64,000 nucleotides of DNA from Desulfuromonadaceae bacterium. GTDB lineage: Bacteria > Desulfobacterota > Desulfuromonadia > Desulfuromonadales > JAHYIW01. Of the stretch, positions 1 to 64,000 are shown one piece after another. The notes beneath the pieces are model-generated. The model worked only from the letters and a program-made list of their open reading frames with translations. It was not told the origin of the DNA and made no database searches. The first letter of the stretch is position 1, and every line of letters starts with the position of its first letter. A program made the position numbers and the translations under genes. The stretch covers positions 1 to 64,000 of the forward strand of contig JAHYIW010000001.1 in assembly GCA_019429445.1 (NCBI GenBank), read 5' to 3'.

Positions 1-387
1 GCCATGTGCATGGCGCTGAAAAATGCCCGCTTGCAGACGACCGATATCGATTATCTGTGTGCTCATGCCACCTCCACCCCGGCGGGGGACGCCGCCGAGG
101 CACAGAATATCTACTCCGTCTTCGGCGATCACTGTCCGCCGGTTTCCTCCCTCAAATCGCTGACCGGGCATGAACTGTGGATGTCCGGTGCCTCGCAGGT
201 GGTCTATTCGGTGCTGATGGCGCGCAACGGCTTCCTCGCTCCGAATCTCAACTTTACCACCCCCGACGAACATTCGGCCAAACTGAACATCATCCCTGCC
301 ACGGTCAATCTGGCTCCCGAGCATATCCTCTGTAACTCCGCCGGTTTTGGAGGGACCAACTCCAGTCTGGTGCTGGGCTTCAGCTAA
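1..387 (+). CDS. Beta-ketoacyl-ACP synthase, C-terminal part (cut by window edge)
   Basis: This is the last ~128 residues of a FabB/FabF-type condensing enzyme that extends an ACP-bound chain with malonyl-ACP. The first catalytic His lies in CAHATST and the conserved Lys/second His in SLKSLTGHE. The Gly-rich end FGGTNSSLVLGF is typical of the family. The nucleophile Cys lies upstream of the window, so whether this is an active KS or a chain-length factor cannot be told, although both other active-site elements are kept. Its TAA overlaps the ATG of the next gene, so it is the upstream member of the lipid/polyene operon. Confidence 0.9.
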   Translation, partial: AMCMALKNARLQTTDIDYLCAHATSTPAGDAAEAQNIYSVFGDHCPPVSSLKSLTGHELWMSGASQVVYSVLMARNGFLAPNLNFTTPDEHSAKLNIIPATVNLAPEHILCNSAGFGGTNSSLVLGFS

Positions 388-1856
388 TGCGTTACGACTA
401 CGCGGTCATCGGTGGCGGCATCTCCGGGATGACCGCCGCGCTGCTGTTGGCGAAACATGGTCGCCGCACGGTGCTGATTGAACAGGCCCCGCGACTGGCA
501 CCGCTGGTCGGCGGGTTTCAGCGTGACGGAGTGAACTTCGATACCGGGTTCCATTATGCCGGAGGGCTCGCACCCGGCGAATCGCTGCACCTTTTTCTGC
601 GCTATCTCGGGCTCCTTGACCCGTTACAAATCAAAGCGTTTGATCCGGCCGGGTTCGACCGGTTTCAGTTTGCCGACGGCATGAGCTTTGCCCTGCCGCT
701 TGGCGATGACGCGATCATCGCGCGGCTGGCGAGACTCTTTCCCACGGAACGCGTCGCCATTGCAACGTATCTGCAACGACTTGCTGCCGCAGCGGGAACA
801 TTTCCCTACATCAATCTTGACCGTGATTTTACCGCCCAGCCGACGCTGGATTATGTGCATGGCCCCTCATTGCAGGAGGTGCTTGATGAGCTTTTTATTG
901 CACCACGCCTGAAAGAGATTTTTGCGGCTCATTGTGTGCTGCATGGTGCGCCTCCGAGTGACATTCCTTTTGCGCTGCACGCCTGTTTTGTCGGTCCCTA
1001 CTATCGCTCGGCGCACGGTTTTGTCGGTGGTGGCGCAGCACTGGTTGCGGCGTTTGAAACCGCTTTGCGCGCCGCCGGGGTGGAGATTCTCACCGGTCGC
1101 GCGGTTGAGCGGATTCTGGGCGACAGCACCGGGGTGTGTGGCGTGCGCCTGGTCGATGGTGAAGAGGTCACTGTGGCGGCGGTGATCGCCACGGTTCATC
1201 CAGCGAGGCTGATCGATTTGGTCGCGGATAAATTTTTTCGGCCAATTTTCAAAAAAAGGATGAAACAGCTTGAAAATACCACCTCGGCCCTGATATTTTA
1301 CGTGGCTTGTGAGACTGCGCCAGAGTGGCTGTTACGTTCCAATGTACTGATGTTTGATGCTGCGCCCGGCGGGATGGGGACGGGGCCGGATGATGGTTTG
1401 CTCTTTATCGCCGGAGCGGAGCGGAGCGCTGACCCCTCTCGTTGTGGTGGTATGGTGGTGATTAGTCCCTGTGCGGCGCAACTCACAGCGCGTTGGCAGG
1501 AAAGTCGTTTTGGCGGACGTCCCGCCGATTATCGGCACTTCAAAGATGAACTCAGCCAGAAATTGCTGCGACGCTTGCAGCTGTTCCCGGAATGCGGCGC
1601 AATCCGGTCGGTCGCAGTGGCCACTCCGCTCACCTTGCGCGATTATAGCAATAACCCCGGCGGTGGTCTGTATGGCGTTAAACACCGTGTTGGACAGTAT
1701 AATCCCCAGCCGCTAACGCGCGTTCCCAACCTGTTGCTGGCAGGGCAGGCGGTGGCTGGTCCAGGGTTGTTCGGGACGATGCTCTCGGCATTTTTATGTT
1801 GTGGTACGGTGCTTGGCCATGAGCAGTTACGAGAGGAATTGAAACAATGCAGATGA
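387..1856 (+). CDS. NAD(P)/FAD-dependent oxidoreductase, phytoene desaturase-like
   Basis: A 489-residue flavoprotein of the phytoene desaturase/carotenoid isomerase (CrtI-like) superfamily. The N-terminal dinucleotide fold is AVIGGGISGMTAA followed about 20 residues later by an acidic LIEQ. The C-terminal FAD motif is NLLLAGQAVAGPGLFG. Relatives desaturate or isomerise polyenes, and similar proteins are listed among candidate ladderane genes and in polyene clusters. The start ATG overlaps the upstream stop, and its own end overlaps the next KS by 10 bp, so it is translationally coupled. I infer desaturation or isomerisation of an ACP- or lipid-bound chain. The substrate is unknown. Confidence 0.85.
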   Translation: MRYDYAVIGGGISGMTAALLLAKHGRRTVLIEQAPRLAPLVGGFQRDGVNFDTGFHYAGGLAPGESLHLFLRYLGLLDPLQIKAFDPAGFDRFQFADGMSFALPLGDDAIIARLARLFPTERVAIATYLQRLAAAAGTFPYINLDRDFTAQPTLDYVHGPSLQEVLDELFIAPRLKEIFAAHCVLHGAPPSDIPFALHACFVGPYYRSAHGFVGGGAALVAAFETALRAAGVEILTGRAVERILGDSTGVCGVRLVDGEEVTVAAVIATVHPARLIDLVADKFFRPIFKKRMKQLENTTSALIFYVACETAPEWLLRSNVLMFDAAPGGMGTGPDDGLLFIAGAERSADPSRCGGMVVISPCAAQLTARWQESRFGGRPADYRHFKDELSQKLLRRLQLFPECGAIRSVAVATPLTLRDYSNNPGGGLYGVKHRVGQYNPQPLTRVPNLLLAGQAVAGPGLFGTMLSAFLCCGTVLGHEQLREELKQCR

Positions 1857-3079
1857 GGCGGGTAGTGGTCACTGGAATCGGGGCTGTGTCACCGTTTGGA
1901 TGCGGATTTGAGCGGTTGACCGAGGGGCTGCTCACCGGGCGCAGCGCAGTCACTTATTGTTCTGCGTTGGAGTCGGTCGGCGGGTTGCGGTCGCAAATTG
2001 CCGCGCTGGTTCCAACGTTAGATGCCAAGGCGATCCCGCGCAAATTTCGCCGCTCGATGTCAGCAATGTCGATCTATGCGACCCTTGCCGGACAGGAGGC
2101 GCTGACTCATGCCCGCCTCGATGCCGCCGCCTGTCAGGACGGACGAACCGGCGTGGTGATCGGTTCGACGGTCGGCAGTACCCTGACGACCGAGGAATTT
2201 TTTATCGACTATCTGGCCGACCACAGCCTGGAGCGGATGAAATCGACGCTCTTCTTCCATATTATGAATCACTCCTGCGCGTCCAATGTGGCGCAGGCCC
2301 TCGATATCCGGGGACGCTTGCTTGCTCCGTCAGCCGCCTGCTCAACCGGCTGTCAGGCTATTGGTTACGGCTTTGAAATGATTGCCTTTGGCAAACAGGA
2401 CCGGATGCTGTGCGGCGGTGCCGACGAGTTTCACCCGCTGACGGTGGCGACCTTCGATGTCATGCACGCCGCTTCAATCAACTTCAATGCCACGCCGACC
2501 CGGACCCCGCGCCCTTTTGACCGCGATCGTGACGGGGTAGTGTGCGCCGCAGGGAGCGGTATCCTGCTCCTCGAAGAACTCGAACTGGCCAAGGCACGGG
2601 GCGCCAATATCCTTGCCGAAATTGTCGGCTTTGCGACCTTGACCGACAGTTCGAATATCGCCAATCCGAATCCGGCAGCGATGACCGAATGTATGCGTCT
2701 GGCGCTGGCCGATGCCGGTCTGGAAGCTGCAGCGGTCGATTACGTCAATGCTCACGCTACCGCCACCGAGCAGGGGGATATTGCCGAGGCGCAAGCGATT
2801 CACGAACTCTTCGGTGCGCGCGTGCCGGTGAGCAGTTTCAAGGGGCACATGGGGCACGCCATGGCCGCGAGCGGTTCGCTGGAACTGGCCGGTGCGGTGG
2901 GTGCCATGCAGCGTGGCCTGATCGCGCCCACCCTCAATCTTGAGCATATCGATCCGGCCTGTGCGCAGCTCGATCATGTGCGCCAACCACGGGAAACGCA
3001 GGTGAACCTGATGGTTAAAAATAACTTCGCCCTCGGGGGCGTGAATTCGTCAATTGTTTTAAGGAGATACCCCGCATGA
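1847..3079 (+). CDS. Beta-ketoacyl-ACP synthase II-like (FabF family)
   Basis: A full-length 410-residue condensing enzyme. All catalytic elements are visible: nucleophile Cys165 in SAACSTGCQ, His in NAHATATEQGD, and Lys/His in SSFKGHMGHA. The start at 1847 is preceded by GAGAGGAA at good spacing. An ATG at 1853 that overlaps the upstream TGA is an alternative giving a protein two residues shorter. It overlaps the upstream oxidoreductase and the downstream ACP gene, so enzyme and carrier are made together. The probable role is chain extension in the polyene/lipid pathway. Substrate length cannot be read from sequence. Confidence 0.93.
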   Translation: MQMRRVVVTGIGAVSPFGCGFERLTEGLLTGRSAVTYCSALESVGGLRSQIAALVPTLDAKAIPRKFRRSMSAMSIYATLAGQEALTHARLDAAACQDGRTGVVIGSTVGSTLTTEEFFIDYLADHSLERMKSTLFFHIMNHSCASNVAQALDIRGRLLAPSAACSTGCQAIGYGFEMIAFGKQDRMLCGGADEFHPLTVATFDVMHAASINFNATPTRTPRPFDRDRDGVVCAAGSGILLLEELELAKARGANILAEIVGFATLTDSSNIANPNPAAMTECMRLALADAGLEAAAVDYVNAHATATEQGDIAEAQAIHELFGARVPVSSFKGHMGHAMAASGSLELAGAVGAMQRGLIAPTLNLEHIDPACAQLDHVRQPRETQVNLMVKNNFALGGVNSSIVLRRYPA

Positions 3080-3339
3080 CTGAACAGGAAGTTGTCGCGT
3101 TGATCAACTCATCGCTGGCCGAGGAGTTTGAACTCGAGCTGGAAGATATGGACGCGGATGCCGATATTTTTGATGATTTCGGGCTCGACAGTCTCGATAT
3201 CGTCGATATGGTGATTGTGCTCGAAAGTGCGTTCAAATTCAAGATTCGCGAAGAGCAGGCGATTCGCAAAATTCGCAAACTGGGAGAAATTCACACCTTT
3301 GTCCTCGGCAAACTCAATGAAACGGAGCAGGCTTCGTAA
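3076..3339 (+). CDS. Acyl carrier protein 1 of the cluster
   Basis: An 87-residue acidic four-helix carrier protein. Ser39 in FGLDSLDIVD is the phosphopantetheine attachment site. The start overlaps the upstream KS stop (ATGA), and the next gene starts directly after its TAA. Its helix II/III region is more basic (FKFKIREEQAIRKIRK) than that of a housekeeping AcpP, which fits a dedicated secondary-metabolism ACP. It is one of three ACP genes in the locus; the others start at 21063 and 27935. Confidence 0.95.
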   Translation: MTEQEVVALINSSLAEEFELELEDMDADADIFDDFGLDSLDIVDMVIVLESAFKFKIREEQAIRKIRKLGEIHTFVLGKLNETEQAS

Positions 3340-4149
3340 GTGTCTGCTGGCGAAACAACCGGCGGTGCAGTGACGCCCGCAGCTGAACGCTATCGCCCCC
3401 GCGCGCTCCTGATGAACCTGTTCGCCTGGCCGGCGTTGGTCGTCTGGACGCTGGTGGGGATCGTGCTCAGCCCCTTCCTCTATCTGGGATGGAAGGTCGT
3501 CACCGGATGGGATGTCGGGCGCATTACCCGCCATTTTATCTGGTTGTACGGGCGCGTCTGGTTGCTCCTCTTTGCCCCGTTTGTGCACTTTCGGCGCGAA
3601 GGTTTGGACGGTGTTTTTGACGCGCCGCCGGGAATTCTGATTGTCAATCACCTGTCTTTTTTCGACACCTACTGCATGGGCCTGTTGCCGATCTACGACA
3701 TCAACTTTGTGGTGCGTGCCTGGCCATTCCGCAAACTGTTTTTTTACACCGCGTTTATGCGTAATGCCGGTTATCTCGATATCGAAAGTGATGGTTGGGA
3801 CGAATCCGCCGCGATCTGTCGCGCAGTCATGGCCCGCAACGGTTGGCTGCTCTTCTTTCCCGAGGGGCATCGCAGTCGTGATGGCCAGTTGCAGCACTTT
3901 TATTCCGGTGCGTTTCGCGCGGCGATTGAGTTAGGGGTCCCGTTGATCCCCCTCTGCATCACCGGCACCGACCGGTTGATGCCACCGGGGCGCCACTGGC
4001 TGCTGCCGTCTCGGGTCTGCCTGCGGGCACTGGCACCGGTCGATCCGCGCGATTTTGCGGGCGACACCGGTCATCGGGAAATGCGTAAACATGTCACAGC
4101 GTTGATGGCGAAAAATATTGACGAGATGCGCTCGTATAGCGCCGGATGA
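3340..4149 (+). CDS. 1-acyl-glycerol-3-phosphate acyltransferase-like (PlsC family)
   Basis: A 269-residue membrane acyltransferase. An N-terminal hydrophobic segment (LFAWPALVVWTLVGIVL) precedes the catalytic NHLSFFD (NHx4D box) and the FFPEGHRSRDG glycerophosphate-binding box. The GTG start follows the ACP stop with no gap. The family moves acyl groups from ACP or CoA onto a lysophospholipid-type acceptor at the inner membrane. Next to an ACP and a ligase, I infer that it transfers the finished polyene/acyl chain onto a lipid or activates an acyl intermediate. The physiological acceptor is not evident. Confidence 0.88.
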   Translation: MSAGETTGGAVTPAAERYRPRALLMNLFAWPALVVWTLVGIVLSPFLYLGWKVVTGWDVGRITRHFIWLYGRVWLLLFAPFVHFRREGLDGVFDAPPGILIVNHLSFFDTYCMGLLPIYDINFVVRAWPFRKLFFYTAFMRNAGYLDIESDGWDESAAICRAVMARNGWLLFFPEGHRSRDGQLQHFYSGAFRAAIELGVPLIPLCITGTDRLMPPGRHWLLPSRVCLRALAPVDPRDFAGDTGHREMRKHVTALMAKNIDEMRSYSAG

Positions 4150-4150
4150 G

Positions 4151-5470
4151 ATGCCGATGAAGTTTAATGCCGCCACCTATGCCGATCTTGAGTTCCGTAC
4201 CCCGGCCGAGATGCGTTGTGTCCAGGATGCATTGCTGCAACAACATATCGCCTATCTGGCTGAACATTCGGAATTTTACCGGCGCATCTTCGCAGAGTGT
4301 GGAATTGCTCCGGGGAGCATCCGTGGCGCGGCTGATTTGAGCCGGTTGCCGTTAACCGCCAAGGCTGATCTGGAGCGCTGCCCCGCCGATTTTCTCTGTG
4401 TCGCGCCGAGCGCAATTGTCGATCTGTGTCTGACCTCTGGAACGACCGGCAAGCCGGTGACGTTGGCACAGACGCGCGCCGACCTCAATCGCCTCGGCTA
4501 CAATGAAGAAATTTCGTTTCGCGCGACCGGGCTGGATGAAAACGACCGGGTCATTATCGCGGCGGCGCTGGATCGCTGTTTCATGGCCGGACTGGCTTAC
4601 TTTCTCGGGCTGGAACGCCTCGGGGCGGCATCGATCCGGGTTGGTTCGAGTAGTGTGCCGCTACTCTGTGAGATGGTGCTGCAACAGCAACCGAGCGCCA
4701 TCGTGGGCGTCCCGACCCTGCTGCGGGTCGTTGCACGGGCATTACAGGCCGCCGGGCATGATCCGCAAACACTCGGCGTCAAGCGCCTGATTTGTATCGG
4801 CGAGCCGGTGCGTTGTGCCGAGCTGAGTTTGTCGGCACTGGGGCAGCAGTTGCACGAACTGTGGGGCGCACAGGTTTTCGGAACCTATGCCAGCACCGAA
4901 CTGGCGACCGCGTTCACCGATTGTTGTGCGCAACAGGGGGGGCATCTTCACCCCGAACTGATTGTTCTCGAACTCCTCGATGAAGCGGGACGACCGGTCG
5001 CTGCCGGTGAAACGGGCGAAGTGGTGGTAACCCCGCTGGGCGTAACCGGCATGCCGTTGTTGCGTTTTCGAACTGGCGACATGGCCGTCCTGCACGAGGA
5101 ACCCTGCGCATGCGGGCGGCGTTCGCCGCGCCTGGGACCGATCCTTGGACGGAAAAGTCAGATGCTGAAGATTCGCGGGGTCACGGTTTATCCGCCGGCG
5201 ATCTTTGCGGTGTTGCAAGGAATCGAGGCGGTCAACGGATACTATCTCGAAGTTCATAACACCTATCAACTGTCTGACCGGGTGCGAGTGGTGGTCGGTG
5301 CCGACGCCGGGTCGTTATCCGCTGACGCGGTGGCCGAACAGATTGCCGCCCGGACGCGAGTCAAGCCAGAGGTCATGGTGGTAAGCCCTGAAGATGTGCG
5401 TGCCCGGACGCTTCAGGAAACGAAGCGCAAGCCGGTTCATTTTTTCGATCTAAGAAATAGCGGGGGCTGA
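4151..5470 (+). CDS. Phenylacetate-CoA ligase-like AMP-forming acyl/aryl ligase
   Basis: A 439-residue adenylate-forming enzyme of the PaaK type. The P-loop-like LTSGTTGKPVTLAQ, the STELATAF aromatic motif, FRTGDMA and GRKSQMLKIRGVTVYPP (C-terminal PaaK domain) appear in the usual order. The reading frame opens at 4118, but the start at 4151 follows the PlsC stop by one base and gives the family's normal N-terminus (ADLEFRTPAEM). In aryl-polyene clusters an AMP ligase activates the aromatic starter. Together with the downstream ammonia-lyase this one is a good candidate to load a cinnamate- or coumarate-type acid. That assignment is inference. Confidence 0.87.
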   Translation: MPMKFNAATYADLEFRTPAEMRCVQDALLQQHIAYLAEHSEFYRRIFAECGIAPGSIRGAADLSRLPLTAKADLERCPADFLCVAPSAIVDLCLTSGTTGKPVTLAQTRADLNRLGYNEEISFRATGLDENDRVIIAAALDRCFMAGLAYFLGLERLGAASIRVGSSSVPLLCEMVLQQQPSAIVGVPTLLRVVARALQAAGHDPQTLGVKRLICIGEPVRCAELSLSALGQQLHELWGAQVFGTYASTELATAFTDCCAQQGGHLHPELIVLELLDEAGRPVAAGETGEVVVTPLGVTGMPLLRFRTGDMAVLHEEPCACGRRSPRLGPILGRKSQMLKIRGVTVYPPAIFAVLQGIEAVNGYYLEVHNTYQLSDRVRVVVGADAGSLSADAVAEQIAARTRVKPEVMVVSPEDVRARTLQETKRKPVHFFDLRNSGG

Positions 5471-5596
5471 TTTTCACCACGGAGGGCACAGAGAACACGG
5501 AGAAAAAGGAACTTGGCAGGGATACAGGGTGATAGAGCGTAAAGTTTTTTTTGATTTGGTTTTCACCACGGAGGGCACGGAGAACACGGAGAAAAC
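5471..5596. repeat. Two copies of a CACGGAG-type dispersed repeat
   Basis: Near-identical 37-bp copies, TTTTCACCACGGAGGGCAC.. continuing to ..ACACGGAGAAAA, lie at 5471-5507 and 5560-5596. Related copies sit at 12207, 14596 and 33826, always between genes. No coding function is seen. Confidence 0.85.
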
Positions 5597-5631
5597 CAGA
5601 ACAAAAGAAGCTTGTAACTATTCAGCTCTTT

Positions 5632-5682
5632 TGTAGGAGCGGCTTTAGCCGCGAACAATCGCGCCTGAAGGCGACTCCTACA
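5632..5682. repeat. REP-like element with two hairpins
   Basis: TGTAGGAG at 5632 is mirrored by CTCCTACA at 5682. Between them lie two small hairpins, CGGCTTTAGCCG and CGCCTGAAGGCG. This is the classic layout of paired bacterial interspersed palindromes. A single related hairpin lies near 62009. Confidence 0.8.
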
Positions 5683-5684
5683 GA

Positions 5685-5766
5685 GTCATTCCGGCAAGAT
5701 TTCAGCCGGAATCCAGATTTTTCAGGGTTAAAGTCTGGATCCCCGACAGGAGCACTCGGGGATGAC
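5685..5766. repeat. Compound palindromic intergenic repeat
   Basis: Three nested inverted repeats follow each other: ATTCCGGC/GCCGGAAT, CCAGA..TCTGG and CCCCGA/TCGGGG. The outer ends GTCAT and ATGAC also pair. It is a noncoding palindromic element downstream of the ligase gene. Confidence 0.7.
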
Positions 5767-5913
5767 GGCCTTTGGTCGAGCAGGTGAGTAATTACAAAGT
5801 TTTTTTGGTTTAAAACCAAGCAATGCCGCGCTGACTTAGATACGGCTCACCTCTGTTCAGGGCGGATTCAAGCCCACAGTCTGGGAAAACAAGATCTTCA
5901 GCTTTTCAACTTT

Positions 5914-6021
5914 GTGTTCTTCGTGTTCTTCGTGTTCTTCGTGTTCTTCGTGTTCTTCGTGTTCTTCGTGTTCTTCGTGTTCTTCGTGTTCTTCGTGTTC
6001 TTCGTGTTCTTCGTGTTCTTC
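5914..6021. repeat. Perfect 9-bp tandem repeat, 12 units
   Basis: Twelve exact copies of GTGTTCTTC run without interruption just upstream of the ammonia-lyase gene (start 6084) and end in CGTGGTTGAA. The flanks resemble the 3' half of the dispersed CACGGAG/TTCGTG repeat. It therefore looks like a slippage expansion of that repeat and could vary in length between strains. Reading it as protein gives only HEE/EEH or SSC low-complexity frames. Confidence 0.95.
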
Positions 6022-6083
6022 GTGGTTGAATGGGCTTTTTCTTTTTGCGAGTGCATCATGCTTCAGGGAAGGAATTTTACACA

Positions 6084-7670
6084 ATGTCAACACGTCCCAC
6101 AGTCATACTGAACGGTTACGATTTAACGATTGAAAATATTGTCGCGATCGGGGTGGGCGACAAGCTTGTCGGTCTTGATCCCGAAGCTCTGGAGCGTTGT
6201 CGCGAAAGCCGCACGTTTCTCGAAGAAGAGGTTGCGGCCAAACGCGTTATCTACGGCGTCAACACCTCCTTTGGTCCGATGTGCAACAAGATTATCGGCG
6301 ATGACCAGATCGAACAGTTGCAGGTCAACCTGATCCGCAGTCATGCGGCCGGACTGGGGGATCCGCTTAAATATTATATTTCCCTGGCGGTTCTGGTGGT
6401 GCGTCTCAATACCCTCGTCAAGGGGTTCAGCGGTGTGCGGGTGGAGTTGCTGGAGCATATGCAGCAGATGATCAATCGCGGCATCGCTCCCTACATCCCC
6501 CGCAACGGCAGCGTCGGGGCGTCGGGTGACCTGATCCATCTGGCCCACATGGCGCTGGCGATTATCGGCGAAGGGCGCGTCTACCACAAAGGGGTGCTGC
6601 GCGACGCTGAGGAGGTTTATGCCGAAGAGGGGCTGACCCCGATGCGCCTCAGCTTCAAGGAGGGGATCGCGCTGATGAACGGCACCAGCGCGATGACTGC
6701 GCTGGCGGCGTTTGCCCTTTTTGGCGCGAAAAAGCTGCTGCGCCTGAGCTGTGTCACCGGTGCGTTCTCCCTCGAAATATTTGGCGGCATTGATGATGCC
6801 TACGATGAAGATCTGCACGGGGTTAAACCGCATCCGGGGCAGGTTGAAGTGGCGAACACGATCCGTAAACTTTACGCGGGGTCGGACAATATCACCCTGC
6901 GCAAGGATATGCATGCGCTGATCCGCCAGCAGGAGACCGGTGGCCCGGTCTACGAGACCAGCATCAACGTGCAGGATGTCTATTCGGTGCGGTGTACGCC
7001 GCAGGTGCTGGCGCCGGTCAGCGAAGCGATTGCAGCCGCCAATCGGACGATCGAGATTGAGGCGAATTCGTCGAACGACAACCCGATCATTATCCCCAAA
7101 GAGCGCAAGGTGATTCATGGGGGCAATTTTCACGGGCAGAGTGTTGGCTTCGCCATGGATTCCCTCTGTATGGCGATCTCGACCCTGTGCAACCTGTCCG
7201 AGCGCCGCCTCAACAAATATCTCGACAAGAACCTCAACGAAGGCTTGCCCGAGTTCCTCATCCCCGGCACCCTGGGATTGACCATGGGGTTCATGGGAGC
7301 GCAATACCTGGCGACCTCGACGACCGCCGAAAACCGTCAGCTGGCGGGGCCGGTGAGTACCAATAATATCTCCTGCAACGCCTCGAATCAGGATGTTGTC
7401 AGCATGGGGACGGTGGCCGCGCGCAAGGCGTTCAAGTCGGTCAGTAACGCTAAACATGTGATGACCCTCGAAATTCTCGCCGTGCTCCAGGCGTTGTCGT
7501 TCCGTAACAGTGACAAACTGGGGAAGGGAACCGGGCGTGTTTACGCTGAGTTGTCGAAAGAATTCAGCGTCTATGACAACACCCGGATTTTCCACAATGA
7601 TCTGGTCAAGTTCCGCACGCTCCTTTTTTCCAGTCAGCTGTTTGACGATCTCGATCGTTACTGGGACTAG
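6084..7670 (+). CDS. MIO-dependent aromatic amino acid ammonia-lyase (HAL/PAL/TAL family)
   Basis: A 528-residue lyase that removes ammonia from an aromatic amino acid through a self-formed methylidene-imidazolone. The prosthetic-group triad is Ala146-Ser147-Gly148 in NGSVGASGDL. Tyr58 in YGVNTSFG, NSSNDNPII and the VYSVRCTPQ segment are also present. The start at 6084 is preceded by AAGGAA; upstream in-frame codons run through the tandem repeat and are rejected. The selectivity loop reads LIRSHAAG (Ser86-His87), which is not decisive for His, Tyr or Phe. Inside a polyene-type cluster I infer Tyr or Phe lyase activity that supplies a coumarate or cinnamate starter, rather than histidine breakdown; no hut genes are nearby. 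Confidence 0.9.
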   Translation: MSTRPTVILNGYDLTIENIVAIGVGDKLVGLDPEALERCRESRTFLEEEVAAKRVIYGVNTSFGPMCNKIIGDDQIEQLQVNLIRSHAAGLGDPLKYYISLAVLVVRLNTLVKGFSGVRVELLEHMQQMINRGIAPYIPRNGSVGASGDLIHLAHMALAIIGEGRVYHKGVLRDAEEVYAEEGLTPMRLSFKEGIALMNGTSAMTALAAFALFGAKKLLRLSCVTGAFSLEIFGGIDDAYDEDLHGVKPHPGQVEVANTIRKLYAGSDNITLRKDMHALIRQQETGGPVYETSINVQDVYSVRCTPQVLAPVSEAIAAANRTIEIEANSSNDNPIIIPKERKVIHGGNFHGQSVGFAMDSLCMAISTLCNLSERRLNKYLDKNLNEGLPEFLIPGTLGLTMGFMGAQYLATSTTAENRQLAGPVSTNNISCNASNQDVVSMGTVAARKAFKSVSNAKHVMTLEILAVLQALSFRNSDKLGKGTGRVYAELSKEFSVYDNTRIFHNDLVKFRTLLFSSQLFDDLDRYWD

Positions 7671-7673
7671 GCG

Positions 7674-8135
7674 ATGATGAGTGAAGCGCTTCTGCCCCTG
7701 CCGCAGGCAGCAGAAAACCTCTTGCCACATCGTCCCCCGATGATGTTGATCGATCGTCTGCTGACCTGTCATCCCGATCATTCCGGGGCGGCGGAAGTTA
7801 CGCTGCGTAGCGACTGTGTGCTGGTGGATGGTAACCTCAACCGGGTCGCGCTGGTCGAAATGATGGCGCAGACTTATGCGGCGCTTAAAGGGTACGACGC
7901 TCGGTCGCAGGGAAAGCCGGTGCTGGAAGGTTTTTTGGTCGGCATCCGCAAGGCACGCTTCGCTGCCGACGCGCAGGTCGGTGATACGCTGATCGTCGAG
8001 GTGGCCACTATCGGTGCGATCGACGGCTTTCATATGATTCGTGCCAGTGTCCGGCGCGACGACACCATCCTTGCCGAGGGCACGCTGAAACTCTGGGTGC
8101 CGGGCGAACGTTCCGCAGCACGGGAGGGGAGCTGA
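7674..8135 (+). CDS. ApeI-like 3-hydroxyacyl-ACP dehydratase (hotdog fold)
   Basis: A 153-residue single-hotdog protein. LLPHRPPMMLIDRLL carries the family His, and the central helix VALVEMMAQTYAA carries the acidic catalytic residue, as in FabA/FabZ relatives and ApeI of aryl-polyene clusters. It should dehydrate 3-hydroxyacyl-ACP to the trans-enoyl (polyene) intermediate. It starts 3 bp after the lyase gene and its stop overlaps the LolA-like start, so it is in one operon with the starter supply and export genes. Confidence 0.85.
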   Translation: MMSEALLPLPQAAENLLPHRPPMMLIDRLLTCHPDHSGAAEVTLRSDCVLVDGNLNRVALVEMMAQTYAALKGYDARSQGKPVLEGFLVGIRKARFAADAQVGDTLIVEVATIGAIDGFHMIRASVRRDDTILAEGTLKLWVPGERSAAREGS

Positions 8136-8755
8136 TGCGTTTGTTCCTGGCCATAACGCTGCTGGTGCTGCTGGTGCTGCTGACCTGTGCGCCGCTCTTT
8201 GCTGCCGAGGCTGAGCCGCTGTTCGAGCGCCTGGAAGCCGCGGCGACCAACGTCCGGACGGTGACCAGCGCTTTTACCCAGGAAAAGCGGCTGGCAATCT
8301 TTGACGAGGTGCTGACTTCAAGCGGCCGTTTCGCTTTTGCCAAACCGGACCAGTTGCGCTGGGAGCTGCTCGAACCGGTCAAGACCGGGTTCGTCCTCTC
8401 AGGTGACCGTGGGCGACGCTGGCACGGACGGGCCGGCACCAGTGAAAGTTTCGACATCCGCAGCGACCCGATGATGCGGATCGTGGCCGAGCAGTTACTG
8501 GCGTGGGCACGAGCCGATTTTGGCTGGCTGCGCGAGCGTTATCAGCTGGAAGTGCTGGGGGAGAATCCGGCGACCCTGAAGCTGATACCCCGGACTGAGG
8601 TCGGCTTCCTCGATCATCTGAAAATTATTTTTGCGGCTGATGACACCCATGTGCAGCAGGTCGAGATGCATGAGCAGGACGGGGACGCGACGATCATCCG
8701 CTTCAGTGACGCGATAATCAATCAGCCTGTGCCTGATGAGACCTTTCGCAACTGA
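8135..8755 (+). CDS. LolA-like periplasmic lipoprotein/lipid carrier
   Basis: A 206-residue secreted protein. The signal peptide is MRLFLAITLLVLLVLL.. with a cleavage region near APLFAAEA. It is followed by a LolA-type half-barrel (VRTVTSAFTQEKRLAIFDEVL, then FAFAKPDQLRWELLEP). A LolA homologue always accompanies the MMPL exporter in aryl-polyene clusters (ApeE) and is thought to carry the hydrophobic product across the periplasm. Its start overlaps the dehydratase stop, and the MMPL gene follows after 17 bp. It is not the housekeeping LolA by context. Confidence 0.83.
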   Translation: MRLFLAITLLVLLVLLTCAPLFAAEAEPLFERLEAAATNVRTVTSAFTQEKRLAIFDEVLTSSGRFAFAKPDQLRWELLEPVKTGFVLSGDRGRRWHGRAGTSESFDIRSDPMMRIVAEQLLAWARADFGWLRERYQLEVLGENPATLKLIPRTEVGFLDHLKIIFAADDTHVQQVEMHEQDGDATIIRFSDAIINQPVPDETFRN

Positions 8756-8772
8756 TGGGACGGAGGGGATAA

Positions 8773-11142
8773 ATGCTGATGGACGGCCTCTTTGCCTCCC
8801 TTTATCGGCGCCTGGCGCGGCGGCGGACGCTGCTGCTGATCATTACCCTGTTCCTCTGGCTCGTCAGCCTGGCGGCGTTTACCCGGCTGGAGCTGGAAGA
8901 GAATATTGCGGCGATGCTCCCCGAAAGTGGCACCGCCAGCAGCGACTTGCGTTTGCTGGAGCGGGCACCTTTTGCCCGCAAGATTATTATCGACCTGACA
9001 GCGGACGCTTCGGTATCGACCGACGCGCTGATTCAGGCGGCTGACCGGTTGGCGGCAGAACTGCCGCGCGAGACCTTTTCCCGGGTGGTCAGCGGTCCGG
9101 ATGGCGAAGCGGGGGGCAATCTGGTGAGCGCGATGCTCGGTGTGCTGCCGAACCTGTTCAGCGCCGCAGATGCCGAGCGACTCAGCCGCGAATTAACGCC
9201 GTCGGCAGTTCGGGAACGGGTGAATGACAGCTACGCCGCCCTCCTTGCTCCCGAAGGTTGGGCGCTGAAACAGCTTCTGCGCAGCGATCCACTGAACCTG
9301 CGCCAGCTGGCACTGGAAAAATTACGCTATTTGCGGCTGGTGCCGAACGCGCAACTGAGTGACAATCATTTTGTCAGCAGTGATCGTCGTCATCTGCTGC
9401 TGCTGGCGGAAACGCCGTTGGCCGTCACTGATTCGGCCGGTGCCGTCGCACTCGAAGACGATTTTTCCACTGCCGCCCGCCTGGTGCTGCCGGACGGGAT
9501 CAAGGCAACGTTTTTAAGCGGCCACCGTTATACTCTGGCGAACGCCACCGCAGTCAAAGCTGACCTGTGGGTGGTGCTCGGGTGTTCGCTCAGCGCTATT
9601 GCGGCGATCTTCGCCATTTTTTTACGTCGGCGGCAGGCGCTCTGGGTGTTTTTGACCCCGGTTCTGGTGCTGACCACCGCCGCCTGCGCCGTGGCGCTGG
9701 TTTATCAACCGGTATCCGCGATCACCCTCGGCTTCGGCGCGGTGCTGCTCGGCATTTCGGTCGATTTTGCCATTCATGTCTACTATGCACTCCGCCATGC
9801 GGTCGGTGACCCGGCGGTGGCGCTCGGCAAGGTTGCCCGTCCGCTCCTCTTTGGCGGTCTGACCACGATTGGCGGGTTCGCGGTGCTGCTGTTATCTGAT
9901 TTGCCCGGTCAGCGGCAACTGGCGGTTTTTTCGGTCGCCGGAATTGTGACCGCGCTGTTGCTGTCCCTGCTGGTGTTGCCCCACCTGCTGCCGAGCGGCG
10001 CGGTGCAGATCATTTCCGCCGTTCCCCGCCGCGCCGACCGTAAGCGGGGCGGCTGGCTGCTGGTGACGGTTTGGTTCGTGCTTCTGCTGCTGTGCGGCTG
10101 GCAGGCACGGGATATTCGTTTTAACGGCGATCTGCGCGCACTCAGTTTGACCCCGCCAGAGCTCCGTCAGCTTGAAACGCAACTCGCACAGACCTGGGGT
10201 GGGTTGCACGGGCAGGCGCTGGTTTTCAGCTTTGGCGGCGGGGCCGAAGCAGCGTTGGCCGCCAATGATCGGCTCTTTGAGCGGCTGCAAACGGCATTGC
10301 CTGCTGAGCGGCTGGTGTCACTGGCGCCGTTACTCCCCGCGCTGACCAGCCAGGCGGAAAATCGTCAGCGCTGGAACGATTTCTGGACCGGCGAACACGG
10401 CCAGCAGATCGTCGCGACGTTACAGGAAGAAGCGACCCGGCTCGGGTTTTCAGCGCAAGCATTTGTTCCCTTTACCGAACGCTTAACCACAGCGGTGGCG
10501 CCGGTAACGCTTGATTTTTACCGTGCGGCCGGATTTGCCGATGCGTTTGCGGCGCTGCTTTTTACTGAAGACGGTGTGACCCGGTCGTTAACGTTGCTCC
10601 CCGATTCGCCACCGGTGCTGGCTGCGTTGACAACGATTGAGTCCGATCCGGCGACCCGCCTGGTGTCGCCGACCTGTTTTCGCAGTGAGATCAGCGCGGC
10701 GATTGAGGACGATTTTTTGCGCTTTATTACGCTGGCAGCGGTGCTGATCGTGACCTTGCTGCTGCTCCTCTTTCGTGACCTGCGCAAGGTTGTCCTGGCG
10801 CTGGTGCCGGTGGCCAGTGGCCTGCTCGGCATGTTCGGGGTGATGGCGACGCTCGGGGTGGAGTTTAATCTGTTTAACATCATCGCCACCATTCTGGTGA
10901 TCGGGCTCGGGGTGGACTACGGTATTTTTATGGTCTGTCGCGAAGACGAAAAGAGTGATCTTGGCACCGGACAGGCGGTTTTCGTCTCCGGATTGACGAC
11001 CCTGGCCGGGTTTGGCGCGCTGATTCTGGGGCAACATCCGGCGCTGTATTCCATCGGCGTCAGTGTGCTGATCGGTATCAGTGTCGCGATTCCGGCGGCG
11101 CTGCTGGTGGTTCCGGTGCTGTCCCGACGGTGGCTCAAATGA
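8773..11142 (+). CDS. MMPL/RND-type lipid exporter
   Basis: A 789-residue inner-membrane transporter of the MMPL family, like ApeK. One transmembrane helix lies near the N-terminus, then a periplasmic domain, then a block of helices around residues 255-420 (containing GFGAVLLGISVDFAIHVYYALRH). A second periplasmic domain and a second helix block from about residue 645 (VIGLGVDYGIFMVCRE) complete it. The paired GxSxDFAIH and GLGVDYGIF segments carry the Asp residues expected in proton relay. A GGAGGGG Shine-Dalgarno fixes the start. Its neighbours imply export of the finished lipid. Confidence 0.9.
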   Translation: MLMDGLFASLYRRLARRRTLLLIITLFLWLVSLAAFTRLELEENIAAMLPESGTASSDLRLLERAPFARKIIIDLTADASVSTDALIQAADRLAAELPRETFSRVVSGPDGEAGGNLVSAMLGVLPNLFSAADAERLSRELTPSAVRERVNDSYAALLAPEGWALKQLLRSDPLNLRQLALEKLRYLRLVPNAQLSDNHFVSSDRRHLLLLAETPLAVTDSAGAVALEDDFSTAARLVLPDGIKATFLSGHRYTLANATAVKADLWVVLGCSLSAIAAIFAIFLRRRQALWVFLTPVLVLTTAACAVALVYQPVSAITLGFGAVLLGISVDFAIHVYYALRHAVGDPAVALGKVARPLLFGGLTTIGGFAVLLLSDLPGQRQLAVFSVAGIVTALLLSLLVLPHLLPSGAVQIISAVPRRADRKRGGWLLVTVWFVLLLLCGWQARDIRFNGDLRALSLTPPELRQLETQLAQTWGGLHGQALVFSFGGGAEAALAANDRLFERLQTALPAERLVSLAPLLPALTSQAENRQRWNDFWTGEHGQQIVATLQEEATRLGFSAQAFVPFTERLTTAVAPVTLDFYRAAGFADAFAALLFTEDGVTRSLTLLPDSPPVLAALTTIESDPATRLVSPTCFRSEISAAIEDDFLRFITLAAVLIVTLLLLLFRDLRKVVLALVPVASGLLGMFGVMATLGVEFNLFNIIATILVIGLGVDYGIFMVCREDEKSDLGTGQAVFVSGLTTLAGFGALILGQHPALYSIGVSVLIGISVAIPAALLVVPVLSRRWLK

Positions 11143-11822
11143 CGATGACGAAGATGATACTGGTCGGCCTCTGCCTGGTCTTGATCCTCTGTGGCTGTCG
11201 TTCGGCAGGGCCGTTTCCGGCACCGACTTTGAGCGCCACGCATCCGCTGGCCATGTCAGAACTGCTGGGCGGGAGTTGGGCGCTTGACAACAGCACGATC
11301 CGCATGCGCCACACGGTGTTGCTGGAGCTCGGCTGGCGCAAACTGCCGATGGTCGGCCTGCTTGAACTCGATCGCACGGCGCGCACGATCCGGCTGGTGG
11401 CGGTGAACGATCTCGGTATCAAACTGTTCGATCTGACGGTGACGGTTGACGGGTACCAGACCAATTATCTCTTCCCCGAACTCGCCACCTACGCTGGTCT
11501 GGGTGAAACCGTGGCCGCCAGCGTGCGGAAGATTTTTCTCGACCCGCTGCCCCGCGACGATGACCGGCTGACGGTAACAGCTGATCAATATCAAACACGA
11601 CGGTCTCTGGGCGACGCCGAGCTGACCTTCACCTTTGGTGGCGAACGACCCGATCTGCTCGGCAAGGAGTTACGCGGCGGCGCACAGGGATGGGTTGTGC
11701 GTTACTACGACTATCGCGATCTGCCTGCCGGACGTTTGCCGGGGGGAGTCGTCCTGAAAGATCACACGGCGGGATACCGCCTGACCCTCTGGCTGGAAAA
11801 GGCGAATTTGATCGATGGATAA
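11139..11822 (+). CDS. DUF3261 outer-membrane lipoprotein (ApeL-like)
   Basis: A 227-residue lipoprotein. A short signal (MTMTKMILVGLCLVLILCGC) ends in a usable lipobox, so Cys20 would be lipidated. The body matches the DUF3261 pattern known from aryl-polyene and related clusters (ELLGGSWALDNSTIRM; LPMVGLLELDR). The ATG at 11139 overlaps the exporter TGA and is preferred over an in-frame codon 9 bp upstream. Its function is unproven in the family; a receiver of the exported lipid at the outer membrane is likely. Confidence 0.8.
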   Translation: MTMTKMILVGLCLVLILCGCRSAGPFPAPTLSATHPLAMSELLGGSWALDNSTIRMRHTVLLELGWRKLPMVGLLELDRTARTIRLVAVNDLGIKLFDLTVTVDGYQTNYLFPELATYAGLGETVAASVRKIFLDPLPRDDDRLTVTADQYQTRRSLGDAELTFTFGGERPDLLGKELRGGAQGWVVRYYDYRDLPAGRLPGGVVLKDHTAGYRLTLWLEKANLIDG

Positions 11823-12201
11823 GATGCAAACAGCAGTTGTCGCGGCAGCGATCACCCTCCCTGAAAAGGTTCTTCTTCCGGATGGCAGCCTGTCTGCAAC
11901 CCAGACGTATCTTTTCAACGCCGACTTCCTCGGCTTTCAGGGACATTTCCCCGCCGCCCCGATTTTGCCGGGGGTGGTGCAGAACCTGATCGGGCACTGC
12001 TTTAGTGAAGCGGTGCTGGAGCGATCGCTGGCGCTGGTCGGTATCGATAATGCCAAGTTTATGTTGCAGTTGGGACCGGAGATGGAAATTACGGTCAGCG
12101 GGACGTTCAGGGAAAAAGGGGATAACCTGGTCGCCTCAATCAAGTTGGATGTCGCGGATGGCACTGCTTCTGCCTATCAGTTGACGTTTATAAAAGAATA
12201 A
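11815..12201 (+). CDS. FabZ-type 3-hydroxyacyl-ACP dehydratase
   Basis: A 128-residue hotdog protein with the FabA/FabZ signature FQGHFPAAPILPG, which contains the catalytic His, and a following helix GVVQNLIGHCF. It overlaps the DUF3261 gene by 8 bp; an ATG at 11824 is an alternative start. It is the second dehydratase of the locus and may act with a different KS module from the ApeI-like protein at 7674. The canonical Glu of FabZ helix 3 is not obvious, so isomerase or non-catalytic roles remain possible. Confidence 0.8.
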   Translation: MDKMQTAVVAAAITLPEKVLLPDGSLSATQTYLFNADFLGFQGHFPAAPILPGVVQNLIGHCFSEAVLERSLALVGIDNAKFMLQLGPEMEITVSGTFREKGDNLVASIKLDVADGTASAYQLTFIKE

Positions 12202-12206
12202 AATGG

Positions 12207-12303
12207 TTCACCACGGAGAGCACGGAGGACACGGAGAAAATCAAAATAAGGTTCTCCTCCGTGAACTCCGTGTTCTCCAGTGAGCGAAGCGAACGGGTGG
12301 TGC
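12207..12303. repeat. Inverted pair of CACGGAG-type repeats
   Basis: A forward half (TTCACCACGGAGAGCACGG..) at 12207-12240 faces a reverse half (CTCCGTGAACTCCGTGTTC..) near 12256-12283, so the 110-bp gap between dehydratase and thioesterase could fold as one long hairpin. Confidence 0.8.
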
Positions 12304-12313
12304 ATAAAAGTAG

Positions 12314-12775
12314 ATGAAAAAGAAATACTTCAAACCAAATCCGAATGATCCGGCACCGTTGATCGCCACCGCGACCCGGCTGGTGCGCTTCGAGGAAGTG
12401 GATCCCCTCGGGATTGTCTGGCACGGACGCTATCCGAGTTACTTCGAGGATGCGCGGGTGCGGCTGTTCGAGAAGTTTGACATTGCCTACCTGACCCTCT
12501 ATGGCAAAGGGCTGGTGACGCCGATCAAGCAGCTGTATGTCGATTATCTTCTGCCGTTACGGTTTGAGGATGAGGTGACGATTGAGGCGCTCATGCATTT
12601 CAGTGAAGCGGCGCGGATCAATATTGAATACATTATTCGCAACGCGGCGGGTGAGGTTGCCACCACCGGTTATTCGGTGCAGATGATGATGGATCGGAAT
12701 GACACTATGTTGATCGTTGCCCCTCCGTTTTATCAGGATTTCATCGAAAAGTGGCGCAACGGAGGCCTGGCATGA
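12314..12775 (+). CDS. Acyl-CoA/ACP thioesterase, 4-hydroxybenzoyl-CoA thioesterase family
   Basis: A 153-residue hotdog thioesterase. The N-terminal VRFEEVDPLGIVWHGRY is the family signature, with the catalytic Asp in VDPLGIV, followed by YFEDARVRLFE. Members of this group in aryl-polyene clusters release or proofread acyl or aryl thioesters. It is coupled by an ATGA overlap to the next KS gene. A role in product release or starter editing is inferred. Confidence 0.88.
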   Translation: MKKKYFKPNPNDPAPLIATATRLVRFEEVDPLGIVWHGRYPSYFEDARVRLFEKFDIAYLTLYGKGLVTPIKQLYVDYLLPLRFEDEVTIEALMHFSEAARINIEYIIRNAAGEVATTGYSVQMMMDRNDTMLIVAPPFYQDFIEKWRNGGLA

Positions 12776-13899
12776 GCGTCTGCGTGGTCGACATGGCGCT
12801 GCACAGTGCCCTGGGTGATCTGGATGAAACCTGGGCTGGCCTGCTGGCTGGCAAGTCGGGTGTAAGACCTGTCGCACGGTTCGTCACAGACAACTACCTG
12901 ACCGGCATGGGGGCGTGGATTGACGGGCTGCCGCAGTCCTCAGACAGTTCGGCGGTGCATGTTTTGCTCGACAAAGTGTGGGCTGACTTTGGTTCTGTTC
13001 CGGCTGACGCTCAGCTGCTGACCGCTACCACCAAAGGCGGGATCGACATGCTTGAAGCGTTGCGGCGCGGATCGGCGGCAAATGTGCCTGACCTTGACAA
13101 CGCCCGTCTGCTGCAAACAATCTCTGCTCGCTTCGGACTCGCTGGTCGGGGCCGTAACATCAACGCCGCCTGCGCCTCCTCAACCATCGCCGTGGCTCAC
13201 GCTGCAGCGATGATTGCCGCCGGCGATGTTGACGCGGTGCTGGTGGTTTGTTTCGATCTGCTCACGGAATTTGTTTTCTCCGGATTCTCCGCCCTGCAGG
13301 CCCTTGATCCGCTGCCGAGTCGTCCGTTCGACCGGGAACGCAGAGGGTTGAGCCTCGGCGAAGGCGCGGCGGCGCTGCTGCTGATGAGTGAGGAACGCGC
13401 GGCGCGTGAAGGACGTGCTTCCCTCGGTGCCGTTCTCGGCTGGGGGGTCGCCAACGACGCCAACCACATTACCGCCCCGGCGCGTGACGGTTGTGGCCTG
13501 ATTCAGGCAGTCAACAATGCCCTGAAGCGGGCCGCTGTTGCTCCGCAAGCAATCAGCGGCATCAGTGCCCACGGCACCGGCACGGTCTACAACGATCTGA
13601 TGGAGCTGGTGGCGTTTGAGCAACTTTTCCCGCATGGCACGCCACCGCTCAATTCGATCAAAGGCGCACTCGGGCATACTCTCGGCGCTGCTGGCGGGAT
13701 CGAAGCCGTGCTCGGTCTCAGGTCGTTGGCCAGCGGGCAACTGCTGCCGACTGTCGGACTCCAGAACCCTGAAGAAAAGGCCGAGGGGTTGGTCTCTTCG
13801 TCGGTTCAATCCCTGTCCGATGGTCTGCTCCTGAGCACCAACTCCGGTTTCGGTGGCATCAACGCCGCATTGATCCTCGGCCAAGGTGGTGCGGCATGA
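12772..13899 (+). CDS. Beta-ketoacyl-ACP synthase (KS of KS/CLF pair 1)
   Basis: A 375-residue condensing enzyme with Cys134 in NAACASSTIA, His in SAHGTGTVYND and Lys/His in SIKGALGHTLGAAGG, so it should be active. The ATG at 12772 overlaps the thioesterase stop; a longer in-frame start at 12751 lies inside that gene and is rejected. The next gene overlaps by ATGA and encodes a KS-like protein without the Cys. That gene order matches the ApeO-ApeC heterodimer of aryl-polyene synthesis. Confidence 0.92.
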   Translation: MSVCVVDMALHSALGDLDETWAGLLAGKSGVRPVARFVTDNYLTGMGAWIDGLPQSSDSSAVHVLLDKVWADFGSVPADAQLLTATTKGGIDMLEALRRGSAANVPDLDNARLLQTISARFGLAGRGRNINAACASSTIAVAHAAAMIAAGDVDAVLVVCFDLLTEFVFSGFSALQALDPLPSRPFDRERRGLSLGEGAAALLLMSEERAAREGRASLGAVLGWGVANDANHITAPARDGCGLIQAVNNALKRAAVAPQAISGISAHGTGTVYNDLMELVAFEQLFPHGTPPLNSIKGALGHTLGAAGGIEAVLGLRSLASGQLLPTVGLQNPEEKAEGLVSSSVQSLSDGLLLSTNSGFGGINAALILGQGGAA

Positions 13900-14594
13900 G
13901 TGTGACGATTCGTGGTATTGGCTGGGTCACCGCCGCCGGGATGGGGTGTGGCAGAGAGGCGGACGGGTTCTCGATGCCGCACGGGGAACTGCCAAAGTTG
14001 AAGCGCAAGGATGTCTTCACCGACGCCTACCTGCGTTTCGGGCGGATCGACGGATTCTCCAAACTTGGTCTGGCGGCGATCACCTTTGCCCTGCGCGACG
14101 CCGGGCTGGAGGAGTGGGACGTAAAACGCCCGATCGGCGTCGTCGCCGCCACCCGTTACGGTTGCCTGGCAACCGACAGTGACTATTTCGACAGCGTGAT
14201 CCCGGACCACGGGGCCCTCGCCAGCCCGAACCTCTTTGCCTATACGTTGCCGAACTGTTTCCTCGGTGAAGCCGCAATCCGCTTTGGGCTCACCGGCCCG
14301 AGTATGGTAATTAATGAAGAGACCCCCGATGGCCTCGGTGGCATCCGCATGGCGCTTGACCTGATCCGCTGGGGGGAGTGTGAGACAGTGGTGGCCGGGG
14401 TCAGTGACCTGGAGCGACCGGCGGTGGCGGATTTTGGTGAGCAGGCTCCGGGGAGCGTGTTTCTGGTTCTCTCCCGTGATGCGGACGCTGCTGGTTATGG
14501 GGTGCTGAGTCGGGGGGGCGGTGGGGCGTTGTTGCTGGATGGTGCTGCGGTGTCTTCGGTTGAGGCGTTGGTGGGGAAGGCTTTGAAAAGATAG
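13896..14594 (+). CDS. Chain-length-factor-like protein, truncated KS fold (pair 1)
   Basis: A 232-residue protein resembling the N-terminal half of a ketosynthase (Ketoacyl-synt_2 type), as in ApeC. At the place of the nucleophile it has Thr143 in INEETPDGLGG, so it cannot form the acyl-enzyme. It keeps the dimer-interface-like GLAAITFALRDAG. The C-terminal catalytic half is absent, which is normal for ApeC-like subunits and not a frameshift. It is translationally coupled to the active KS upstream and probably sets chain length in a heterodimer. Confidence 0.82.
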   Translation: MSVTIRGIGWVTAAGMGCGREADGFSMPHGELPKLKRKDVFTDAYLRFGRIDGFSKLGLAAITFALRDAGLEEWDVKRPIGVVAATRYGCLATDSDYFDSVIPDHGALASPNLFAYTLPNCFLGEAAIRFGLTGPSMVINEETPDGLGGIRMALDLIRWGECETVVAGVSDLERPAVADFGEQAPGSVFLVLSRDADAAGYGVLSRGGGGALLLDGAAVSSVEALVGKALKR

Positions 14595-14595
14595 T

Positions 14596-14773
14596 TTTTC
14601 ACCACGGAGAGCACGGAGGACACGGAGAAAATCAAAAGATGCGAAATCCGTGGTCAAAAAAACCTCCGTGAACTCCGTGTTCTCCGTGGTGAATAAACAA
14701 AAGAATTATCCGCGCCATCCGCAAAATCAGTGGTCAAAAAAACTTCGTGAGCTTCGTGTGCTTCGTGGTGAAA
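14596..14773. repeat. Triple CACGGAG/CTTCGTG repeat cluster
   Basis: A forward copy (14596-14632) faces a reverse copy (14662-14693). A second reverse copy in CTTCGTG spelling (about 14741-14773) follows. Both reverse copies are preceded by the same GTGGTCAAAAAAAC. They fill the 232-bp gap before the radical SAM genes, where no other feature is seen. Confidence 0.8.
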
Positions 14774-14826
14774 ATAAAAATAACGACAGAGAACAAATAT
14801 AAATCAGCAGCAAAAGGAATCTCTCC

Positions 14827-16089
14827 ATGAAAATGTATCTCGTCTACCCGAAATGGCCGAAACTCGACCGTCAGACCGAATTTCACCTGCCGCCGCACGG
14901 CCCGGTGGTCTTTGCCGCCGCGCTGCCGCCGGAAGTCGACATCACCTTTGTTGACGAAAATCTGCAGACGATTGATTTTGATTTTTCCTGTGATCTGGTC
15001 TGCATGTCGACGATGCTGACCTGCCAGCTGCCGCGTGCTTTTGAGATTGCGCGGGAGTTTCGTGCGCGGGGCAAGGTGGTTATGTTCGGCGGGATCTCGA
15101 CCATGCTCCATTCCGAAGAGGTGATGGAACATGCTGATTCGGTCTTCCTCGGCGAGGTCGAGGGGCGTTTCGGGCAGGTGCTGGAGGATCTCGAAAAAGG
15201 GCAGCTCAAGCCGGTTTACAATTATATGAACAATCACCCCGACATCAATCTGGTCGGCACCGCCCGGCGTGATATCCTGCAACGCGAGCTTTACAATTAT
15301 CGCGGCGTGCAGATGCTCGATCTGGTGCATGCCTCGCGCGGCTGCAAATTCGACTGCTTCCCGTGCTGCACCGGTTTCCTCGGTGGCAAGAAATTCCGCC
15401 CGCGGCCAATCGATATGGTGATCAAGGAGATGGAAGAAATCCAGAACAACCGGATGTTCATCGTCGACAATTCGCTGGCACAGGATCGCCAGTGGTTGCT
15501 CGACCTCTTTACCGAGATGGCGCCGCTGAAGAAAAAGTGGGTGTCCCACCCGATTCTGGATGACGATGAAGTCTTGCGCAAGGCCGCCGATGCCGGCGCC
15601 TGGTACGTCTATCAGGCGGTTTTCGATACCTCCGACATGATCCGCAAGCGCATCAAGCGGCTCAAGGATTTCGGGATTGGCATCGAAGGCACTATCATCC
15701 TCGGCACCGATGACCAGAGCGCCGACGACATCAAGCGGCTGGTCGATTTCCTCATTGAGGTGGAACTTGATGTCGCCGAATTCACCATCCTCACCCCTTT
15801 TATGCAGTCGCCGATCCGCAAGCAGCTGGAAAAAGAGGGACGGATTCTGAGTAATAACTGGGCTGACTACAATGCTGACAAGGTCGTCTTCCAGCCGAAG
15901 CAGATGACTCCGGAAAAATTGCAGGAGATGTACTATTACGCTTGGGATACCTTCAATGCCGACGGCGGCCATGCGCTGAAGATGGGGAAACTCTTTGATC
16001 AGGTGATTCGGCGCGAGATCGAGGATGGCACTTATCGCCGCTATGAACCGCGTAAAAAACGCCAGTTCAAAAAAGCGGAAAGCGTATGA
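14827..16089 (+). CDS. Radical SAM protein with B12-binding-like N-terminus (1 of 3)
   Basis: A 420-residue protein. The N-terminal ~150 residues look like a Rossmann B12-binding domain (MFGGISTML, VFLGEVEGRF). The radical SAM cluster motif follows with Cys173, Cys177 and Cys180 in SRGCKFDCFPCC. AAGGAA precedes the ATG. Such enzymes use a 5'-deoxyadenosyl radical, often to methylate or rearrange unactivated carbons. Three in a row inside a lipid cluster recall the candidate ladderane loci. The reaction is unknown. The stop overlaps the second copy. Confidence 0.88.
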   Translation: MKMYLVYPKWPKLDRQTEFHLPPHGPVVFAAALPPEVDITFVDENLQTIDFDFSCDLVCMSTMLTCQLPRAFEIAREFRARGKVVMFGGISTMLHSEEVMEHADSVFLGEVEGRFGQVLEDLEKGQLKPVYNYMNNHPDINLVGTARRDILQRELYNYRGVQMLDLVHASRGCKFDCFPCCTGFLGGKKFRPRPIDMVIKEMEEIQNNRMFIVDNSLAQDRQWLLDLFTEMAPLKKKWVSHPILDDDEVLRKAADAGAWYVYQAVFDTSDMIRKRIKRLKDFGIGIEGTIILGTDDQSADDIKRLVDFLIEVELDVAEFTILTPFMQSPIRKQLEKEGRILSNNWADYNADKVVFQPKQMTPEKLQEMYYYAWDTFNADGGHALKMGKLFDQVIRREIEDGTYRRYEPRKKRQFKKAESV

Positions 16090-17459
16090 GTAAAGTCTTT
16101 CTCCTCTCGACTAACTACACGACTGAACCGTACCCGGTTTATCCCCTCGGCATGGCGATCATTGCCGGGGCGCTCGAAGCGGGCGGGCACCAGACGCGGC
16201 AATGCGATTTTCTTGTTGCCGGGAAATCGTGCGCGGCGGTTGTCGCGGCGGTGACTGAATTTCAGCCGGATGTCATCGGTTTGTCGTTACGCAATATCGA
16301 TAATGTTGATTCATTTTCGCAACAGACCGCCTGGTATCTGGCGCAGGCGAAGGAACTGGTCGATGCCATTCGCTCGTGCAGTTCGGCACCGATGATTGTC
16401 GGCGGCGCGGCGTTTACAATTATGCCGGAGGAGATTCTCGCTTACCTTGGGTGTGAGCATGGCGTGGTCGGTGAGGGAGAAGGATTGATTTGTGGATTAG
16501 TTGACGGCCTCGTTGCCGGGAAGCCCATGCCGCGCATGAGCAATGGCGAAGCAACCCCGCTGACCGGGGCGGAGATCGGTTCGCCGTTGTACGTCAAAGA
16601 GTTTGTCGATTTTTATCTGGCCGAAAGTGGTCAGATCAACGCGCAGTCCAAACGCGGTTGTCCGCATCGCTGTGTTTATTGCACCTATCCCGGCATTGAG
16701 GGGAATCGCTTTCGTCCCCTCGACCCGCTACGGGCGGTTGATGAAATTGCCCGGGCGCAGCGCAATTTCGGTATCCACAGCTTCTTTTTTACCGATTCGG
16801 TTTTCAACGATGAGCAGGGGCACTACCTGCGTTTCGTCGAGGAGCTGGAAAGGCGCAACCTCGGCATCACCTGGACCGGATTCTTTCGCCCTAAAGGGGT
16901 GGGCCGCGAAGAGTTGCGGCTGATGAAGCGTGCGGGGCTGACCGCGCTGGAACTGGGCACCGATGCCGCCAGCGACACGACGCTGGCCGGATTGAAAAAA
17001 GATTTTACGATAGCCGATGTATTGGCGGTCAACGCTGCCTGTGTTGCCGAGCAGCTTCCGGCGGCCCACTACATCATGTTTGGCGGTCCGGACGAGAGTG
17101 AAGAAACGGTGCGCGAAGGGCTGCGCAATGTCGAGCAGATCAATTGCAGCGTGGTCTTTGCCTTCTCCGGGATTCGCATCCTGAGCGGTACCGAGCTGCA
17201 CGGACGGGCGATTGCGGACGGGGTGATCAGTGCCGAGTGCGAGCTGCTGATGCCCGCGTACTATTTTTCACCGCTGATCGAGCCGCAGTCGATGAATGCG
17301 CAGATTCTGGCAACGTTCAACAAACGGCGCGAGTGGATTTTCCCCCCCTCGGAGGGGCAGGCGAAGCTGGAAGTGATGCGTCGTTTCGGTTTCCGCGGCT
17401 TGTTATGGGATCGGCTGGTGTCGTTTGAAGCGAAGCGACGGGCGCTGAAAAAAGGCTGA
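16086..17459 (+). CDS. Radical SAM protein with B12-binding-like N-terminus (2 of 3)
   Basis: 457 residues. The N-terminal domain (PLGMAIIAGALEAGGH, then PMIVGGAAFT and VVGEGEGL) is B12-binding-like. The [4Fe-4S] motif has Cys192, Cys196 and Cys199 in KRGCPHRCVYCT, and the barrel continues to GLTALELGTDAASD. The start overlaps the stop of copy 1 by ATGA. Copies 1 to 3 are too different to be a recent duplication, which suggests three separate steps. Substrate unknown. Confidence 0.9.
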   Translation: MSKVFLLSTNYTTEPYPVYPLGMAIIAGALEAGGHQTRQCDFLVAGKSCAAVVAAVTEFQPDVIGLSLRNIDNVDSFSQQTAWYLAQAKELVDAIRSCSSAPMIVGGAAFTIMPEEILAYLGCEHGVVGEGEGLICGLVDGLVAGKPMPRMSNGEATPLTGAEIGSPLYVKEFVDFYLAESGQINAQSKRGCPHRCVYCTYPGIEGNRFRPLDPLRAVDEIARAQRNFGIHSFFFTDSVFNDEQGHYLRFVEELERRNLGITWTGFFRPKGVGREELRLMKRAGLTALELGTDAASDTTLAGLKKDFTIADVLAVNAACVAEQLPAAHYIMFGGPDESEETVREGLRNVEQINCSVVFAFSGIRILSGTELHGRAIADGVISAECELLMPAYYFSPLIEPQSMNAQILATFNKRREWIFPPSEGQAKLEVMRRFGFRGLLWDRLVSFEAKRRALKKG

Positions 17460-18916
17460 TGATGCAACTCGACACCCGAAAAATATTACTGGTTCATCCC
17501 CTCGGCTACAGCGCTGAAGCGGCCGGAAGTGACATCTCGCGAATGGCGAATATCATGCCGCCGCTGGGGTTGGCGAGTATCGCCGCTTATCTGGAGCGTG
17601 AGCACTTTAGCGCGGATATCATCGACTGTTATGCCCATCCCGATTCAGATGCGAAGATTTCCACCTATCTCCAGACGCAGCGTCCGGCGTGGCTCGGGTT
17701 CAGCTGCACCACCTCATCGTTTCTCGATGCCGTGCGTCTGGCCAGACTGGCAAAGTCGATCCTGCCCGAAATCCGTGCGGTCTTTGGTGGCGCGCATGTG
17801 TCGGCGCTCAAGGGGCAACTGCTCAACGATTATCCGGCTGTCGATATCGTGGTGATCGGCGAGGGGGAAGAGACGTTACGCGAACTGCTGGAGAAGGGGT
17901 TCGACCAGGCCGCGACGGTAGCGGGACTGGTGTGGCGCAATGCTGCCGGGGGGGCGGAATCGAACGGTTATCGCTCTGCGGCGCTGGAGCTTGACAGCCT
18001 GCCCTTTCCGGCCTACGAAAAGCTCGCCGGTTATCCCGAGGCCTACACGTTGCCGCTCTTCAACTATCCGAAAGCGCCAAGCACCAGCTGTATTTCGAGC
18101 CGTGGCTGTCCTTACGCCTGTACCTATTGTGATCGTTCCGTCTTTCAGCGGACGTTTCGGCATAACTCGGCCGCTTATCTCTTCCGCCACGTCAAATATC
18201 TGCATGAACGTTTCGGCATTCGGCATATCAATTTTTACGATGATCAGTTCACTTTCAAGCGGCAACGGGTCGAGGAATTCTGTCAGCTGATGATCAATAA
18301 TCCGCTCGGGATGACGTTCAATTGCGCGGTGCGCGCCGAGCATATCGATTTTGAACTGCTCAAACTGATGAAGGCCGCCGGGTGCTGGATGGTCAGCCTT
18401 GGCATCGAGTCGGGCGATGAAGAATTGCTGGCGCGGCATCGTCAGAACGCCAACCTCGATATGCTGGCCGACAAGATTCGCCTGATCAAAAAGGCCGGTA
18501 TCCGCACCAAGGGGCTGTTGATGATGGGGTTGCCGGGGGAGACCGAGGAAAGCATTCGCCGCAGCATGGAGTATGTCTTCTCGTTGCCGATCGATGATTT
18601 CAACCTCTCTAAATTTACCCCGTTCCCCGGTTCACCGATCTACGAGACGATCCATGAGCTCGGCGAGTTTGACGAGGATTGGGAAAAGATGGACTGCATG
18701 CGCTTCCAGTTCGTACCGCACGGCATGCAGAAGGACCGTCTGGAGGAACTCTTCATCCTCTTTTACAAGACCCACTTTCAACGTCCGAAGGTGTTGCTCG
18801 GCTACGTGGCGATGATGTGGAAATCGCCTGACAGCTGGAAACGCTTTCTCGCTAATCTTGGTTCGTTTTTACGCTTTGCCAAAAGTAACGACCGGCTCGG
18901 GGAGGGCAAGTCCTGA
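17459..18916 (+). CDS. Radical SAM protein with B12-binding-like N-terminus (3 of 3)
   Basis: 485 residues and the most typical of the trio. The N-terminal domain contains MPPLGLASIAAYLEREHF, FGGAHVSALKG and VVIGEGEETLRELL. The SAM cluster is Cys217, Cys221 and Cys224 in SRGCPYACTYCDRS. KGLLMMGLPGETEES and FTPFPGSPIYE are the conserved barrel strands of class B-like enzymes. Start and stop both overlap their neighbours, and a glycosyltransferase follows. It may be a C-methylase or a C-C bond-forming enzyme acting on an acyl chain; this is inference. Confidence 0.92.
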   Translation: MMQLDTRKILLVHPLGYSAEAAGSDISRMANIMPPLGLASIAAYLEREHFSADIIDCYAHPDSDAKISTYLQTQRPAWLGFSCTTSSFLDAVRLARLAKSILPEIRAVFGGAHVSALKGQLLNDYPAVDIVVIGEGEETLRELLEKGFDQAATVAGLVWRNAAGGAESNGYRSAALELDSLPFPAYEKLAGYPEAYTLPLFNYPKAPSTSCISSRGCPYACTYCDRSVFQRTFRHNSAAYLFRHVKYLHERFGIRHINFYDDQFTFKRQRVEEFCQLMINNPLGMTFNCAVRAEHIDFELLKLMKAAGCWMVSLGIESGDEELLARHRQNANLDMLADKIRLIKKAGIRTKGLLMMGLPGETEESIRRSMEYVFSLPIDDFNLSKFTPFPGSPIYETIHELGEFDEDWEKMDCMRFQFVPHGMQKDRLEELFILFYKTHFQRPKVLLGYVAMMWKSPDSWKRFLANLGSFLRFAKSNDRLGEGKS

Positions 18917-20097
18917 TGACGTCGGAGCGCCCCAATTTCCTGATTGTGATCCCGCTCTACAATCATGCCGATACGGTTCGCTCGGTGGTGGAAAAAGCCT
19001 TGAACATGCATGATCAGGTGCTGGTGGTTGATGATGGCAGCAGCGACGCCGGGGCGGCGGCCCTTGACGGACTCAAGCTGCGCGTGTTGCGGCATCCCGA
19101 AAACCGGGGCAAGGGGGCGGCGGTACAGACCGCCTTGCACGAAGCGGAAAAACTTGGTTTCAGCCATATTGTGATTATCGACGCCGACGGTCAGCATGAC
19201 CCGGCCGATCTGCCGCAATTTGTTGCCGCCATGGCGGCTGACCCGACGGCGATTGTAGTCGGTAAACGTGATTTCAATCAGGCGAGTATCCCCGCATCAT
19301 CACGTTTCGGGCGCAACTTTTCCAACTTCTGGTTGCGGGTGCAGACCGGCAAGATGCTGGGCGACACCCAGAGTGGTTTTCGCGCCTATCCGGTAAAGAT
19401 CGTGCGGGGGCTGAAATTGCAGGAAGCGCGTTACACATTCGAGATCGAGGTGCTGGTGCGGGCGGCCTGGGCCGGAGTGGCGCTGCGCGATGTTGATATC
19501 AGCGTCTATTACCCGCCACAGGCTGAGCGTGTCTCGCATTTCCGTGGCTTTATGGATAACTTTCGCCTGACCTTGCTCAATACCCGCCTGACCCTGCGGT
19601 CGATCACCCCCTGGCCGCACCGCAAGGTGGTGGCGAGTGGCGAGGTGGAACAGAAGGTGACAATCCTGCATCCGCTGCGCTCGGTGCGGGCTCTTCTGAC
19701 CGAAAATGTGACGCCGGGGCAGCTGGCGGCGGCCGGTGCCGTCGGGGTCTTTATCGGCGCACTGCCGATTCTGGCCGCGCATACCGTGACGATCTTGCTG
19801 GTCGCCGGGTTTTTTCGCCTCAACAAGGTGGCGGCCATCGGCGCCAGCCAGTTATGCATGCCGCCGCTGGTGCCGGGGCTCTGTATTGAAGTCGGTTACT
19901 TTTTCCGCAACGGTCAATTTTTAACTGAAATATCGATCGAAACCCTCGGCTATCAGGCGCTTGATCGACTCTATGAATGGCTGATCGGTTCATTGACCCT
20001 CGGCCCGCTACTGGCCGGGATAGTCGCGCTGATTATCTATCTGGTGGCGACTACCCTCCGTCGCGACATGGGAAGGGCCGAACGTGCCAGAGTGTGA
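18916..20097 (+). CDS. Family 2 glycosyltransferase with C-terminal DUF2062
   Basis: 393 residues in two parts. Residues ~5-230 form a GT-A glycosyltransferase (VIPLYNHADTV, LVVDDGSSDAG, IIDADGQHDPADLP with the DxD-like motif). Residues ~255-385 form a membrane DUF2062 domain (VFIGALPILAAHTV). In aryl-polyene loci a GT2/acyltransferase (ApeJ) links the polyene to its carrier lipid. Here the two activities are in separate overlapping genes, this one and the next. It probably adds a sugar to the lipid anchor at the inner membrane. Confidence 0.88.
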   Translation: MTSERPNFLIVIPLYNHADTVRSVVEKALNMHDQVLVVDDGSSDAGAAALDGLKLRVLRHPENRGKGAAVQTALHEAEKLGFSHIVIIDADGQHDPADLPQFVAAMAADPTAIVVGKRDFNQASIPASSRFGRNFSNFWLRVQTGKMLGDTQSGFRAYPVKIVRGLKLQEARYTFEIEVLVRAAWAGVALRDVDISVYYPPQAERVSHFRGFMDNFRLTLLNTRLTLRSITPWPHRKVVASGEVEQKVTILHPLRSVRALLTENVTPGQLAAAGAVGVFIGALPILAAHTVTILLVAGFFRLNKVAAIGASQLCMPPLVPGLCIEVGYFFRNGQFLTEISIETLGYQALDRLYEWLIGSLTLGPLLAGIVALIIYLVATTLRRDMGRAERARV

Positions 20098-21040
20098 CGA
20101 AAGATCACGTTCCGCCGAGCGCCAGAAGTGGACCAGCCGGAGTATCGGGGCGTCATGGCAGCATCAGTCATTTTATCTGCTGATCCGCCTCGGGGGCCGC
20201 CGGGCCGCCTATCTGCTCCTGTATCTGGTGGTTTTCTATTACGTGTTGCTGCCAGCGGTACGGCGCAAGTGTCACTATTACCTTGCGCGGCGCTTCCCCC
20301 AGGCCGGTGTCTGGGGGCGCTTCAAAAACAGCTACTTGATGACCCTCGATCTGGGGAAAGTGCTGGTTGACCGGGCACTGGTCGGGATCCTCGGCGCGGA
20401 CGAGATCACGGTTGAACTGCACGGCAAGGAGGAACTGCTGGAGCTGTTGGCGGAGCGCAAGGGTCTGATTCTGGTCAACGCCCATGTCGGCTGCTGGCAG
20501 GTGGCGATGTCGGCCCTCGGGTTCATGAAAACCCCGGTCAATCTGCTGATGCAGCGTGAGGCCGGGGATATCGACCGGCACTACTTCGAGCATGCCGGGA
20601 TCGAATGCCCTTACCGGATCATCGACCCGCGTGGCTACCTTGGCGGGGCGCTGGAAATGATCGAAGTGCTCAAGCGCGGCGAGGTGCTGTCGGTGATGGG
20701 TGACCGGATGCTGGGCGATGATCGTAACGGCGTGGACGTGGAATTTATGGGCGGGACCGTGACTTTGCCGTTCAGTGCCTATAAGCTGGCATCGGCCACC
20801 GGGGCGCCGATCGTCGCGCTCTTCTCGTACAAGACCGGGGCGGACAGTTATGCGCTCAAGCTCTATCGGACGATCCGGGTGCCGGGTGGTCTGGGGCGGG
20901 GGAACGCGGTGTTTGTTCCCTATGTGCGTGAATTTTCGGCGACGCTGGAAGAATTTTGTGCGGAACATCCGTTTCAGTTTTTTAATTTTTTCGATATGTG
21001 GCAGAATAGCGCGGTTTCGTCCGCCGTCGGGCGTGACTGA
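20084..21040 (+). CDS. LpxL/HtrB-like lysophospholipid acyltransferase
   Basis: 318 residues with an N-terminal membrane anchor (AAYLLLYLVVFYYVLLPAV) and the acyltransferase core GLILVNAHVGCWQVAMSAL. The second conserved region is VLSVMGDRMLGDDRNG and LPFSAYKLASATGAPIV. The GTG at 20084 has GGAAGG 8 bp upstream and overlaps the glycosyltransferase gene by 14 bp, so production of the two is linked. The family acylates lipid A-type acceptors from acyl-ACP. Here it is likely to transfer the cluster product to a glycosylated lipid. Confidence 0.87.
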   Translation: MPECDERSRSAERQKWTSRSIGASWQHQSFYLLIRLGGRRAAYLLLYLVVFYYVLLPAVRRKCHYYLARRFPQAGVWGRFKNSYLMTLDLGKVLVDRALVGILGADEITVELHGKEELLELLAERKGLILVNAHVGCWQVAMSALGFMKTPVNLLMQREAGDIDRHYFEHAGIECPYRIIDPRGYLGGALEMIEVLKRGEVLSVMGDRMLGDDRNGVDVEFMGGTVTLPFSAYKLASATGAPIVALFSYKTGADSYALKLYRTIRVPGGLGRGNAVFVPYVREFSATLEEFCAEHPFQFFNFFDMWQNSAVSSAVGRD

Positions 21041-21062
21041 TATTCAAGAAGGAGTTTTAACC

Positions 21063-21317
21063 ATGAGTGTGAAAGAAAAACTCAAACGAGTTTTGATCGA
21101 AGATCTTAACCTGGAAGATGTGGAACCAGACGAAATCGATGATGATATGGCGCTCTTCGGCGAGGGGCTGGGGCTGGATTCCCTCGACGCGGTGGAACTG
21201 GTGGTGATCGTGCAGAAGCATTTCGGAGTGGAAATCAAGGACATGGAAGAAGGGCGTCCGGCGTTGCAGACGATCAACACCCTGGCAAAATATATCGAGC
21301 AGCGGCTGGCGGGATGA
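21063..21317 (+). CDS. Acyl carrier protein 2 of the cluster
   Basis: An 84-residue acidic ACP. Ser40 in GLGLDSLDAVEL takes the phosphopantetheine arm. AGAAGGAG lies 8 bp ahead of the ATG at 21063; a much longer open frame from 20775 covers the acyltransferase in another phase and is rejected. The stop overlaps the start of the next KS (ATGA), so this carrier is matched to KS/CLF pair 2. Confidence 0.95.
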   Translation: MSVKEKLKRVLIEDLNLEDVEPDEIDDDMALFGEGLGLDSLDAVELVVIVQKHFGVEIKDMEEGRPALQTINTLAKYIEQRLAG

Positions 21318-22507
21318 TTAAAACCGCGCCGATCGCCATAACCGGTCTCGGCTGTCTCTGTGCGGCGGGAATGAATCTCGCCGAATGTCTGGAGAGCATG
21401 TTCCGCAGTGAACGCAATCCGCATGCGCCGGTGCGTTTTTCGACCGATCATCCGGTCAGCTATCCGGTGCTGGAGTTGCGCGAGGATTTCAAACTTCCGC
21501 TCGATGATCAGCAGACGATCTACGCTCGCACCAGTCAACTGGCGCTGGCGGCGACGTTGGAAGCGTTGACCGATGCTGGCTGGGATGTCGCGAGTCTGCG
21601 CGGCAAGCGGGTCGGGGTGTGCATCGGCACCACTGTTGGTTGCGCGTTGAATTGTGACGATTTCTATCGGGCCTATAAAGATGGTGATGACCCCGAAATG
21701 GCGGCCATCGAGCGTTACCTGCGCAGCAACCCGGCGGCAGTCATTGCCCGGCAACTGAAACTGGACGGACCGAATCAGACTGTCGTCAACGCCTGCTCCT
21801 CCGGCACCGACGCCATCGGCCTGGGGGCGTCGTGGCTGCGCGCCGGGGCGTGCGATATCGTTATCGCCGGTGGCGCGGATGAACTGTCGCGAGTGACCTA
21901 CGCTGGCTTCAGTTCCTTGATGATTACCGACACCGAGCCGTGCAAACCGTTTGACGTTAAACGTAAAGGACTGAATCTTGGCGAAGGGGCCGGTATTCTG
22001 ATTCTCGAAAATGAATCGGTACGTGGCACCAAGGCGGCCCGTGGTTATGTACTCGGTTATGGTTCGGCCTGCGACGCCTATCACCTGACCGCGCCGCGAC
22101 CCGATGGTGCCGGTCTTAAACAGGCGATGCAGGAGGCGTTTACCGCCGCCGGGGTGACTCCCGACCAGATCGCCTTCGTCAATGCCCACGGCACCGGCAC
22201 CCCGGATAACGATCGGGTCGAAAGCCGGGTGTTGAGCGAGGTGCTGCCAGGGACACCGTTTGTTTCAACCAAAGGTTATACCGGTCATACCCTCGGCGCG
22301 GCCGGGGGGATCGAAGCGGTCTTTACCGTGGCCTGTTTGCAGCGCGGTGAAATTCCGGCCAATATCGGCTTTGTCGATGCCGATCCGGAGCTGCCGGGAA
22401 CCCCGGTCACCGAAAACACCCGGATTGAGGGAACGGTTGCGCTGTCAGAGTCACTCGCCTTCGGCGGCAACAACGCCGTGGTGATTCTCGGTAAAGGAGC
22501 TGCATGA
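21314..22507 (+). CDS. Beta-ketoacyl-ACP synthase (KS of KS/CLF pair 2)
   Basis: A 397-residue full-length condensing enzyme with Cys161 in VVNACSSGTDAIG, His in NAHGTGTPDND and Lys/His in STKGYTGHTLGAAGG. Overlap with ACP 2 and a 1-bp gap to the KS-like gene downstream make an ACP-KS-CLF module. Compared with pair 1 (12772-14594), the partner is a longer protein, which suggests that the two modules make chains of different length or act in succession. Confidence 0.93.
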   Translation: MIKTAPIAITGLGCLCAAGMNLAECLESMFRSERNPHAPVRFSTDHPVSYPVLELREDFKLPLDDQQTIYARTSQLALAATLEALTDAGWDVASLRGKRVGVCIGTTVGCALNCDDFYRAYKDGDDPEMAAIERYLRSNPAAVIARQLKLDGPNQTVVNACSSGTDAIGLGASWLRAGACDIVIAGGADELSRVTYAGFSSLMITDTEPCKPFDVKRKGLNLGEGAGILILENESVRGTKAARGYVLGYGSACDAYHLTAPRPDGAGLKQAMQEAFTAAGVTPDQIAFVNAHGTGTPDNDRVESRVLSEVLPGTPFVSTKGYTGHTLGAAGGIEAVFTVACLQRGEIPANIGFVDADPELPGTPVTENTRIEGTVALSESLAFGGNNAVVILGKGAA

Positions 22508-22508
22508 T

Positions 22509-23597
22509 ATGCGCATGGCGATTTCCGGCATAGGTATCTCCGGCGGGTTTGGCTGCGGCGTTGCGGCGTTGCGGCAGGCATTGCAGCGTGGCGTGGTCGA
22601 ACCCCGGCAATGCAGTGTGGAGCGCAATGGCGCAACCGACACCTTTCCCGCCTATCGAACCTCAATTGAAGGGCTGGACGAGTTTATCCCCAAACGGGCA
22701 TTGCGCCGCATCGATCATTTTTCAAAAATGACGCTGCATAGTGCCTGTCTGGCGTTGCAGGACGCCGGGTTGTCCGGCGGCGATCTCTCCCGCCTGGGGG
22801 TCATCATTGCCACCGGCTACGGGGCGTTGAAAACAACCTTCGATTTTCTCGATTCGTATCTCGACTTTGGCTATTCCTGTAGTTCTCCGACCCACTTTTC
22901 CAATTCGGTGCATAACGCTGCGGCGGCGCATGTATCGATGCACTTTAAGACGACGGCACCGAGTCTGACCGTGACCCAGTTCGAAATGTCGGTTCCGTCA
23001 GCGTTGCTGACGGCGCAGTTGTGGCTGGCCGAAGGGCGGGTCGATCAGGTGCTGTTCGGAACGATCGATGAATACTGCGCAGTGCTGCGCTATTGTCGCA
23101 GACAGTTTTTTGCAACAGGTGAACAGGGTCCGCTGCAACCGTTTACCTTTGCTGAACAGAGTGCCGTGGTTGGCGAAGGGGCCGCCTTTTTTGTCCTGAG
23201 CCGGGGGGAAGAAGATGCCCGTTACGGAGCGATTGATGCCGTTACCCTGGGTAATCATGCCGTTGTTCCACTGACCCTGCCGCACGATGATCTGTTGATC
23301 ATCGGTGCCGATGGTCATGCGGAGTGTGGCCGCTGGTATGCGCAGGCGCTGACCGACCGCGCGGTGGCCGCGTATGCACCGTTGTACGGCAGCTTTCCGG
23401 CGGCTGCCGGGTTTGACCTGGCGGTCGCCGCGCTGTCACAGCAAGACGGGCTTCTCTACGCCAGTCCGGCGACGGCTGGCGCCGCGGACTCAGCACTACA
23501 AGTTGTCGCGGCCCGGCGACCGCTGGGGAAAGCAAATATCGCCTGTCTGAAATTCGGACCGGGTGGCGACTACGGTTTGATCCGGTTGTCACGCTGA
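22509..23597 (+). CDS. KS-like chain-length-factor candidate lacking the Cys (pair 2)
   Basis: A 362-residue ketosynthase-fold protein. Alignment by eye to the neighbouring KS puts Glu159 (TQFEMSVPSALL) at the nucleophile position, so condensing activity is not expected. The N-terminal half (RIDHFSKMTLHSACLALQDAG, IIATGYGALKTTFDF) resembles the other Cys-less protein at 13896. Unlike that one it extends through a weakly conserved C-terminal half. Acidic substitution of the Cys occurs in KSQ/CLF-type decarboxylating subunits (there Gln). Role inferred as partner of the 21314 KS. Confidence 0.8.
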   Translation: MRMAISGIGISGGFGCGVAALRQALQRGVVEPRQCSVERNGATDTFPAYRTSIEGLDEFIPKRALRRIDHFSKMTLHSACLALQDAGLSGGDLSRLGVIIATGYGALKTTFDFLDSYLDFGYSCSSPTHFSNSVHNAAAAHVSMHFKTTAPSLTVTQFEMSVPSALLTAQLWLAEGRVDQVLFGTIDEYCAVLRYCRRQFFATGEQGPLQPFTFAEQSAVVGEGAAFFVLSRGEEDARYGAIDAVTLGNHAVVPLTLPHDDLLIIGADGHAECGRWYAQALTDRAVAAYAPLYGSFPAAAGFDLAVAALSQQDGLLYASPATAGAADSALQVVAARRPLGKANIACLKFGPGGDYGLIRLSR

Positions 23598-23604
23598 GGG
23601 TGTG

Positions 23605-24171
23605 ATGCGTGGTGTTCTGCTTATCCTTGCGATTCTGGGGCCGCTCCTTTTTGCCCGGCCACTCTCTGCGCAGGACGATGCCGCTGCTCTGGAACCCACG
23701 CGTTACGGGGTGGCGTTACTGGTCGGCTCCGCCTACGACCCGCACCGCATCGGGCTGGCGCTGGTGCAGGGGCAATTGCTGCTCGATTATGACCGCATTG
23801 CCTGGCACGCTGCTCCGCAAGCGCTGCGGCTCAAGTTTGAAGTCAATGCCGGACTGACCACCGATGGCCGCGATCGGGGACTCCTGGCGGTCAATATGTT
23901 GGCGCTACGTTACCTCGATGGTTTACAGGCTGGCCAATGGACCCCCTATATTGAAGCCGGTGTGGGGGTGATCTATACCGATTTCCAGGTAAAGGGGCAG
24001 GGGTTGCGGATCAATTTTAACCCCCAGGCGGGCGCCGGGGTTGCATACCTCCTGGCGGGCGGAGAAGCGGTAACGATGGCGTTGCGGCTGCATCATATTT
24101 CCAACGGTGATACCTACAAAGATAATCGTGGCGTCAATTCGGCGTTGCTGATGATCGGATATCTGTTCTAG
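23605..24171 (+). CDS. PagL-like lipid A deacylase / acyloxyacyl hydrolase family
   Basis: A 188-residue outer-membrane beta-barrel. The signal peptide (VLLILAILGPLLFARPLSA) is followed by alternating amphipathic strands. The motif RLHHISNGDTY near residue 164 matches the PagL catalytic His-x-Ser, and the protein ends in a Phe (GYLF) as barrels do. The ATG at 23605 is chosen over a GTG 3 bp earlier for better spacing from GAGGG. PagL removes a 3-O-acyl chain from lipid A; in this locus it might edit the acceptor or free space for the product. The stop codon lies inside a MITE-like repeat. Confidence 0.8.
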   Translation: MRGVLLILAILGPLLFARPLSAQDDAAALEPTRYGVALLVGSAYDPHRIGLALVQGQLLLDYDRIAWHAAPQALRLKFEVNAGLTTDGRDRGLLAVNMLALRYLDGLQAGQWTPYIEAGVGVIYTDFQVKGQGLRINFNPQAGAGVAYLLAGGEAVTMALRLHHISNGDTYKDNRGVNSALLMIGYLF

Positions 24172-24334
24172 TACCCTGTAACCCATAGGATTTCGAGGGA
24201 TTGCGCAGGGCGTTGACGTGTCAGCCAGGCGCGATTTCTGTTGCCTAGCCGTAGCTAAACAGCTGAAATCGGAACGTAGCTGACGCGGCAAAGAACAAGC
24301 AAGATGCGAAAGATTATGGGTTACAGGGTGCTAG
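24168..24334. mobile_element. 167-bp MITE-like element with CTAG ends
   Basis: Two 28-bp ends match in inverted orientation at 24 positions: CTAGTACCCTGTAACCCATA at the left, and CTAGCACCCTGTAACCCATA read on the other strand at the right. CTAG occurs at both borders, as a 4-bp target duplication of the IS5/YTAR type would give. The left end supplies the stop codon of the PagL-like gene, and the right end stops 2 bp before the next ATG. It carries no coding sequence. Confidence 0.78.
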
Positions 24335-24336
24335 CG

Positions 24337-24783
24337 ATGAAAAAAGAAGATGTTCCCCAGCAAGGCGGTTTGAACGCCGGATGTCGCGAAGTCAATTACG
24401 CTGTCGATGGTGACGGGCGCTATACGCTCGAATCAAGTGTTGGTTGGGAGGCGAAGAATATCGCCTTGCGCCAGGCCTGGGAGGCGATTGTTGAGCAACT
24501 GGCCGGCGTGATTGGTGAAATTAACGCCGGCAAGAAGAGCGCCCTGGCCTACCATATGACCAAAAATCAGATGGACCCGGCGCTGCTTGCCCAATATTCC
24601 GGTGTCGCCCGCTGGCGGGTGAAACGCCACCTGAAACCAGCCGTATTCGCCAAACTCAAAGATGCGGCGTTGTCTCCCTATGCCGAACTGTTCGGCATCA
24701 GTGTCGAGACGCTGCGGAGTGTGCCCGCGACCCCGGATCTGCTGCTGGATGAACTTGATCAATCAGAGGATGTGAATTTGTGA
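24337..24783 (+). CDS. Conserved small protein with HTH-like C-terminus
   Basis: 148 residues from the ATG at 24337; upstream in-frame codons lie in the repeat. I do not recognise a named family. Residues ~70-130 read AYHMTKNQMDPALLAQYSGVARWRVKRHLKPAVFAKL, a run compatible with a helix-turn-helix (LAQYSGVARWRVKRHL). A Tyr-Ala-Glu-Leu-Phe-Gly-Ile tail follows. It overlaps the BtrH-like gene by a GTGA junction, so the two are probably made together. A regulatory or accessory role with that protein is possible. It is the only regulator candidate in the locus. Confidence 0.6.
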   Translation: MKKEDVPQQGGLNAGCREVNYAVDGDGRYTLESSVGWEAKNIALRQAWEAIVEQLAGVIGEINAGKKSALAYHMTKNQMDPALLAQYSGVARWRVKRHLKPAVFAKLKDAALSPYAELFGISVETLRSVPATPDLLLDELDQSEDVNL

Positions 24784-25784
24784 ACATAGATTTTCCTCAT
24801 CGTCAATTTGCCCATTGTGAAAGCGGCGTGACCGCCAACCTGCTCAATTTTCATGGTTTGCCCTGTTCTGAAGCACTGGTTTTCGGCATTGGCGCGGGGC
24901 TGTTCTTCGGTTATGTGCCCTTTATCAAACTTAACTTTCTGCCGTTGACCACCTTTCGTACCGGGCCGGGGAGCATTTTTAAAAAAGCGACCAGGCGGCT
25001 TGGCATCGAGGTGGGAAAACAGACGTTCAGAAATCCGCTCGCCGCAGAAAATGAAGTGGATCGTCTGCTGGCCGCAGGCTGTCCGGTCGGCGCTCAGACC
25101 GGGGTTTTTTGGCTACCGTACTTCCCTCCCGCGTTTCGCTTTCATTTTAACGGGCACAATCTGGTCATCTTCGGCAAGGAGGGGGATGACTATCTGATCA
25201 GCGACCCGATCTTTGAACAGCCGGTGCGTTGTCCGGCCGCCGATCTGCGCAAGGCGCGCTTTGCCAAGGGGGCGTTGGCACCCAGGGGGAAAATCTACTA
25301 CATCGAAAAGATGCCGCAGCAGTTTGATCTGCCGCATGCGGTCGAGGCCGGTATCCGGGATGTGTGCCGGGTGATGCTGAAGACCCCGGTGCCGTTGGCG
25401 GGGGTACGCGGTATTCGCCTGCTGGCGCGGCAGATGGTCAAGTGGCCCGCCAAACTCGGCGAGAAAAAGACCATCCTCCAGCTCGGTCATATCATCCGCA
25501 TGCAGGAAGAGATCGGCACCGGCGGTGGCGGTTTTCGCTTTATCTACGCGGCGTTCTTGCAGGAGGCCGCCGGGGTGCTGGAGAACGATAAACTGGTGAC
25601 GTTGTCGCAGCGTTGCACCGAGGTTGGTGATCTGTGGCGCGATTTTGCCCTGATCGCCTCGCGCGTCTGCAAGGGGCGGGCGGCGGTGCAGGCTTCCTTC
25701 GATGATCTGGCGAAATTGCTGCATCAGTGTGCCAGCCAGGAGGAACGCCTTTTTAACGCCCTCCAGGCGGCGCTTGGCCGCTAA
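24780..25784 (+). CDS. BtrH-like (C39-peptidase-fold) protein with DUF4872-type tail
   Basis: 334 residues. The N-terminal part matches the BtrH_N pattern: Cys13 in AHCESGVTANLL, then GAQTGVFWLPYF and the His/Asp region NGHNLVIFGKEGDDYLISDP, a cysteine-protease-like triad. The C-terminal half is helical (DUF4872-like). BtrH in butirosin synthesis is an ACP-to-amine acyltransferase. Relatives occur in polyene/ladderane-type clusters with an unproven role. The GTG start overlaps the upstream stop. Transfer of an ACP-bound acyl chain to an amine is the natural hypothesis. Confidence 0.78.
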   Translation: MNIDFPHRQFAHCESGVTANLLNFHGLPCSEALVFGIGAGLFFGYVPFIKLNFLPLTTFRTGPGSIFKKATRRLGIEVGKQTFRNPLAAENEVDRLLAAGCPVGAQTGVFWLPYFPPAFRFHFNGHNLVIFGKEGDDYLISDPIFEQPVRCPAADLRKARFAKGALAPRGKIYYIEKMPQQFDLPHAVEAGIRDVCRVMLKTPVPLAGVRGIRLLARQMVKWPAKLGEKKTILQLGHIIRMQEEIGTGGGGFRFIYAAFLQEAAGVLENDKLVTLSQRCTEVGDLWRDFALIASRVCKGRAAVQASFDDLAKLLHQCASQEERLFNALQAALGR

Positions 25785-25802
25785 TCTGAATCGCGAGAAT
25801 TG

Positions 25803-26564
25803 ATGACTTTACCTGCCGGCGACAATGTCATTGCGACCCAGGATCTGGTGAAACGCTATCCCGGTGCCGACCAGGCGGCGCTCAATGGCCTGACTTTGCA
25901 GGTCGCGCGCGGGACGGTTTTCGGTCTGCTCGGCCCCAACGGGGCGGGGAAGACGACGGCGATCTCGACGCTCTGCACCTTGTTGCGGCCGACCGCCGGG
26001 ACGGCGACGGTACTGGGACACGATGTGGTGCGCGAGGCCGATGCGGTACGGCGGTTGATCGGTCTGGTGCCGCAGGATATCGCGCTTTATCCGAGTCTGA
26101 CGGCGCGCGAAAATCTGCGCTACTTTGCCCGGATGGTGCGGGTTCCGGGGCGGCGGATTGAAGCGCGGGTCAGCGAGTGTCTGGAACTGGTCGGGCTGCT
26201 CGACTGTGCCGATCGGCGGATTGCGACCTATTCCGGGGGGATGAAGCGTCGCGCCAATCTGGCGGTGGGGATCCTCCATCAACCGGACATCCTCTTTCTG
26301 GATGAACCGACCGTCGGCATCGATGCCCAGTCACGCAACCTGATTCTGGAACGCCTCGCCGAACTGAATCGCGCCGGAATGACACTTCTCTACACGACGC
26401 ACTACATGGAAGAGGCCCAGCAGCTCTGTGATCAAATCGCGATTATTGACGCTGGGAGAATTATCGCCAGCGGTGCCCCGGCGCAACTGGTGGCGGCCGC
26501 GGACGACTGTGCCAACCTTGAAGACCTGTTCCTGGCCCTGACCGGGAAACAGTTGCGCGACTGA
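25803..26564 (+). CDS. ABC transporter ATP-binding protein
   Basis: 253 residues with all nucleotide-binding motifs: Walker A GPNGAGKTT, Q-loop LVPQDIA, signature YSGGMKRR, Walker B ILFLDEPTVG and the His switch TTHYMEEA. It is the DrrA/NodI-type subfamily that pairs with ABC-2 permeases for drug or lipid export. The ATG at 25803 is preferred to a TTG one codon earlier. The permease follows directly. In context it is a second exporter beside the MMPL protein. Confidence 0.94.
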   Translation: MTLPAGDNVIATQDLVKRYPGADQAALNGLTLQVARGTVFGLLGPNGAGKTTAISTLCTLLRPTAGTATVLGHDVVREADAVRRLIGLVPQDIALYPSLTARENLRYFARMVRVPGRRIEARVSECLELVGLLDCADRRIATYSGGMKRRANLAVGILHQPDILFLDEPTVGIDAQSRNLILERLAELNRAGMTLLYTTHYMEEAQQLCDQIAIIDAGRIIASGAPAQLVAAADDCANLEDLFLALTGKQLRD

Positions 26565-27893
26565 GTGAACATGATGCTGTTGCTGGCGAATATCAAAAAA
26601 GAGCTGTTACTCCTCAGCCGCGATCGCGCCGGACTGCTGGTGTTGTTTGTGATGCCGATGCTGCTGGTGCTGGTGCTGGCGCTGATTCAGGACAACCTCT
26701 TTCGCGCTACCGGCGAAACCGCCACCCGCGCGCTCTTTGTCAATCTTGATGAAGGGGGGCTGGGGGCCGAGCTGGGCGCCAAGCTTGAAGCCACCGGGGC
26801 GCTTGAGCTGGTGGAGGAATTTGCCGGGCAGAAGATCAGCATCGAACAGGCACGGCAGACGGTTTTCAACGGCGATTATCAGTTTGCAATCGTGATTCCC
26901 CCGACATTTTCGGCGAACATCAATGCCGCCGCCGAAACGACGGCGCGGAGGGCGTTCCGTGAGGAGCAGAGTCCTCTGACTGCCAGTCAGTTAACGGTCT
27001 TTTTTGACCCAACCGTGCGCGGAGTTTATCGCACGGCGGTGGTCAATGCCTTGCAACGCGCTGTCCTCGGGCTCGATATCGCCCGCAAGAGTGAGGCGTT
27101 CGGGCGGCTGTTGCCGGATGAATTGCAACGCAGCATGAATGAACAAATGGGGCCGTTCTGGTCGGGCGGGATGCAACCGAAGCTGCCCCGGCTCTCCCCG
27201 GACTGGACCGGTCAGGCGTTGATTGAGCTGCACGAGGAATCGGCCTACCCGGAAAAATACGCCACCCTGCCAACCTCGGTGCAGCAGAATGTCCCGGCCT
27301 GGACCCTGTTCGGCATGTTCTTTATCGTTATTCCGCTGGCCGGAACCTTGATTCGTGAACGTCAGGAGGGGACCTTGACCCGCCTGATGACGATGCCGGT
27401 CGCAAATGCCAGCCTGCTGCTCGGCAAGGTGTTCGCTTATCTGCTGATCTGTCTGGTGCAATTTGGTCTGATGTTGGCGGTCGGTAAATTTATTCTGCCG
27501 CTGCTCGGCACGCCGGTGCTCGAACTCGGCTCCGCGCCCCTGGCGTTGCTGACGGTGGCGATCAGCGCGGCGCTGGCGGCATGTGGCTACGGGATTCTGG
27601 TGGGAGTGCTGGCACGCAGTTATGATCAGGCGTCGACCTTCGGCGCGGTGTCGGTGGTGATTGCGGCGGCGCTAGGCGGCGTGATGGTGCCGGTGTACGT
27701 GATGCCCCGGGTGATGCAGGATTTGAGCGCCATTTCTCCCCTTGGCTGGGGGCTTGATGCTTTTCTGGAAATATTTGTGCGCGGCGCTAATCTGGTCAGT
27801 GTGTTGCCGCAGGTTGCGGCACTGGTCGGGTTTTTTCTCGTCTGTATCGTTTTTGCCTCGCTCGTCTTTCGACGCTGGCGGCGCGGTGCATAG
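26565..27893 (+). CDS. ABC-2 type transporter permease
   Basis: 442 residues. One N-terminal helix (GLLVLFVMPMLLVLVLALIQ) is followed by a large extracytoplasmic domain (residues ~50-240), then five or six helices including IVIPLAGTLIRERQEGTLTRL, the conserved ABC-2 segment. The GTG at 26565 directly follows the ATPase stop; an ATG 6 bp later is equally possible. It pairs with the upstream ATPase to export a lipid or polyene intermediate. Confidence 0.9.
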   Translation: MNMMLLLANIKKELLLLSRDRAGLLVLFVMPMLLVLVLALIQDNLFRATGETATRALFVNLDEGGLGAELGAKLEATGALELVEEFAGQKISIEQARQTVFNGDYQFAIVIPPTFSANINAAAETTARRAFREEQSPLTASQLTVFFDPTVRGVYRTAVVNALQRAVLGLDIARKSEAFGRLLPDELQRSMNEQMGPFWSGGMQPKLPRLSPDWTGQALIELHEESAYPEKYATLPTSVQQNVPAWTLFGMFFIVIPLAGTLIRERQEGTLTRLMTMPVANASLLLGKVFAYLLICLVQFGLMLAVGKFILPLLGTPVLELGSAPLALLTVAISAALAACGYGILVGVLARSYDQASTFGAVSVVIAAALGGVMVPVYVMPRVMQDLSAISPLGWGLDAFLEIFVRGANLVSVLPQVAALVGFFLVCIVFASLVFRRWRRGA

Positions 27894-27934
27894 TTGGTGT
27901 GAACTGAATTGATTGAAGTCTGGAGCAGGTGGCT

Positions 27935-28210
27935 ATGAGTGATAATCTGGAACGGGACCTGGCGGCGTTAATCATCGAATTTTGTAACGTGGAGGACGTT
28001 GTCCCCGAAGATGTCCCCCTCGACGTTCCGTTGATCGGCCCCGATTCTCCTTTCAATCTGGACTCCCTCGATGCGGTAGAAATCGTGGTCGCGGTACAAA
28101 AACGTTACGGCGCGCGCATCGAAGCCCAGGAGTCGAGTCGCCAGGTGCTGGGAAGCCTGTCCGCGCTGGCTGATTTTGTGCGCCGGGAGCGGACCGATCG
28201 ATCGGCGTGA
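27935..28210 (+). CDS. Acyl carrier protein 3 of the cluster
   Basis: A 91-residue ACP. Ser44 in FNLDSLDAVEIV is the 4'-phosphopantetheine site. The sequence before it carries an extra loop (VPLIGPDSPFN) compared with ACP 1 and 2, as seen in ACPs of aryl-polyene and related clusters. GGAGCAGG precedes the ATG at 27935. It is the last gene of the operon-like run and ends at a repeat-rich scar. Confidence 0.93.
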   Translation: MSDNLERDLAALIIEFCNVEDVVPEDVPLDVPLIGPDSPFNLDSLDAVEIVVAVQKRYGARIEAQESSRQVLGSLSALADFVRRERTDRSA

Positions 28211-28828
28211 GAGGTGAAACAATTTAGAAGAAGGGCCGCGACCCGCGAAGTTGCTTTTCGATTCAGTAGAAGATTGAAACATAAACCGGCGTGTTTCGTC
28301 CCGCCAGCCGACATTCTTTTGCCCGGCAGCAAAAGGATGCAAAAGTGCCTTTCGCTTGCAGCGGGCATGGTGGTTTGCATGATGCGGTGGTTTCTCTGGA
28401 GGGCACGACAGGAGACGATATGCTGCTCATCTGCACCGGGACGGGGCCTCTTCTTATGGGGCCGTTTTCGTTAAGTTGTTTTGCCACCGGGTTTCATGGC
28501 GGCTTCAATTCAGAACTCCCTGCTCACGACGAAGACGCCGACAGGCACGGGGCGAAAAGAACAGCCCCGTTAGACGCGGCAGATGCGCATCGACCGTGTC
28601 TCTTGCACGAAATCATCAGAGTACATCGCAGTTTGCATCCGACATGCTCCATGCAATGGCAGGCCCTTTTCTGCTTACTCTTTTGGGCCAGCAAAAGAGT
28701 GAGGCGGCAGCGGGCCGCGACCCGCGAAGTTGCTTTTCAGATTTTCAAGCCAGAGCACTCAATTTAACCAGCTTAACTATGTCCCCCTATTATTCTCCCT
28801 ATTATTCTGTTTTTTATTCTGTTTTTTA
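28211..28828. repeat. Noncoding repeat segment bounded by 27-bp direct repeats
   Basis: A 27-bp sequence beginning GGGCCGCGACCCGCGAAG occurs at 28233-28259 and again at 28712-28738. Each is accompanied by a CTTTTG..CAAAAG hairpin (near 28318 and 28680). Open frames in between have no recognisable protein features. It looks like a duplicated or degraded small element. The stretch before the attC site carries short A/T repeats (TATTATTCT, TTTTTTATTCT). Confidence 0.6.
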
Positions 28829-28905
28829 TTCTAACGCCCGCTATCACCGGTGACAAAACCAGAGCGAAGCGGAGGTTTTGTCATCGGTGCATGGCTTGGT
28901 TATGC
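28829..28905 (-). other. attC: Integron attC recombination site
   Basis: Two 32-nt arms (28829-28860 and 28874-28905) pair as an imperfect inverted repeat around AGAGCGAAGCGGA, with a perfectly matched TGACAAAACC/GGTTTTGTCA tip. The ends carry core-site-like heptamers: GCATAAC (R'' on the minus strand) and GTTAGAA (R'). The higA stop codon TAA lies inside GCATAAC, as in many gene cassettes, and this sets the orientation to minus. The site's 77-bp length is typical of attC. Confidence 0.85.
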
Positions 28906-29223
28906 AGCATGTAGCGGCTTGATTCGATTTACTTCTTCCCTGACCGACTGAGCGGCCGTCCAAAGATCAACAGATCGCTGCGCATTCAGCCAGAATTCCG
29001 GCGAATTACCAAACAAACGGGCAAGCCGGAGCGCCATTTCTGGACTGACAGCACGACGCTCGCGCAGTAATTCATTAACTGTCTGACGAGAGACGCCCAG
29101 AGATTCAGCCAATACCGAAACGGTAAGGCCATAGTCCGGAAGAAAATCTTCCCTCAGCATTTCGCCAGGATGAGTCGGTTTGCGCTGCATGCCGGCAGTA
29201 TTAAGAATAGCCATAGTCATCAC
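28900..29223 (-). CDS. higA: HigA-type antitoxin (XRE family)
   Basis: A 107-residue DNA-binding antitoxin. HPGEMLREDFLPDYGLTVSVLAESLGVSR and QTVNELLRERRAVSPEMALRLARLFGNSPEFWLNAQ is the HigA/VapI helix-turn-helix pattern. It follows the toxin gene by 5 bp, the reversed order usual for hig systems. It neutralises HigB and represses the operon. Its stop codon is embedded in the attC site, so the pair is an integron cassette. Confidence 0.93.
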   Translation of the reverse strand: MMTMAILNTAGMQRKPTHPGEMLREDFLPDYGLTVSVLAESLGVSRQTVNELLRERRAVSPEMALRLARLFGNSPEFWLNAQRSVDLWTAAQSVREEVNRIKPLHAA

Positions 29224-29228
29224 CTCAC

Positions 29229-29510
29229 TCAGTGGTAGTCACACACTTCGACTTCATACGCATCGCCGTCTTCGAAACGAAAACAGATACGCCACTGATC
29301 ATTTATTGAAATTGCGTGCTGCCCCTGCCTGCTTCCCGACAGTGGGTGAAGGCGATTGCCGGGCGGCACTTTTAAATCCTCAAGCTGTACGGCCAGATCC
29401 ACGTATTCAAGTTTTCTAGCGGCTCTCGATGCAACATCCGCAGGAAATTTCTTTGACTTGCCCTTGGAGTAGAGTTCTTGGGTTCGTTTGTCAGCGAAGG
29501 ATTTGATCAT
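29229..29510 (-). CDS. higB: HigB-type mRNA interferase toxin (RelE fold)
   Basis: A 93-residue toxin. MIKSFADKRTQELYSKG, LEDLKVPPGNRLHPLSG and INDQWRICFRFEDGDAYEVEVCDYH are the HigB/plasmid-maintenance killer pattern; Arg and Asp/His of the C-terminal strands form the usual active face for ribosome-dependent mRNA cleavage. It appears intact. The ATG lies only 7 bp from the -10 box, so the transcript may be leaderless. Confidence 0.93.
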   Translation of the reverse strand: MIKSFADKRTQELYSKGKSKKFPADVASRAARKLEYVDLAVQLEDLKVPPGNRLHPLSGSRQGQHAISINDQWRICFRFEDGDAYEVEVCDYH

Positions 29511-29517
29511 GAAACGA

Positions 29518-29546
29518 AGTGTAGTGCATCACGTGACACTTGTCAA
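29518..29546 (-). promoter_or_regulatory. higBA promoter with operator-like palindrome
   Basis: On the minus strand, TTGACA (29546-29541) and TACACT (29523-29518) are separated by 17 bp. AAGTGT and ACACTT form an inverted repeat across the spacer and -10 region, a likely HigA binding site. The +1 would fall at or next to the higB ATG. Confidence 0.75.
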
Positions 29547-29564
29547 GATGATCTGGAAATGACA

Positions 29565-29645
29565 GCATAACAGTATTTAGACTAGTCAGTATAAGACGCC
29601 AATTTGCGGCCCGATGCCGCATAAGACACCAAAACAGATTTGACC
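29565..29645. repeat. ATAAGAC direct repeats, possible attI remnant
   Basis: Two ATAAGACRCC repeats flank a GCGGC/GCCGC hairpin, and GCATAACAG at 29565 reads GTTATGC on the minus strand, a core-site-like heptamer. They lie between the cassette and the integrase fragment, where a cassette insertion site would be expected in this orientation. Weak evidence. Confidence 0.35.
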
Positions 29646-29754
29646 ATGCCAACATAACACGCTGAACTCAAACAGCAATAACAATTTCAACATGATATGA
29701 CGGGGTTTGATACGGACCCGGATAAGAACCCAATTTCTACCAACAGATTTACTA

Positions 29755-29925
29755 TTAAAGGCCATCCATCGGGCTACGAACCCCGGAAGGTCCGCGATTG
29801 AGAACGTGAGTGTAGATCATCGTCGTCTTGACGTCATTGTGCCCAAGCAACTCCTGGACGGTTCGAATATCGTATCCTGCCTCAAGCAGTTGGGTCGCAA
29901 AAGAATGGCGAAAGGTATGGCAAGA
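29755..29925 (-). pseudogene. intI: Integron integrase C-terminal fragment (IntI remnant)
   Basis: About 56 residues match the end of integron tyrosine recombinases: [19 protein letters not shown] contains the HxxR box, [16 protein letters not shown] contains the third His and nucleophile Tyr, and the tail reads [12 protein letters not shown]. The N-terminal DNA-binding domain, the first catalytic Arg and the IntI-specific insert are missing. The frame upstream of about 29925 is unrelated and runs into the bio operon terminator. It is not functional as an integrase. Confidence 0.9.
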
Positions 29926-29976
29926 GGGAAAAGAGAACCTGGCCGATACGTATGACATGTAAACCCTCGCAAACGC

Positions 29977-30015
29977 ACAAAAGCCGCCCGGCAGCATTTG
30001 CTGCGTGAGCGGCTT
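29977..30015 (-). terminator. Terminator of the bio operon
   Basis: On the minus strand AAGCCGC and GCGGCTT pair around an inner GCAGC/GCTGC stem, followed by TTTTGTG. It lies about 95 bp beyond the bioC stop. Confidence 0.7.
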
Positions 30016-30110
30016 CATCATCGTATCAATTGTAAATTTGTTTCTCCCCTCTCATCCTCCTGAAACACCAGACCTTCATCCCTTATACAAAAACCATGAA
30101 AATCAGTCAA

Positions 30111-30923
30111 TTAATCATTTTTTCGCCCCACCCCGTACACCACCTGATAGGTTGCCGGAACCGACCCGCCGGTTGCGTAGATCGCGGTATAAAGCTCCAT
30201 CATCCGCTGGGTAACCCGCCACAACCCCAGCCCAGCCGGACGCTCTTTGGCGGCGTTCTGGGCGCCGACATGCTTGATGTTCTTCAGCAGCGTCGCGACA
30301 TCCGGATGATGTTCCACCTCATAAGCCGTCTCCAGCCGCACCGCTTCAAATCCGGCGCTGGCCAGCGCCTGCCGCACCTCGGCGACGCTGACAAACTCCT
30401 GCATATGTGAGGGGTAGGGGTTGCCGAGTTCATCGAGCGCCTGCTGATAGGAGACGCGCAGCTCTTTCAGCGTGTCGGTGACGAAGAGCGCAAACACAAA
30501 CGCACCCCCGGGACGCAGAACCCGGTGATTTTCGGCGAAGGCGCCGGGCAGATCGTTGACCCACTGGTACATTGATGAGGACACCACCATGCCGAAGCGC
30601 GCGGGGCCGACCGGGAGCGCTTGCGCGTCGGCATTGAACGCTGTCACCCCGGCCAACTGAGTGGCGGCGCAGCAGGTCATGCCATGGGCGATATCGGCGA
30701 TCGCCAGCGGCAAGCGGGGAAAACGGGTAGAAAGTTGTCGCGCCAGTTCGCCGGTGCCGCAGCCGATGTCGAGCACCGGACCGAGGTCGGCGGCGGCGCT
30801 CGGCAGCAGGGTCAGCAGTCGGCGGACGACCTGTTTCTGCACCACCGCATAGCGGTCGTACTCGACGGCGTGGGCGGAAAAGTGGCGGCTGACCTGGCGC
30901 GGGACAACTTCGGTGGGAGTCAT
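30111..30923 (-). CDS. bioC: Malonyl-ACP O-methyltransferase BioC
   Basis: 270 residues. The SAM-binding motif is VLDIGCGTGELARQL, preceded by the BioC-like FSAHAVEYDRYAVVQKQVVRRLL. It methylates malonyl-ACP so that fatty acid synthase can build pimeloyl-ACP methyl ester. The ATG at 30923 overlaps the bioH TGA (ATGA); a GTG 18 bp upstream is less likely. It is the last gene of the operon. Its presence beside bioW means that the operon encodes two routes to pimeloyl thioester. Confidence 0.9.
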   Translation of the reverse strand: MTPTEVVPRQVSRHFSAHAVEYDRYAVVQKQVVRRLLTLLPSAAADLGPVLDIGCGTGELARQLSTRFPRLPLAIADIAHGMTCCAATQLAGVTAFNADAQALPVGPARFGMVVSSSMYQWVNDLPGAFAENHRVLRPGGAFVFALFVTDTLKELRVSYQQALDELGNPYPSHMQEFVSVAEVRQALASAGFEAVRLETAYEVEHHPDVATLLKNIKHVGAQNAAKERPAGLGLWRVTQRMMELYTAIYATGGSVPATYQVVYGVGRKND

Positions 30924-31723
30924 GACAGAAACTCGCGCCACAAGGTGACCATCTCTTCGGGGCGACTGAAAAACGGCGCATGGCCGATGCCGGGCAGTTC
31001 GATCAGTTCGGCGTGCGGCAACTGCGTCGCCAGATAACGCCCGGCGGCAATCGGCACGATCTGGTCACTGCTTCCGTGAACGATCAGGGCCGGCATCTTG
31101 ATCTGCGCCAACTGGGCGCGCTGATCGGCACTGGCGAGGGTCTCCAGCACCGCCAAGGCGACTTCGCTGGCGGGTAATTTTGCCGGTCGCACGGCAAATT
31201 GCGCAATCGCGTGCAGCCGCTCGCGGGGCAGCGCCTCACCGGCGAACTGGAGGTGAAAGAACTCTTCCAGCGTTTTGGCGTAGGCGCGACGGATATTGCG
31301 CCCCATCGCCTTCACCTGAGCCGCCGGCAAGCCCCCCTCCCAGCCGTCACCGTTGGCAAACCGGGGGGTGGTCGCAATCAGCACCAGGCGTTCGACCGGG
31401 CCCCGCGGGAGGGAGCAAAGTTCACCCGCCACCTGGCCGCCGAGGGACCAGCCGAGCAGCGCACAGCGCTCCAGCCCGAGGCCCGCAATCCATTGGCGCA
31501 GATCGGTGGCAAAATCGGCCAGCGCGTAGCCGTCTCCCGGTGCCGATGCGCCGTGGCCGCGCAGATCGGGGATCAGGACCCGAAAATCATCCGCCAGCTG
31601 CTGCGCCACCTCACTGAAGACCAGCGACGACATCGTCCAGCCGTGGAGCATGATCAGCGGCGGACCGTTGCCGATTTCGCGGTAAGCCAGCAGCCGACCG
31701 TCGGCGAGGGGGAACGCCTTCAC
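30920..31723 (-). CDS. bioH: Pimeloyl-ACP methyl ester carboxylesterase BioH-like
   Basis: A 267-residue alpha/beta hydrolase. The nucleophile elbow is GWSLGG, the acid is in HGSSDQIVP and the His in GIGHAPFF; the oxyanion strand is LIMLHGWTM. BioH removes the methyl ester that BioC adds, which ends chain growth at C7. Between bioF and bioC the assignment is secure by context. Overlaps at both ends show translational coupling. Confidence 0.9.
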   Translation of the reverse strand: MKAFPLADGRLLAYREIGNGPPLIMLHGWTMSSLVFSEVAQQLADDFRVLIPDLRGHGASAPGDGYALADFATDLRQWIAGLGLERCALLGWSLGGQVAGELCSLPRGPVERLVLIATTPRFANGDGWEGGLPAAQVKAMGRNIRRAYAKTLEEFFHLQFAGEALPRERLHAIAQFAVRPAKLPASEVALAVLETLASADQRAQLAQIKMPALIVHGSSDQIVPIAAGRYLATQLPHAELIELPGIGHAPFFSRPEEMVTLWREFLS

Positions 31724-32895
31724 CCCTTCACCGGGGCGAGAAGTTTGAGAATCGCGTCAGCCGCGCGTTCCAGATCGACGCGCTGATGGTCGGCCATCAG
31801 CGTCGCACGCAGGCGACACTGTCCGGCGGGAACGGTTGGCGGACGAATCCCTGAAAGGAAGATATCCTGGTCGAGCAACGCCCCCGCCGCCGCCATCGTC
31901 GGCGCGGGCTCGCCGGTGAGGATCGGCACAATCTGGGTTTCACTGCCCAGCAGATCGGCACCACCGGCATTCAGTCGCGCGGCAAAATAGTCGCGATTGG
32001 CACTCAGCTGGTTGCGCCGCCGTCGTCCCTCGTCACTGTCGATTATCGCCAGCGCTTCGCAGGCGGCGGCGGCCACCGCTGGCGGCAGGCTGGTGGAAAA
32101 GATGAAGGGGCGGCTATGGTTGATCAACATATCGATCACCGCACGCTCGGCGGCCAGATAGGCACCGGCGCAACCCAGTGCTTTGCCGAGCGTCCCCATG
32201 TGCAGATCGACATCAGCAAGGCAGCCGAGGGCTTCGGCGCTACCGCGACCGGTGGCACCGAGGACCCCGGTGCCGTGGGCATCGTCGACCATCAGCAACG
32301 TGTCATAACGTTGCTTCAGCGCCACCAGCTCCGGCAGACGCGCCAGATCCCCGTCCATGCTGAATACCCCGTCGGTGATGATTACCCAGCGCCCCTTGCG
32401 GCGTGGCAACTCGGCGACCATCAGTTGTTCAAGTGCAACGCTGTCATTGTGCGGATAAACAACGGTGCGCGCCTGCGCCAGACGGCACCCGTCGATAATC
32501 GAGGCATGGTTGAGGGCATCGGAAAAGATCAGGTCGTCGGGACCGAACAACCCCTGCGGGATACCGGTGTTGGCGGCGTAACCGGAATTGAAGAGCAATG
32601 CACCTTCAGTCCCTTTGAAGGCGGCGAGCGCATCTTCCAGGGCGTGGTGCGCACGCATCGATCCGGAAACCAGACGGCTGGCACCGGAACCAACCCCATA
32701 GTCGGTGAGCGCCTGGCAGGCGGCCTCGATCAGGCGTGGATGTCCGGCGAGGCCGAGGTAGTTATTGGAACAGAGCAGCAGGACGTGCCGCCCGTTGAGT
32801 TCCACCCAGGGTCCCTGAATGCCGTCGATATCGCGCAGCGAACGCAACATATTGCGTTGTGCGAGATCATCCAGATGTGCCTGCCATGCCTTCAT
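31720..32895 (-). CDS. bioF: 8-amino-7-oxononanoate synthase BioF
   Basis: A 391-residue PLP enzyme that condenses pimeloyl-CoA/ACP with alanine. LCSNNYLGLAGHP, the substrate/PLP region DDAHGTGVLG and the Schiff-base Lys in TLGKALGCAGAY are present. The ATG at 32895 overlaps the bioW stop and is spaced 7 bp from GGGAGG. An open frame reaching 33030 inside bioW is rejected. It follows BioW, whose product pimeloyl-CoA it uses. Confidence 0.95.
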   Translation of the reverse strand: MKAWQAHLDDLAQRNMLRSLRDIDGIQGPWVELNGRHVLLLCSNNYLGLAGHPRLIEAACQALTDYGVGSGASRLVSGSMRAHHALEDALAAFKGTEGALLFNSGYAANTGIPQGLFGPDDLIFSDALNHASIIDGCRLAQARTVVYPHNDSVALEQLMVAELPRRKGRWVIITDGVFSMDGDLARLPELVALKQRYDTLLMVDDAHGTGVLGATGRGSAEALGCLADVDLHMGTLGKALGCAGAYLAAERAVIDMLINHSRPFIFSTSLPPAVAAAACEALAIIDSDEGRRRRNQLSANRDYFAARLNAGGADLLGSETQIVPILTGEPAPTMAAAGALLDQDIFLSGIRPPTVPAGQCRLRATLMADHQRVDLERAADAILKLLAPVKG

Positions 32896-33707
32896 ATCCA
32901 TTCCTCCCACAGGCGCGGCGAGCGAATCAGCCCGACCCGATCGAAGAGCACCGGGGTGCGTTGCAAAAACTCGATAGCAGCGGCAAGCTCGAAATGTGCA
33001 CGGTCGATAAAAAAGACCCGGCCGCCGCACTCCTCTCCCGCCGGTTTAAGCTGCGGGAAGCGCACATAGCCGATCGCGGCGGCGGCGACATAACCGGCCA
33101 CATAGTCCGGATCGTCGGACCAGCAGAGTTCGGCGATAATCCCGGGGGTGAGCAGCACCTTGCCGGCCAGAATCAGCGCCTCGCGCACATGGGGATTATC
33201 AAGGCTGACGGTACGTAACTGGTGGGCCAGTTCGGACGCCGCTAGTGCGGTGAGATCCATGCGGCTGACGCGCACGCCGCGCGCCGGATCGGGGTCGAGC
33301 CGTTCGCCGGTCGTGGCGTCGAGAAGCAGTGCGCCGCGCATGCTGACGCCGCCGGGAGCCGCCCCGGCGGTCAACAGGTCGATAGCGCGCGCAACGACCG
33401 GGGGCGCGACGCCGCAGCGCTCCAGACAGCGCCCCGCCAGTTCGCGGCCGTGCCGGTAATCGCTCACCGTCAGCGTGGTCAGTTCGGGCAGCCGCGCACG
33501 CTGCGGTTCACCGGTCAGTGCCTCGACGGTAATGCGGATCGATTCGGCGCAGCCGCGCGGATGGGTCATCGCCCGGCGCGCCAACGCGGCCGCCATCCTC
33601 TCGACATCGAGCGCAGTGCCGATCCGTTCCGCGCCGGAGAGGTGACTGCCGCCGCGTTCGGCACGCATGCGGATGCTGTAAAGCAGATCTTTATTGCAGG
33701 TTGTCAT
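32892..33707 (-). CDS. bioW: 6-carboxyhexanoate--CoA ligase (pimeloyl-CoA synthetase) BioW
   Basis: 271 residues, the family's usual size. YSIRMRAERGGSHLSGAER at the N-terminus, MRGALLLDATTGERLDPD, and the RGVRVSRMDLT segment are BioW hallmarks. It activates free pimelate to pimeloyl-CoA with ATP. The first gene of the operon, it starts almost at the predicted +1 with no Shine-Dalgarno (TTTTCCGCC before ATG), so it may be translated from a leaderless message. Confidence 0.93.
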   Translation of the reverse strand: MTTCNKDLLYSIRMRAERGGSHLSGAERIGTALDVERMAAALARRAMTHPRGCAESIRITVEALTGEPQRARLPELTTLTVSDYRHGRELAGRCLERCGVAPPVVARAIDLLTAGAAPGGVSMRGALLLDATTGERLDPDPARGVRVSRMDLTALAASELAHQLRTVSLDNPHVREALILAGKVLLTPGIIAELCWSDDPDYVAGYVAAAAIGYVRFPQLKPAGEECGGRVFFIDRAHFELAAAIEFLQRTPVLFDRVGLIRSPRLWEEWI

Positions 33708-33713
33708 GGCGGA

Positions 33714-33767
33714 AAATTAGCATGCAGTAACAGCCTTGTCAACTGAACTGTTGGCTACGGTTGACAA
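33714..33767 (-). promoter_or_regulatory. BirA-type operator and promoter of bioWFHC
   Basis: A perfect inverted repeat TTGTCAAC-N16-GTTGACAA spans 33736-33767, the layout of biotin repressor (BirA) sites. The half-site nearer the gene contains the -35 TTGACA (33742-33737); TAATTT (33719-33714) follows after 17 bp. Binding of holo-BirA would block RNA polymerase, so repression by biotin is expected. Confidence 0.88.
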
Positions 33768-33825
33768 TCAAATAAAAGCCGGTTTCGCTTTTTTATAAAC
33801 CAGAATTATGTTAGAAAAGAGCCTG

Positions 33826-33930
33826 TTTTCACCACCAAGAGCACGGAGCACACGAAGCCAACAAGACACCACAGGGTTGCTTCTTCGTGACCTTCGTGCC
33901 TTCAGTGAACAACGTGAGCGGGTGGTGAAA
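33826..33930. repeat. Inverted pair of CACGGAG-type repeats
   Basis: A diverged forward half (TTTTCACCACCAAGAGCACG..) faces a reverse half (CTTCGTGACCTTCGTGCC..) that ends in GTGAGCGGGTGGTGAAA. The latter tail also occurs in the copy at 12283-12303. It fills the gap before the ccsA-like gene. Confidence 0.75.
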
Positions 33931-33970
33931 TGATTTGGCGCCTCCAACGACCACAGAAAAAGACACTGCA

Positions 33971-34765
33971 ATGATGACCAAAATCATGCTCTACTCTGCC
34001 TTCGCCGCCTATGCCGCATCCGTTCTTTGTTACCTGCTCAATGTCGGACTGAAGCGCCGGAGCCTGCAAACCGGCGCCCTGCTCCTGGTGCTGATCGGTT
34101 TTGCCATTCAGACCACCCAGCTTGGTCTGCGCTGGAATGCTGCCGGATTTCTGCCGGTGACCAATCTTTTTGCCACCCAGTTTTTCTTCAGCTGGGCGCT
34201 CGCCGCAACTTATCTCTACTTTGAACTGCGTTACCGGATTCACGCCAGTGGCCTGTTTGTGATGTTTATGAATCTGCTGCTGCTCGGTAGCGCCCTGCCT
34301 CGCGACCCGCAGTTGCCACCGCTGATTCCGAGTCTCGACACGCCACTCTTTACCCTGCATATCATCTTCTCGTTCGTCGGTTACGCCCTCTTTGCGATGG
34401 CGTTTTCTCTCGGCGTCCTCTACTTGTTTCAACGCCATATCGGCGCACACCAGTTGCCGGAATTGAGTCAGTTGCGCAAGCTGAACGAAGAGGCGATTTT
34501 TCTCGGGTTCGCCCTCTTTACCCTGTGCATGATCGCTGGCAGCCTCTGGGCGTATATCGCCTGGGGGACTTACTTTTCATGGAATATCAAGAGTGTCTGG
34601 TCAACCTTGGTGTGGATCTTCTACGCCGGGATGTGTCATGCCAAGTTTATCCGCCGCTGGCAGGGGAGCGGCTACGCCTGGCTGTCGATTGCCGGATTCG
34701 GCGTCGTCCTGTTTACCTATCTCGGCATCGGGCTGCTGCTCGAAAGCAACCATCCGCTGGAGTAA
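33971..34765 (+). CDS. CcsA/ResC-like cytochrome c assembly protein
   Basis: 264 residues with about eight transmembrane helices. The Trp-rich haem-handling region reads GSLWAYIAWGTYFSWNIKSVWSTLVW, and flanking His residues occur in TLHIIFSFVGYA and MCHAKFI. The usual CcsA wording WSWDPKE is altered (Asp to Asn, Pro to Ile, Glu to Ser), so it is a divergent member. It is paired with ResB 6 bp downstream, the System II cytochrome c synthase partner. The ATG at 33971 starts just before the first helix. Confidence 0.87.
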   Translation: MMTKIMLYSAFAAYAASVLCYLLNVGLKRRSLQTGALLLVLIGFAIQTTQLGLRWNAAGFLPVTNLFATQFFFSWALAATYLYFELRYRIHASGLFVMFMNLLLLGSALPRDPQLPPLIPSLDTPLFTLHIIFSFVGYALFAMAFSLGVLYLFQRHIGAHQLPELSQLRKLNEEAIFLGFALFTLCMIAGSLWAYIAWGTYFSWNIKSVWSTLVWIFYAGMCHAKFIRRWQGSGYAWLSIAGFGVVLFTYLGIGLLLESNHPLE

Positions 34766-34771
34766 GACGCC

Positions 34772-35839
34772 ATGGCCACGGACAAGACATTTGCGCAATC
34801 GCTCTGGAGCTGGTGCTGCTCACTCAAGCTGACCATCGTCCTCGCCTCCCTCGCCACCCTGCTGACCATGGGCGGCTCACTGGTGATGCACTTCAACCCG
34901 CGGGTGTTCAGCGGCATGGACATGCAGGTCCTCAACGACTGGTGGCAGCTGCGCGGGGCCGACAATCTGCGCTTGAGCTGGTGGCTGCCGGCGGCCGGCA
35001 TCAGCTCGGTTCTACTCGCGCTCAATACCCTGTGTTGCCTGATCGATTGGCTGGGAAAGGTTAAAACCCGCTGGCGAAAAAGCGGCGAATACTGCATCCA
35101 CTGCGGTTTCATCCTGATCGTCGCCGCTTTCTGCTGGGGTGGCTTCGGCGGTTGGCGTCTGCCGGAACAGATCCTTCAGGTCGGCCAGACCTTGCCCCTG
35201 CCGGACTTGCCCGGTCACTATCTGCGCCTGGATCATTTCCAACCGGTCATCGGCGACAGCGGTCGCCCCCTCGACATGCTCAGTGACCTTTCATTGTTGC
35301 GCGGTGACCGGGTGCTCAAACAGGAGCAGGTGAAGACCAATACTCCGCTGATTTACGGTGGGCTGGTGGTCGTGCCGGTCTCATTTGGCCAGCGTGCCGA
35401 CGGCTTTCGCTTCGCCACGGCCAACGGGATAATCGAACTGCGCCAGGGAGCGCAGCTGGCGCTGGCGGATAACGGTTTAGACCTTCAGGTCCTGAACTTC
35501 TGGCCCGATGCCATCCGCTCCGGCGCTGGTCAGGTGGTGTACCGGGGAGACCAGCTGAACAATCCGGCCTTTGACTTCGTCCTGAGTCGCGCCGGTCAGC
35601 CGCTCTGGCGCGGCTGGTATCTGTTGCGCGAGGGCTTGCCGCAGGAACTGCGTCGCTACGGGGTGATCCTCCGCCCCACCGAACCGCTCGGTCGTTACTA
35701 CAGCGTCCTCACCGCCAATTATGATCCGGGGGCGTATCTGGCGCTGGTCGGTTCGGTCTTGATCGGGATAGGTGTATGGCTGGCGCTCTTTTCGTTCTAC
35801 TACAAACGCGCGCGCGGCGATCGGCCGGATGTGGTGTGA
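34772..35839 (+). CDS. ResB-like cytochrome c biogenesis protein
   Basis: 355 residues. The first helix SLKLTIVLASLATLLTMGGS carries the ResB start pattern. Two more helices follow near residues 75 and 115, then a periplasmic beta-rich domain and a last helix (LALVGSVLIGIGVWLALF). With the CcsA-like protein it would deliver and attach haem to apocytochromes in the periplasm. Its length is shorter than many ResB proteins (~450) but has both membrane ends. Confidence 0.87.
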   Translation: MATDKTFAQSLWSWCCSLKLTIVLASLATLLTMGGSLVMHFNPRVFSGMDMQVLNDWWQLRGADNLRLSWWLPAAGISSVLLALNTLCCLIDWLGKVKTRWRKSGEYCIHCGFILIVAAFCWGGFGGWRLPEQILQVGQTLPLPDLPGHYLRLDHFQPVIGDSGRPLDMLSDLSLLRGDRVLKQEQVKTNTPLIYGGLVVVPVSFGQRADGFRFATANGIIELRQGAQLALADNGLDLQVLNFWPDAIRSGAGQVVYRGDQLNNPAFDFVLSRAGQPLWRGWYLLREGLPQELRRYGVILRPTEPLGRYYSVLTANYDPGAYLALVGSVLIGIGVWLALFSFYYKRARGDRPDVV

Positions 35840-35883
35840 GTGCGCGCTAAATTTGCCCGCAATGATGAGGAGCTGCTTTGGCC

Positions 35884-36093
35884 ATGATCACCTTTGAACT
35901 CGAAGACAGTGCCTACATTGAACTCAATAATCTGCTCAAAATCACCGGGCTGGTGTCCAGCGGCGGACTGGCGAAAGCGTTGATCGCGGACGGACTGGTC
36001 ACCGTCGATGGTCAGGTGGAGTTGCGTAAACGCTGCAAAATCAGATCCGGGCAGCGGGTGGTGTTTAATGACCAGCAGGTCACTGTTGTGTAA
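35884..36093 (+). CDS. Small S4-domain RNA-binding protein (YbcJ-like)
   Basis: A 69-residue protein made of a single S4 domain: FIELNNLLK-like ..LNNLLKITGLVSSGGLAKALI, GLVTVDGQVELRKRCKI and GQRVVFNDQQVTV. Such proteins bind structured RNA. AGGAG lies 11 bp before the ATG; a TTG two codons earlier is an alternative start. It converges on rodA with only 9 bp between the stops, and no terminator is seen there. Confidence 0.85.
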   Translation: MITFELEDSAYIELNNLLKITGLVSSGGLAKALIADGLVTVDGQVELRKRCKIRSGQRVVFNDQQVTVV

Positions 36094-36102
36094 TCGTTCC
36101 GG

Positions 36103-37197
36103 CTAAAAAACAAACCGGCGTATACTGACATTGAGTAGCACCCCGACCCCCAACATCGTGGTCAGCATACTGGTCCCGCCGTAGGAAAAGAGCGGCAGAG
36201 GGACTCCGACGACCGGTAATAAGCCGATGACCATGGCGAGGTTGACGACAATGTGCCAGAAAAGCATGGCGGTTACGCCAACGGCGAGGAACATGCCGAA
36301 CGGATCGGCGGCGACGCGCGCGATATAGATGCCCCATAAAATCAACAGCAGGTAGAGTACAAGGAGGAGGAATGAGCCGGAAAACCCCCACTCCTCGGCA
36401 AAGACGGAAAAAGCAAAGTCGGTGTGACGTTCGGGGAGAAAGGACAGTTGTGACTGGGTGCCATGCATATACCCGCGCCCCCACAAACTGCCGCTGCCGA
36501 CCGCAATTTTTGACTGAATGATGTGGTAACCGGCACCAAGCGGATCAAGCTCGGGGTTGAGAAAAGTCATGATCCGGCGCTTTTGATAAGCGTGCAGTAA
36601 AAACCACCCCCCCACCGCCAGCAGCCCCCCCGAACCACCAAGAAAGATCAGTGCGGGTTTCTTTATTCCGGCGAACATCCCCATCGTTCCGCCAATGAAG
36701 ACCACCATCAGTGCCGTTCCGAGGTCGGGTTGTTTCATGATCATCACCACCGGAACCCCGATCAACGCCAGCGGTATCGTCAGTTCAAGAAGACTGAAAC
36801 CGAACAACGAACTGCGTTCACTCAGGTAGTAAGCCAGCGCGATGATGATCACAATCTTCATCAATTCACTCGGTTGCAGATTCATAAAGCCGAGACGAAT
36901 CCAGCGGGTTGCCCCCATTCTGGCTTCCCCCGCAACAAGCACAAAGAGCAGCAGCAGCAGATTCACGCCATAAAGGTAAAAACCGGCATATTGCAGGTGA
37001 CGATAATCGAACAGACTGACGCCCAGGGCAACCACCAGCCCACCCCCGATCCAGGTCAGCTGTTTCAGGTAAAACGCCGAATGGACAGCTCCGTTGGAGG
37101 TCGCACTGTAAAGGTTGACCACCCCGGCGGTTGCCAGCAACAGCACGATCAAAATCAGAACCCAGTCAAAGTTGGTCAGTAACCGTCGATCAAACAT
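36103..37197 (-). CDS. rodA: Rod-shape peptidoglycan glycosyltransferase RodA
   Basis: A 364-residue SEDS-family membrane protein with ~10 helices. Conserved segments include FDYRHLQYAGFYLYGVNLLLL, GATRWIRLGFMNLQPSELMK, KQPDLGTALMV and GLLPVVGVPLPLFSYGGTSML. It polymerises lipid II glycan chains in the elongation complex with PBP2, whose gene lies 9 bp upstream. It is the last gene of the mreBCD-mrdA-rodA operon. Confidence 0.96.
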   Translation of the reverse strand: MFDRRLLTNFDWVLILIVLLLATAGVVNLYSATSNGAVHSAFYLKQLTWIGGGLVVALGVSLFDYRHLQYAGFYLYGVNLLLLLFVLVAGEARMGATRWIRLGFMNLQPSELMKIVIIIALAYYLSERSSLFGFSLLELTIPLALIGVPVVMIMKQPDLGTALMVVFIGGTMGMFAGIKKPALIFLGGSGGLLAVGGWFLLHAYQKRRIMTFLNPELDPLGAGYHIIQSKIAVGSGSLWGRGYMHGTQSQLSFLPERHTDFAFSVFAEEWGFSGSFLLLVLYLLLILWGIYIARVAADPFGMFLAVGVTAMLFWHIVVNLAMVIGLLPVVGVPLPLFSYGGTSMLTTMLGVGVLLNVSIRRFVF

Positions 37198-37206
37198 GGC
37201 TTGTTT

Positions 37207-39060
37207 TCATCTTTGTCTTTCCGGTTTGGTGCCTGCGCTGCTGAAATAGCTGGCGAGGACCGCTCTGACAATAGGCGCGGCTGCGCTGCCGCCGTGTTCG
37301 CCGTGTTCTACCACCACCGCAACCGCAATTTCCGGATTTTGTGCCGGGGCATAGGCAATGAAGAGCGCGTGATCACGGAACTGGTAGGGAATTTCCTCTC
37401 CCTGGGACCGTTCTTCTTCTTCATCGCTTTTACGCCGCACCACTTGTGCCGTCCCGGTCTTTCCGGCAACCCTGATCCCCGCCAGGCGAGCGGCCCACCC
37501 GGTTCCGCCGCTCTCGTTGACAACCGCCTCCATCCCCTGCTGTACTGCTTTCAAGGCCCGTGGGTCGAGAGCCGTGTCGATGAGCATTTCCGGTTCGGTC
37601 GCAAACAGAGTCTCTCCGTCCAGCGATTCGACCCGGTTAACCGCGCGGGGTCGCCAAACCTTCCCCCCGTTGGCAATCGTGGCGGTCATCACCGCCAACT
37701 GGAGCGGCGTGGTGAGCACGTACCCCTGACCGATCGCGGCGATAACCGTCTCGCCATCGTACCAGCGATCATTAAAACGCCGCTTTTTCCACTGCTGAGT
37801 GGGAATCAATCCTGACCGTTCGGTGTCCAGGGCAAAGCCAAGTTCTTTGCCCAGACCGAGGGCGAACGCCATCTTTGAAAGCTGGTCGATCCCGGTGGCA
37901 ACGCCAGCTTGATAAAACCAGACATCGCAACTCTCGCGCATTGCTTTTTTCAGATCGGTCGGGCCATGTCCCCCCTTCTTCCAGCAGCGATAGGTCGCTG
38001 GTCCAAGTTCAAAGCTGCCCTTGCAGTTAACGCTAAAATCTGCATTGACACTCGCTGACTGCAACGCGGCCAGTGCAGTAACCGGTTTGAAGGTCGATCC
38101 CGGCGGGTACTGGCCGCGTAAAGCCTTGTCCTGCATCGGGTGACGGGGGTTGTTGAGCAACGTCTGCCACTCTTCAGCATTGATCCCCCGCGCAAAGGAG
38201 GCGGGGCCGTAGGGTGGACGACTGGCCAGCGCCAGAATTTCACCATTACGCACATCAAGCGCGACAATCGCCCCTGACTGATCGCCAAAAGCGTCTTCCG
38301 CCACCTGCTGGATATCGCGGCGAATGGTCATAAAGACCTTGTTCCCCGGTATCGGTGCAACCAGATTGAGAATCCGCAGCTCACGGCCACGGACATCCAC
38401 CTCGACCCGCCGTTCGCCATCGATCCCGCGCAGATATGATTCAAACTCACGTTCCAGACCGGCCCGCCCGACCAATGCATCGGGACGATAGCCGCCAAAA
38501 GCCGCCGAACGCTGTTCCTGCTCGGAAATCATTCCCAGGTAGCCAAACAGGTGAGACGCCAGTTCCGCGTAAGGGTAGGCGCGCAATGGCTTGACTTCGA
38601 CCAGTACGCCCGGCAAATGCACAGAATTTTCCTGAACCCGATCGACGCAGTCGCGATTCACATCCCCGGCCAGCATTATCGGCTGATAACGCGGCTGTTT
38701 TTTCCCTCTCACCCACCGTTCACGCAATAACGGGACCGGCACATCGAGCAGGGGCGCTAATTGCCCAAACAGGTGCTCGGGATCCTCGACTTCCTGACGC
38801 AAGGCAACAATGTCGAAAGCTGGGCGGTTGTCGAGCAACAGATTGCCGTTGCGATCATAGACATATCCGCGCGGCGCTTCAACCGGCAGAAAACGGCTGC
38901 GGTTTTTTTCAGCCAGTCGCTGATAATATTCACTGCGCACCCCCTGGAGATACCAGAGACGCAGGATCAAGAGGAGGAAAACAACTGCGGCGCAAATCGA
39001 CAGATAAATGAAACGTCGCCTGAAAACTGGTAGTTCGGCCCACCCCGGCTTCAGTTTCAT
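37207..39060 (-). CDS. mrdA: Penicillin-binding protein 2 (elongation transpeptidase)
   Basis: 617 residues. An N-terminal signal anchor (FIYLSICAAVVFLLLILRLWYLQG) precedes the dimerisation domain (RGYVYDRNGNLLLDNRP). The transpeptidase has the active Ser in PPGSTFKPVTA, SCD in RESCDVWFYQ and KTGTAQV. It crosslinks peptidoglycan with RodA and is the target of mecillinam-like beta-lactams in relatives. Its ATG overlaps the mreD stop. Confidence 0.96.
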   Translation of the reverse strand: MKLKPGWAELPVFRRRFIYLSICAAVVFLLLILRLWYLQGVRSEYYQRLAEKNRSRFLPVEAPRGYVYDRNGNLLLDNRPAFDIVALRQEVEDPEHLFGQLAPLLDVPVPLLRERWVRGKKQPRYQPIMLAGDVNRDCVDRVQENSVHLPGVLVEVKPLRAYPYAELASHLFGYLGMISEQEQRSAAFGGYRPDALVGRAGLEREFESYLRGIDGERRVEVDVRGRELRILNLVAPIPGNKVFMTIRRDIQQVAEDAFGDQSGAIVALDVRNGEILALASRPPYGPASFARGINAEEWQTLLNNPRHPMQDKALRGQYPPGSTFKPVTALAALQSASVNADFSVNCKGSFELGPATYRCWKKGGHGPTDLKKAMRESCDVWFYQAGVATGIDQLSKMAFALGLGKELGFALDTERSGLIPTQQWKKRRFNDRWYDGETVIAAIGQGYVLTTPLQLAVMTATIANGGKVWRPRAVNRVESLDGETLFATEPEMLIDTALDPRALKAVQQGMEAVVNESGGTGWAARLAGIRVAGKTGTAQVVRRKSDEEEERSQGEEIPYQFRDHALFIAYAPAQNPEIAVAVVVEHGEHGGSAAAPIVRAVLASYFSSAGTKPERQR

Positions 39061-39584
39061 CAGACATCATCCAGGCGCTGGACACCAGGAATATCCAGGC
39101 GGGGGAAACGGCGTTGAAGGGTACTGAGAAACATGATCAACAGCCCGGTCGCGAGTAAATTAAGGAGCGTCTGCGGAAAGAGTTGCCAGAAAATCAGCCA
39201 GACACCACCAGAAATGTCCGCAAAATAGGCCAGCGAAAAGAATAGCGCGGCGACATGCAAAATCGTTCCACTCCCCACCAGCACGATCAGCGAAGCGGAA
39301 CTTTCAGTGTTCATGCGGCTGGCAATCCCCCGCGTAAAATAATAAACGAGCAAAAAAGTAAACCCGTGCAATCCCCAAAAGGGGCCGGCAAAGACATCGT
39401 AAAGGGAACCGAACAGATAGACCAGCAGACCGCCTTTGATGAGTGATTCGTGCAGCGCGAGATAAACCGTCAGAATTAACAAAAATTCCGGTTTGAGTGG
39501 GCGGAGCGGGAAGAACGCGAGGAACGCTGTTTGCACCAGGACAACGAGTAATCCTGTCAACAGATAAACAATCAGCCGACTCAT
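39060..39584 (-). CDS. mreD: Rod-shape determining protein MreD
   Basis: A 174-residue integral membrane protein with five or six helices (VYLLTGLLVVLVQTAFLAFF; PEFLLILTVYLALHE). GSLYDVFAGPFWGLHGFTFLLVYY is the typical MreD segment. It links MreC with the RodA/PBP2 synthase in the elongasome. Both ends overlap the neighbours, mreC and mrdA. Confidence 0.93.
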   Translation of the reverse strand: MSRLIVYLLTGLLVVLVQTAFLAFFPLRPLKPEFLLILTVYLALHESLIKGGLLVYLFGSLYDVFAGPFWGLHGFTFLLVYYFTRGIASRMNTESSASLIVLVGSGTILHVAALFFSLAYFADISGGVWLIFWQLFPQTLLNLLATGLLIMFLSTLQRRFPRLDIPGVQRLDDV

Positions 39585-40396
39585 GATTCCTCCGGCAGCA
39601 AGACCAGCACATCCTCAAGGCGAGCAAAATCGGCCAGCGGCACCATTTCAACCTGTTGAAAAAGTCCATACTCGTCAACGTCAACCTTGCTGGCAATCCC
39701 GAGCGGCAGACCTTTGGGGAAGACCCCGCCGGTCCCGGCAGTAACAATCCGGTCACCAACTGCAATCGGCTGCTGACGTAAAACAAATTCAAAAGAGAGG
39801 GTTGTGCCCCGACCGCGGCAAATGCCGCGGGTCCGGTTCTGCTGAATAATCGCCGCAACCGCTGAGGACGCATCGGTAATCAACAGCACCCGCGACTCGC
39901 GCACGGAAACACGAATGATCCGGCCCACCACCCCCTCCGCGACAACCACCGGCAGCCCTTCACGCAGCCCGTGTTTCGCACCTTTGTCGATAACGACCGT
40001 CTGAAACCAGTTGGTCGCGTCCTCGGCGATCACGCGGGCCGGCAAGGTGCGTAACTTGATTTCCTGCTTGAAGTTGAGCAGTTTGCGCAAACGATCGTTC
40101 TCAAGGCTGACTTCTGTAACCGCCGCCAACTGACCACGCAAGCGGCGATTTTCGTCCTGCAGTTGTTCGTTGCGGGAAGCGGTTTCAACCAACCACAGGT
40201 AATGGGTCCAGAGTTCAGCAGTACGCTGACACGCGGAGGTGATGAGATGCTGGAGCGGAGCAGTGAGGGAGATCACCGCGCGTTCAAAAAGACTGCTCGA
40301 AGCAGTCGCGCGCAAACCGACCGTATAGAAAAGCAGTGCCGCCAGAAGCAGCAGCAGGGCAAGAATTTTCGGACGATACCGGGAGAAAAAATTCAT
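39581..40396 (-). CDS. mreC: Rod-shape determining protein MreC
   Basis: 271 residues. A membrane anchor (ILALLLLLAALLFYTVGL) and coiled coil (ASRNEQLQDENRRLRGQLAAV) precede the paired beta-barrel periplasmic domain (ARVIAEDATNWFQTVVIDKGAKHGLREGLPVV). It scaffolds PBP2 in the periplasm. It lies downstream of mreB, separated by a 96-bp gap that contains a hairpin. Confidence 0.95.
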   Translation of the reverse strand: MNFFSRYRPKILALLLLLAALLFYTVGLRATASSSLFERAVISLTAPLQHLITSACQRTAELWTHYLWLVETASRNEQLQDENRRLRGQLAAVTEVSLENDRLRKLLNFKQEIKLRTLPARVIAEDATNWFQTVVIDKGAKHGLREGLPVVVAEGVVGRIIRVSVRESRVLLITDASSAVAAIIQQNRTRGICRGRGTTLSFEFVLRQQPIAVGDRIVTAGTGGVFPKGLPLGIASKVDVDEYGLFQQVEMVPLADFARLEDVLVLLPEES

Positions 40397-40420
40397 CAGT
40401 TCCGCGTTTCAAAATAGGCA

Positions 40421-40440
40421 AAGAGGGCCGCGGCCCTCTT
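40421..40440 (-). terminator. GC-rich hairpin between mreB and mreC
   Basis: AAGAGGGCCG/CGGCCCTCTT is a perfect 20-bp palindrome. Only a weak U-tract follows on the minus strand, so it is more likely a partial terminator or RNA-stability element that lowers mreCD expression relative to mreB. Confidence 0.6.
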
Positions 40441-40492
40441 CAATCAATACGGAACGACATCCGCCGACGGCTGGCAGTCTGATGTGCCGTCA

Positions 40493-41590
<1,098 letters not shown>

Positions 41591-41734
41591 TTAAATCCGC
41601 ACCAAACTAGCAAATAAACAGCGGATTTTCAAGAACTAAAAGGAACTTTGCTATTGCAAAACACCCCTTGATTGGCTAACATGCGGCGCTGTTTATATGG
41701 TGCCACAAATTACTCACAAGGAGTTATACCGCCC

Positions 41735-43672
41735 ATGCTCGGTCATATGCGTTCACAACAAAAATCGGTCTTGATCAAGGTGGCCTTTGCCGTAATCATT
41801 CTCAGCTTCGTTATCGGTTATGCGATGATGACAGCCCCCGGCGGCAACGGCACCAACGACACAACTCTTGCCGCCACCGTCAACGGCGAGCCGATCAGCT
41901 ACCAGTCCTACCAGACGACTTACGGCAATCTCTATCGTTTTTACCAGAATGTCTACCGGGAACAGTTTTCCCCGGCACTGGAGAAACAGCTTGGGCTGCG
42001 CCAGCAGGCCCTGGAGATGATCGTGGAGGAAACCCTGTTGCTGCAGGAAGCGAAAAAACTCGGTTTATCGGTCAGCAAAGCAGAGCTGGTTGCACGCATA
42101 GCGCAGATCCCGGCATTTCAGGACAACGGCGTGTTCAGCAAGGAACGCTATCTGCAAAGTCTGGCTTATCAGCGCATGACAAGTGACGAATTTGAAGCGC
42201 TGCAAACCAATGAACTGCTGGCAGAAAAGGTGCGTAATCAGCTCAAAGCGGGGATTACTGTCAGCGACGCGGAGATTGAAACAGAATTCAAGACGCGTAA
42301 CGAAAAGGTCACGTTGGCCTTTATCCGCATGGTTCCGGCGCTCTTTGAAAACAAGGTCAAAGTAACGGAGCGTGCCCTGGAAGATTTTTTCGCTGACAAA
42401 CGCGAGGAATTCCGCCTTCCGGAGCGGCTTTCGTTGCGTTACTTGCAGTTTGAACCGGCGCGTTACGCCGATGAGATTACCTTCAGCGATGAGGAAATCA
42501 GCCGTTATTATCGTCGTCATCTGGTCGAATATGACGTCCCCGAACAGGCCGAAGCCTCACATATTCTGATCAAAATCGCCGAAAATGCCGATGAGGACAC
42601 CCGTCAGGCGAAGCGCAAACTGGCCGAAAAAATTCTTGCTGAAGTTCGCGACGATGGTGACTTTGCCGCGCTGGCGAAAAAATATTCTGATGATCAGGGT
42701 ACCGCCAAGCAGGGAGGTTCCCTTGGTTATTTCGGTCGTGGCGCAATGGTTGCCTCCTTTGAAAAGGCTGCTTTCGCTCTGCAACCGGGCGCGGTCAGCG
42801 ACATTGTCGAAACACCGTTCGGCCTGCACATCATCAAGACAACCGGCTACATTGCCGCCGGAGTCAAACCGCTTGCCGAGGTCAGCGACCTCCTCAAAAG
42901 TGCTTTACGCACGCAAAAGGCCCGTGAGTTAGCGATGGAAAAAGCCATGGATGCCTTTAATATCAATCGCAAAACGGGGAACCTCGACGACGCCGCCACA
43001 GACAATAATCTTGGCATCAAGGAAACCGGTTTTTTTGCGCGTGATGAAGCGATCGACGGCATCGGGGTCTCCGCTGAAATCAGCAGCGCTGCGTTCAGCC
43101 TCGAAGACGGCAAGCTGGCACGACCAGTCGCCATCGACGGACAGGGAATCTTTCTGTTGACCATCAAGGAACGACAGCCCAGTCGGCTCCCGGAATTGAG
43201 CGAAGTCCGCGCCAAGGTAGAAAAAGCCTTGCGTTCCGCAGCGAGCGTAACATTGGCGAAAAATACTGCGGAACAAGCACTGAAATCAGCACAGGATGGC
43301 GCACGGCTGGGGGAACTGGCCAAAAAATTCAACGTTGAGCTGGAGGAAACCGAGCCATTCAGCCGCTCGTACGGTGATTTTGTTCCTCGGTTGGGCAATG
43401 CCGCAGCACTGGTTGATGCCGCATTCGCACTGCCGGTGGATCAGTCGATTCTTCCCGAAGTCTACACCGTTGACGGTAATTATGTGCTTGCCAAACGCAC
43501 CGAACAGCTTGCGGCAGACATGAGTCAACTCGACGGCGAGCGTGCCGAGGTTGAAAAGGCATTGCTGGCCCGCAAGGAAGATGAGGCCGTTAATACGCGT
43601 ATCAAAGCGCTGAAAGACGCCGCAACCATCGTCTATACTCCGATTCTGCGCAACTTTTTGGGGGAGAAATAA
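41735..43672 (+). CDS. PpiD/SurA-like periplasmic peptidyl-prolyl isomerase
   Basis: 645 residues. One N-terminal membrane helix ([21 protein letters not shown]) precedes a SurA_N-like chaperone region (residues ~45-240), then a parvulin domain from about 285 ([36 protein letters not shown]) and a second, degenerate parvulin-like C-terminal region. This is the PpiD layout: an inner-membrane anchored foldase for exported proteins. AAGGAG at 41718 sets the ATG at 41735. purC follows after 1 bp, so the two are co-transcribed. Confidence 0.9.
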
Positions 43673-43673
43673 C

Positions 43674-44564
43674 ATGACACCATTAGTGATGAACACGGAC
43701 TTTCCTGGTCTCAAGCTGGTTAATCGTGGCAAGGTCCGCGACATCTACGATCTTGGCGAGCATCTGCTGATTGTCACCAGTGACCGGATTTCCGCTTTTG
43801 ATGTGATCATGGATCAAGGGATACCGCAAAAGGGTATCGTTCTGACCCAAATCTCCAAATTCTGGTTCGAGCAGATGGGCGACCTTATTCCGCACCATAT
43901 CATCGCCACCGACGTCGATGCTTTCCCCGCCATTACCCACCCCTACCGCAAACAGCTGGAAGGGCGCTCGATGCTGGTGGTCAAGGCCGATCCGCTCCCC
44001 ATCGAGTGTATCGTGCGCGGCTATGTCTCCGGTTCGGGCTGGAAAGAGTATCGTGACAAGGGGAGCATTTGCTCCATTGCACTGCCGCCAGGTTTGGTGG
44101 AAAGCGACAAACTTCCTGAAGACCTCTTCACGCCTTCGACCAAGGCCGAGCTGGGCGACCATGACGAAAACATTTCACTGGCGCGTACCATTGAATTGTG
44201 TGGCAAAGATGTCGCCGAGCAAATCAGTGAAATCTCCCTGAAGATTTACCAGCGGGCACGTTCAATCGCCGCCGAAAAGGGCATTATCATTGCCGACACC
44301 AAATTTGAATTCGGCTTGCGCGACGGCCAGCTGATCTGGATTGATGAAGCACTAACCCCCGATTCATCGCGTTTCTGGCCGCAAGAAAGCTACCGCCCCG
44401 GCGGTCCGCAACCGAGCTTTGACAAGCAGTTTCTACGCGACTACCTTGAAACCCTTGACTGGGGGAAAACCGCTCCGCCCCCTCCACTGCCGGAAGAAAT
44501 CGTCACCAAAACCGCTGAAAAGTATTGTGAAGCACTCAAACTGCTTACCGGTATCACCTTGTGA
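43674..44564 (+). CDS. purC: SAICAR synthase PurC
   Basis: 296 residues, the long PurC form. [29 protein letters not shown] is the ATP-binding start; [25 protein letters not shown] and the substrate loop [12 protein letters not shown] follow. It joins aspartate to CAIR in purine synthesis. No PurR or riboswitch signal is visible; it lies one base behind the foldase gene. Confidence 0.97.
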
Positions 44565-44588
44565 TGTAATCTTGTTGAAACAAAGATC

Positions 44589-45275
44589 ATGAATCGACCG
44601 GCGTTCGCAATCTGGCTCCTGACCGCTTTTGTCGCGCTCATTCTGTCCGGCTGTGCCGGGACAGCGGCCCCGCCGCAGCGCAGCGCAGAGGATTTACGTC
44701 TCAGCGCTGAATCGCATATTACCGACAGACAATTCTCTGCCGCAGCGGCTGAGCTGGCAGCGGCCATTGAACTTGCCCCCCATGAAGCCGACCACGCCCT
44801 GCGCTACGGTGAAATCCTTGAAGTGATGTCTCGCTGGCAGGACGCCCGCACCAACTACCAGAAGCTACTGGAGCGACTCCCCCCCGAGCACCCGCGGCGC
44901 AACGAGTTTATTTATCGCCTGTCTCTCCTGGCATTATTCAAGCTGGATGACCCCGAAACCGCCAAACAATTGAGTCAGCAACTTTTGACAAACAGCGCAG
45001 CGTACTTCGATATTCAGGGCGTCCTCACGGAGCGGGCTGGCGACATGCGCGGCGCCCTGCGTTTTTTTAATCGTGGCTTGGCAGCACAACCGAGCAAAGA
45101 AGTTGCCGCGCGTATCCTGCAGCACGCCACCACCGCTTACGTGCGTCTTGATCAGATTTCAGCGGCCTTCGGCACCTTGTTCAACGCCATCAACCTGGCG
45201 GGGCGCAAACCTGCTTTGGAAAAAGAAATTGAAGCTGACTGGAGTGCGCTCAAGGAAAAATATGGAGAATATTGA
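44589..45275 (+). CDS. TPR-repeat lipoprotein
   Basis: 228 residues. Signal peptide with lipobox LSGC (Cys22), then tetratricopeptide-like helices: DRQFSAAAAELAAAIELAPHEADHALRYGEIL, RWQDARTNYQKLLERLP and GDMRGALRFFNRGLAAQP. A periplasmic scaffold or assembly factor is likely. It is 24 bp from purC and ends at a strong hairpin, so it closes that operon. Confidence 0.85.
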   Translation: MNRPAFAIWLLTAFVALILSGCAGTAAPPQRSAEDLRLSAESHITDRQFSAAAAELAAAIELAPHEADHALRYGEILEVMSRWQDARTNYQKLLERLPPEHPRRNEFIYRLSLLALFKLDDPETAKQLSQQLLTNSAAYFDIQGVLTERAGDMRGALRFFNRGLAAQPSKEVAARILQHATTAYVRLDQISAAFGTLFNAINLAGRKPALEKEIEADWSALKEKYGEY

Positions 45276-45310
45276 TTCTGGGCGGGAACATTTCAGGCAT
45301 CGACACACAA

Positions 45311-45340
45311 CATGACCCGACTCATTTGAATCGGGTCATG
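45311..45340. terminator. Bidirectional terminator
   Basis: CATGACCCGA and TCGGGTCATG form a perfect 10-bp stem with a 10-nt loop, placed between two convergent genes. U-tracts are weak on both sides. Confidence 0.7.
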
Positions 45341-45377
45341 ATTTATTCAGCAGACCAATTTCATCATTTACAGGGGA

Positions 45378-46487
45378 TCAGTGCAACGCATAGATATTGC
45401 GGTCATCACTGCCAAAATAAACCGTCCCCTTGACCACCGCAGGAGTCGTTCGCACCCACCCCCCGGCCTTGAATTTCCAGAGCTCCTTGCCGGTATCTGC
45501 TGCAACCGCATAAAAATGACTGTCACGACTGCCAAAATAGACCACGCCGTCGGCAACGGTCGGCGATGAATTGACCATCCCGCCGGTTTTAAAACGCCAG
45601 CGCAATTTCCCCGTAGTCAATTCCAGCGCATAAAGATTATTGTCATCGCAGCCCACATAAAGGGTTTCCCCCAGCAGTGCCGCGGAGGATGTAATTTCAT
45701 TCCCCAACCGTTGCTGCCAACGCAGTTTGCCGCTGGCCGGATCAAAAGCATAAAGCCGACGGTCAAGGCTCCCGACTACCAGGATCCCCGCTTGAACGGC
45801 AGGAGTTGCCACGATTGCGCGGTTTACCTTGTAACGCCAGACTTCCTTGCCATCGTCAAGATTGACGGCAATCAGGTGCCCCTTGCGCGTTCCAAAAAAA
45901 ACCCGCTTATCCTTGACTGCCGGTGACGATTCGATCGCTTCCCCCGCTTCAAACTGCCAGGTCTGCTTGCCGGTCTTCAGCTCCGCTGCCAGTAAACGCC
46001 CGTTGGTATCGGCAACAATCACCTGCTTGCCGACTATCACCGGAGAAGCATTGATTCCCCCTCCGTTGACGTCGATTTCCCACAGCAACACCCCGGTCGC
46101 GCGATTCAATGCAATGAACCTTCCTTTATCCGTCCCGAAACAGACAATATTGCCGGCAACCGCAGCACTCGACAAAACTTTCCCCTGCGCGTCAAACTTC
46201 CAGAGTTCTTTGCCGGTTGCTGCCTCCAGCGCCCGAAAAGTTCGATCCATGCTGCCGATATATACCACATTGTTCGCCACTGTCGGTGACGCTGTAATCA
46301 CATAACCGGTCGGCACTTGCCACTGCACCCCGCTGAGGGTCTTCACGGCAGTGGCCTTTGTAATGCCGCTGCGGCTCGCATCGCCGCGAAACATCACCGT
46401 CTCACCTGTATCTTTCCTGCTGCAGGCGGAAATCAGCAAGCACCAGGTGACCAGCAACAAACAAAAAATGACTCTTCGTTTGGACAT
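45378..46487 (-). CDS. BamB-like PQQ-repeat beta-propeller lipoprotein
   Basis: 369 residues. Lipobox ISAC (Cys22) follows a clean signal peptide. About eight repeats of the type ATGKELWKFDAQGKVLSSAA / VVYFGS..G..YALE build a propeller of PQQ-like blades. BamB has this fold in the outer-membrane barrel assembly machine, but alcohol dehydrogenase-like PQQ ligands are not seen, so it is a structural propeller. Monocistronic, convergent with the TPR lipoprotein. Confidence 0.85.
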   Translation of the reverse strand: MSKRRVIFCLLLVTWCLLISACSRKDTGETVMFRGDASRSGITKATAVKTLSGVQWQVPTGYVITASPTVANNVVYIGSMDRTFRALEAATGKELWKFDAQGKVLSSAAVAGNIVCFGTDKGRFIALNRATGVLLWEIDVNGGGINASPVIVGKQVIVADTNGRLLAAELKTGKQTWQFEAGEAIESSPAVKDKRVFFGTRKGHLIAVNLDDGKEVWRYKVNRAIVATPAVQAGILVVGSLDRRLYAFDPASGKLRWQQRLGNEITSSAALLGETLYVGCDDNNLYALELTTGKLRWRFKTGGMVNSSPTVADGVVYFGSRDSHFYAVAADTGKELWKFKAGGWVRTTPAVVKGTVYFGSDDRNIYALH

Positions 46488-46618
46488 CCGTTCCTCCCTA
46501 GATTAAATGAGACACCGGAGTTTAATTGATTTTCCCCAAGCTTTCCAGTCTTTTCGCTATCGAACAGCATTAACACTGAACCACCGCGCGGATTGCTTCT
46601 AAGCGTTGCAGAATTTTA

Positions 46619-46648
46619 TTGACAGGGCAAGAGGGGCTTTGATATAAG
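46619..46648 (+). promoter_or_regulatory. Promoter of tRNA-Ala
   Basis: TTGACA (46619) and TATAAG (46643) with an 18-bp spacer lie 13 bp upstream of the tRNA. Confidence 0.75.
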
Positions 46649-46661
46649 TTGGCTCCGTTTC

Positions 46662-46737
<76 letters not shown>

Positions 46738-46740
46738 GTA

Positions 46741-46781
46741 AAAAAAAGGACTTACGATTTTTTGTCGTAAGTCCTTTTTTT
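46741..46781 (+). terminator. Rho-independent terminator after tRNA-Ala
   Basis: GGACTTACGA and TCGTAAGTCC form the stem, flanked by A7 and T7, so it can act in both directions. Confidence 0.93.
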
Positions 46782-47111
46782 GTGGGGTGCAAGATAGGGG
46801 ACAAGATTTTTTGTTATTGTGAAAAAACGGCACTCCGAAAAACTCCCCGGCCCTCTTTTTTGTCAATCGGCATCCAAATTTGACCCATCATCGGCACCTA
46901 ATGGCAATACACAAAACAAATCTATGTCCTCAATAACAAAGCGAAAAACAAGAATCTGGCGGGTCAATATTCGACGCCGATTACAGTTCTAAGTGGGTTA
47001 AATTTAAATGCTGATTGACAGAAAGAAATTCAATGTTTTCAATTTTCCAAGATTTTTCAGTTTCCCAACGCGATGTTCAAAACTCACTGCGCCGGTTGCC
47101 GTAAACAGAGG
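46782..47111. other. Gene-free intergenic stretch
   Basis: A 330-bp AT-richer gap between the tRNA terminator and the glmS stop. No convincing ORF, RNA or repeat is seen, and no terminator for glmS was found. Confidence 0.6.
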
Positions 47112-48941
47112 CTATTCAACTGTCACGCTCTTGGCCAGGTTGCGCGGTTGATCGACATCGGTACCTTTCAGTACGGCGATGTGGTAGGCCAGTAATTGCA
47201 ACGGGATTGAGGTCAGAATCGGCATCAGGTCGTCGTCGGTGGTCGGGATCGCAAGCAGATGGTCGACCTTGCCGTTCAGCGACCATCGGTCATGATTACT
47301 GATCGCGATGATCTTTCCGCCCCGCGCTCGCACTTCCTCCATGTTCGAAATCACTTTTTCATAGGTGGCATTATGCGGGGCAATCACCACCACCGGAAGC
47401 TGTTCGTCGATCAGGGCGATCGGGCCGTGTTTCATCTCTCCAGCGGGGTACCCTTCAGCGTGGATGTAGGAAATTTCCTTGAGCTTGAGAGCCCCTTCCA
47501 GAGCGATTGGATACTGGTTGCCGCGACCGAGATAAAGAAAATCGCGAGCAGTGATATAGTCGTGGGCAATCAGTTTAATTGTAGCGTCAAGTCGCAACAC
47601 GTCTTCGATCAGGCGCGGCAGGGTTGCGAGGCTCTGTTGCGCTTGCCGACAGTCCTGAGCCGACAGTGTTGCGCGCGTCCGGCCGAGATAAAGTGCAAAA
47701 AGATGCAGCGCAACCAGTTGCGTGGTGAACGCCTTGGTCGAGGCAACACCGATCTCCGGCCCGGCGTGGGTGTAGATCACCCCGTCACTTTCGCGGGCAA
47801 TCGACGATTCAACCACATTGCAGATCGTCAGGGTCTTGCCCTTTTTCCCCTTCGCTTCGCGCAGTGCCGCCAGGGTGTCGGCGGTTTCACCGCTCTGGCT
47901 GATCAGAATTGTCAGTGACGTGGCGGTAATGATCGGGTCGCGATAGCGGAACTCGCTGGCGATATCGACTTCGACTGAAACCCGGCTGAGTTTTTCGATA
48001 AGAAATTTGCCGACCAGCGCGGCATGCCACGAAGTCCCGCAGGCGACGATAAAAATCTTGTCGATGGCACGCAACTGGTCGCTGCTCAGACCGATATTTT
48101 CAAGGTAGATGTCGCCACTTTCTTCACGCAAACGCCCCGCCAGGGTGTCGGCAATGGCGCGTGGCTGTTCGTGAATCTCCTTCAGCATGAAGTGCTTGTA
48201 ACCCCCCTTTTCCGCCATCAGCGGGTTCCAGAGGATAGTCTTGACGGTCTTGACCCGGACGTTTCCGGCCAGGTCGGAATAACGGGCGGCCTCGCGGGTA
48301 AAGACCGCCACTTCTCCATCGTCGAGAAAGACCATGTCACGGGTATGGGAGAGCATTGCCGGAATATCAGAAGCGACAAAAAATTCCCCGTGCCCTTCAC
48401 CAACGACCAGTGGTGATCCCTGCTTGGCGGCAATCAACGTATCCGGTTCCTGCTCACAGAGGACCGCAACAGCGTAGGCGCCGCGCACCTCGGTGAGGGC
48501 TTTACGCACCGCCGTTTCAAAGTCACCACACGCCTTGAACTGTTCTTCAATCAGGTGGGCGATGATTTCGGTATCGGTTTCCGAGCGGAAATTATGGCCG
48601 CGTTGGCGCAACGCTTCCTTGAGCTCCAGGTAGTTTTCGATAATGCCGTTGTGCACCACAACGATTCCACCCGCAACGTGGGGATGGGCGTTCGTTTCGG
48701 AGGGGCGGCCATGGGTTGCCCAGCGGGTATGACCGATGCCACAGGTCCCGGTCAACGGTTGTTCCGCGACCCGTCGGCACAAGTTACTCAGTTTTCCTTC
48801 GGCCCGAAGCGTTTTGATCCGGTCCGCCATGAGGATGGCAATCCCCGCTGAATCGTAACCGCGATATTCAAGCCGTTGCAGGCCGTCGAGGATAATGGGG
48901 GGAGCTTGCTGGGTGCCAATATAGCCGACAATTCCGCACAT
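47112..48941 (-). CDS. glmS: Glutamine--fructose-6-phosphate aminotransferase GlmS
   Basis: 609 residues, the standard length. The start at 48941 gives Met-Cys-Gly-Ile-Val-Gly, where Cys2 becomes the N-terminal glutaminase nucleophile; upstream in-frame codons lie in glm[10 protein letters not shown], two SIS domains ([26 protein letters not shown]) and the C-terminal NLAKSVTVE end are present. It makes glucosamine-6-phosphate for wall and LPS. glmU lies 7 bp upstream. No glmS ribozyme is evident. Confidence 0.97.
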
Positions 48942-48948
48942 AATTTGA

Positions 48949-50334
48949 TTATTTCCCTGTTTTTGGTTTACGGTTGCGCCAGCCGGGAACGATCTTCTGC
49001 CTGACACGAGACAGCGCCAGGGCGTCCCGCGGAACATCTTCGGTGATGGTGGAGCCGGCACCGATCAGGCTGTTGCGACCGATGGTCACCGGGGCGATCA
49101 ACTGAGTGTCGCTGCCGACGAAAACGTCGTCTTCGACGATCGTTTTGTACTTGTTGATCCCGTCGTAGTTGCAGGTGATCGTTCCGCAGCCGAAATTGAC
49201 ATTTTTACCGACCTCGGCGTCACCGATGTACGTCAAGTGGCTGGCTTGCGATTTTTCGCCAAAGACGGCTTTTTTTGTTTCGACAAAATTGCCGAGTTTG
49301 TTGTTGCCGACCAATACGGTTCCCGGTCGCAGGTGGGCCATCGGACCGATTGTGCAGCCGTTACCGAGCTCCGCCCCGGTCAGCACCGAACCGGATTTAA
49401 TATGGACGTGATCACCCAACCGGCAATCGGTAATCACCGCGCCGGGTTCGATGATGCAATCGGCACCGATGCAAGTGGTGCCGCGCAGATGGACATTGGG
49501 GTGAACCAGGGTGTCGGCGGCAATGGTGACCGTAGCGTCGATATAGGTTGTTGCCGGATCGATCAACGTGACCCCGGCGCGCATCAGTTGTTCGTTGATG
49601 CGGCGGCGCACGATCGTGGCGGCGTGCGCCAACTGCACGCGATCATTGATGCCCATTGCTTCATCGGTATCGTCAGTCGCGATCGCGCAAACCGTCTTCC
49701 CCTGACTGCGGGCGATGCCGATGATGTCGGTCAGATAATATTCTCCCTGAGCATTGCCGCGTCCAACCTGACGCAGGGCTGCAAAGACAAAGGGGGCGGC
49801 GAAGGCGTAGATGCCGGTATTGATTTCATGCACCTGCTGCTGTTCGGTGCTCGCATCCTTTTCTTCAATAATCGCTGTGACCGCGCCGTTTTCGCGGATG
49901 ATGCGGCCATAACCGGTTGGATCGGGCATCATGGTGGTCAGGACGGAAACTGCCGCCCCGGCCGCATGGTGACGGTGCAATAATGTCTCGATAGTGGTTT
50001 TCTTCAGCAGCGGAACATCGCCGCAGAAAAGGAGTAAGGTGCCGGAAAAGTTTTCCAGTGCCGCCGCCGCACAGAGCAGTGCGTGGCCGGTGCCGAGTTG
50101 CTCACGCTGTTCGACAAACAGGACATCGCGCTCACTGAACGCCGCTTTGACGCGCTCACTGCCGTGGCCGACAATCATGACTTGCGGTTGGCAATGCAAC
50201 TGTTCGGCCAGGTTCAGTGGCCAGGCCGCCAGTGGTTGCCCGGCCAACGGATGCAAAACTTTAGGCAACTGCGACTTCATGCGCGTGCCCTGACCCGCCG
50301 CCAGGATGACTGCTGCATAGGTGTGTTGGATCAT
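48949..50334 (-). CDS. glmU: Bifunctional UDP-GlcNAc pyrophosphorylase/acetyltransferase GlmU
   Basis: 461 residues. The N-terminal uridylyltransferase motif is [23 protein letters not shown] left-handed beta-helix from about residue 250 ([22 protein letters not shown]) carries the acetyltransferase, with [20 protein letters not shown] near the active site. The ATG at 50334 follows GGGGAGACGG; an open frame 27 codons longer is rejected. It forms a two-gene UDP-GlcNAc operon with glmS. Confidence 0.97.
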
Positions 50335-50471
50335 GCCCCCGTCTCCCCGTATGGATTGATTAGAGTCGGCATTATCTGGTTTCAGGATGAGGGAGTCAAG
50401 GTCGATTTGTGCCATGCAGAGATTTTGACTATTTCCCTTGCCTCAGGTAAAATCAGCAGCTGGATTGACAG

Positions 50472-50615
50472 TTGATGGCGTCGCAAAAAGTCCGCCCTGC
50501 TGCGTTACGCTGGTTTTTCATGACCTCGACCTACCTGACGCCCGTGAAAAACCACCAAGCCTTGGAGGACGAAATTTTTGCTTAGCCATCCTTTGAGTTT
50601 TTGCGAGTGCATCAA
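50472..50615. repeat. 144-bp palindromic-ended intergenic element
   Basis: The left end TTGATGGCGTCGCAAAAAG is mirrored at the right end by TTTTTGCGAGTGCATCAA. The right-end sequence TTTTTGCGAGTGCATCA recurs upstream of the ammonia-lyase gene at about 6044-6060. Noncoding, MITE-like. Confidence 0.75.
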
Positions 50616-50618
50616 ACA

Positions 50619-52478
50619 TCAGGCTTTGACCAGCAACCCTTCCTGCACCGCAAACAGCAACAGTTCCTCCGCCTCGGTGCGCGGCAGCCGACCGGCAAAA
50701 ATCTCCTCCGGAGTACACGAACCGTCACTCATCTTCAGCAGTCGGGCAAACTCGTCGCTGAGCGATTCACAGATCAGTTCGCCGTTGCGGCGCAGATAAA
50801 GAGCCGTCGAGCCGGTTGCCCTGGCGGTATGGACGAACCGTTCCAGGCTCTTTCCCCCCAGCGACTGCAACGCATCGATCTCATAATGAAAATCTCCCAG
50901 GCGCAACGTTTCGGCAGTACGCCAGCGGCGAGTCCAGGCTTGCTTCGCAGCGACATCCGCAGGGGGGAGCGTTTCCGGCCCGAGCAAAGTTTCCGCGCCG
51001 TAAAAGCGATCGTTGAGCAGGTCTTCAACCGCCGCCCGCAGATGTTCCTTGTGTCGCTGGCGCAGGAGCTCGGCGAGATAACCGTGCTGGAGCGGCAGCA
51101 CCCGCGCCGGGGACCAGTTTTCGGCGCGGGTCAGCTCCGCCGCAGAAAGGTGGCGATCAGCCGTCAGCCAACGCCAGAAACCTTCGAGAAATGCGCAGGC
51201 GTCCAACTCACAGGCGGCCAGCAAGATCGACAGTAAACCGACCGCACGACCGCAGTTGTAAAAAAGACCGCAGGCGGCGGCGAGCTGGTCACAGGCCGCA
51301 AGGTCGGCGGCGCTGAAGTCGTTCGCTTCGAGCAGGGTGTAGGGCGGGGCGACCTGTGCGCGCAGACCGAATTCAGTGCATCGTTCGGCCAGGGTGGTGC
51401 CGGGGAGCACCGCCAGCGGGAAGATGTCGAGATGATTCGGTTGCAGCGCGAGCACCCGGTCGAGACTTTGACGAAAGCCGGCGGCGCTGTCACCGGGCAG
51501 ACCGTAGATCAGGTCGATGCCGAAGGTGATCCCGGCGCTATTTAAGAGGGTGACCCCGGCGCTGAAACGGTCGAAGTCAAACGGGCGGTGCATGGCGCGC
51601 AGCACCGCTGCGTGGGTTGACTGTAAACCCACTTGCACCGAACAGGGCAGCCTGCTCAGCAATGCGACGGTTTCGCGATCCAGGTGCTCGGCTTTGGCCT
51701 CGAAATGCAGGTGGATGTCGGCCGGGTGACGCAGGAGCATCCGCAGCAGCCGTTTGCCGCGTGCGGGGGGAACGTTGAAGGTCGAATCGAGAACCCACAG
51801 CTGCGCAATCCCGGTCTTGCAAAAAAGTTCCCACTCCTGCTCCAGGCGGTTCAAAGGCAGCGCCTGTACACCGCGCACGCCCCCTGCATCGAAACAAAAA
51901 TCACAGCTGAAGGAGCAGCCGCGAGCGACTTCCCAGAGTACCCCGCTAGCGGGCTGTGCAACCAGACTCCGGTTCAACCAGGGCGAGTTGAAGGTCTGCG
52001 CTGCGCACCGGGGCGCATCAGGCGTATGGCAGATCCCGGTGCCGGTGGCATAGGTGATCCCCGCAACCGTTGCCAGTGCTCGACCTTCCGCGAGCGCCGC
52101 GAGCAATGTCGGCAGCGGGCCTTCCCCCGCCCCGCGAACGGCGACGGACAGCGCGCAGGCAGCCAGTGTTCCAGTCGGATCGGCGGTCGCCTCTGGTCCG
52201 CCGCCGATGAGAATCAACGCGGGATATTCCGCGCGCAGGTGCCGGTTCAATGCACCGATCCGTTCCCGGTTCCAGAGGTAGATCGGCTCGATGATAATGT
52301 CCGGCTGCTCCTCGCGCAGGGCCGCAAGAATTTCTGTTTCGGAGTGATCGGGGAAGAAGTCGAGCAGCACACAGTCGGCTTGTTGTGTTGCTGGCAACGC
52401 TGCAACCAAACACCCTGCGGCCAGCGGAGTGGCTTGCGGTGAGCGACGGGCGTGGAGGGTAACGAAAAGGATCTTCAT
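50619..52478 (-). CDS. Radical SAM protein, B12-binding N-terminus (DUF4080-like)
   Basis: 619 residues. An N-terminal Rossmann domain (LILIGGGPEATADPTGTL; VRGAGEGPLPTLL) precedes the SAM cluster motif with Cys188, Cys192 and Cys195 in RGCSFSCDFCFDAGG. A barrel with FGIDLIYGLPGDSAAGFRQSLD and a long C-terminal region (DUF4080-like) follow. Its chemistry is unknown. The start overlaps the upstream patatin-like gene, which suggests a lipid or membrane connection. It is unrelated in position to the trio at 14827-18916. Confidence 0.85.
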   Translation of the reverse strand: MKILFVTLHARRSPQATPLAAGCLVAALPATQQADCVLLDFFPDHSETEILAALREEQPDIIIEPIYLWNRERIGALNRHLRAEYPALILIGGGPEATADPTGTLAACALSVAVRGAGEGPLPTLLAALAEGRALATVAGITYATGTGICHTPDAPRCAAQTFNSPWLNRSLVAQPASGVLWEVARGCSFSCDFCFDAGGVRGVQALPLNRLEQEWELFCKTGIAQLWVLDSTFNVPPARGKRLLRMLLRHPADIHLHFEAKAEHLDRETVALLSRLPCSVQVGLQSTHAAVLRAMHRPFDFDRFSAGVTLLNSAGITFGIDLIYGLPGDSAAGFRQSLDRVLALQPNHLDIFPLAVLPGTTLAERCTEFGLRAQVAPPYTLLEANDFSAADLAACDQLAAACGLFYNCGRAVGLLSILLAACELDACAFLEGFWRWLTADRHLSAAELTRAENWSPARVLPLQHGYLAELLRQRHKEHLRAAVEDLLNDRFYGAETLLGPETLPPADVAAKQAWTRRWRTAETLRLGDFHYEIDALQSLGGKSLERFVHTARATGSTALYLRRNGELICESLSDEFARLLKMSDGSCTPEEIFAGRLPRTEAEELLLFAVQEGLLVKA

Positions 52479-53608
52479 CGGTATGTTTGACGCGTTGTCG
52501 GTGGGGCTGCTTCGAGTCGATCATTGCGAACGGAGATGCCGTGGCGGGTAAATATTTCTTCCAGCGCATCAAAACGTGAGCTTAGCTGGCTGAGGGTCAG
52601 GTGATAACCGTAATCCATGATGTGGTTACGCGCCTGCTGGCTCATCGGGCTCTGAAAAAAGAGCAACGCCTCTTCGCCGCCAGGCTCCATGACGATCACA
52701 TCAATGTCCGGGCGGGTGCGGCGCAATGCTTCGACTTCCAAATTGATTTTTACCTGCGTTTCTACACGTTGCATCTGTTCCCAGGCGAAGGTGATGCCGA
52801 GGTTGGCGATGCTCGAACAGTTGCCGTAAGACATGGAGGGCAGGCACACGCGCTCACGGTTGTTGCTGATCGGCACCCGCGGGTTGATTAAAATAATCAG
52901 TTTGGCGCCACGTTCCACGGCGAGGTCGAGATGTCCCCCTTGTCCGTAGGAGCCGTCCTGATAATAGTTTGTGCCGATCTGCCAGGGACGAAAGAAAAAT
53001 GGAATCGAGCAGGAAGCGGTGATTGCCGCACAGATATGCATGTCCTGCCGTTCCCCGGTGCCGAAAACAACCCGTTCCCCCAGATCGAGATCGTAAGCCG
53101 GAATGAGCAGCTTGCTCTGCAAGCGGGCAAAGTTGTCGACAATGCCCTCCTTCTGGAACGATGAACAGAGGTAGTGCTGCATCGGTGCGAGGGAGAAGAT
53201 CCCCGCCGGAAACTGCTCCTGGATGATCGTCGGGAGGTCAGCCAGAGAAAATCCCCAGCCGCGCTGGCGGTGATGGCGAAAGACTTTAACGCCGTTGCGC
53301 AGCACATTCATGCAGGAAGTAGCAAGCCCGGTCAGCTCAAAGCGGTAAATATCGCGCCGGTTCCAGTTGAAAACAGTGTGTTCATCGTTGCTGATCGCAT
53401 AAAACAGTTCTGCGGGGGCGATGCGGTTGGCAATCAGGGCGGCAATCACCGAACCGGCGCTGACACCGATGTAAGTGCCAAAGCGACGGGTGCTGAAGCC
53501 GGGAGAAAAGAGCCGGTCGAGGGCCGTCAGACTGCCGATTTCATAGGCCGCCCCCATAATCCCGCCCCCGGCGAGAATCAATGCGGTTTTACTTGTAACC
53601 GGAGGCAT
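52475..53608 (-). CDS. Patatin-like phospholipase
   Basis: 377 residues. Oxyanion loop LAGGGIMGAAYEIG, nucleophile elbow GVSAGS and catalytic Asp in QDGSYGQGG make a complete patatin dyad. Family members hydrolyse phospholipid acyl esters. There is no signal peptide, so it is cytoplasmic or membrane-peripheral. It overlaps the radical SAM gene downstream and lies 14 bp from the upstream gene. Confidence 0.9.
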   Translation of the reverse strand: MPPVTSKTALILAGGGIMGAAYEIGSLTALDRLFSPGFSTRRFGTYIGVSAGSVIAALIANRIAPAELFYAISNDEHTVFNWNRRDIYRFELTGLATSCMNVLRNGVKVFRHHRQRGWGFSLADLPTIIQEQFPAGIFSLAPMQHYLCSSFQKEGIVDNFARLQSKLLIPAYDLDLGERVVFGTGERQDMHICAAITASCSIPFFFRPWQIGTNYYQDGSYGQGGHLDLAVERGAKLIILINPRVPISNNRERVCLPSMSYGNCSSIANLGITFAWEQMQRVETQVKINLEVEALRRTRPDIDVIVMEPGGEEALLFFQSPMSQQARNHIMDYGYHLTLSQLSSRFDALEEIFTRHGISVRNDRLEAAPPTTRQTYR

Positions 53609-53622
53609 GCGGGCGCTCCACG

Positions 53623-54189
53623 TCAGTTTTTCGGACGGACCTTGATCCGTGGTTTACCCTCCTCGATAACAACATTGAATTCGACTTCACGCTCACCGAA
53701 TTTTTCCTTGATCTTGCTGCGTTGTCGTTCGATGGCGACGGCCACCTGTTCCCGTTGCGGCGGCGGCCCGGTCCTGCCGCTCGCGTGGTGCGCGGCGACC
53801 AGTTGATTGAAGAGCCTATCCGCTTCGCTGAGCGCGGCAGGATTGTTTGCGCCGGACTTTGTGGCGGGTGGAGAGGAAACTGTTTTGGCACCCGGTTGAC
53901 GGTGATATTTCCCCTCATCCATCAGCCGCAGGATGCGGTCCCAGTTCCCTGCATAGGAGTGAAAACGGGTGGCGATATTCTGGCGGCGGAAACGTAAATC
54001 GGTCTGCACAATGTGGCGCGAAGTCACGACCCGAATGCGGCGCGCCAGATCCTCGCGATCCTGATAAGGTTCGCGCTTTTCAATCCCGGCGAAATATTGT
54101 TCATAGCGAATCTGCAGCTCTTTAAGCTCCTGCTCCATCGCGGTCAGCGTACGCAGTAACGCTTTTCTTTCGTCAACGTTTTTGGTCAT
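53623..54189 (-). CDS. MXAN_5187-like conserved protein
   Basis: 188 residues, highly charged. An N-terminal coiled coil (ERKALLRTLTAMEQELKELQIRYEQYFAG) is followed by EPYQDREDLARRIR and RHIVQTDLRFRRQNIATRFHSYAGNWDRIL, which resembles the C-terminal domain of myxobacterial MXAN_5187. A Pro-rich linker and a C-terminal part with VAVAIERQRSKIKEKFGEREVEF complete it. Function unknown. First gene of the operon with the patatin and radical SAM genes. Confidence 0.7.
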   Translation of the reverse strand: MTKNVDERKALLRTLTAMEQELKELQIRYEQYFAGIEKREPYQDREDLARRIRVVTSRHIVQTDLRFRRQNIATRFHSYAGNWDRILRLMDEGKYHRQPGAKTVSSPPATKSGANNPAALSEADRLFNQLVAAHHASGRTGPPPQREQVAVAIERQRSKIKEKFGEREVEFNVVIEEGKPRIKVRPKN

Positions 54190-54291
54190 ATGCGGCAATA
54201 TACGCTAAATGACAGGACAATTCAAAAACATTATCACGCGTAGCGACAGGGTTGTTTTTATCAAATCGATAAATTTTTCTTTAATACATGC

Positions 54292-54320
54292 TTGACATGA
54301 TAAAACGAAATGCATAGACT
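54292..54320 (+). promoter_or_regulatory. Promoter of tRNA-Met
   Basis: TTGACA (54292) and TAGACT (54315) are 17 bp apart, and the tRNA begins 13 bp further on. Confidence 0.8.
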
Positions 54321-54333
54321 GTTTTTTTGACAC

Positions 54334-54409
54334 GGGCCTATAGCTCAGTTGGTAGAGCCACCGGCTCATAACCGGTTGGTCCCAGGTTCGAATCCTGGTG
54401 GGCCCACCA
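54334..54409 (+). tRNA. tRNA with CAT anticodon, elongator Met-type
   Basis: A 76-nt cloverleaf with GGGCCTA/TGGGCCC acceptor, anticodon loop CTCATAA (CAT) on stem ACCGG/CCGGT, T arm CCAGGTTCGAATCCTGG and encoded CCA. The paired G1-C72 and the lack of three G-C pairs next to the anticodon loop argue against initiator tRNA. An Ile2 (lysidine) identity cannot be excluded. Confidence 0.93.
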
Positions 54410-54532
54410 TTTTCGGAAACGGCATGAGGCAACGACTCATTTTAACATATCGACTTATCCATCAGTCAGGCAAGAACGAAAGAGTGCAACGGGTCTACCA
54501 CCGCTGCACTCTTTCTCATTTGTGCGCGGGAC

Positions 54533-55657
54533 ATGGCTAAAAAAAACGATGTAAAACTGCACGATATTGTTGGTTTGCTGCACGCACTTTACCCTCCGGG
54601 ACTGGCGGAAGAGTGGGACAACGTTGGCCTTCAGGTCGGAGATGTCCGGCAGACGGTCGCGCGATTGTTGGTTAGTCTGGACCCGACAGCGGCGGCACTT
54701 GACGCGGCGCGGCGCGGCGGCGCACAACTGCTGGTCTGCCATCATCCGTTGATTTTCAAGCCGTTGCAAAAGGTGACCGCCGATGGCAGTGTCGGTGAAA
54801 TTGTCCGCCAGGCAATCAAGGATGATATTGCCATCGTTTGTGCCCATACCAATCTTGATCGAGCCGCTGCCGGCTTGAATGACTGGCTGGCTGAACGGCT
54901 GGGACTGCTCAATACGCTGCCGCTGGCCGCCGCCGGAGAGTTGTTCAAACTGACCGTCTACGTGCCGCTCGGGCACGAAGACGCGGTGGCCACAGCCCTT
55001 TTTTCAGCGGGTGCGGGGGCGATCGGCAACTATGACCACTGTTCTTTTCGAACGTCCGGGACCGGCACCTTTCGGCCCGGTGCAGGGAGTACGCCGTTTG
55101 TCGGCACCCCCGGAACGATGACGCAGGTCGAGGAAGTCCGTCTGGAGACGATTGTCCCGGCGGAGGCTCTGCCGCGGACGTTGCAGCGGATGCTCACCGC
55201 ACACCCTTACGAAGAGGTCGCTTATGATGTCGTTCCGCTGCACAATCGTCGGGCTGATATCGGCCTTGGTCGACTGGGGATGACAACGCAAAAAATTTCC
55301 CTGGCCGATTTTGTTGATCAGGTTAAGGAACGTCTGGAAATCAGCACCTTGCGTCTGGTCGGCGATTGTTCCAGAATGGTCGGCAAGGTTGCCGTCTGCG
55401 GCGGCAGTGGGGCCTCGTTACTGGTCGGGGCGCAGCGGCAGGGCGCGGACGTACTCGTTACCGGGGATGTCGATTACCACACGGCGCGTCGCGCCGAGGA
55501 ACTGGGGATCGCGGTGATTGACGCCGGGCACTTTGCAACGGAAAAAATTATGGTTCGGGGGCTGGAGCAGGCGTTGCGCGGCGCTGCGGAAAAAAAAGGC
55601 TATCGACTGGAAATCAACGCGCTGACCACCGAATGTGATCCATTCAAATATTTGTGA
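54533..55657 (+). CDS. Nif3-like dinuclear metal-centre protein (YbgI/NIF3 family)
   Basis: 374 residues with the insert-containing form of the family. The metal ligands are in LLVCHHPLIFKPL, HTNLDRAAAGLN and DAGHFATEK; a PII-like insert lies at about residues 135-240. Family members form toroidal hexamers. GTP cyclohydrolase I type 2 has been used as a name without firm proof. The next gene (coiled coil/zinc ribbon) is a common neighbour in delta-proteobacteria. Confidence 0.92.
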   Translation: MAKKNDVKLHDIVGLLHALYPPGLAEEWDNVGLQVGDVRQTVARLLVSLDPTAAALDAARRGGAQLLVCHHPLIFKPLQKVTADGSVGEIVRQAIKDDIAIVCAHTNLDRAAAGLNDWLAERLGLLNTLPLAAAGELFKLTVYVPLGHEDAVATALFSAGAGAIGNYDHCSFRTSGTGTFRPGAGSTPFVGTPGTMTQVEEVRLETIVPAEALPRTLQRMLTAHPYEEVAYDVVPLHNRRADIGLGRLGMTTQKISLADFVDQVKERLEISTLRLVGDCSRMVGKVAVCGGSGASLLVGAQRQGADVLVTGDVDYHTARRAEELGIAVIDAGHFATEKIMVRGLEQALRGAAEKKGYRLEINALTTECDPFKYL

Positions 55658-55700
55658 ACTTCATCGAACATACACCGCAGAGAAGCGACCGGGAGGAAAA

Positions 55701-56411
55701 ATGCAAGAGCAGCTACACACCTTAATAACACTTCAGAAACTCGACAACACGATCAATAGTTCACTTCGCGAGCGCAAGGTATTAAGCGAGGAACGCGCCG
55801 GGCTGGCGACGGAGCAAGAGCGCGTCAAGGCCATGGTTGATGAACTCCAGAACCAGATTGATAGCCTGGAAGAACAGCGTGTCGAGCTGAGCAACGCACT
55901 GACCCGGGAGAGTGCCAACATCCTCCGCGCCGAAAACCGGCTTCCTGAAATCAAGACGCAGAAGGAATACGTCGCGGTCCTCAAGGAAATCGATACGGCG
56001 AAACGGATTACCAAAGAAAAACAGGATCAGGTCAAAGCCAAGGATGAAGCCATTGCTGCCTTGGCAGAAGACAAGACGGAGAAAGACGAGGCCTTTGCTG
56101 CGCTCTCCGCCAAGGGTGCCCAACGGGACGCCGAGATCGCGGTGCAACTGGACAGCTTTGATCAGGAGATGGCGGAGCACAACGAACACCGCGCCGAGCT
56201 GCTTAAAAAATTGCCAGCAGCGGTGCGCAAGCGGTACCAGATGTTGCTTGACCGGCGGGCTGGTTTGGCGGTCGTCGCCGCCAGTGCCGGGGCCTGTCTC
56301 GGGTGTAACATGAAGTTGCCCCCCCAGTTGTTCAACAGCCTTTTTTTGCTTCAGTCGATTGAGTCGTGCCCACACTGCAACCGGCTTATTTACGTCAATC
56401 AGGATAGCTGA
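55701..56411 (+). CDS. Coiled-coil protein with C4-type zinc ribbon
   Basis: 236 residues. A long antiparallel coiled coil (residues ~5-190) ends in a zinc ribbon with Cys pairs CLGCNMKLP and CPHCNRLIY. GGGAGG precedes the ATG at 55701; an earlier in-frame start lies without a ribosome site at 55635. Members of this family (CdsZ-like) occur next to nif3 and rnpB in many bacteria and are thought to bind nucleic acid. Role not established here. Confidence 0.9.
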   Translation: MQEQLHTLITLQKLDNTINSSLRERKVLSEERAGLATEQERVKAMVDELQNQIDSLEEQRVELSNALTRESANILRAENRLPEIKTQKEYVAVLKEIDTAKRITKEKQDQVKAKDEAIAALAEDKTEKDEAFAALSAKGAQRDAEIAVQLDSFDQEMAEHNEHRAELLKKLPAAVRKRYQMLLDRRAGLAVVAASAGACLGCNMKLPPQLFNSLFLLQSIESCPHCNRLIYVNQDS

Positions 56412-56419
56412 GATCACGC

Positions 56420-56822
56420 GTGGTCGGAGAAGAACGGATGGTCGCCGCCCGCCGTCGCCTTGGCGCAGGCGGGGGGAGGAAAGTCCGGGCTCCACAGGAC
56501 AGGATGGTCCCTAACGGGGACCGGGGGTGACCCCAGGGAAAGTGCCACAGAGAGAAGACCGCCCGCCGTCGCCTTGGCGTCGGCAGGTAAGGGTGAAAGG
56601 GTGAGGTAAGAGCTCACCGGTTCCGGCGGTGACGACGGAAGCCAGGTAAACCCCATCCGGAGCAAGGCCAAATAGGGGAGCGTTTGAGGACGGTCCGTCC
56701 AAGGCTCCCGGGTCAGGCCGCTTGAGGTCGTCGGCAACGGCGATCCTAGATGAATGACCATCACTTCGTCGCAGGTGACTGCGGCGGGGGACAGAACCCG
56801 GCTTACGGGCTTCTTCGACCAC
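56420..56822 (+). ncRNA. rnpB: RNase P RNA (bacterial class A)
   Basis: The universally conserved segments GAGGAAAGTCCGGGCTCC, AGAGAAGACCG, GGTAAGGGTGAAAGGGTG, GGAGCAAGGCCAAATAGG and ACAGAACCCGGCTTA appear in the right order. Helix P1 is formed by GTGGTCGGAGAAG (56420) and CTTCTTCGACCAC (to 56822). It is the catalytic RNA that trims tRNA 5' ends. Helix P3 and helix P12 carry the same 21-bp sequence (56445-56465 and 56559-56579), which looks like one repeat used twice. A strong hairpin follows. Confidence 0.97.
56445..56579. repeat. 21-bp direct repeat forming two rnpB hairpins
   Basis: The copies 56445-56465 and 56559-56579 are identical (beginning CCGCCCGCC and ending CCTTGGCG). Each is followed by a complementary arm (CAGGCGGG in the first, TCGGCAGG in the second), so each folds as a stem inside the RNA. 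Confidence 0.85.
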
Positions 56823-56833
56823 TTATACTTGAT

Positions 56834-56879
56834 GCGCAACGCCGACGGCGCGACCCTGGTCGCGCCGTCGGCGTTGCGC
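56834..56879 (+). terminator. Long hairpin downstream of rnpB
   Basis: A 21-bp perfect stem (GCGCAACGCC.. with ..GGCGTTGCGC) closes a 4-nt loop. No U-tract follows. It probably ends or processes the rnpB transcript. Confidence 0.7.
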
Positions 56880-56919
56880 CGCTAGTACCCTCGCCCCGTT
56901 TATTATGAAGGATAAATCG

Positions 56920-57948
56920 ATGGAGCTTCATTTTGATCGTCATAACGCGGTTGTCGATGAGTTGATCGATCAACTGATGAAAAGCGCTGAAGTGCATCAA
57001 CCCCGGATCATCCGTGAGATGATTCTGAGTGCGCTGAAGGCCGGTCAGGAAAGCGATTACCTGGCTGATCTCAAACTGATGCGCACCACCATGAAGGAGA
57101 TGCGCTACACCAACAAGATCTTCGGCCCTTACCGCAATCGGCGCAAGGTGACGATCTTCGGTTCGGCGCGCACCGCTCCGGACGAGGCGATCTATCAAAA
57201 ATGTGTGACTTTTGCCCGCTTGATGGCGGAGCGCAACTGGATGACGATCACCGGCGGCGGTGGCGGCATCATGCAGGCGGGGAACGAAGGAGCCGGTGCT
57301 GACAACTCCTTTGCGGTCAATATTCATCTGCCGTTCGAACAGGAAACCAATCCTTTTATGTCGGCGAGCGACAAGGTTATCGTCTACCGCTATTTTTTCA
57401 ATCGCAAGGTGGCGTTTCTCAAGGAAGCCCAGGCGGTGGCACTCTTCCCAGGTGGATTCGGTACCCTCGACGAAGCGATGGAGACGATGACGCTGATGCA
57501 GACCGGGAAAAATCCGCCGCTGCCGTTGGTCATGATCGATGACGAAACTGGCGACTACTGGGAAGAATGGTTTGAGTTTATCAAAAAGACCCTGTTGCGG
57601 CGCGGCCTGATTTCCGGCGAGGATTTTGGTCTCTTCTCGATGACCCGCGATCCCGTCGAAGCGGTGCAGATCATCGACGATTTTTATCGGGTCTTCCATT
57701 CGAGTCGTTTTGTCGGCGACACGCTGGTGATCCGCCTCAACAAATGGCTCGACAACGAACAGGTCGCCATTCTGGAAAGTGAATTCAGCGAAATTCTCAA
57801 GCCCGGCACCCGGTTGCGCATGACCAGTGCTTTCGAACGGGAAAAAGATCAGCCCGACCTGATCCATCTGCCGCGCCTGGCGCTGGAATTCAATCAGCGC
57901 AGCAACGGTCTGCTGCAAGCATTTATCCGCCAGTTGAACCAGCTGTAA
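56920..57948 (+). CDS. LOG-family (TIGR00730-like) Rossmann-fold protein
   Basis: 342 residues from an ATG at 56920 with GAAGG 8 bp upstream; an ATG at 56905 is possible but has no ribosome site. The nucleotide-binding GGGGGIMQAGNEGA and the LOG signature FPGGFGTLDEAME are intact. Plant and small bacterial relatives are cytokinin riboside 5'-monophosphate phosphoribohydrolases. This long form has extra N- and C-terminal helices, and its substrate is unknown, possibly a nucleotide monophosphate. Confidence 0.88.
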   Translation: MELHFDRHNAVVDELIDQLMKSAEVHQPRIIREMILSALKAGQESDYLADLKLMRTTMKEMRYTNKIFGPYRNRRKVTIFGSARTAPDEAIYQKCVTFARLMAERNWMTITGGGGGIMQAGNEGAGADNSFAVNIHLPFEQETNPFMSASDKVIVYRYFFNRKVAFLKEAQAVALFPGGFGTLDEAMETMTLMQTGKNPPLPLVMIDDETGDYWEEWFEFIKKTLLRRGLISGEDFGLFSMTRDPVEAVQIIDDFYRVFHSSRFVGDTLVIRLNKWLDNEQVAILESEFSEILKPGTRLRMTSAFEREKDQPDLIHLPRLALEFNQRSNGLLQAFIRQLNQL

Positions 57949-58001
57949 CACCACCCTGCGTTTTTTGCCACCTGCGTGCCGACAGAAACGGTGACTTATC
58001 G

Positions 58002-59810
58002 ATGAGTCCTTCGATCCCCGATCGCAAACATTTTTACCGCTGGCTACGGCGCCGCGGTACCGCCGTCCTGAGTCGCTTCCGGATCAGTGAAGTAACCTTC
58101 ATGACGGTGCTGGCTGCGGCGATCGGTGCGCTTGCCGGACTCGGCAACTTCAGTTTTCGCAAGGCGATCGATTTTTTTCATTGGCTGGTCGTTGAACAGG
58201 GGATGGCGCGGTTCGACATTTCCATGACGGAGTGGAGTTTTTCACGGCTGGTGACGATCTTTTTCCCCGCTGTCGGCGGGATTTTGTTGCTGCCGTTGGG
58301 GCTCTGGTTTGCCCGTGATCTCCATTTCGGGTTTCCTTCCTTTCTGGAGACCGTCAATCTGCGCGGCGCGAAGTTGCCGCTCAGGACGATCTTTACCCGT
58401 GGCATGGCCAGTGCCATTACCCTCGGTACCGGGGGCTCGGCGGGGCAGGAGGGGCCGATTGCGCAGATCGGCGGGGCGATCGGCAGTCAGTTCGGTCAGG
58501 CGTTCAAGATGGGGGGGGATCGACTCAAGGTGCTGGTCGCCTGCGGCGTTGCCGGCGGGGTTGCCGCGACCTTCAATGCCCCGATTGCGGGAGTTTTTTT
58601 CGCACAGGAGATTGTTCTGCTGGCGTCTTTTGAATTTTCCAGTTTTACGCCGATCGTCATCGCCAGCGGGATGGGGACCGTCGTGTCACGCGCCCTGCTT
58701 GGCAATCAGCCGGAATTTGTGCTGCCGCCGTACGTCATGAACAGCCCCTTCGAGCTGTTGTTCTACATTATCCTCGGCTGTCTGGTTGGTGTCTTCGCTG
58801 CCGGATTTATCGATCTCCACTTCCGCATCAAAGACCGACTGAGCCGTTGGGCGTTGCACCCGCTGGTCAAACCGATCGTCGGTGGTTTGCTCGTTGGCCT
58901 CATCGGCCTGTTCTTTCCGCAAATTCTCGGCAACGGTTACGCTTTTATTGACGGCATGTTGCATGGCAATGAGGGGTGGTATCTCCTCGCCGCACTGGTG
59001 GTCATCAAAGCGATTGCCACCTCGGTCACCCTTGGTTCCGGCTTGCAGGGGGGGCTCTTCGCTCCAGCCCTCTACCTCGGTGCTGCCACCGGTGGTGCTT
59101 TCGGCAAGCTGTTGCAGATCTTTTTCCCGCAGCTGACCATTTCTCCCGGCGCGTATGCCCTGGTCGGGATGGGCGCGTTTCTTTCCGCCGCCACCCATGC
59201 CCCGATGACCGCAATTTTTCTGCTCTTTGAAATGACCGCCTCCTATCAGGTTATCATTCCGATCATGCTCAGCTGCGTGATCGGTACCGCCATCAGCCGC
59301 TGGTTGCGCCAGGACAGTCTCGACACGGTTGAGCTGACCCGCGTCGGAATCGATCTGGAGGCCGGCAAAGAGCGCAATATTATGAAATCGTTGTGGGTGG
59401 CTGACGTAATGACGCGCGACCTGGAAACGATTCCCGAAAATATGACCCTGCGCCAGTTTCGTGATTTCATCGCCAGCACCCGTCATACCAACTTTCCGCT
59501 GCTCGATGCTCAGGGCGCGATGACCGGCATTATTTCGGTGCAGGATTTCATGGGGGTCGTTTTTGAGCGGGAACTGATGGATCTGGTGGTGGTCAAGGAA
59601 CTGGCGACTGTCGAGGTGATCACGGTGATGGCGGAGGAAAATCTGGATACCGCCATGCGCCGCATCGGTTATCGGAATATCGAACAACTGCCGGTTGTCG
59701 AGAGTGCCGGGAGCAATCGCCTGGTCGGCATCATCTCCCGCCGCGACATGGTGTCTGCGTATAATCGGGCGTTGATGAAACGGACTCTGAAAGATGACAC
59801 TGATGGTTGA
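58002..59810 (+). CDS. ClC-family chloride channel/antiporter with CBS domains
   Basis: 602 residues. The selectivity-filter segments are TLGTGGSAGQEGPIAQIG, which contains the gating Glu, and GSGLQGGLFAPALYLG, with AATHAPMTAIFLLFEMT nearby. Two C-terminal CBS domains (about 470-590; MTRDLETIPENMTLRQ and EVITVMAEENLDTAM) could sense adenine nucleotides. The gating Glu means that it could be a Cl-/H+ antiporter. It overlaps the helicase gene by 17 bp. Confidence 0.93.
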   Translation: MSPSIPDRKHFYRWLRRRGTAVLSRFRISEVTFMTVLAAAIGALAGLGNFSFRKAIDFFHWLVVEQGMARFDISMTEWSFSRLVTIFFPAVGGILLLPLGLWFARDLHFGFPSFLETVNLRGAKLPLRTIFTRGMASAITLGTGGSAGQEGPIAQIGGAIGSQFGQAFKMGGDRLKVLVACGVAGGVAATFNAPIAGVFFAQEIVLLASFEFSSFTPIVIASGMGTVVSRALLGNQPEFVLPPYVMNSPFELLFYIILGCLVGVFAAGFIDLHFRIKDRLSRWALHPLVKPIVGGLLVGLIGLFFPQILGNGYAFIDGMLHGNEGWYLLAALVVIKAIATSVTLGSGLQGGLFAPALYLGAATGGAFGKLLQIFFPQLTISPGAYALVGMGAFLSAATHAPMTAIFLLFEMTASYQVIIPIMLSCVIGTAISRWLRQDSLDTVELTRVGIDLEAGKERNIMKSLWVADVMTRDLETIPENMTLRQFRDFIASTRHTNFPLLDAQGAMTGIISVQDFMGVVFERELMDLVVVKELATVEVITVMAEENLDTAMRRIGYRNIEQLPVVESAGSNRLVGIISRRDMVSAYNRALMKRTLKDDTDG

Positions 59811-61989
59811 TTTACTGGCACAACTGAACCCGCCGCAACGTGCTGCGGTGCAATATGGTGACGGCCCGTTGTTAATTCTTGCCGGTGCCGGATCGGGGAA
59901 AACACGCACCTTGATCCACCGCATTGCCTGGCTGATTCATCACCGGCAGGTTGCTCCGCATGAGATCCTCGCGGTCACCTTTACCAACAAGGCCGCCAAC
60001 GAGATGCGCGAGCGCTTGTCCCGCCTGCTCGGGACGATTGACGGTCTGTGGGTAGCGACCTTCCACGCCGCCTGTGTGCGTATCCTGCGGCGTGACATCA
60101 GCGCCCTCGGCTACTCCGCCGACTTTACCATCTACGACGATCAGGATCAGGAACGGCTGCTCAAGGAGGTCTGCAAAGATTTTCAGATCAGCGACAAGGA
60201 CCTGAAACCGCGTGCCGCAGCGGCCGCCATCGACGCGGCCAAAAACCGCGGGACGTTGCCCGCCGACTTCGCAGCAGACGATTATCGGCAGCAGATCATT
60301 GCACGGATTTACAGCGAATATCAGCTGCGCTTGAAACGCAACAATGCCCTCGATTTCGGCGATCTGCTGCTGCTGACCGCCCAGCTCCTTACGCAGCACC
60401 CCGCTGTTCTGGCACGCTATCGGGCGCGGTTTCGCCATCTGCTGATCGACGAATTTCAGGACACCAACGCGATTCAGTATCAGCTGGTGCGGTTGTTGAC
60501 CCCGGCGCACAACAATCTCTGTGTGGTCGGGGACGACGATCAGTCGATCTATGCCTGGCGGGGAGCGGAAATCAGTAATATCCTCGGCTTTGAACGGGAT
60601 TTCCCCGCGGTCCGGGTGATTCGGCTGGAGCAGAACTACCGCTCGTCGGCGACCATCCTTGCTGCTGCCGGAGCGGTGGTGGCGCAGAACGCCGCACGTA
60701 AAGGGAAAACGCTCTGGACCGAAAATCCGGGGGGAGAAGCAGTGACGGTGGCGACTCTCGACGATGATCGAGCCGAGGCGCTTTACGTCGCCGAACAGAT
60801 TGAGGCGCAACGGCATGGCGGTCGCCATCTGCGCGATATGGCCGTTTTCTATCGCACCAACGCCCAGTCGCGACAGCTTGAAGAGGCGTTACGGAGCAGT
60901 AACCTGCCCTATGTGATGTTCGGCGGACTCAAGTTTTATTCGCGCATGGAGGTCAAGGATATCCTTGCCTATTTGCGAGCCCTGGCGAATCCGGCCGATT
61001 CACTGGCCGCGAAACGCATCATTAATGTCCCGTCGCGTGGCATCGGCGCCGTCACCGTGGACAAAATTTCCGCTTATGAGGCCACCTCCGGGGGCTTTCT
61101 GCCGGCCTGTCGCGCCATTCTCCACAACCAAGAACTGGGGCGGGCGGCGGCCACCAAGGTACAGGCATTTGTTGCCTTGATGGACGATTTCGCGGCGCGC
61201 TTGACGGGCACCCCCTTCCCGCAGCTGACCGCCGCATTGATCGAAGCAACCGGCTACGCCGCGATCCTCAAAGCGGAACGCACCGATGAGGCGCGTGGAC
61301 GGCTTGAAAACCTCGATCAGTTGCTGGCCGGGATGGAAGATGCCGCTGCAACGCTGAGCCTGGGGGATTATCTGGAGCAGGTTGCGCTGATCACCGATCT
61401 CGACTCCTACGACAGCAGTCTCGACCGGGTCACGCTGATGACCCTCCACGCGGCGAAAGGGCTGGAGTTTCCGGTCGTGCTCATGACCGGCATGGAGGAG
61501 GGGCTCTTCCCCCATTCGCGGACCACTGCCAGCGACGCCGCGGTCGAGGAGGAACGTCGCCTCTGCTATGTCGGCATGACCCGGGCGATGGATAAACTCT
61601 ATCTGACGCGCGCCCGGCGGCGCCGCGTCTTCGGTGAGTATCAGTTCAATCTGCCCAGCCGTTTTCTGGAAGAGATCCCCGCGCATTTGCTCGAACAACC
61701 CGCCACCCCGCCATTGCACCATGCCCAGGGGCACAATCTGGCCTCGGTTTTCGCGCAAGTGCCGGGCGCAGAGGCGCAGGTGGACGACGATTTTGGTAAC
61801 GATATTGAGGTGATTCCGGAGGCTGAAGAGGGTTTGCGGATTGGTCTGCGGGTACGTCATGCCAAGTTCGGGGTCGGTTTCATCCGGCGGATTGAAGGGC
61901 AGGGAGAAAATCAGAAAGTGATCGTCTATTTCAAAACCGTTGGACCCAAAAAATTACTGCTCAAATTTGCCGGGCTCGAACCAGCCTGA
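59794..61989 (+). CDS. uvrD: UvrD/PcrA-like DNA helicase
   Basis: 731-residue SF1A 3'-5' helicase. Walker A is AGAGSGKTRTLIHR; AVTFTNKAANEMRER, LLIDEFQDTNAIQY, VVGDDDQSIYAWRGA, RLEQNYRSS and VTLMTLHAAKGLEFPVV are motifs Ia-VI in order. The C-terminal RHAKFGVGFIRRIEGQGENQKVIVYF is the PcrA/UvrD tail that binds partners such as UvrB. The start may be 59794 or an in-frame ATG at 59803; both overlap the ClC gene. Confidence 0.95.
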   Translation: MTLMVDLLAQLNPPQRAAVQYGDGPLLILAGAGSGKTRTLIHRIAWLIHHRQVAPHEILAVTFTNKAANEMRERLSRLLGTIDGLWVATFHAACVRILRRDISALGYSADFTIYDDQDQERLLKEVCKDFQISDKDLKPRAAAAAIDAAKNRGTLPADFAADDYRQQIIARIYSEYQLRLKRNNALDFGDLLLLTAQLLTQHPAVLARYRARFRHLLIDEFQDTNAIQYQLVRLLTPAHNNLCVVGDDDQSIYAWRGAEISNILGFERDFPAVRVIRLEQNYRSSATILAAAGAVVAQNAARKGKTLWTENPGGEAVTVATLDDDRAEALYVAEQIEAQRHGGRHLRDMAVFYRTNAQSRQLEEALRSSNLPYVMFGGLKFYSRMEVKDILAYLRALANPADSLAAKRIINVPSRGIGAVTVDKISAYEATSGGFLPACRAILHNQELGRAAATKVQAFVALMDDFAARLTGTPFPQLTAALIEATGYAAILKAERTDEARGRLENLDQLLAGMEDAAATLSLGDYLEQVALITDLDSYDSSLDRVTLMTLHAAKGLEFPVVLMTGMEEGLFPHSRTTASDAAVEEERRLCYVGMTRAMDKLYLTRARRRRVFGEYQFNLPSRFLEEIPAHLLEQPATPPLHHAQGHNLASVFAQVPGAEAQVDDDFGNDIEVIPEAEEGLRIGLRVRHAKFGVGFIRRIEGQGENQKVIVYFKTVGPKKLLLKFAGLEPA

Positions 61990-62008
61990 GATGAATGTGC
62001 AAAAGACC

Positions 62009-62112
62009 TTTCGCGGCTGAAAGCCGCTCCCACAGGGGGTGGACTACGATGATGATATTATTGTTGCAGGAGCGACATCCATGGTAGATGGAAGATCCAT
62101 GCGTGCCTGCAA
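62009..62112. repeat. REP-like and other small palindromes
   Basis: TTTCGCGGCTGAAAGCCGCTCC matches the hairpin family at 5640. A second palindrome follows, TTGCAGG.. (62064) with CCTGCAA (62106) around CATGG/CCATG. Noncoding. Confidence 0.65.
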
Positions 62113-62188
62113 GCAACTTCTGCAGGGAATTCCTGTGAGGAATAACCTGCCCCCCTGATGGTGGAGCGAAGTGCATAGGCAAAGAGAA

Positions 62189-62219
62189 AACGGCCCGCCG
62201 GGAAAATCAGCGGGCCGTT
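62189..62219 (-). terminator. Terminator of the YfaZ-like gene
   Basis: AACGGCCCGC/GCGGGCCGTT is a perfect 10-bp stem followed on the minus strand by TTCTCTTT. It also faces the uvrD end from the other side. Confidence 0.85.
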
Positions 62220-62243
62220 GCTGTTTTAAATGGCGGACTATTT

Positions 62244-62810
62244 TCAGAAGCGGGCTTCGAAGCCGATCCGCGCCCCTTCATCAATATTTCTGGTGCTGAC
62301 CTTTTCAAAGCTGGCACGGATCACTTGATAGCCGAGTAACACGCGTACCTTGGGGGTGATGGCGTAGAAAATATCCGCGCCGCCTTCCAGCAGGCGCTCC
62401 GCATCAAGTCCCGAGAGAATCTTCGGTGCATAGAAGGCTTTGCCCTTGATCCCGAAGCCTTGCAGGAGCGGCGGCGTAAAGATTGCGCGGACACCGATCC
62501 CCAGCGTCAGCAGGTCGAGGCTGCGGTCGGTTTTGGCACTGTAAATCTGCGCTCCCACGCCGACTTCCAGCCCCGACACGTTGCCGAGACGCCCCATGAA
62601 GTCAAACCCCGCAGAACCAAGTTTGGTCGATTCTTCGTCGTTGTAAAGTCCCCTGACGGTGAGGATCGACGTGCCGTAGCTGTCTTCGTTCAAGGTCAGG
62701 CCTGCCTGCGCCTGAACACTGTCGTCATTCAGGGTCACTTCGAGCGAAGTGGCCTGGGCGCTGAAGGTGATCAGGCAGGTAAGTATGCCGCTGATAAATA
62801 TTTTTCTCAT
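62244..62810 (-). CDS. YfaZ-like outer-membrane beta-barrel protein
   Basis: 188 residues from an ATG at 62810 with AGGAGG upstream. Cleaved signal (KIFISGILTCLITFSAQA) then alternating strands (SLEVTLNDDSVQAQAGLTLNED; GLEVGVGAQIYSAK) and a terminal Phe (GFEARF), as in small porins of the YfaZ family. Function unproven. Monocistronic between a hairpin and a MITE-like repeat. Confidence 0.82.
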   Translation of the reverse strand: MRKIFISGILTCLITFSAQATSLEVTLNDDSVQAQAGLTLNEDSYGTSILTVRGLYNDEESTKLGSAGFDFMGRLGNVSGLEVGVGAQIYSAKTDRSLDLLTLGIGVRAIFTPPLLQGFGIKGKAFYAPKILSGLDAERLLEGGADIFYAITPKVRVLLGYQVIRASFEKVSTRNIDEGARIGFEARF

Positions 62811-62842
62811 GAATCGGATCCTCCTGTGGATAGGGTCCAGGA

Positions 62843-63001
62843 GGCTGTCCGACAATGAGATCCCGGCGGCTGCAAACCCAGCTGTTTGGCCCAAATTTCA
62901 GCTTTTTTTTGCCCCATAGCTACGGCTATAAGGCTGCAAACGAGCTAACATCTGGCCTCAAACTTCTGGCCTTTCGCTTCGGCCTCTATTGTCGGACAGC
63001 C
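62843..63001. mobile_element. 159-bp MITE-like element
   Basis: Terminal inverted repeats GGCTGTCCGACAAT / ATTGTCGGACAGCC bound a noncoding interior that holds GGCTGCAAAC twice in direct orientation. No clear target duplication is seen. It lies just upstream of the YfaZ-like gene. Confidence 0.75.
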
Positions 63002-63063
63002 CCCCAGGGTGACGGCGGAAGTATGCCATAAGGCACCCGCGGTAGCAAGCAGAAGTCGCACGC

Positions 63064-63088
63064 AAAGAAAAGCCCGCAAAAAGCGGGC
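63064..63088 (-). terminator. Terminator of the GntR regulator
   Basis: GCCCGC-AAAAA-GCGGGC stem and loop, followed on the minus strand by TTTTCTTT. Confidence 0.88.
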
Positions 63089-63122
63089 GATCGATAAGCT
63101 TTGCGGACTTTTTACGACGTCA

Positions 63123-63827
63123 TTACAGGTCGATCAGCCGGTTGAGCACACTGGCCTCGATCTTGCGACCGTTATCCATGCTGTGAATCAGCACTTGTCC
63201 GCCATAGACCGCATTCTTGCGCACCAGATTGTCCGCTTTTTTGCCATCGTGCGATTTAAACGCGGCAATAATTTTGTGGTGTTCCTGCACCGAAAGTTCC
63301 ATGCGCCCCGGCAGCGCCAGCGACGCCATGCGCAGCCGATTGAACTTCATCATCAGCTGAGTGATGATCTCGAACAATTTGTCGTTGCCCGACGCGCGGA
63401 TAAACAACTCGTGAAATTCGTTGTGAACGCGGAAGAACGTTTTTACATCGCCTTCGGCGGCGAGTTCCGCCAGTCTGGTATTGATCGCCTCCAGGCGTTC
63501 GATGTCCTTGCCCTGCAAACGTTCCGAGGCGATTTGCGCCGCGTACCCTTCGAGAATGCTTTTGATAGCGTAGAACTCTTCGATATCGCGTTCCGAAAGG
63601 GAGGCGACCACCGCGCCCCGGCGGGGGATGACGGTCAGGTAGCCTTCCGACTCAAGTTGGCGGAAAGCTTCACGAATCGGTGTACGGCTGATGCCGAAGC
63701 GTTCCGCAAGCTCCGGTTCGGCGACTTTTTCACCAGGTTTCATGCTCCCCTTGAGGATTGCGTCGCGAATCGTTTCAAGGATTTTTTCGCGCAAGGTCTG
63801 GTGATGCTCAATCGGTTTTTTCTTCAC
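63123..63827 (-). CDS. GntR-family transcriptional regulator (FadR subfamily, FCD domain)
   Basis: 234 residues. The winged helix (LREKILETIRDAILKGSMKPGEKV, ELAERFGISRTPIREAFRQLESEGYL) is followed by an all-helical FCD effector domain (residues ~80-225). Its metal-type His residues are in HNEFHELFI and QEHHKII. FCD regulators often answer to organic acids. A perfect palindrome in its own promoter suggests autoregulation. No regulated neighbour is visible to the right within the window. Confidence 0.92.
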   Translation of the reverse strand: MKKKPIEHHQTLREKILETIRDAILKGSMKPGEKVAEPELAERFGISRTPIREAFRQLESEGYLTVIPRRGAVVASLSERDIEEFYAIKSILEGYAAQIASERLQGKDIERLEAINTRLAELAAEGDVKTFFRVHNEFHELFIRASGNDKLFEIITQLMMKFNRLRMASLALPGRMELSVQEHHKIIAAFKSHDGKKADNLVRKNAVYGGQVLIHSMDNGRKIEASVLNRLIDL

Positions 63828-63866
63828 AGTAACGCTCCATTAACAGCATGCCGACAAATTTTGCAA

Positions 63867-63894
63867 ATTGTATACAGTATACAATCTCTGTCAA
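63867..63894 (-). promoter_or_regulatory. Promoter and operator of the GntR gene
   Basis: ATTGTATAC-A-GTATACAAT is a perfect 19-bp palindrome (63867-63885). On the minus strand TTGACA (63894-63889) and TACAAT (63872-63867) are 16 bp apart, and the palindrome covers the spacer and -10. Likely the regulator's own binding site. Confidence 0.8.
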
Positions 63895-64000
63895 CTGTTT
63901 TTTTGCCGGTGTTGAACAAGGAAGCGGACTGCAAAGGCAGAATGTGCTGTCTGGATACGCGGCGCGACTCAGTCGCGGCGCCAGCCGGTCCACAGCGGGA

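Follow-up and report, generated by a model that had tools for sequence, protein, structure and literature searches.

Three consecutive genes for radical SAM enzymes of the B12 type lie inside a polyene cluster in the 64,000-nucleotide stretch of Desulfuromonadaceae DNA analysed here (the window). The initial annotation had described intact CxxxCxxC motifs, B12-domain-like N-termini, overlaps of 1-4 bp and mutual divergence, and had suggested three distinct steps on the chain (C-methylation, cyclisation or C-C coupling). The genes are:

rSAM1, 14827..16089, + strand: radical SAM enzyme, 420 aa, N-terminal B12-domain-like fold, no named family; motif C173-x3-C177-x2-C180
rSAM2, 16086..17459, + strand: B12-binding/radical SAM protein, 457 aa, TIGR04072, TsrM-like; motif C192-C196-C199, R69, V239
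rSAM3, 17459..18916, + strand: B12-binding/radical SAM protein, 485 aa, HpnJ/BchE supergroup, below every family cut-off; motif C217-C221-C224

The overlaps (4 bases between rSAM1 and rSAM2, 1 between rSAM2 and rSAM3, and 1 between rSAM3 and the glycosyltransferase gene that follows) and the motifs were found as described, all nine cysteines being invariant among 85 rSAM1, 101 rSAM2 and 57 rSAM3 homologues. The proteins are also diverged, with pairwise identities of 21-24% over partial stretches, and form three separate clades in a tree, each at 100/100, by which a recent tandem duplication was ruled out. The arrangement is not due to chance: of the 20 syntenic regions taken from other species, 18 keep the order of the three genes, which is conserved across Desulfuromonadales families. 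In one of the two exceptions rSAM3 is relocated, and in the other the contig starts within rSAM2. Mean column identity is highest for rSAM1 (78%, against 75% and 66% for the other two).

The B12-domain-like region was borne out for rSAM2 and rSAM3, which pass the Pfam B12-binding model (65.9 and 86.5 bits, respectively; cut-off 32.1), whereas in rSAM1 (22.7 bits, below the cut-off) it is seen in the fold only. The AlphaFold model of rSAM1 (pLDDT 90) has an N-terminal alpha/beta domain and resembles over its full length the cobalamin enzymes OxsB, TsrM and MgmA, as well as MiaB and AprD4; cobalamin binding by rSAM1 is putative, from the modelled fold. The closest fold is that of the radical SAM diol dehydratase AprD4 (6fd2; Z 32, rmsd 2.5, 372 residues), at 19% identity and with an AprD4 family score of 18.9 against a cut-off of 500; AprD4 is not known to require cobalamin. 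The Pfam Radical_SAM cut-off is exceeded by rSAM2 and rSAM3, and rSAM1 scores 27.2 against 29.5, with the barrel present in its model. No cobalamin riboswitch was found near the cluster at gathering score. Nor do the three fall into families of unrelated known function: all are far below the curated cut-offs of HpnR, HpnJ and BchE, rSAM1 and rSAM3 are below the cut-off of every named family, and rSAM2 belongs only to TIGR04072, a lipid family without a known reaction (640 bits, cut-off 360; rSAM1 and rSAM3, with 44.5 and 88.7 bits, are not members). rSAM3 shares its superfamily architecture with its best matches HpnJ (188 bits) and BchE (177 bits) but is far under their cut-offs (578 and 481), and the tree places a true HpnJ, taken from a relative, apart from the clade of rSAM3.

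The other genes of the cluster are:

387..1856, +: phytoene-desaturase-like FAD oxidoreductase
1847..3079, +: ketosynthase KS1
3076..3339, +: acyl carrier protein 1
3340..4149, +: PlsC-like acyltransferase
4118..5470, +: AMP-forming ligase, nearest FlxY of flexirubin
6030..7670, +: aromatic amino-acid lyase, FlxA/HutH-like, with ASG (MIO) triad
7674..8135, +: FabZ-like dehydratase
8135..8755, +: LolA-like carrier, nearest LolA2 of flexirubin clusters
8773..11142, +: MMPL/RND-type lipid exporter
11130..11822, +: DUF3261 (ApeN-like) lipoprotein candidate (20.0 bits, cut-off 22.3)
11815..12201, +: ApeI-like dehydratase
12314..12775, +: 4HBT thioesterase (ApeK-like role)
12751..14594, +: ketosynthase KS2 (12751-13899) and CLF-like partner (13896-14594)
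18916..20097, +: GT2 glycosyltransferase with DUF2062
20084..21040, +: LpxL-like acyltransferase (ApeD-like role)
20961..21314, +: acyl carrier protein 2
21314..22507, +: ketosynthase KS3
22509..23597, +: CLF-like ketosynthase partner, no Cys/His motifs found
23602..24171, +: PagL-like deacylase
24304..24783, +: DarG family protein (flexirubin/dialkylresorcinol)
24780..25784, +: DarH BtrH-related acyltransferase
25800..27893, +: ABC transporter ATPase and permease

The trio does lie inside a polyene cluster, and this cluster is flexirubin/aryl-polyene-like. The DarG_fam and DarH models are both matched above cut-off (149 bits against 70 and 473 against 300, respectively), and the ligase, LolA and lyase have as their nearest or near-nearest models FlxY (464/520), LolA2_flexi (97/125) and FlxA (478/700), respectively, with HutH models scoring slightly higher for the lyase and likewise under cut-off. 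The lyase and ligase are candidates for the tyrosine ammonia-lyase and 4-coumarate ligase expected in a flexirubin-type cluster. The export and thioesterase set of the E. coli ape gene list is matched by this cluster (PMC8253772), and a ketoreductase lies just upstream of the cluster in a relative with a single-contig chromosome.

The nearest solved relative of rSAM2 is the tryptophan C2-methyltransferase TsrM (6wte, 6wtf), both by profile (161 bits; next 93) and by fold (TM 0.84, next 0.65; Z 35, next 28; rmsd 2.5 over 439 residues). Beyond TIGR04072, the NCBIfam families that rSAM2 matches best, BzaD (189 bits) and that of the Trp C2-methyltransferases (124 bits), are both aromatic C-methyltransferases. 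In TsrM, Arg69 lies under the cobalt and Glu273 ligates the iron-sulphur cluster and blocks radical chemistry (PMC8992657). R69 of rSAM2 aligns with this arginine and is invariant (101/101), whereas position 239, equivalent to Glu273, is V, I or F in all 101 homologues and never Glu (V239 here). The Arg69-Asn-x-Asp stretch also occurs in the anammox orthologue of rSAM2 and in more distant paralogues, and is therefore a mark of the clade and no proof of methylation. rSAM2 is best read as a C-methylase of an sp2 carbon, probably one in the aryl ring; the ring methyl of flexirubin derives from methionine (PMC3992019).

We give slightly less than an even chance to the proposal that the trio is the tailoring cassette of an oxygen-free flexirubin/aryl-polyene pathway in which rSAM2 methylates an electron-rich sp2 carbon, the aryl ring being the likeliest site. 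The pathway would begin with an aromatic starter, for which 4-coumarate made by the lyase is the best candidate. Once activated by the ligase of FlxY type, this starter would be elongated by the ketosynthase/CLF pairs into a polyene and tailored; acylation of the product onto a lipid or sugar would follow, with LolA/MMPL/DUF3261 as the export route. rSAM2 would pass the methyl from methylcobalamin to its substrate, and so do what in E. coli aryl polyenes falls to ApeB, an ordinary SAM methyltransferase; its Arg69 under the cobalt may weaken the Co-CH3 bond as in TsrM and, since Glu273 is absent, SAM could reach the iron-sulphur cluster, so that a radical route may also be open. rSAM1 and rSAM3 would catalyse two further, differing steps.

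Ring methylation is challenged by the distribution of rSAM2, which is far more widespread than the lyase (in range in 15 of 80 loci); clusters without a lyase would need another aromatic acid, or rSAM2 would act on the chain. No close lyase was found in 196 other genomes sampled in the phylum, though 23 have rSAM1. It is conceivable, if unlikely, that the trio modifies the polyene chain and not the ring (C-methylation, isomerisation, desaturation), alike in all clusters whatever the starter. The conservation of rSAM1, the highest of the trio, favours this, as does the finding that rSAM1 and rSAM2 are neighbours in 63 of 80 loci, mostly with no lyase in view; these loci belong to several phyla (Desulfobacterota-type lineages, Nitrospirota, Omnitrophota and others). 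The identity of rSAM1 is about 57-90% in named loci and 30% in anammox. However, the known enzymes closest to rSAM2 have aromatic rings as their substrates, and many of the clusters that reach far enough contain a relative of the FlxY-like ligase, a hint that they too use an aromatic starter.

Whether rSAM3 belongs to the same functional unit was judged from its own distribution. It is adjacent in 34 of 80 loci and elsewhere kilobases away (Desulfosediminicola, G012) or not seen, and other genomes of the class contain stand-alone relatives (47-51% identity), around which no shared neighbours were found as a clue to function. Such a pattern would suit an enzyme that joined the set later and has a lipid substrate of its own, leaving rSAM1-rSAM2 as the only functional core, a reading that we hold to be doubtful but a serious contender: in the phylum sample rSAM1 is carried by 18 of 25 rSAM3-positive genomes but by only 24 of 197 overall, and the two are therefore linked. 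A tie between rSAM3 and the lyase was rejected, rSAM3 being common without it: 14 of 15 lyase clusters have rSAM3, but among the rSAM3-positive genomes of the phylum sample a close lyase was found only in the source. The exception, locus L135, has a 69%-identical lyase 15 bases before rSAM2 and lacks both rSAM1 and rSAM3, an arrangement that speaks for ring methylation by rSAM2.

The remaining question concerns ladderanes, which are not known to carry a methyl branch, a point against reading the Arg69 stretch as a sign of methylation. TIGR04072 (rSAM_ladder_B12) comprises the Kuste3342/DP1853-type proteins of Rattray et al. 2009, whose clusters are syntenic with this one through ligase, phytoene-desaturase-like, MMPL and GT genes. 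By gene order, rSAM2 and anammox Kuste3342 are orthologues: rSAM2 is 38% identical to the protein at the Kuste3342 place in a Kuenenia-like cluster, with ligase, FabG/ACP/FabZ-sized ORFs, MMPL, phytoene-desaturase-like and GT genes as shared neighbours, and the link to ladderanes that follows is a weak one. Ring closure on the polyene (ladderane-like or other), as proposed for the syntenic anammox genes, draws on this orthology and on the formation or rearrangement of rings noted for cobalamin radical SAM enzymes that are not methylases (PMC13142503). We consider it very improbable for the trio. Hydrazine synthase (63-100% identity) marks all 16 genomes tested as anammox, but rSAM2 scores above 430 bits in only 5 of them and the rSAM2-bearing cluster is missing from 11; no match above 430 bits was found in genomes G471, G376 and G502, whose matches sit on single megabase contigs. 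Desulfotalea psychrophila, with a syntenic cluster, made no ladderanes (PMC2649909). Cyclisation is weakened by both observations: ladderane occurrence does not track TIGR04072, and the trio goes with flexirubin/aryl-polyene-like clusters, not with ladderane lipids. Of the three steps first suggested, C-methylation thus has a good candidate in rSAM2 and the enzymes are indeed distinct, but no sign of cyclisation or C-C coupling was seen.

A broader proposal, to which we assign a rather low probability, is that an oxygen-free branch of the flexirubin/aryl-polyene family, spread over many anaerobic phyla, carries a B12 radical SAM cassette with a TsrM-like, radical-competent ring methylase, and that the anammox cluster long proposed for ladderanes belongs to this branch instead of encoding the ladderane pathway. 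If true, a 'ladderane' family in wide use for annotation would have to be given a new name, as one for aromatic or polyene tailoring, and the genes for ladderanes would have to be sought elsewhere; with its open iron-sulphur site, this relative of TsrM would offer a natural test of polar versus radical methyl transfer; and a pigment family known from aerobic bacteria would gain an anaerobic counterpart. The kinship of the clusters was already noted in 2009; the flexirubin identity, the TsrM signature and the absence from most of the anammox genomes are new as far as checked.

Compared with known systems, rSAM2 shares Arg69 and the RNxD stretch with TsrM but lacks Glu273 and scores below the cut-off of the TsrM family (TIGR04428; 124.5 bits against 500). 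Compared with the flexirubin (flx/dar) and aryl-polyene (ape) clusters, DarA and DarB, which belong to dialkylresorcinol synthesis, were not recognised among the cluster genes in view, the contig ending at window base 1. Unlike those clusters, this one has three B12-type radical SAM enzymes and no ordinary methyltransferase was found, no cluster gene up to the left end cut by the contig edge having a Pfam methyltransferase domain. Shared with them are putative lyase/ligase initiation, KS/CLF, dehydratases, thioesterase, LolA/MMPL/DUF3261 export, DarG and DarH.

Three consecutive radical SAM genes lie within a putative polyene cluster of the window, as the initial annotation had described:

14827-16089, plus strand: rSAM1, 420 aa
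16086-17459, plus strand: rSAM2, 457 aa
17459-18916, plus strand: rSAM3, 485 aa

The overlaps measure 4 bases (rSAM1/rSAM2) and 1 base (rSAM2/rSAM3), and the 3' end of rSAM3 shares 1 base with the next gene. The CxxxCxxC motif is unbroken in all three proteins and unchanged across homologues, and their proposed divergence was borne out by a tree in which each forms a separate 100/100 clade, with HpnJ outside that of rSAM3. The B12-type N-terminal domain ascribed to all three was recovered in rSAM2 and rSAM3, both over the Pfam cut-offs for the B12-binding and radical SAM domains, whereas rSAM1 falls under both cut-offs. The AlphaFold model of rSAM1 (pLDDT 90.3) comprises an N-terminal α/β domain followed by a radical SAM barrel, with AprD4 (Z 32), MgmA (26), OxsB, TsrM and CysS (24 each) and MiaB (22) as top fold matches; because these include MiaB and AprD4, the fold by itself is no proof of cobalamin.

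The cluster spans 387 to 27893 and encodes a FAD enzyme resembling desaturases, ketosynthases and their CLF-like partners, acyltransferases, two acyl carrier proteins, a ligase, dehydratases, an aromatic amino-acid lyase, a thioesterase, LolA, MMPL, a DUF3261-like protein, a glycosyltransferase, DarG, DarH and an ABC exporter. In its export, thioesterase, dehydratase and acyltransferase functions it agrees with the E. coli ape list (PMC8253772). Cluster proteins pass the DarG_fam and DarH cut-offs, and the ligase, LolA and lyase are near the flexirubin models FlxY, LolA2 and FlxA, all under cut-off. The lyase carries the ASG triad and shares an NQDVVSMG stretch with tyrosine aminomutase; its HutH scores slightly exceed its FlxA score, so that tyrosine is at most a probable substrate, as judged from context. 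FlxA was itself at first predicted to be a histidine lyase (PMC3992019). A 636-aa ORF antisense to the lyase gene (6123-8033, minus strand), with no Pfam match, is probably a chance product of the opposite coding frame.

The window begins at the contig end, so that the cluster is truncated on the left: positions 1-387 start within a ketosynthase gene, and the left end, with the ketoreductase of relatives, is absent from the assembly. The ketoreductase, absent from the window, lies directly upstream of the cluster in one related genome (G013). No ordinary methyltransferase (ApeB in E. coli ape) was found in the cluster as cut; the sole one nearby (30111-30941, minus strand) belongs to an apparent biotin operon, the genes at 30111-33707 (minus strand) encoding this methyltransferase, a hydrolase, an aminotransferase and BioW. 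A complete bacterial class A RNase P RNA occupies 56426-56820.

rSAM2 passes the model of TIGR04072, a family already named by NCBI, at 640 bits (next-best: BzaD, 189 bits; tryptophan C2-methyltransferase family, 124 bits). A search of 58 genomes, the source genome included, placed 21 above the cut-off of this family, and such clusters have been noted in Kuenenia, Desulfotalea, Geobacter and Pelobacter (Rattray et al. 2009). The rSAM1-2-3 order is kept in 18 of 20 syntenic regions, rSAM3 being relocated in one exception and the contig starting within rSAM2 in the other; identities there are 65-99% (rSAM1), 42-95% (rSAM2) and 67-97% (rSAM3). Across 80 named loci, rSAM1 occurs in 66 (adjoining in 63), rSAM3 adjoins in 34, and KS/CLF genes are present in 71, named relatives including Desulfuromonas, Desulfuromusa, Geothermobacter and Geobacter, which puts the source genome within or close to the Desulfuromonadales; in Desulfosediminicola, rSAM3 is more distant. 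Among 197 genomes of the phylum, 24 carry rSAM1, 25 rSAM3 and 18 both.

Related genes also occur in other settings. A MAG contig labelled Neptunomonas (L061), probably a binning error, holds the trio at 72-88% identity to that of the window. In a small type II PKS locus from an uncultured deltaproteobacterium (L135:8360-11338), a lyase 69% identical to that of the window lies directly beside rSAM2, together with two short radical SAM ORFs but neither rSAM1 nor rSAM3. A second rSAM2-like clade from anammox and Desulfuromonadales genomes (L148:9329-10756, L151:8534-10177, L152:8117-9544, L157:8715-10142; about 320 bits to rSAM2 models) retains the RNID motif outside PKS surroundings. Stand-alone rSAM3 relatives in other genomes of the class (L188:8849-10267, L189:8866-10284, L190:8475-9896) show 47-51% identity and lack rSAM1, one being directly followed by a PagL-like gene.

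The comparison with ladderane loci that had been proposed revealed kinship by gene order. In a Kuenenia-like genome (G342; gene list from PMC4790861), rSAM2 stands at the Kuste3342 place, adjoined by a SPASM-type radical SAM ORF, and an rSAM1-like gene of 30% identity is located 12 kb upstream. Hydrazine synthase was detected in 16 of 16 anammox genomes, and profile searches found no rSAM2 above 330 bits in 11 of them; by this marker the Kuste3335-3352-type cluster, proposed for ladderanes, is missing there. Draft gaps may account for some absences, no completeness values being given, but are not likely to explain all 11; in three of these genomes (G471, G376, G502) matches fall on single megabase contigs. 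Given these absences and a Desulfotalea that makes no ladderanes (PMC2649909, where a reviewer argued in the same way against ring closure), a ladderane role for the family seems unlikely.

Gene content, linkage, families and residue pattern are direct observations, whereas the product would be a polyene on an aromatic starter, with rSAM2 a candidate for methyl transfer at a site on the ring. In the literature searched, with partial coverage, radical SAM genes were nowhere tied to flexirubin-type and aryl-polyene genes, nor was the Arg69 signature of the rSAM2 family described. The top solved structure for rSAM2 is TsrM, by profile search (161 bits), Foldseek (TM 0.84 versus about 0.65 for the runner-up) and VIA-align (Z 35 versus 28). 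Counted along the alignment, R69 of rSAM2 falls on TsrM Arg69, a residue beneath the cobalt that leaves the metal with no lower ligand; the Lys variant of TsrM no longer methylates Trp (PMC8992657). R69 is constant in 101 rSAM2 sequences and also present in anammox orthologues and distant paralogues; the equivalent sites, assigned visually from the S-x-x motif, are Met63 in rSAM1 and Thr84 in rSAM3, a pattern consistent with three different reactions. In rSAM2, V/I/F stands at the position of Glu273, the TsrM residue occupying the free iron. Because R69 matches and Glu273 does not, rSAM2 would, on residue evidence, combine a TsrM-type cobalamin side with an ordinary iron-sulphur side.
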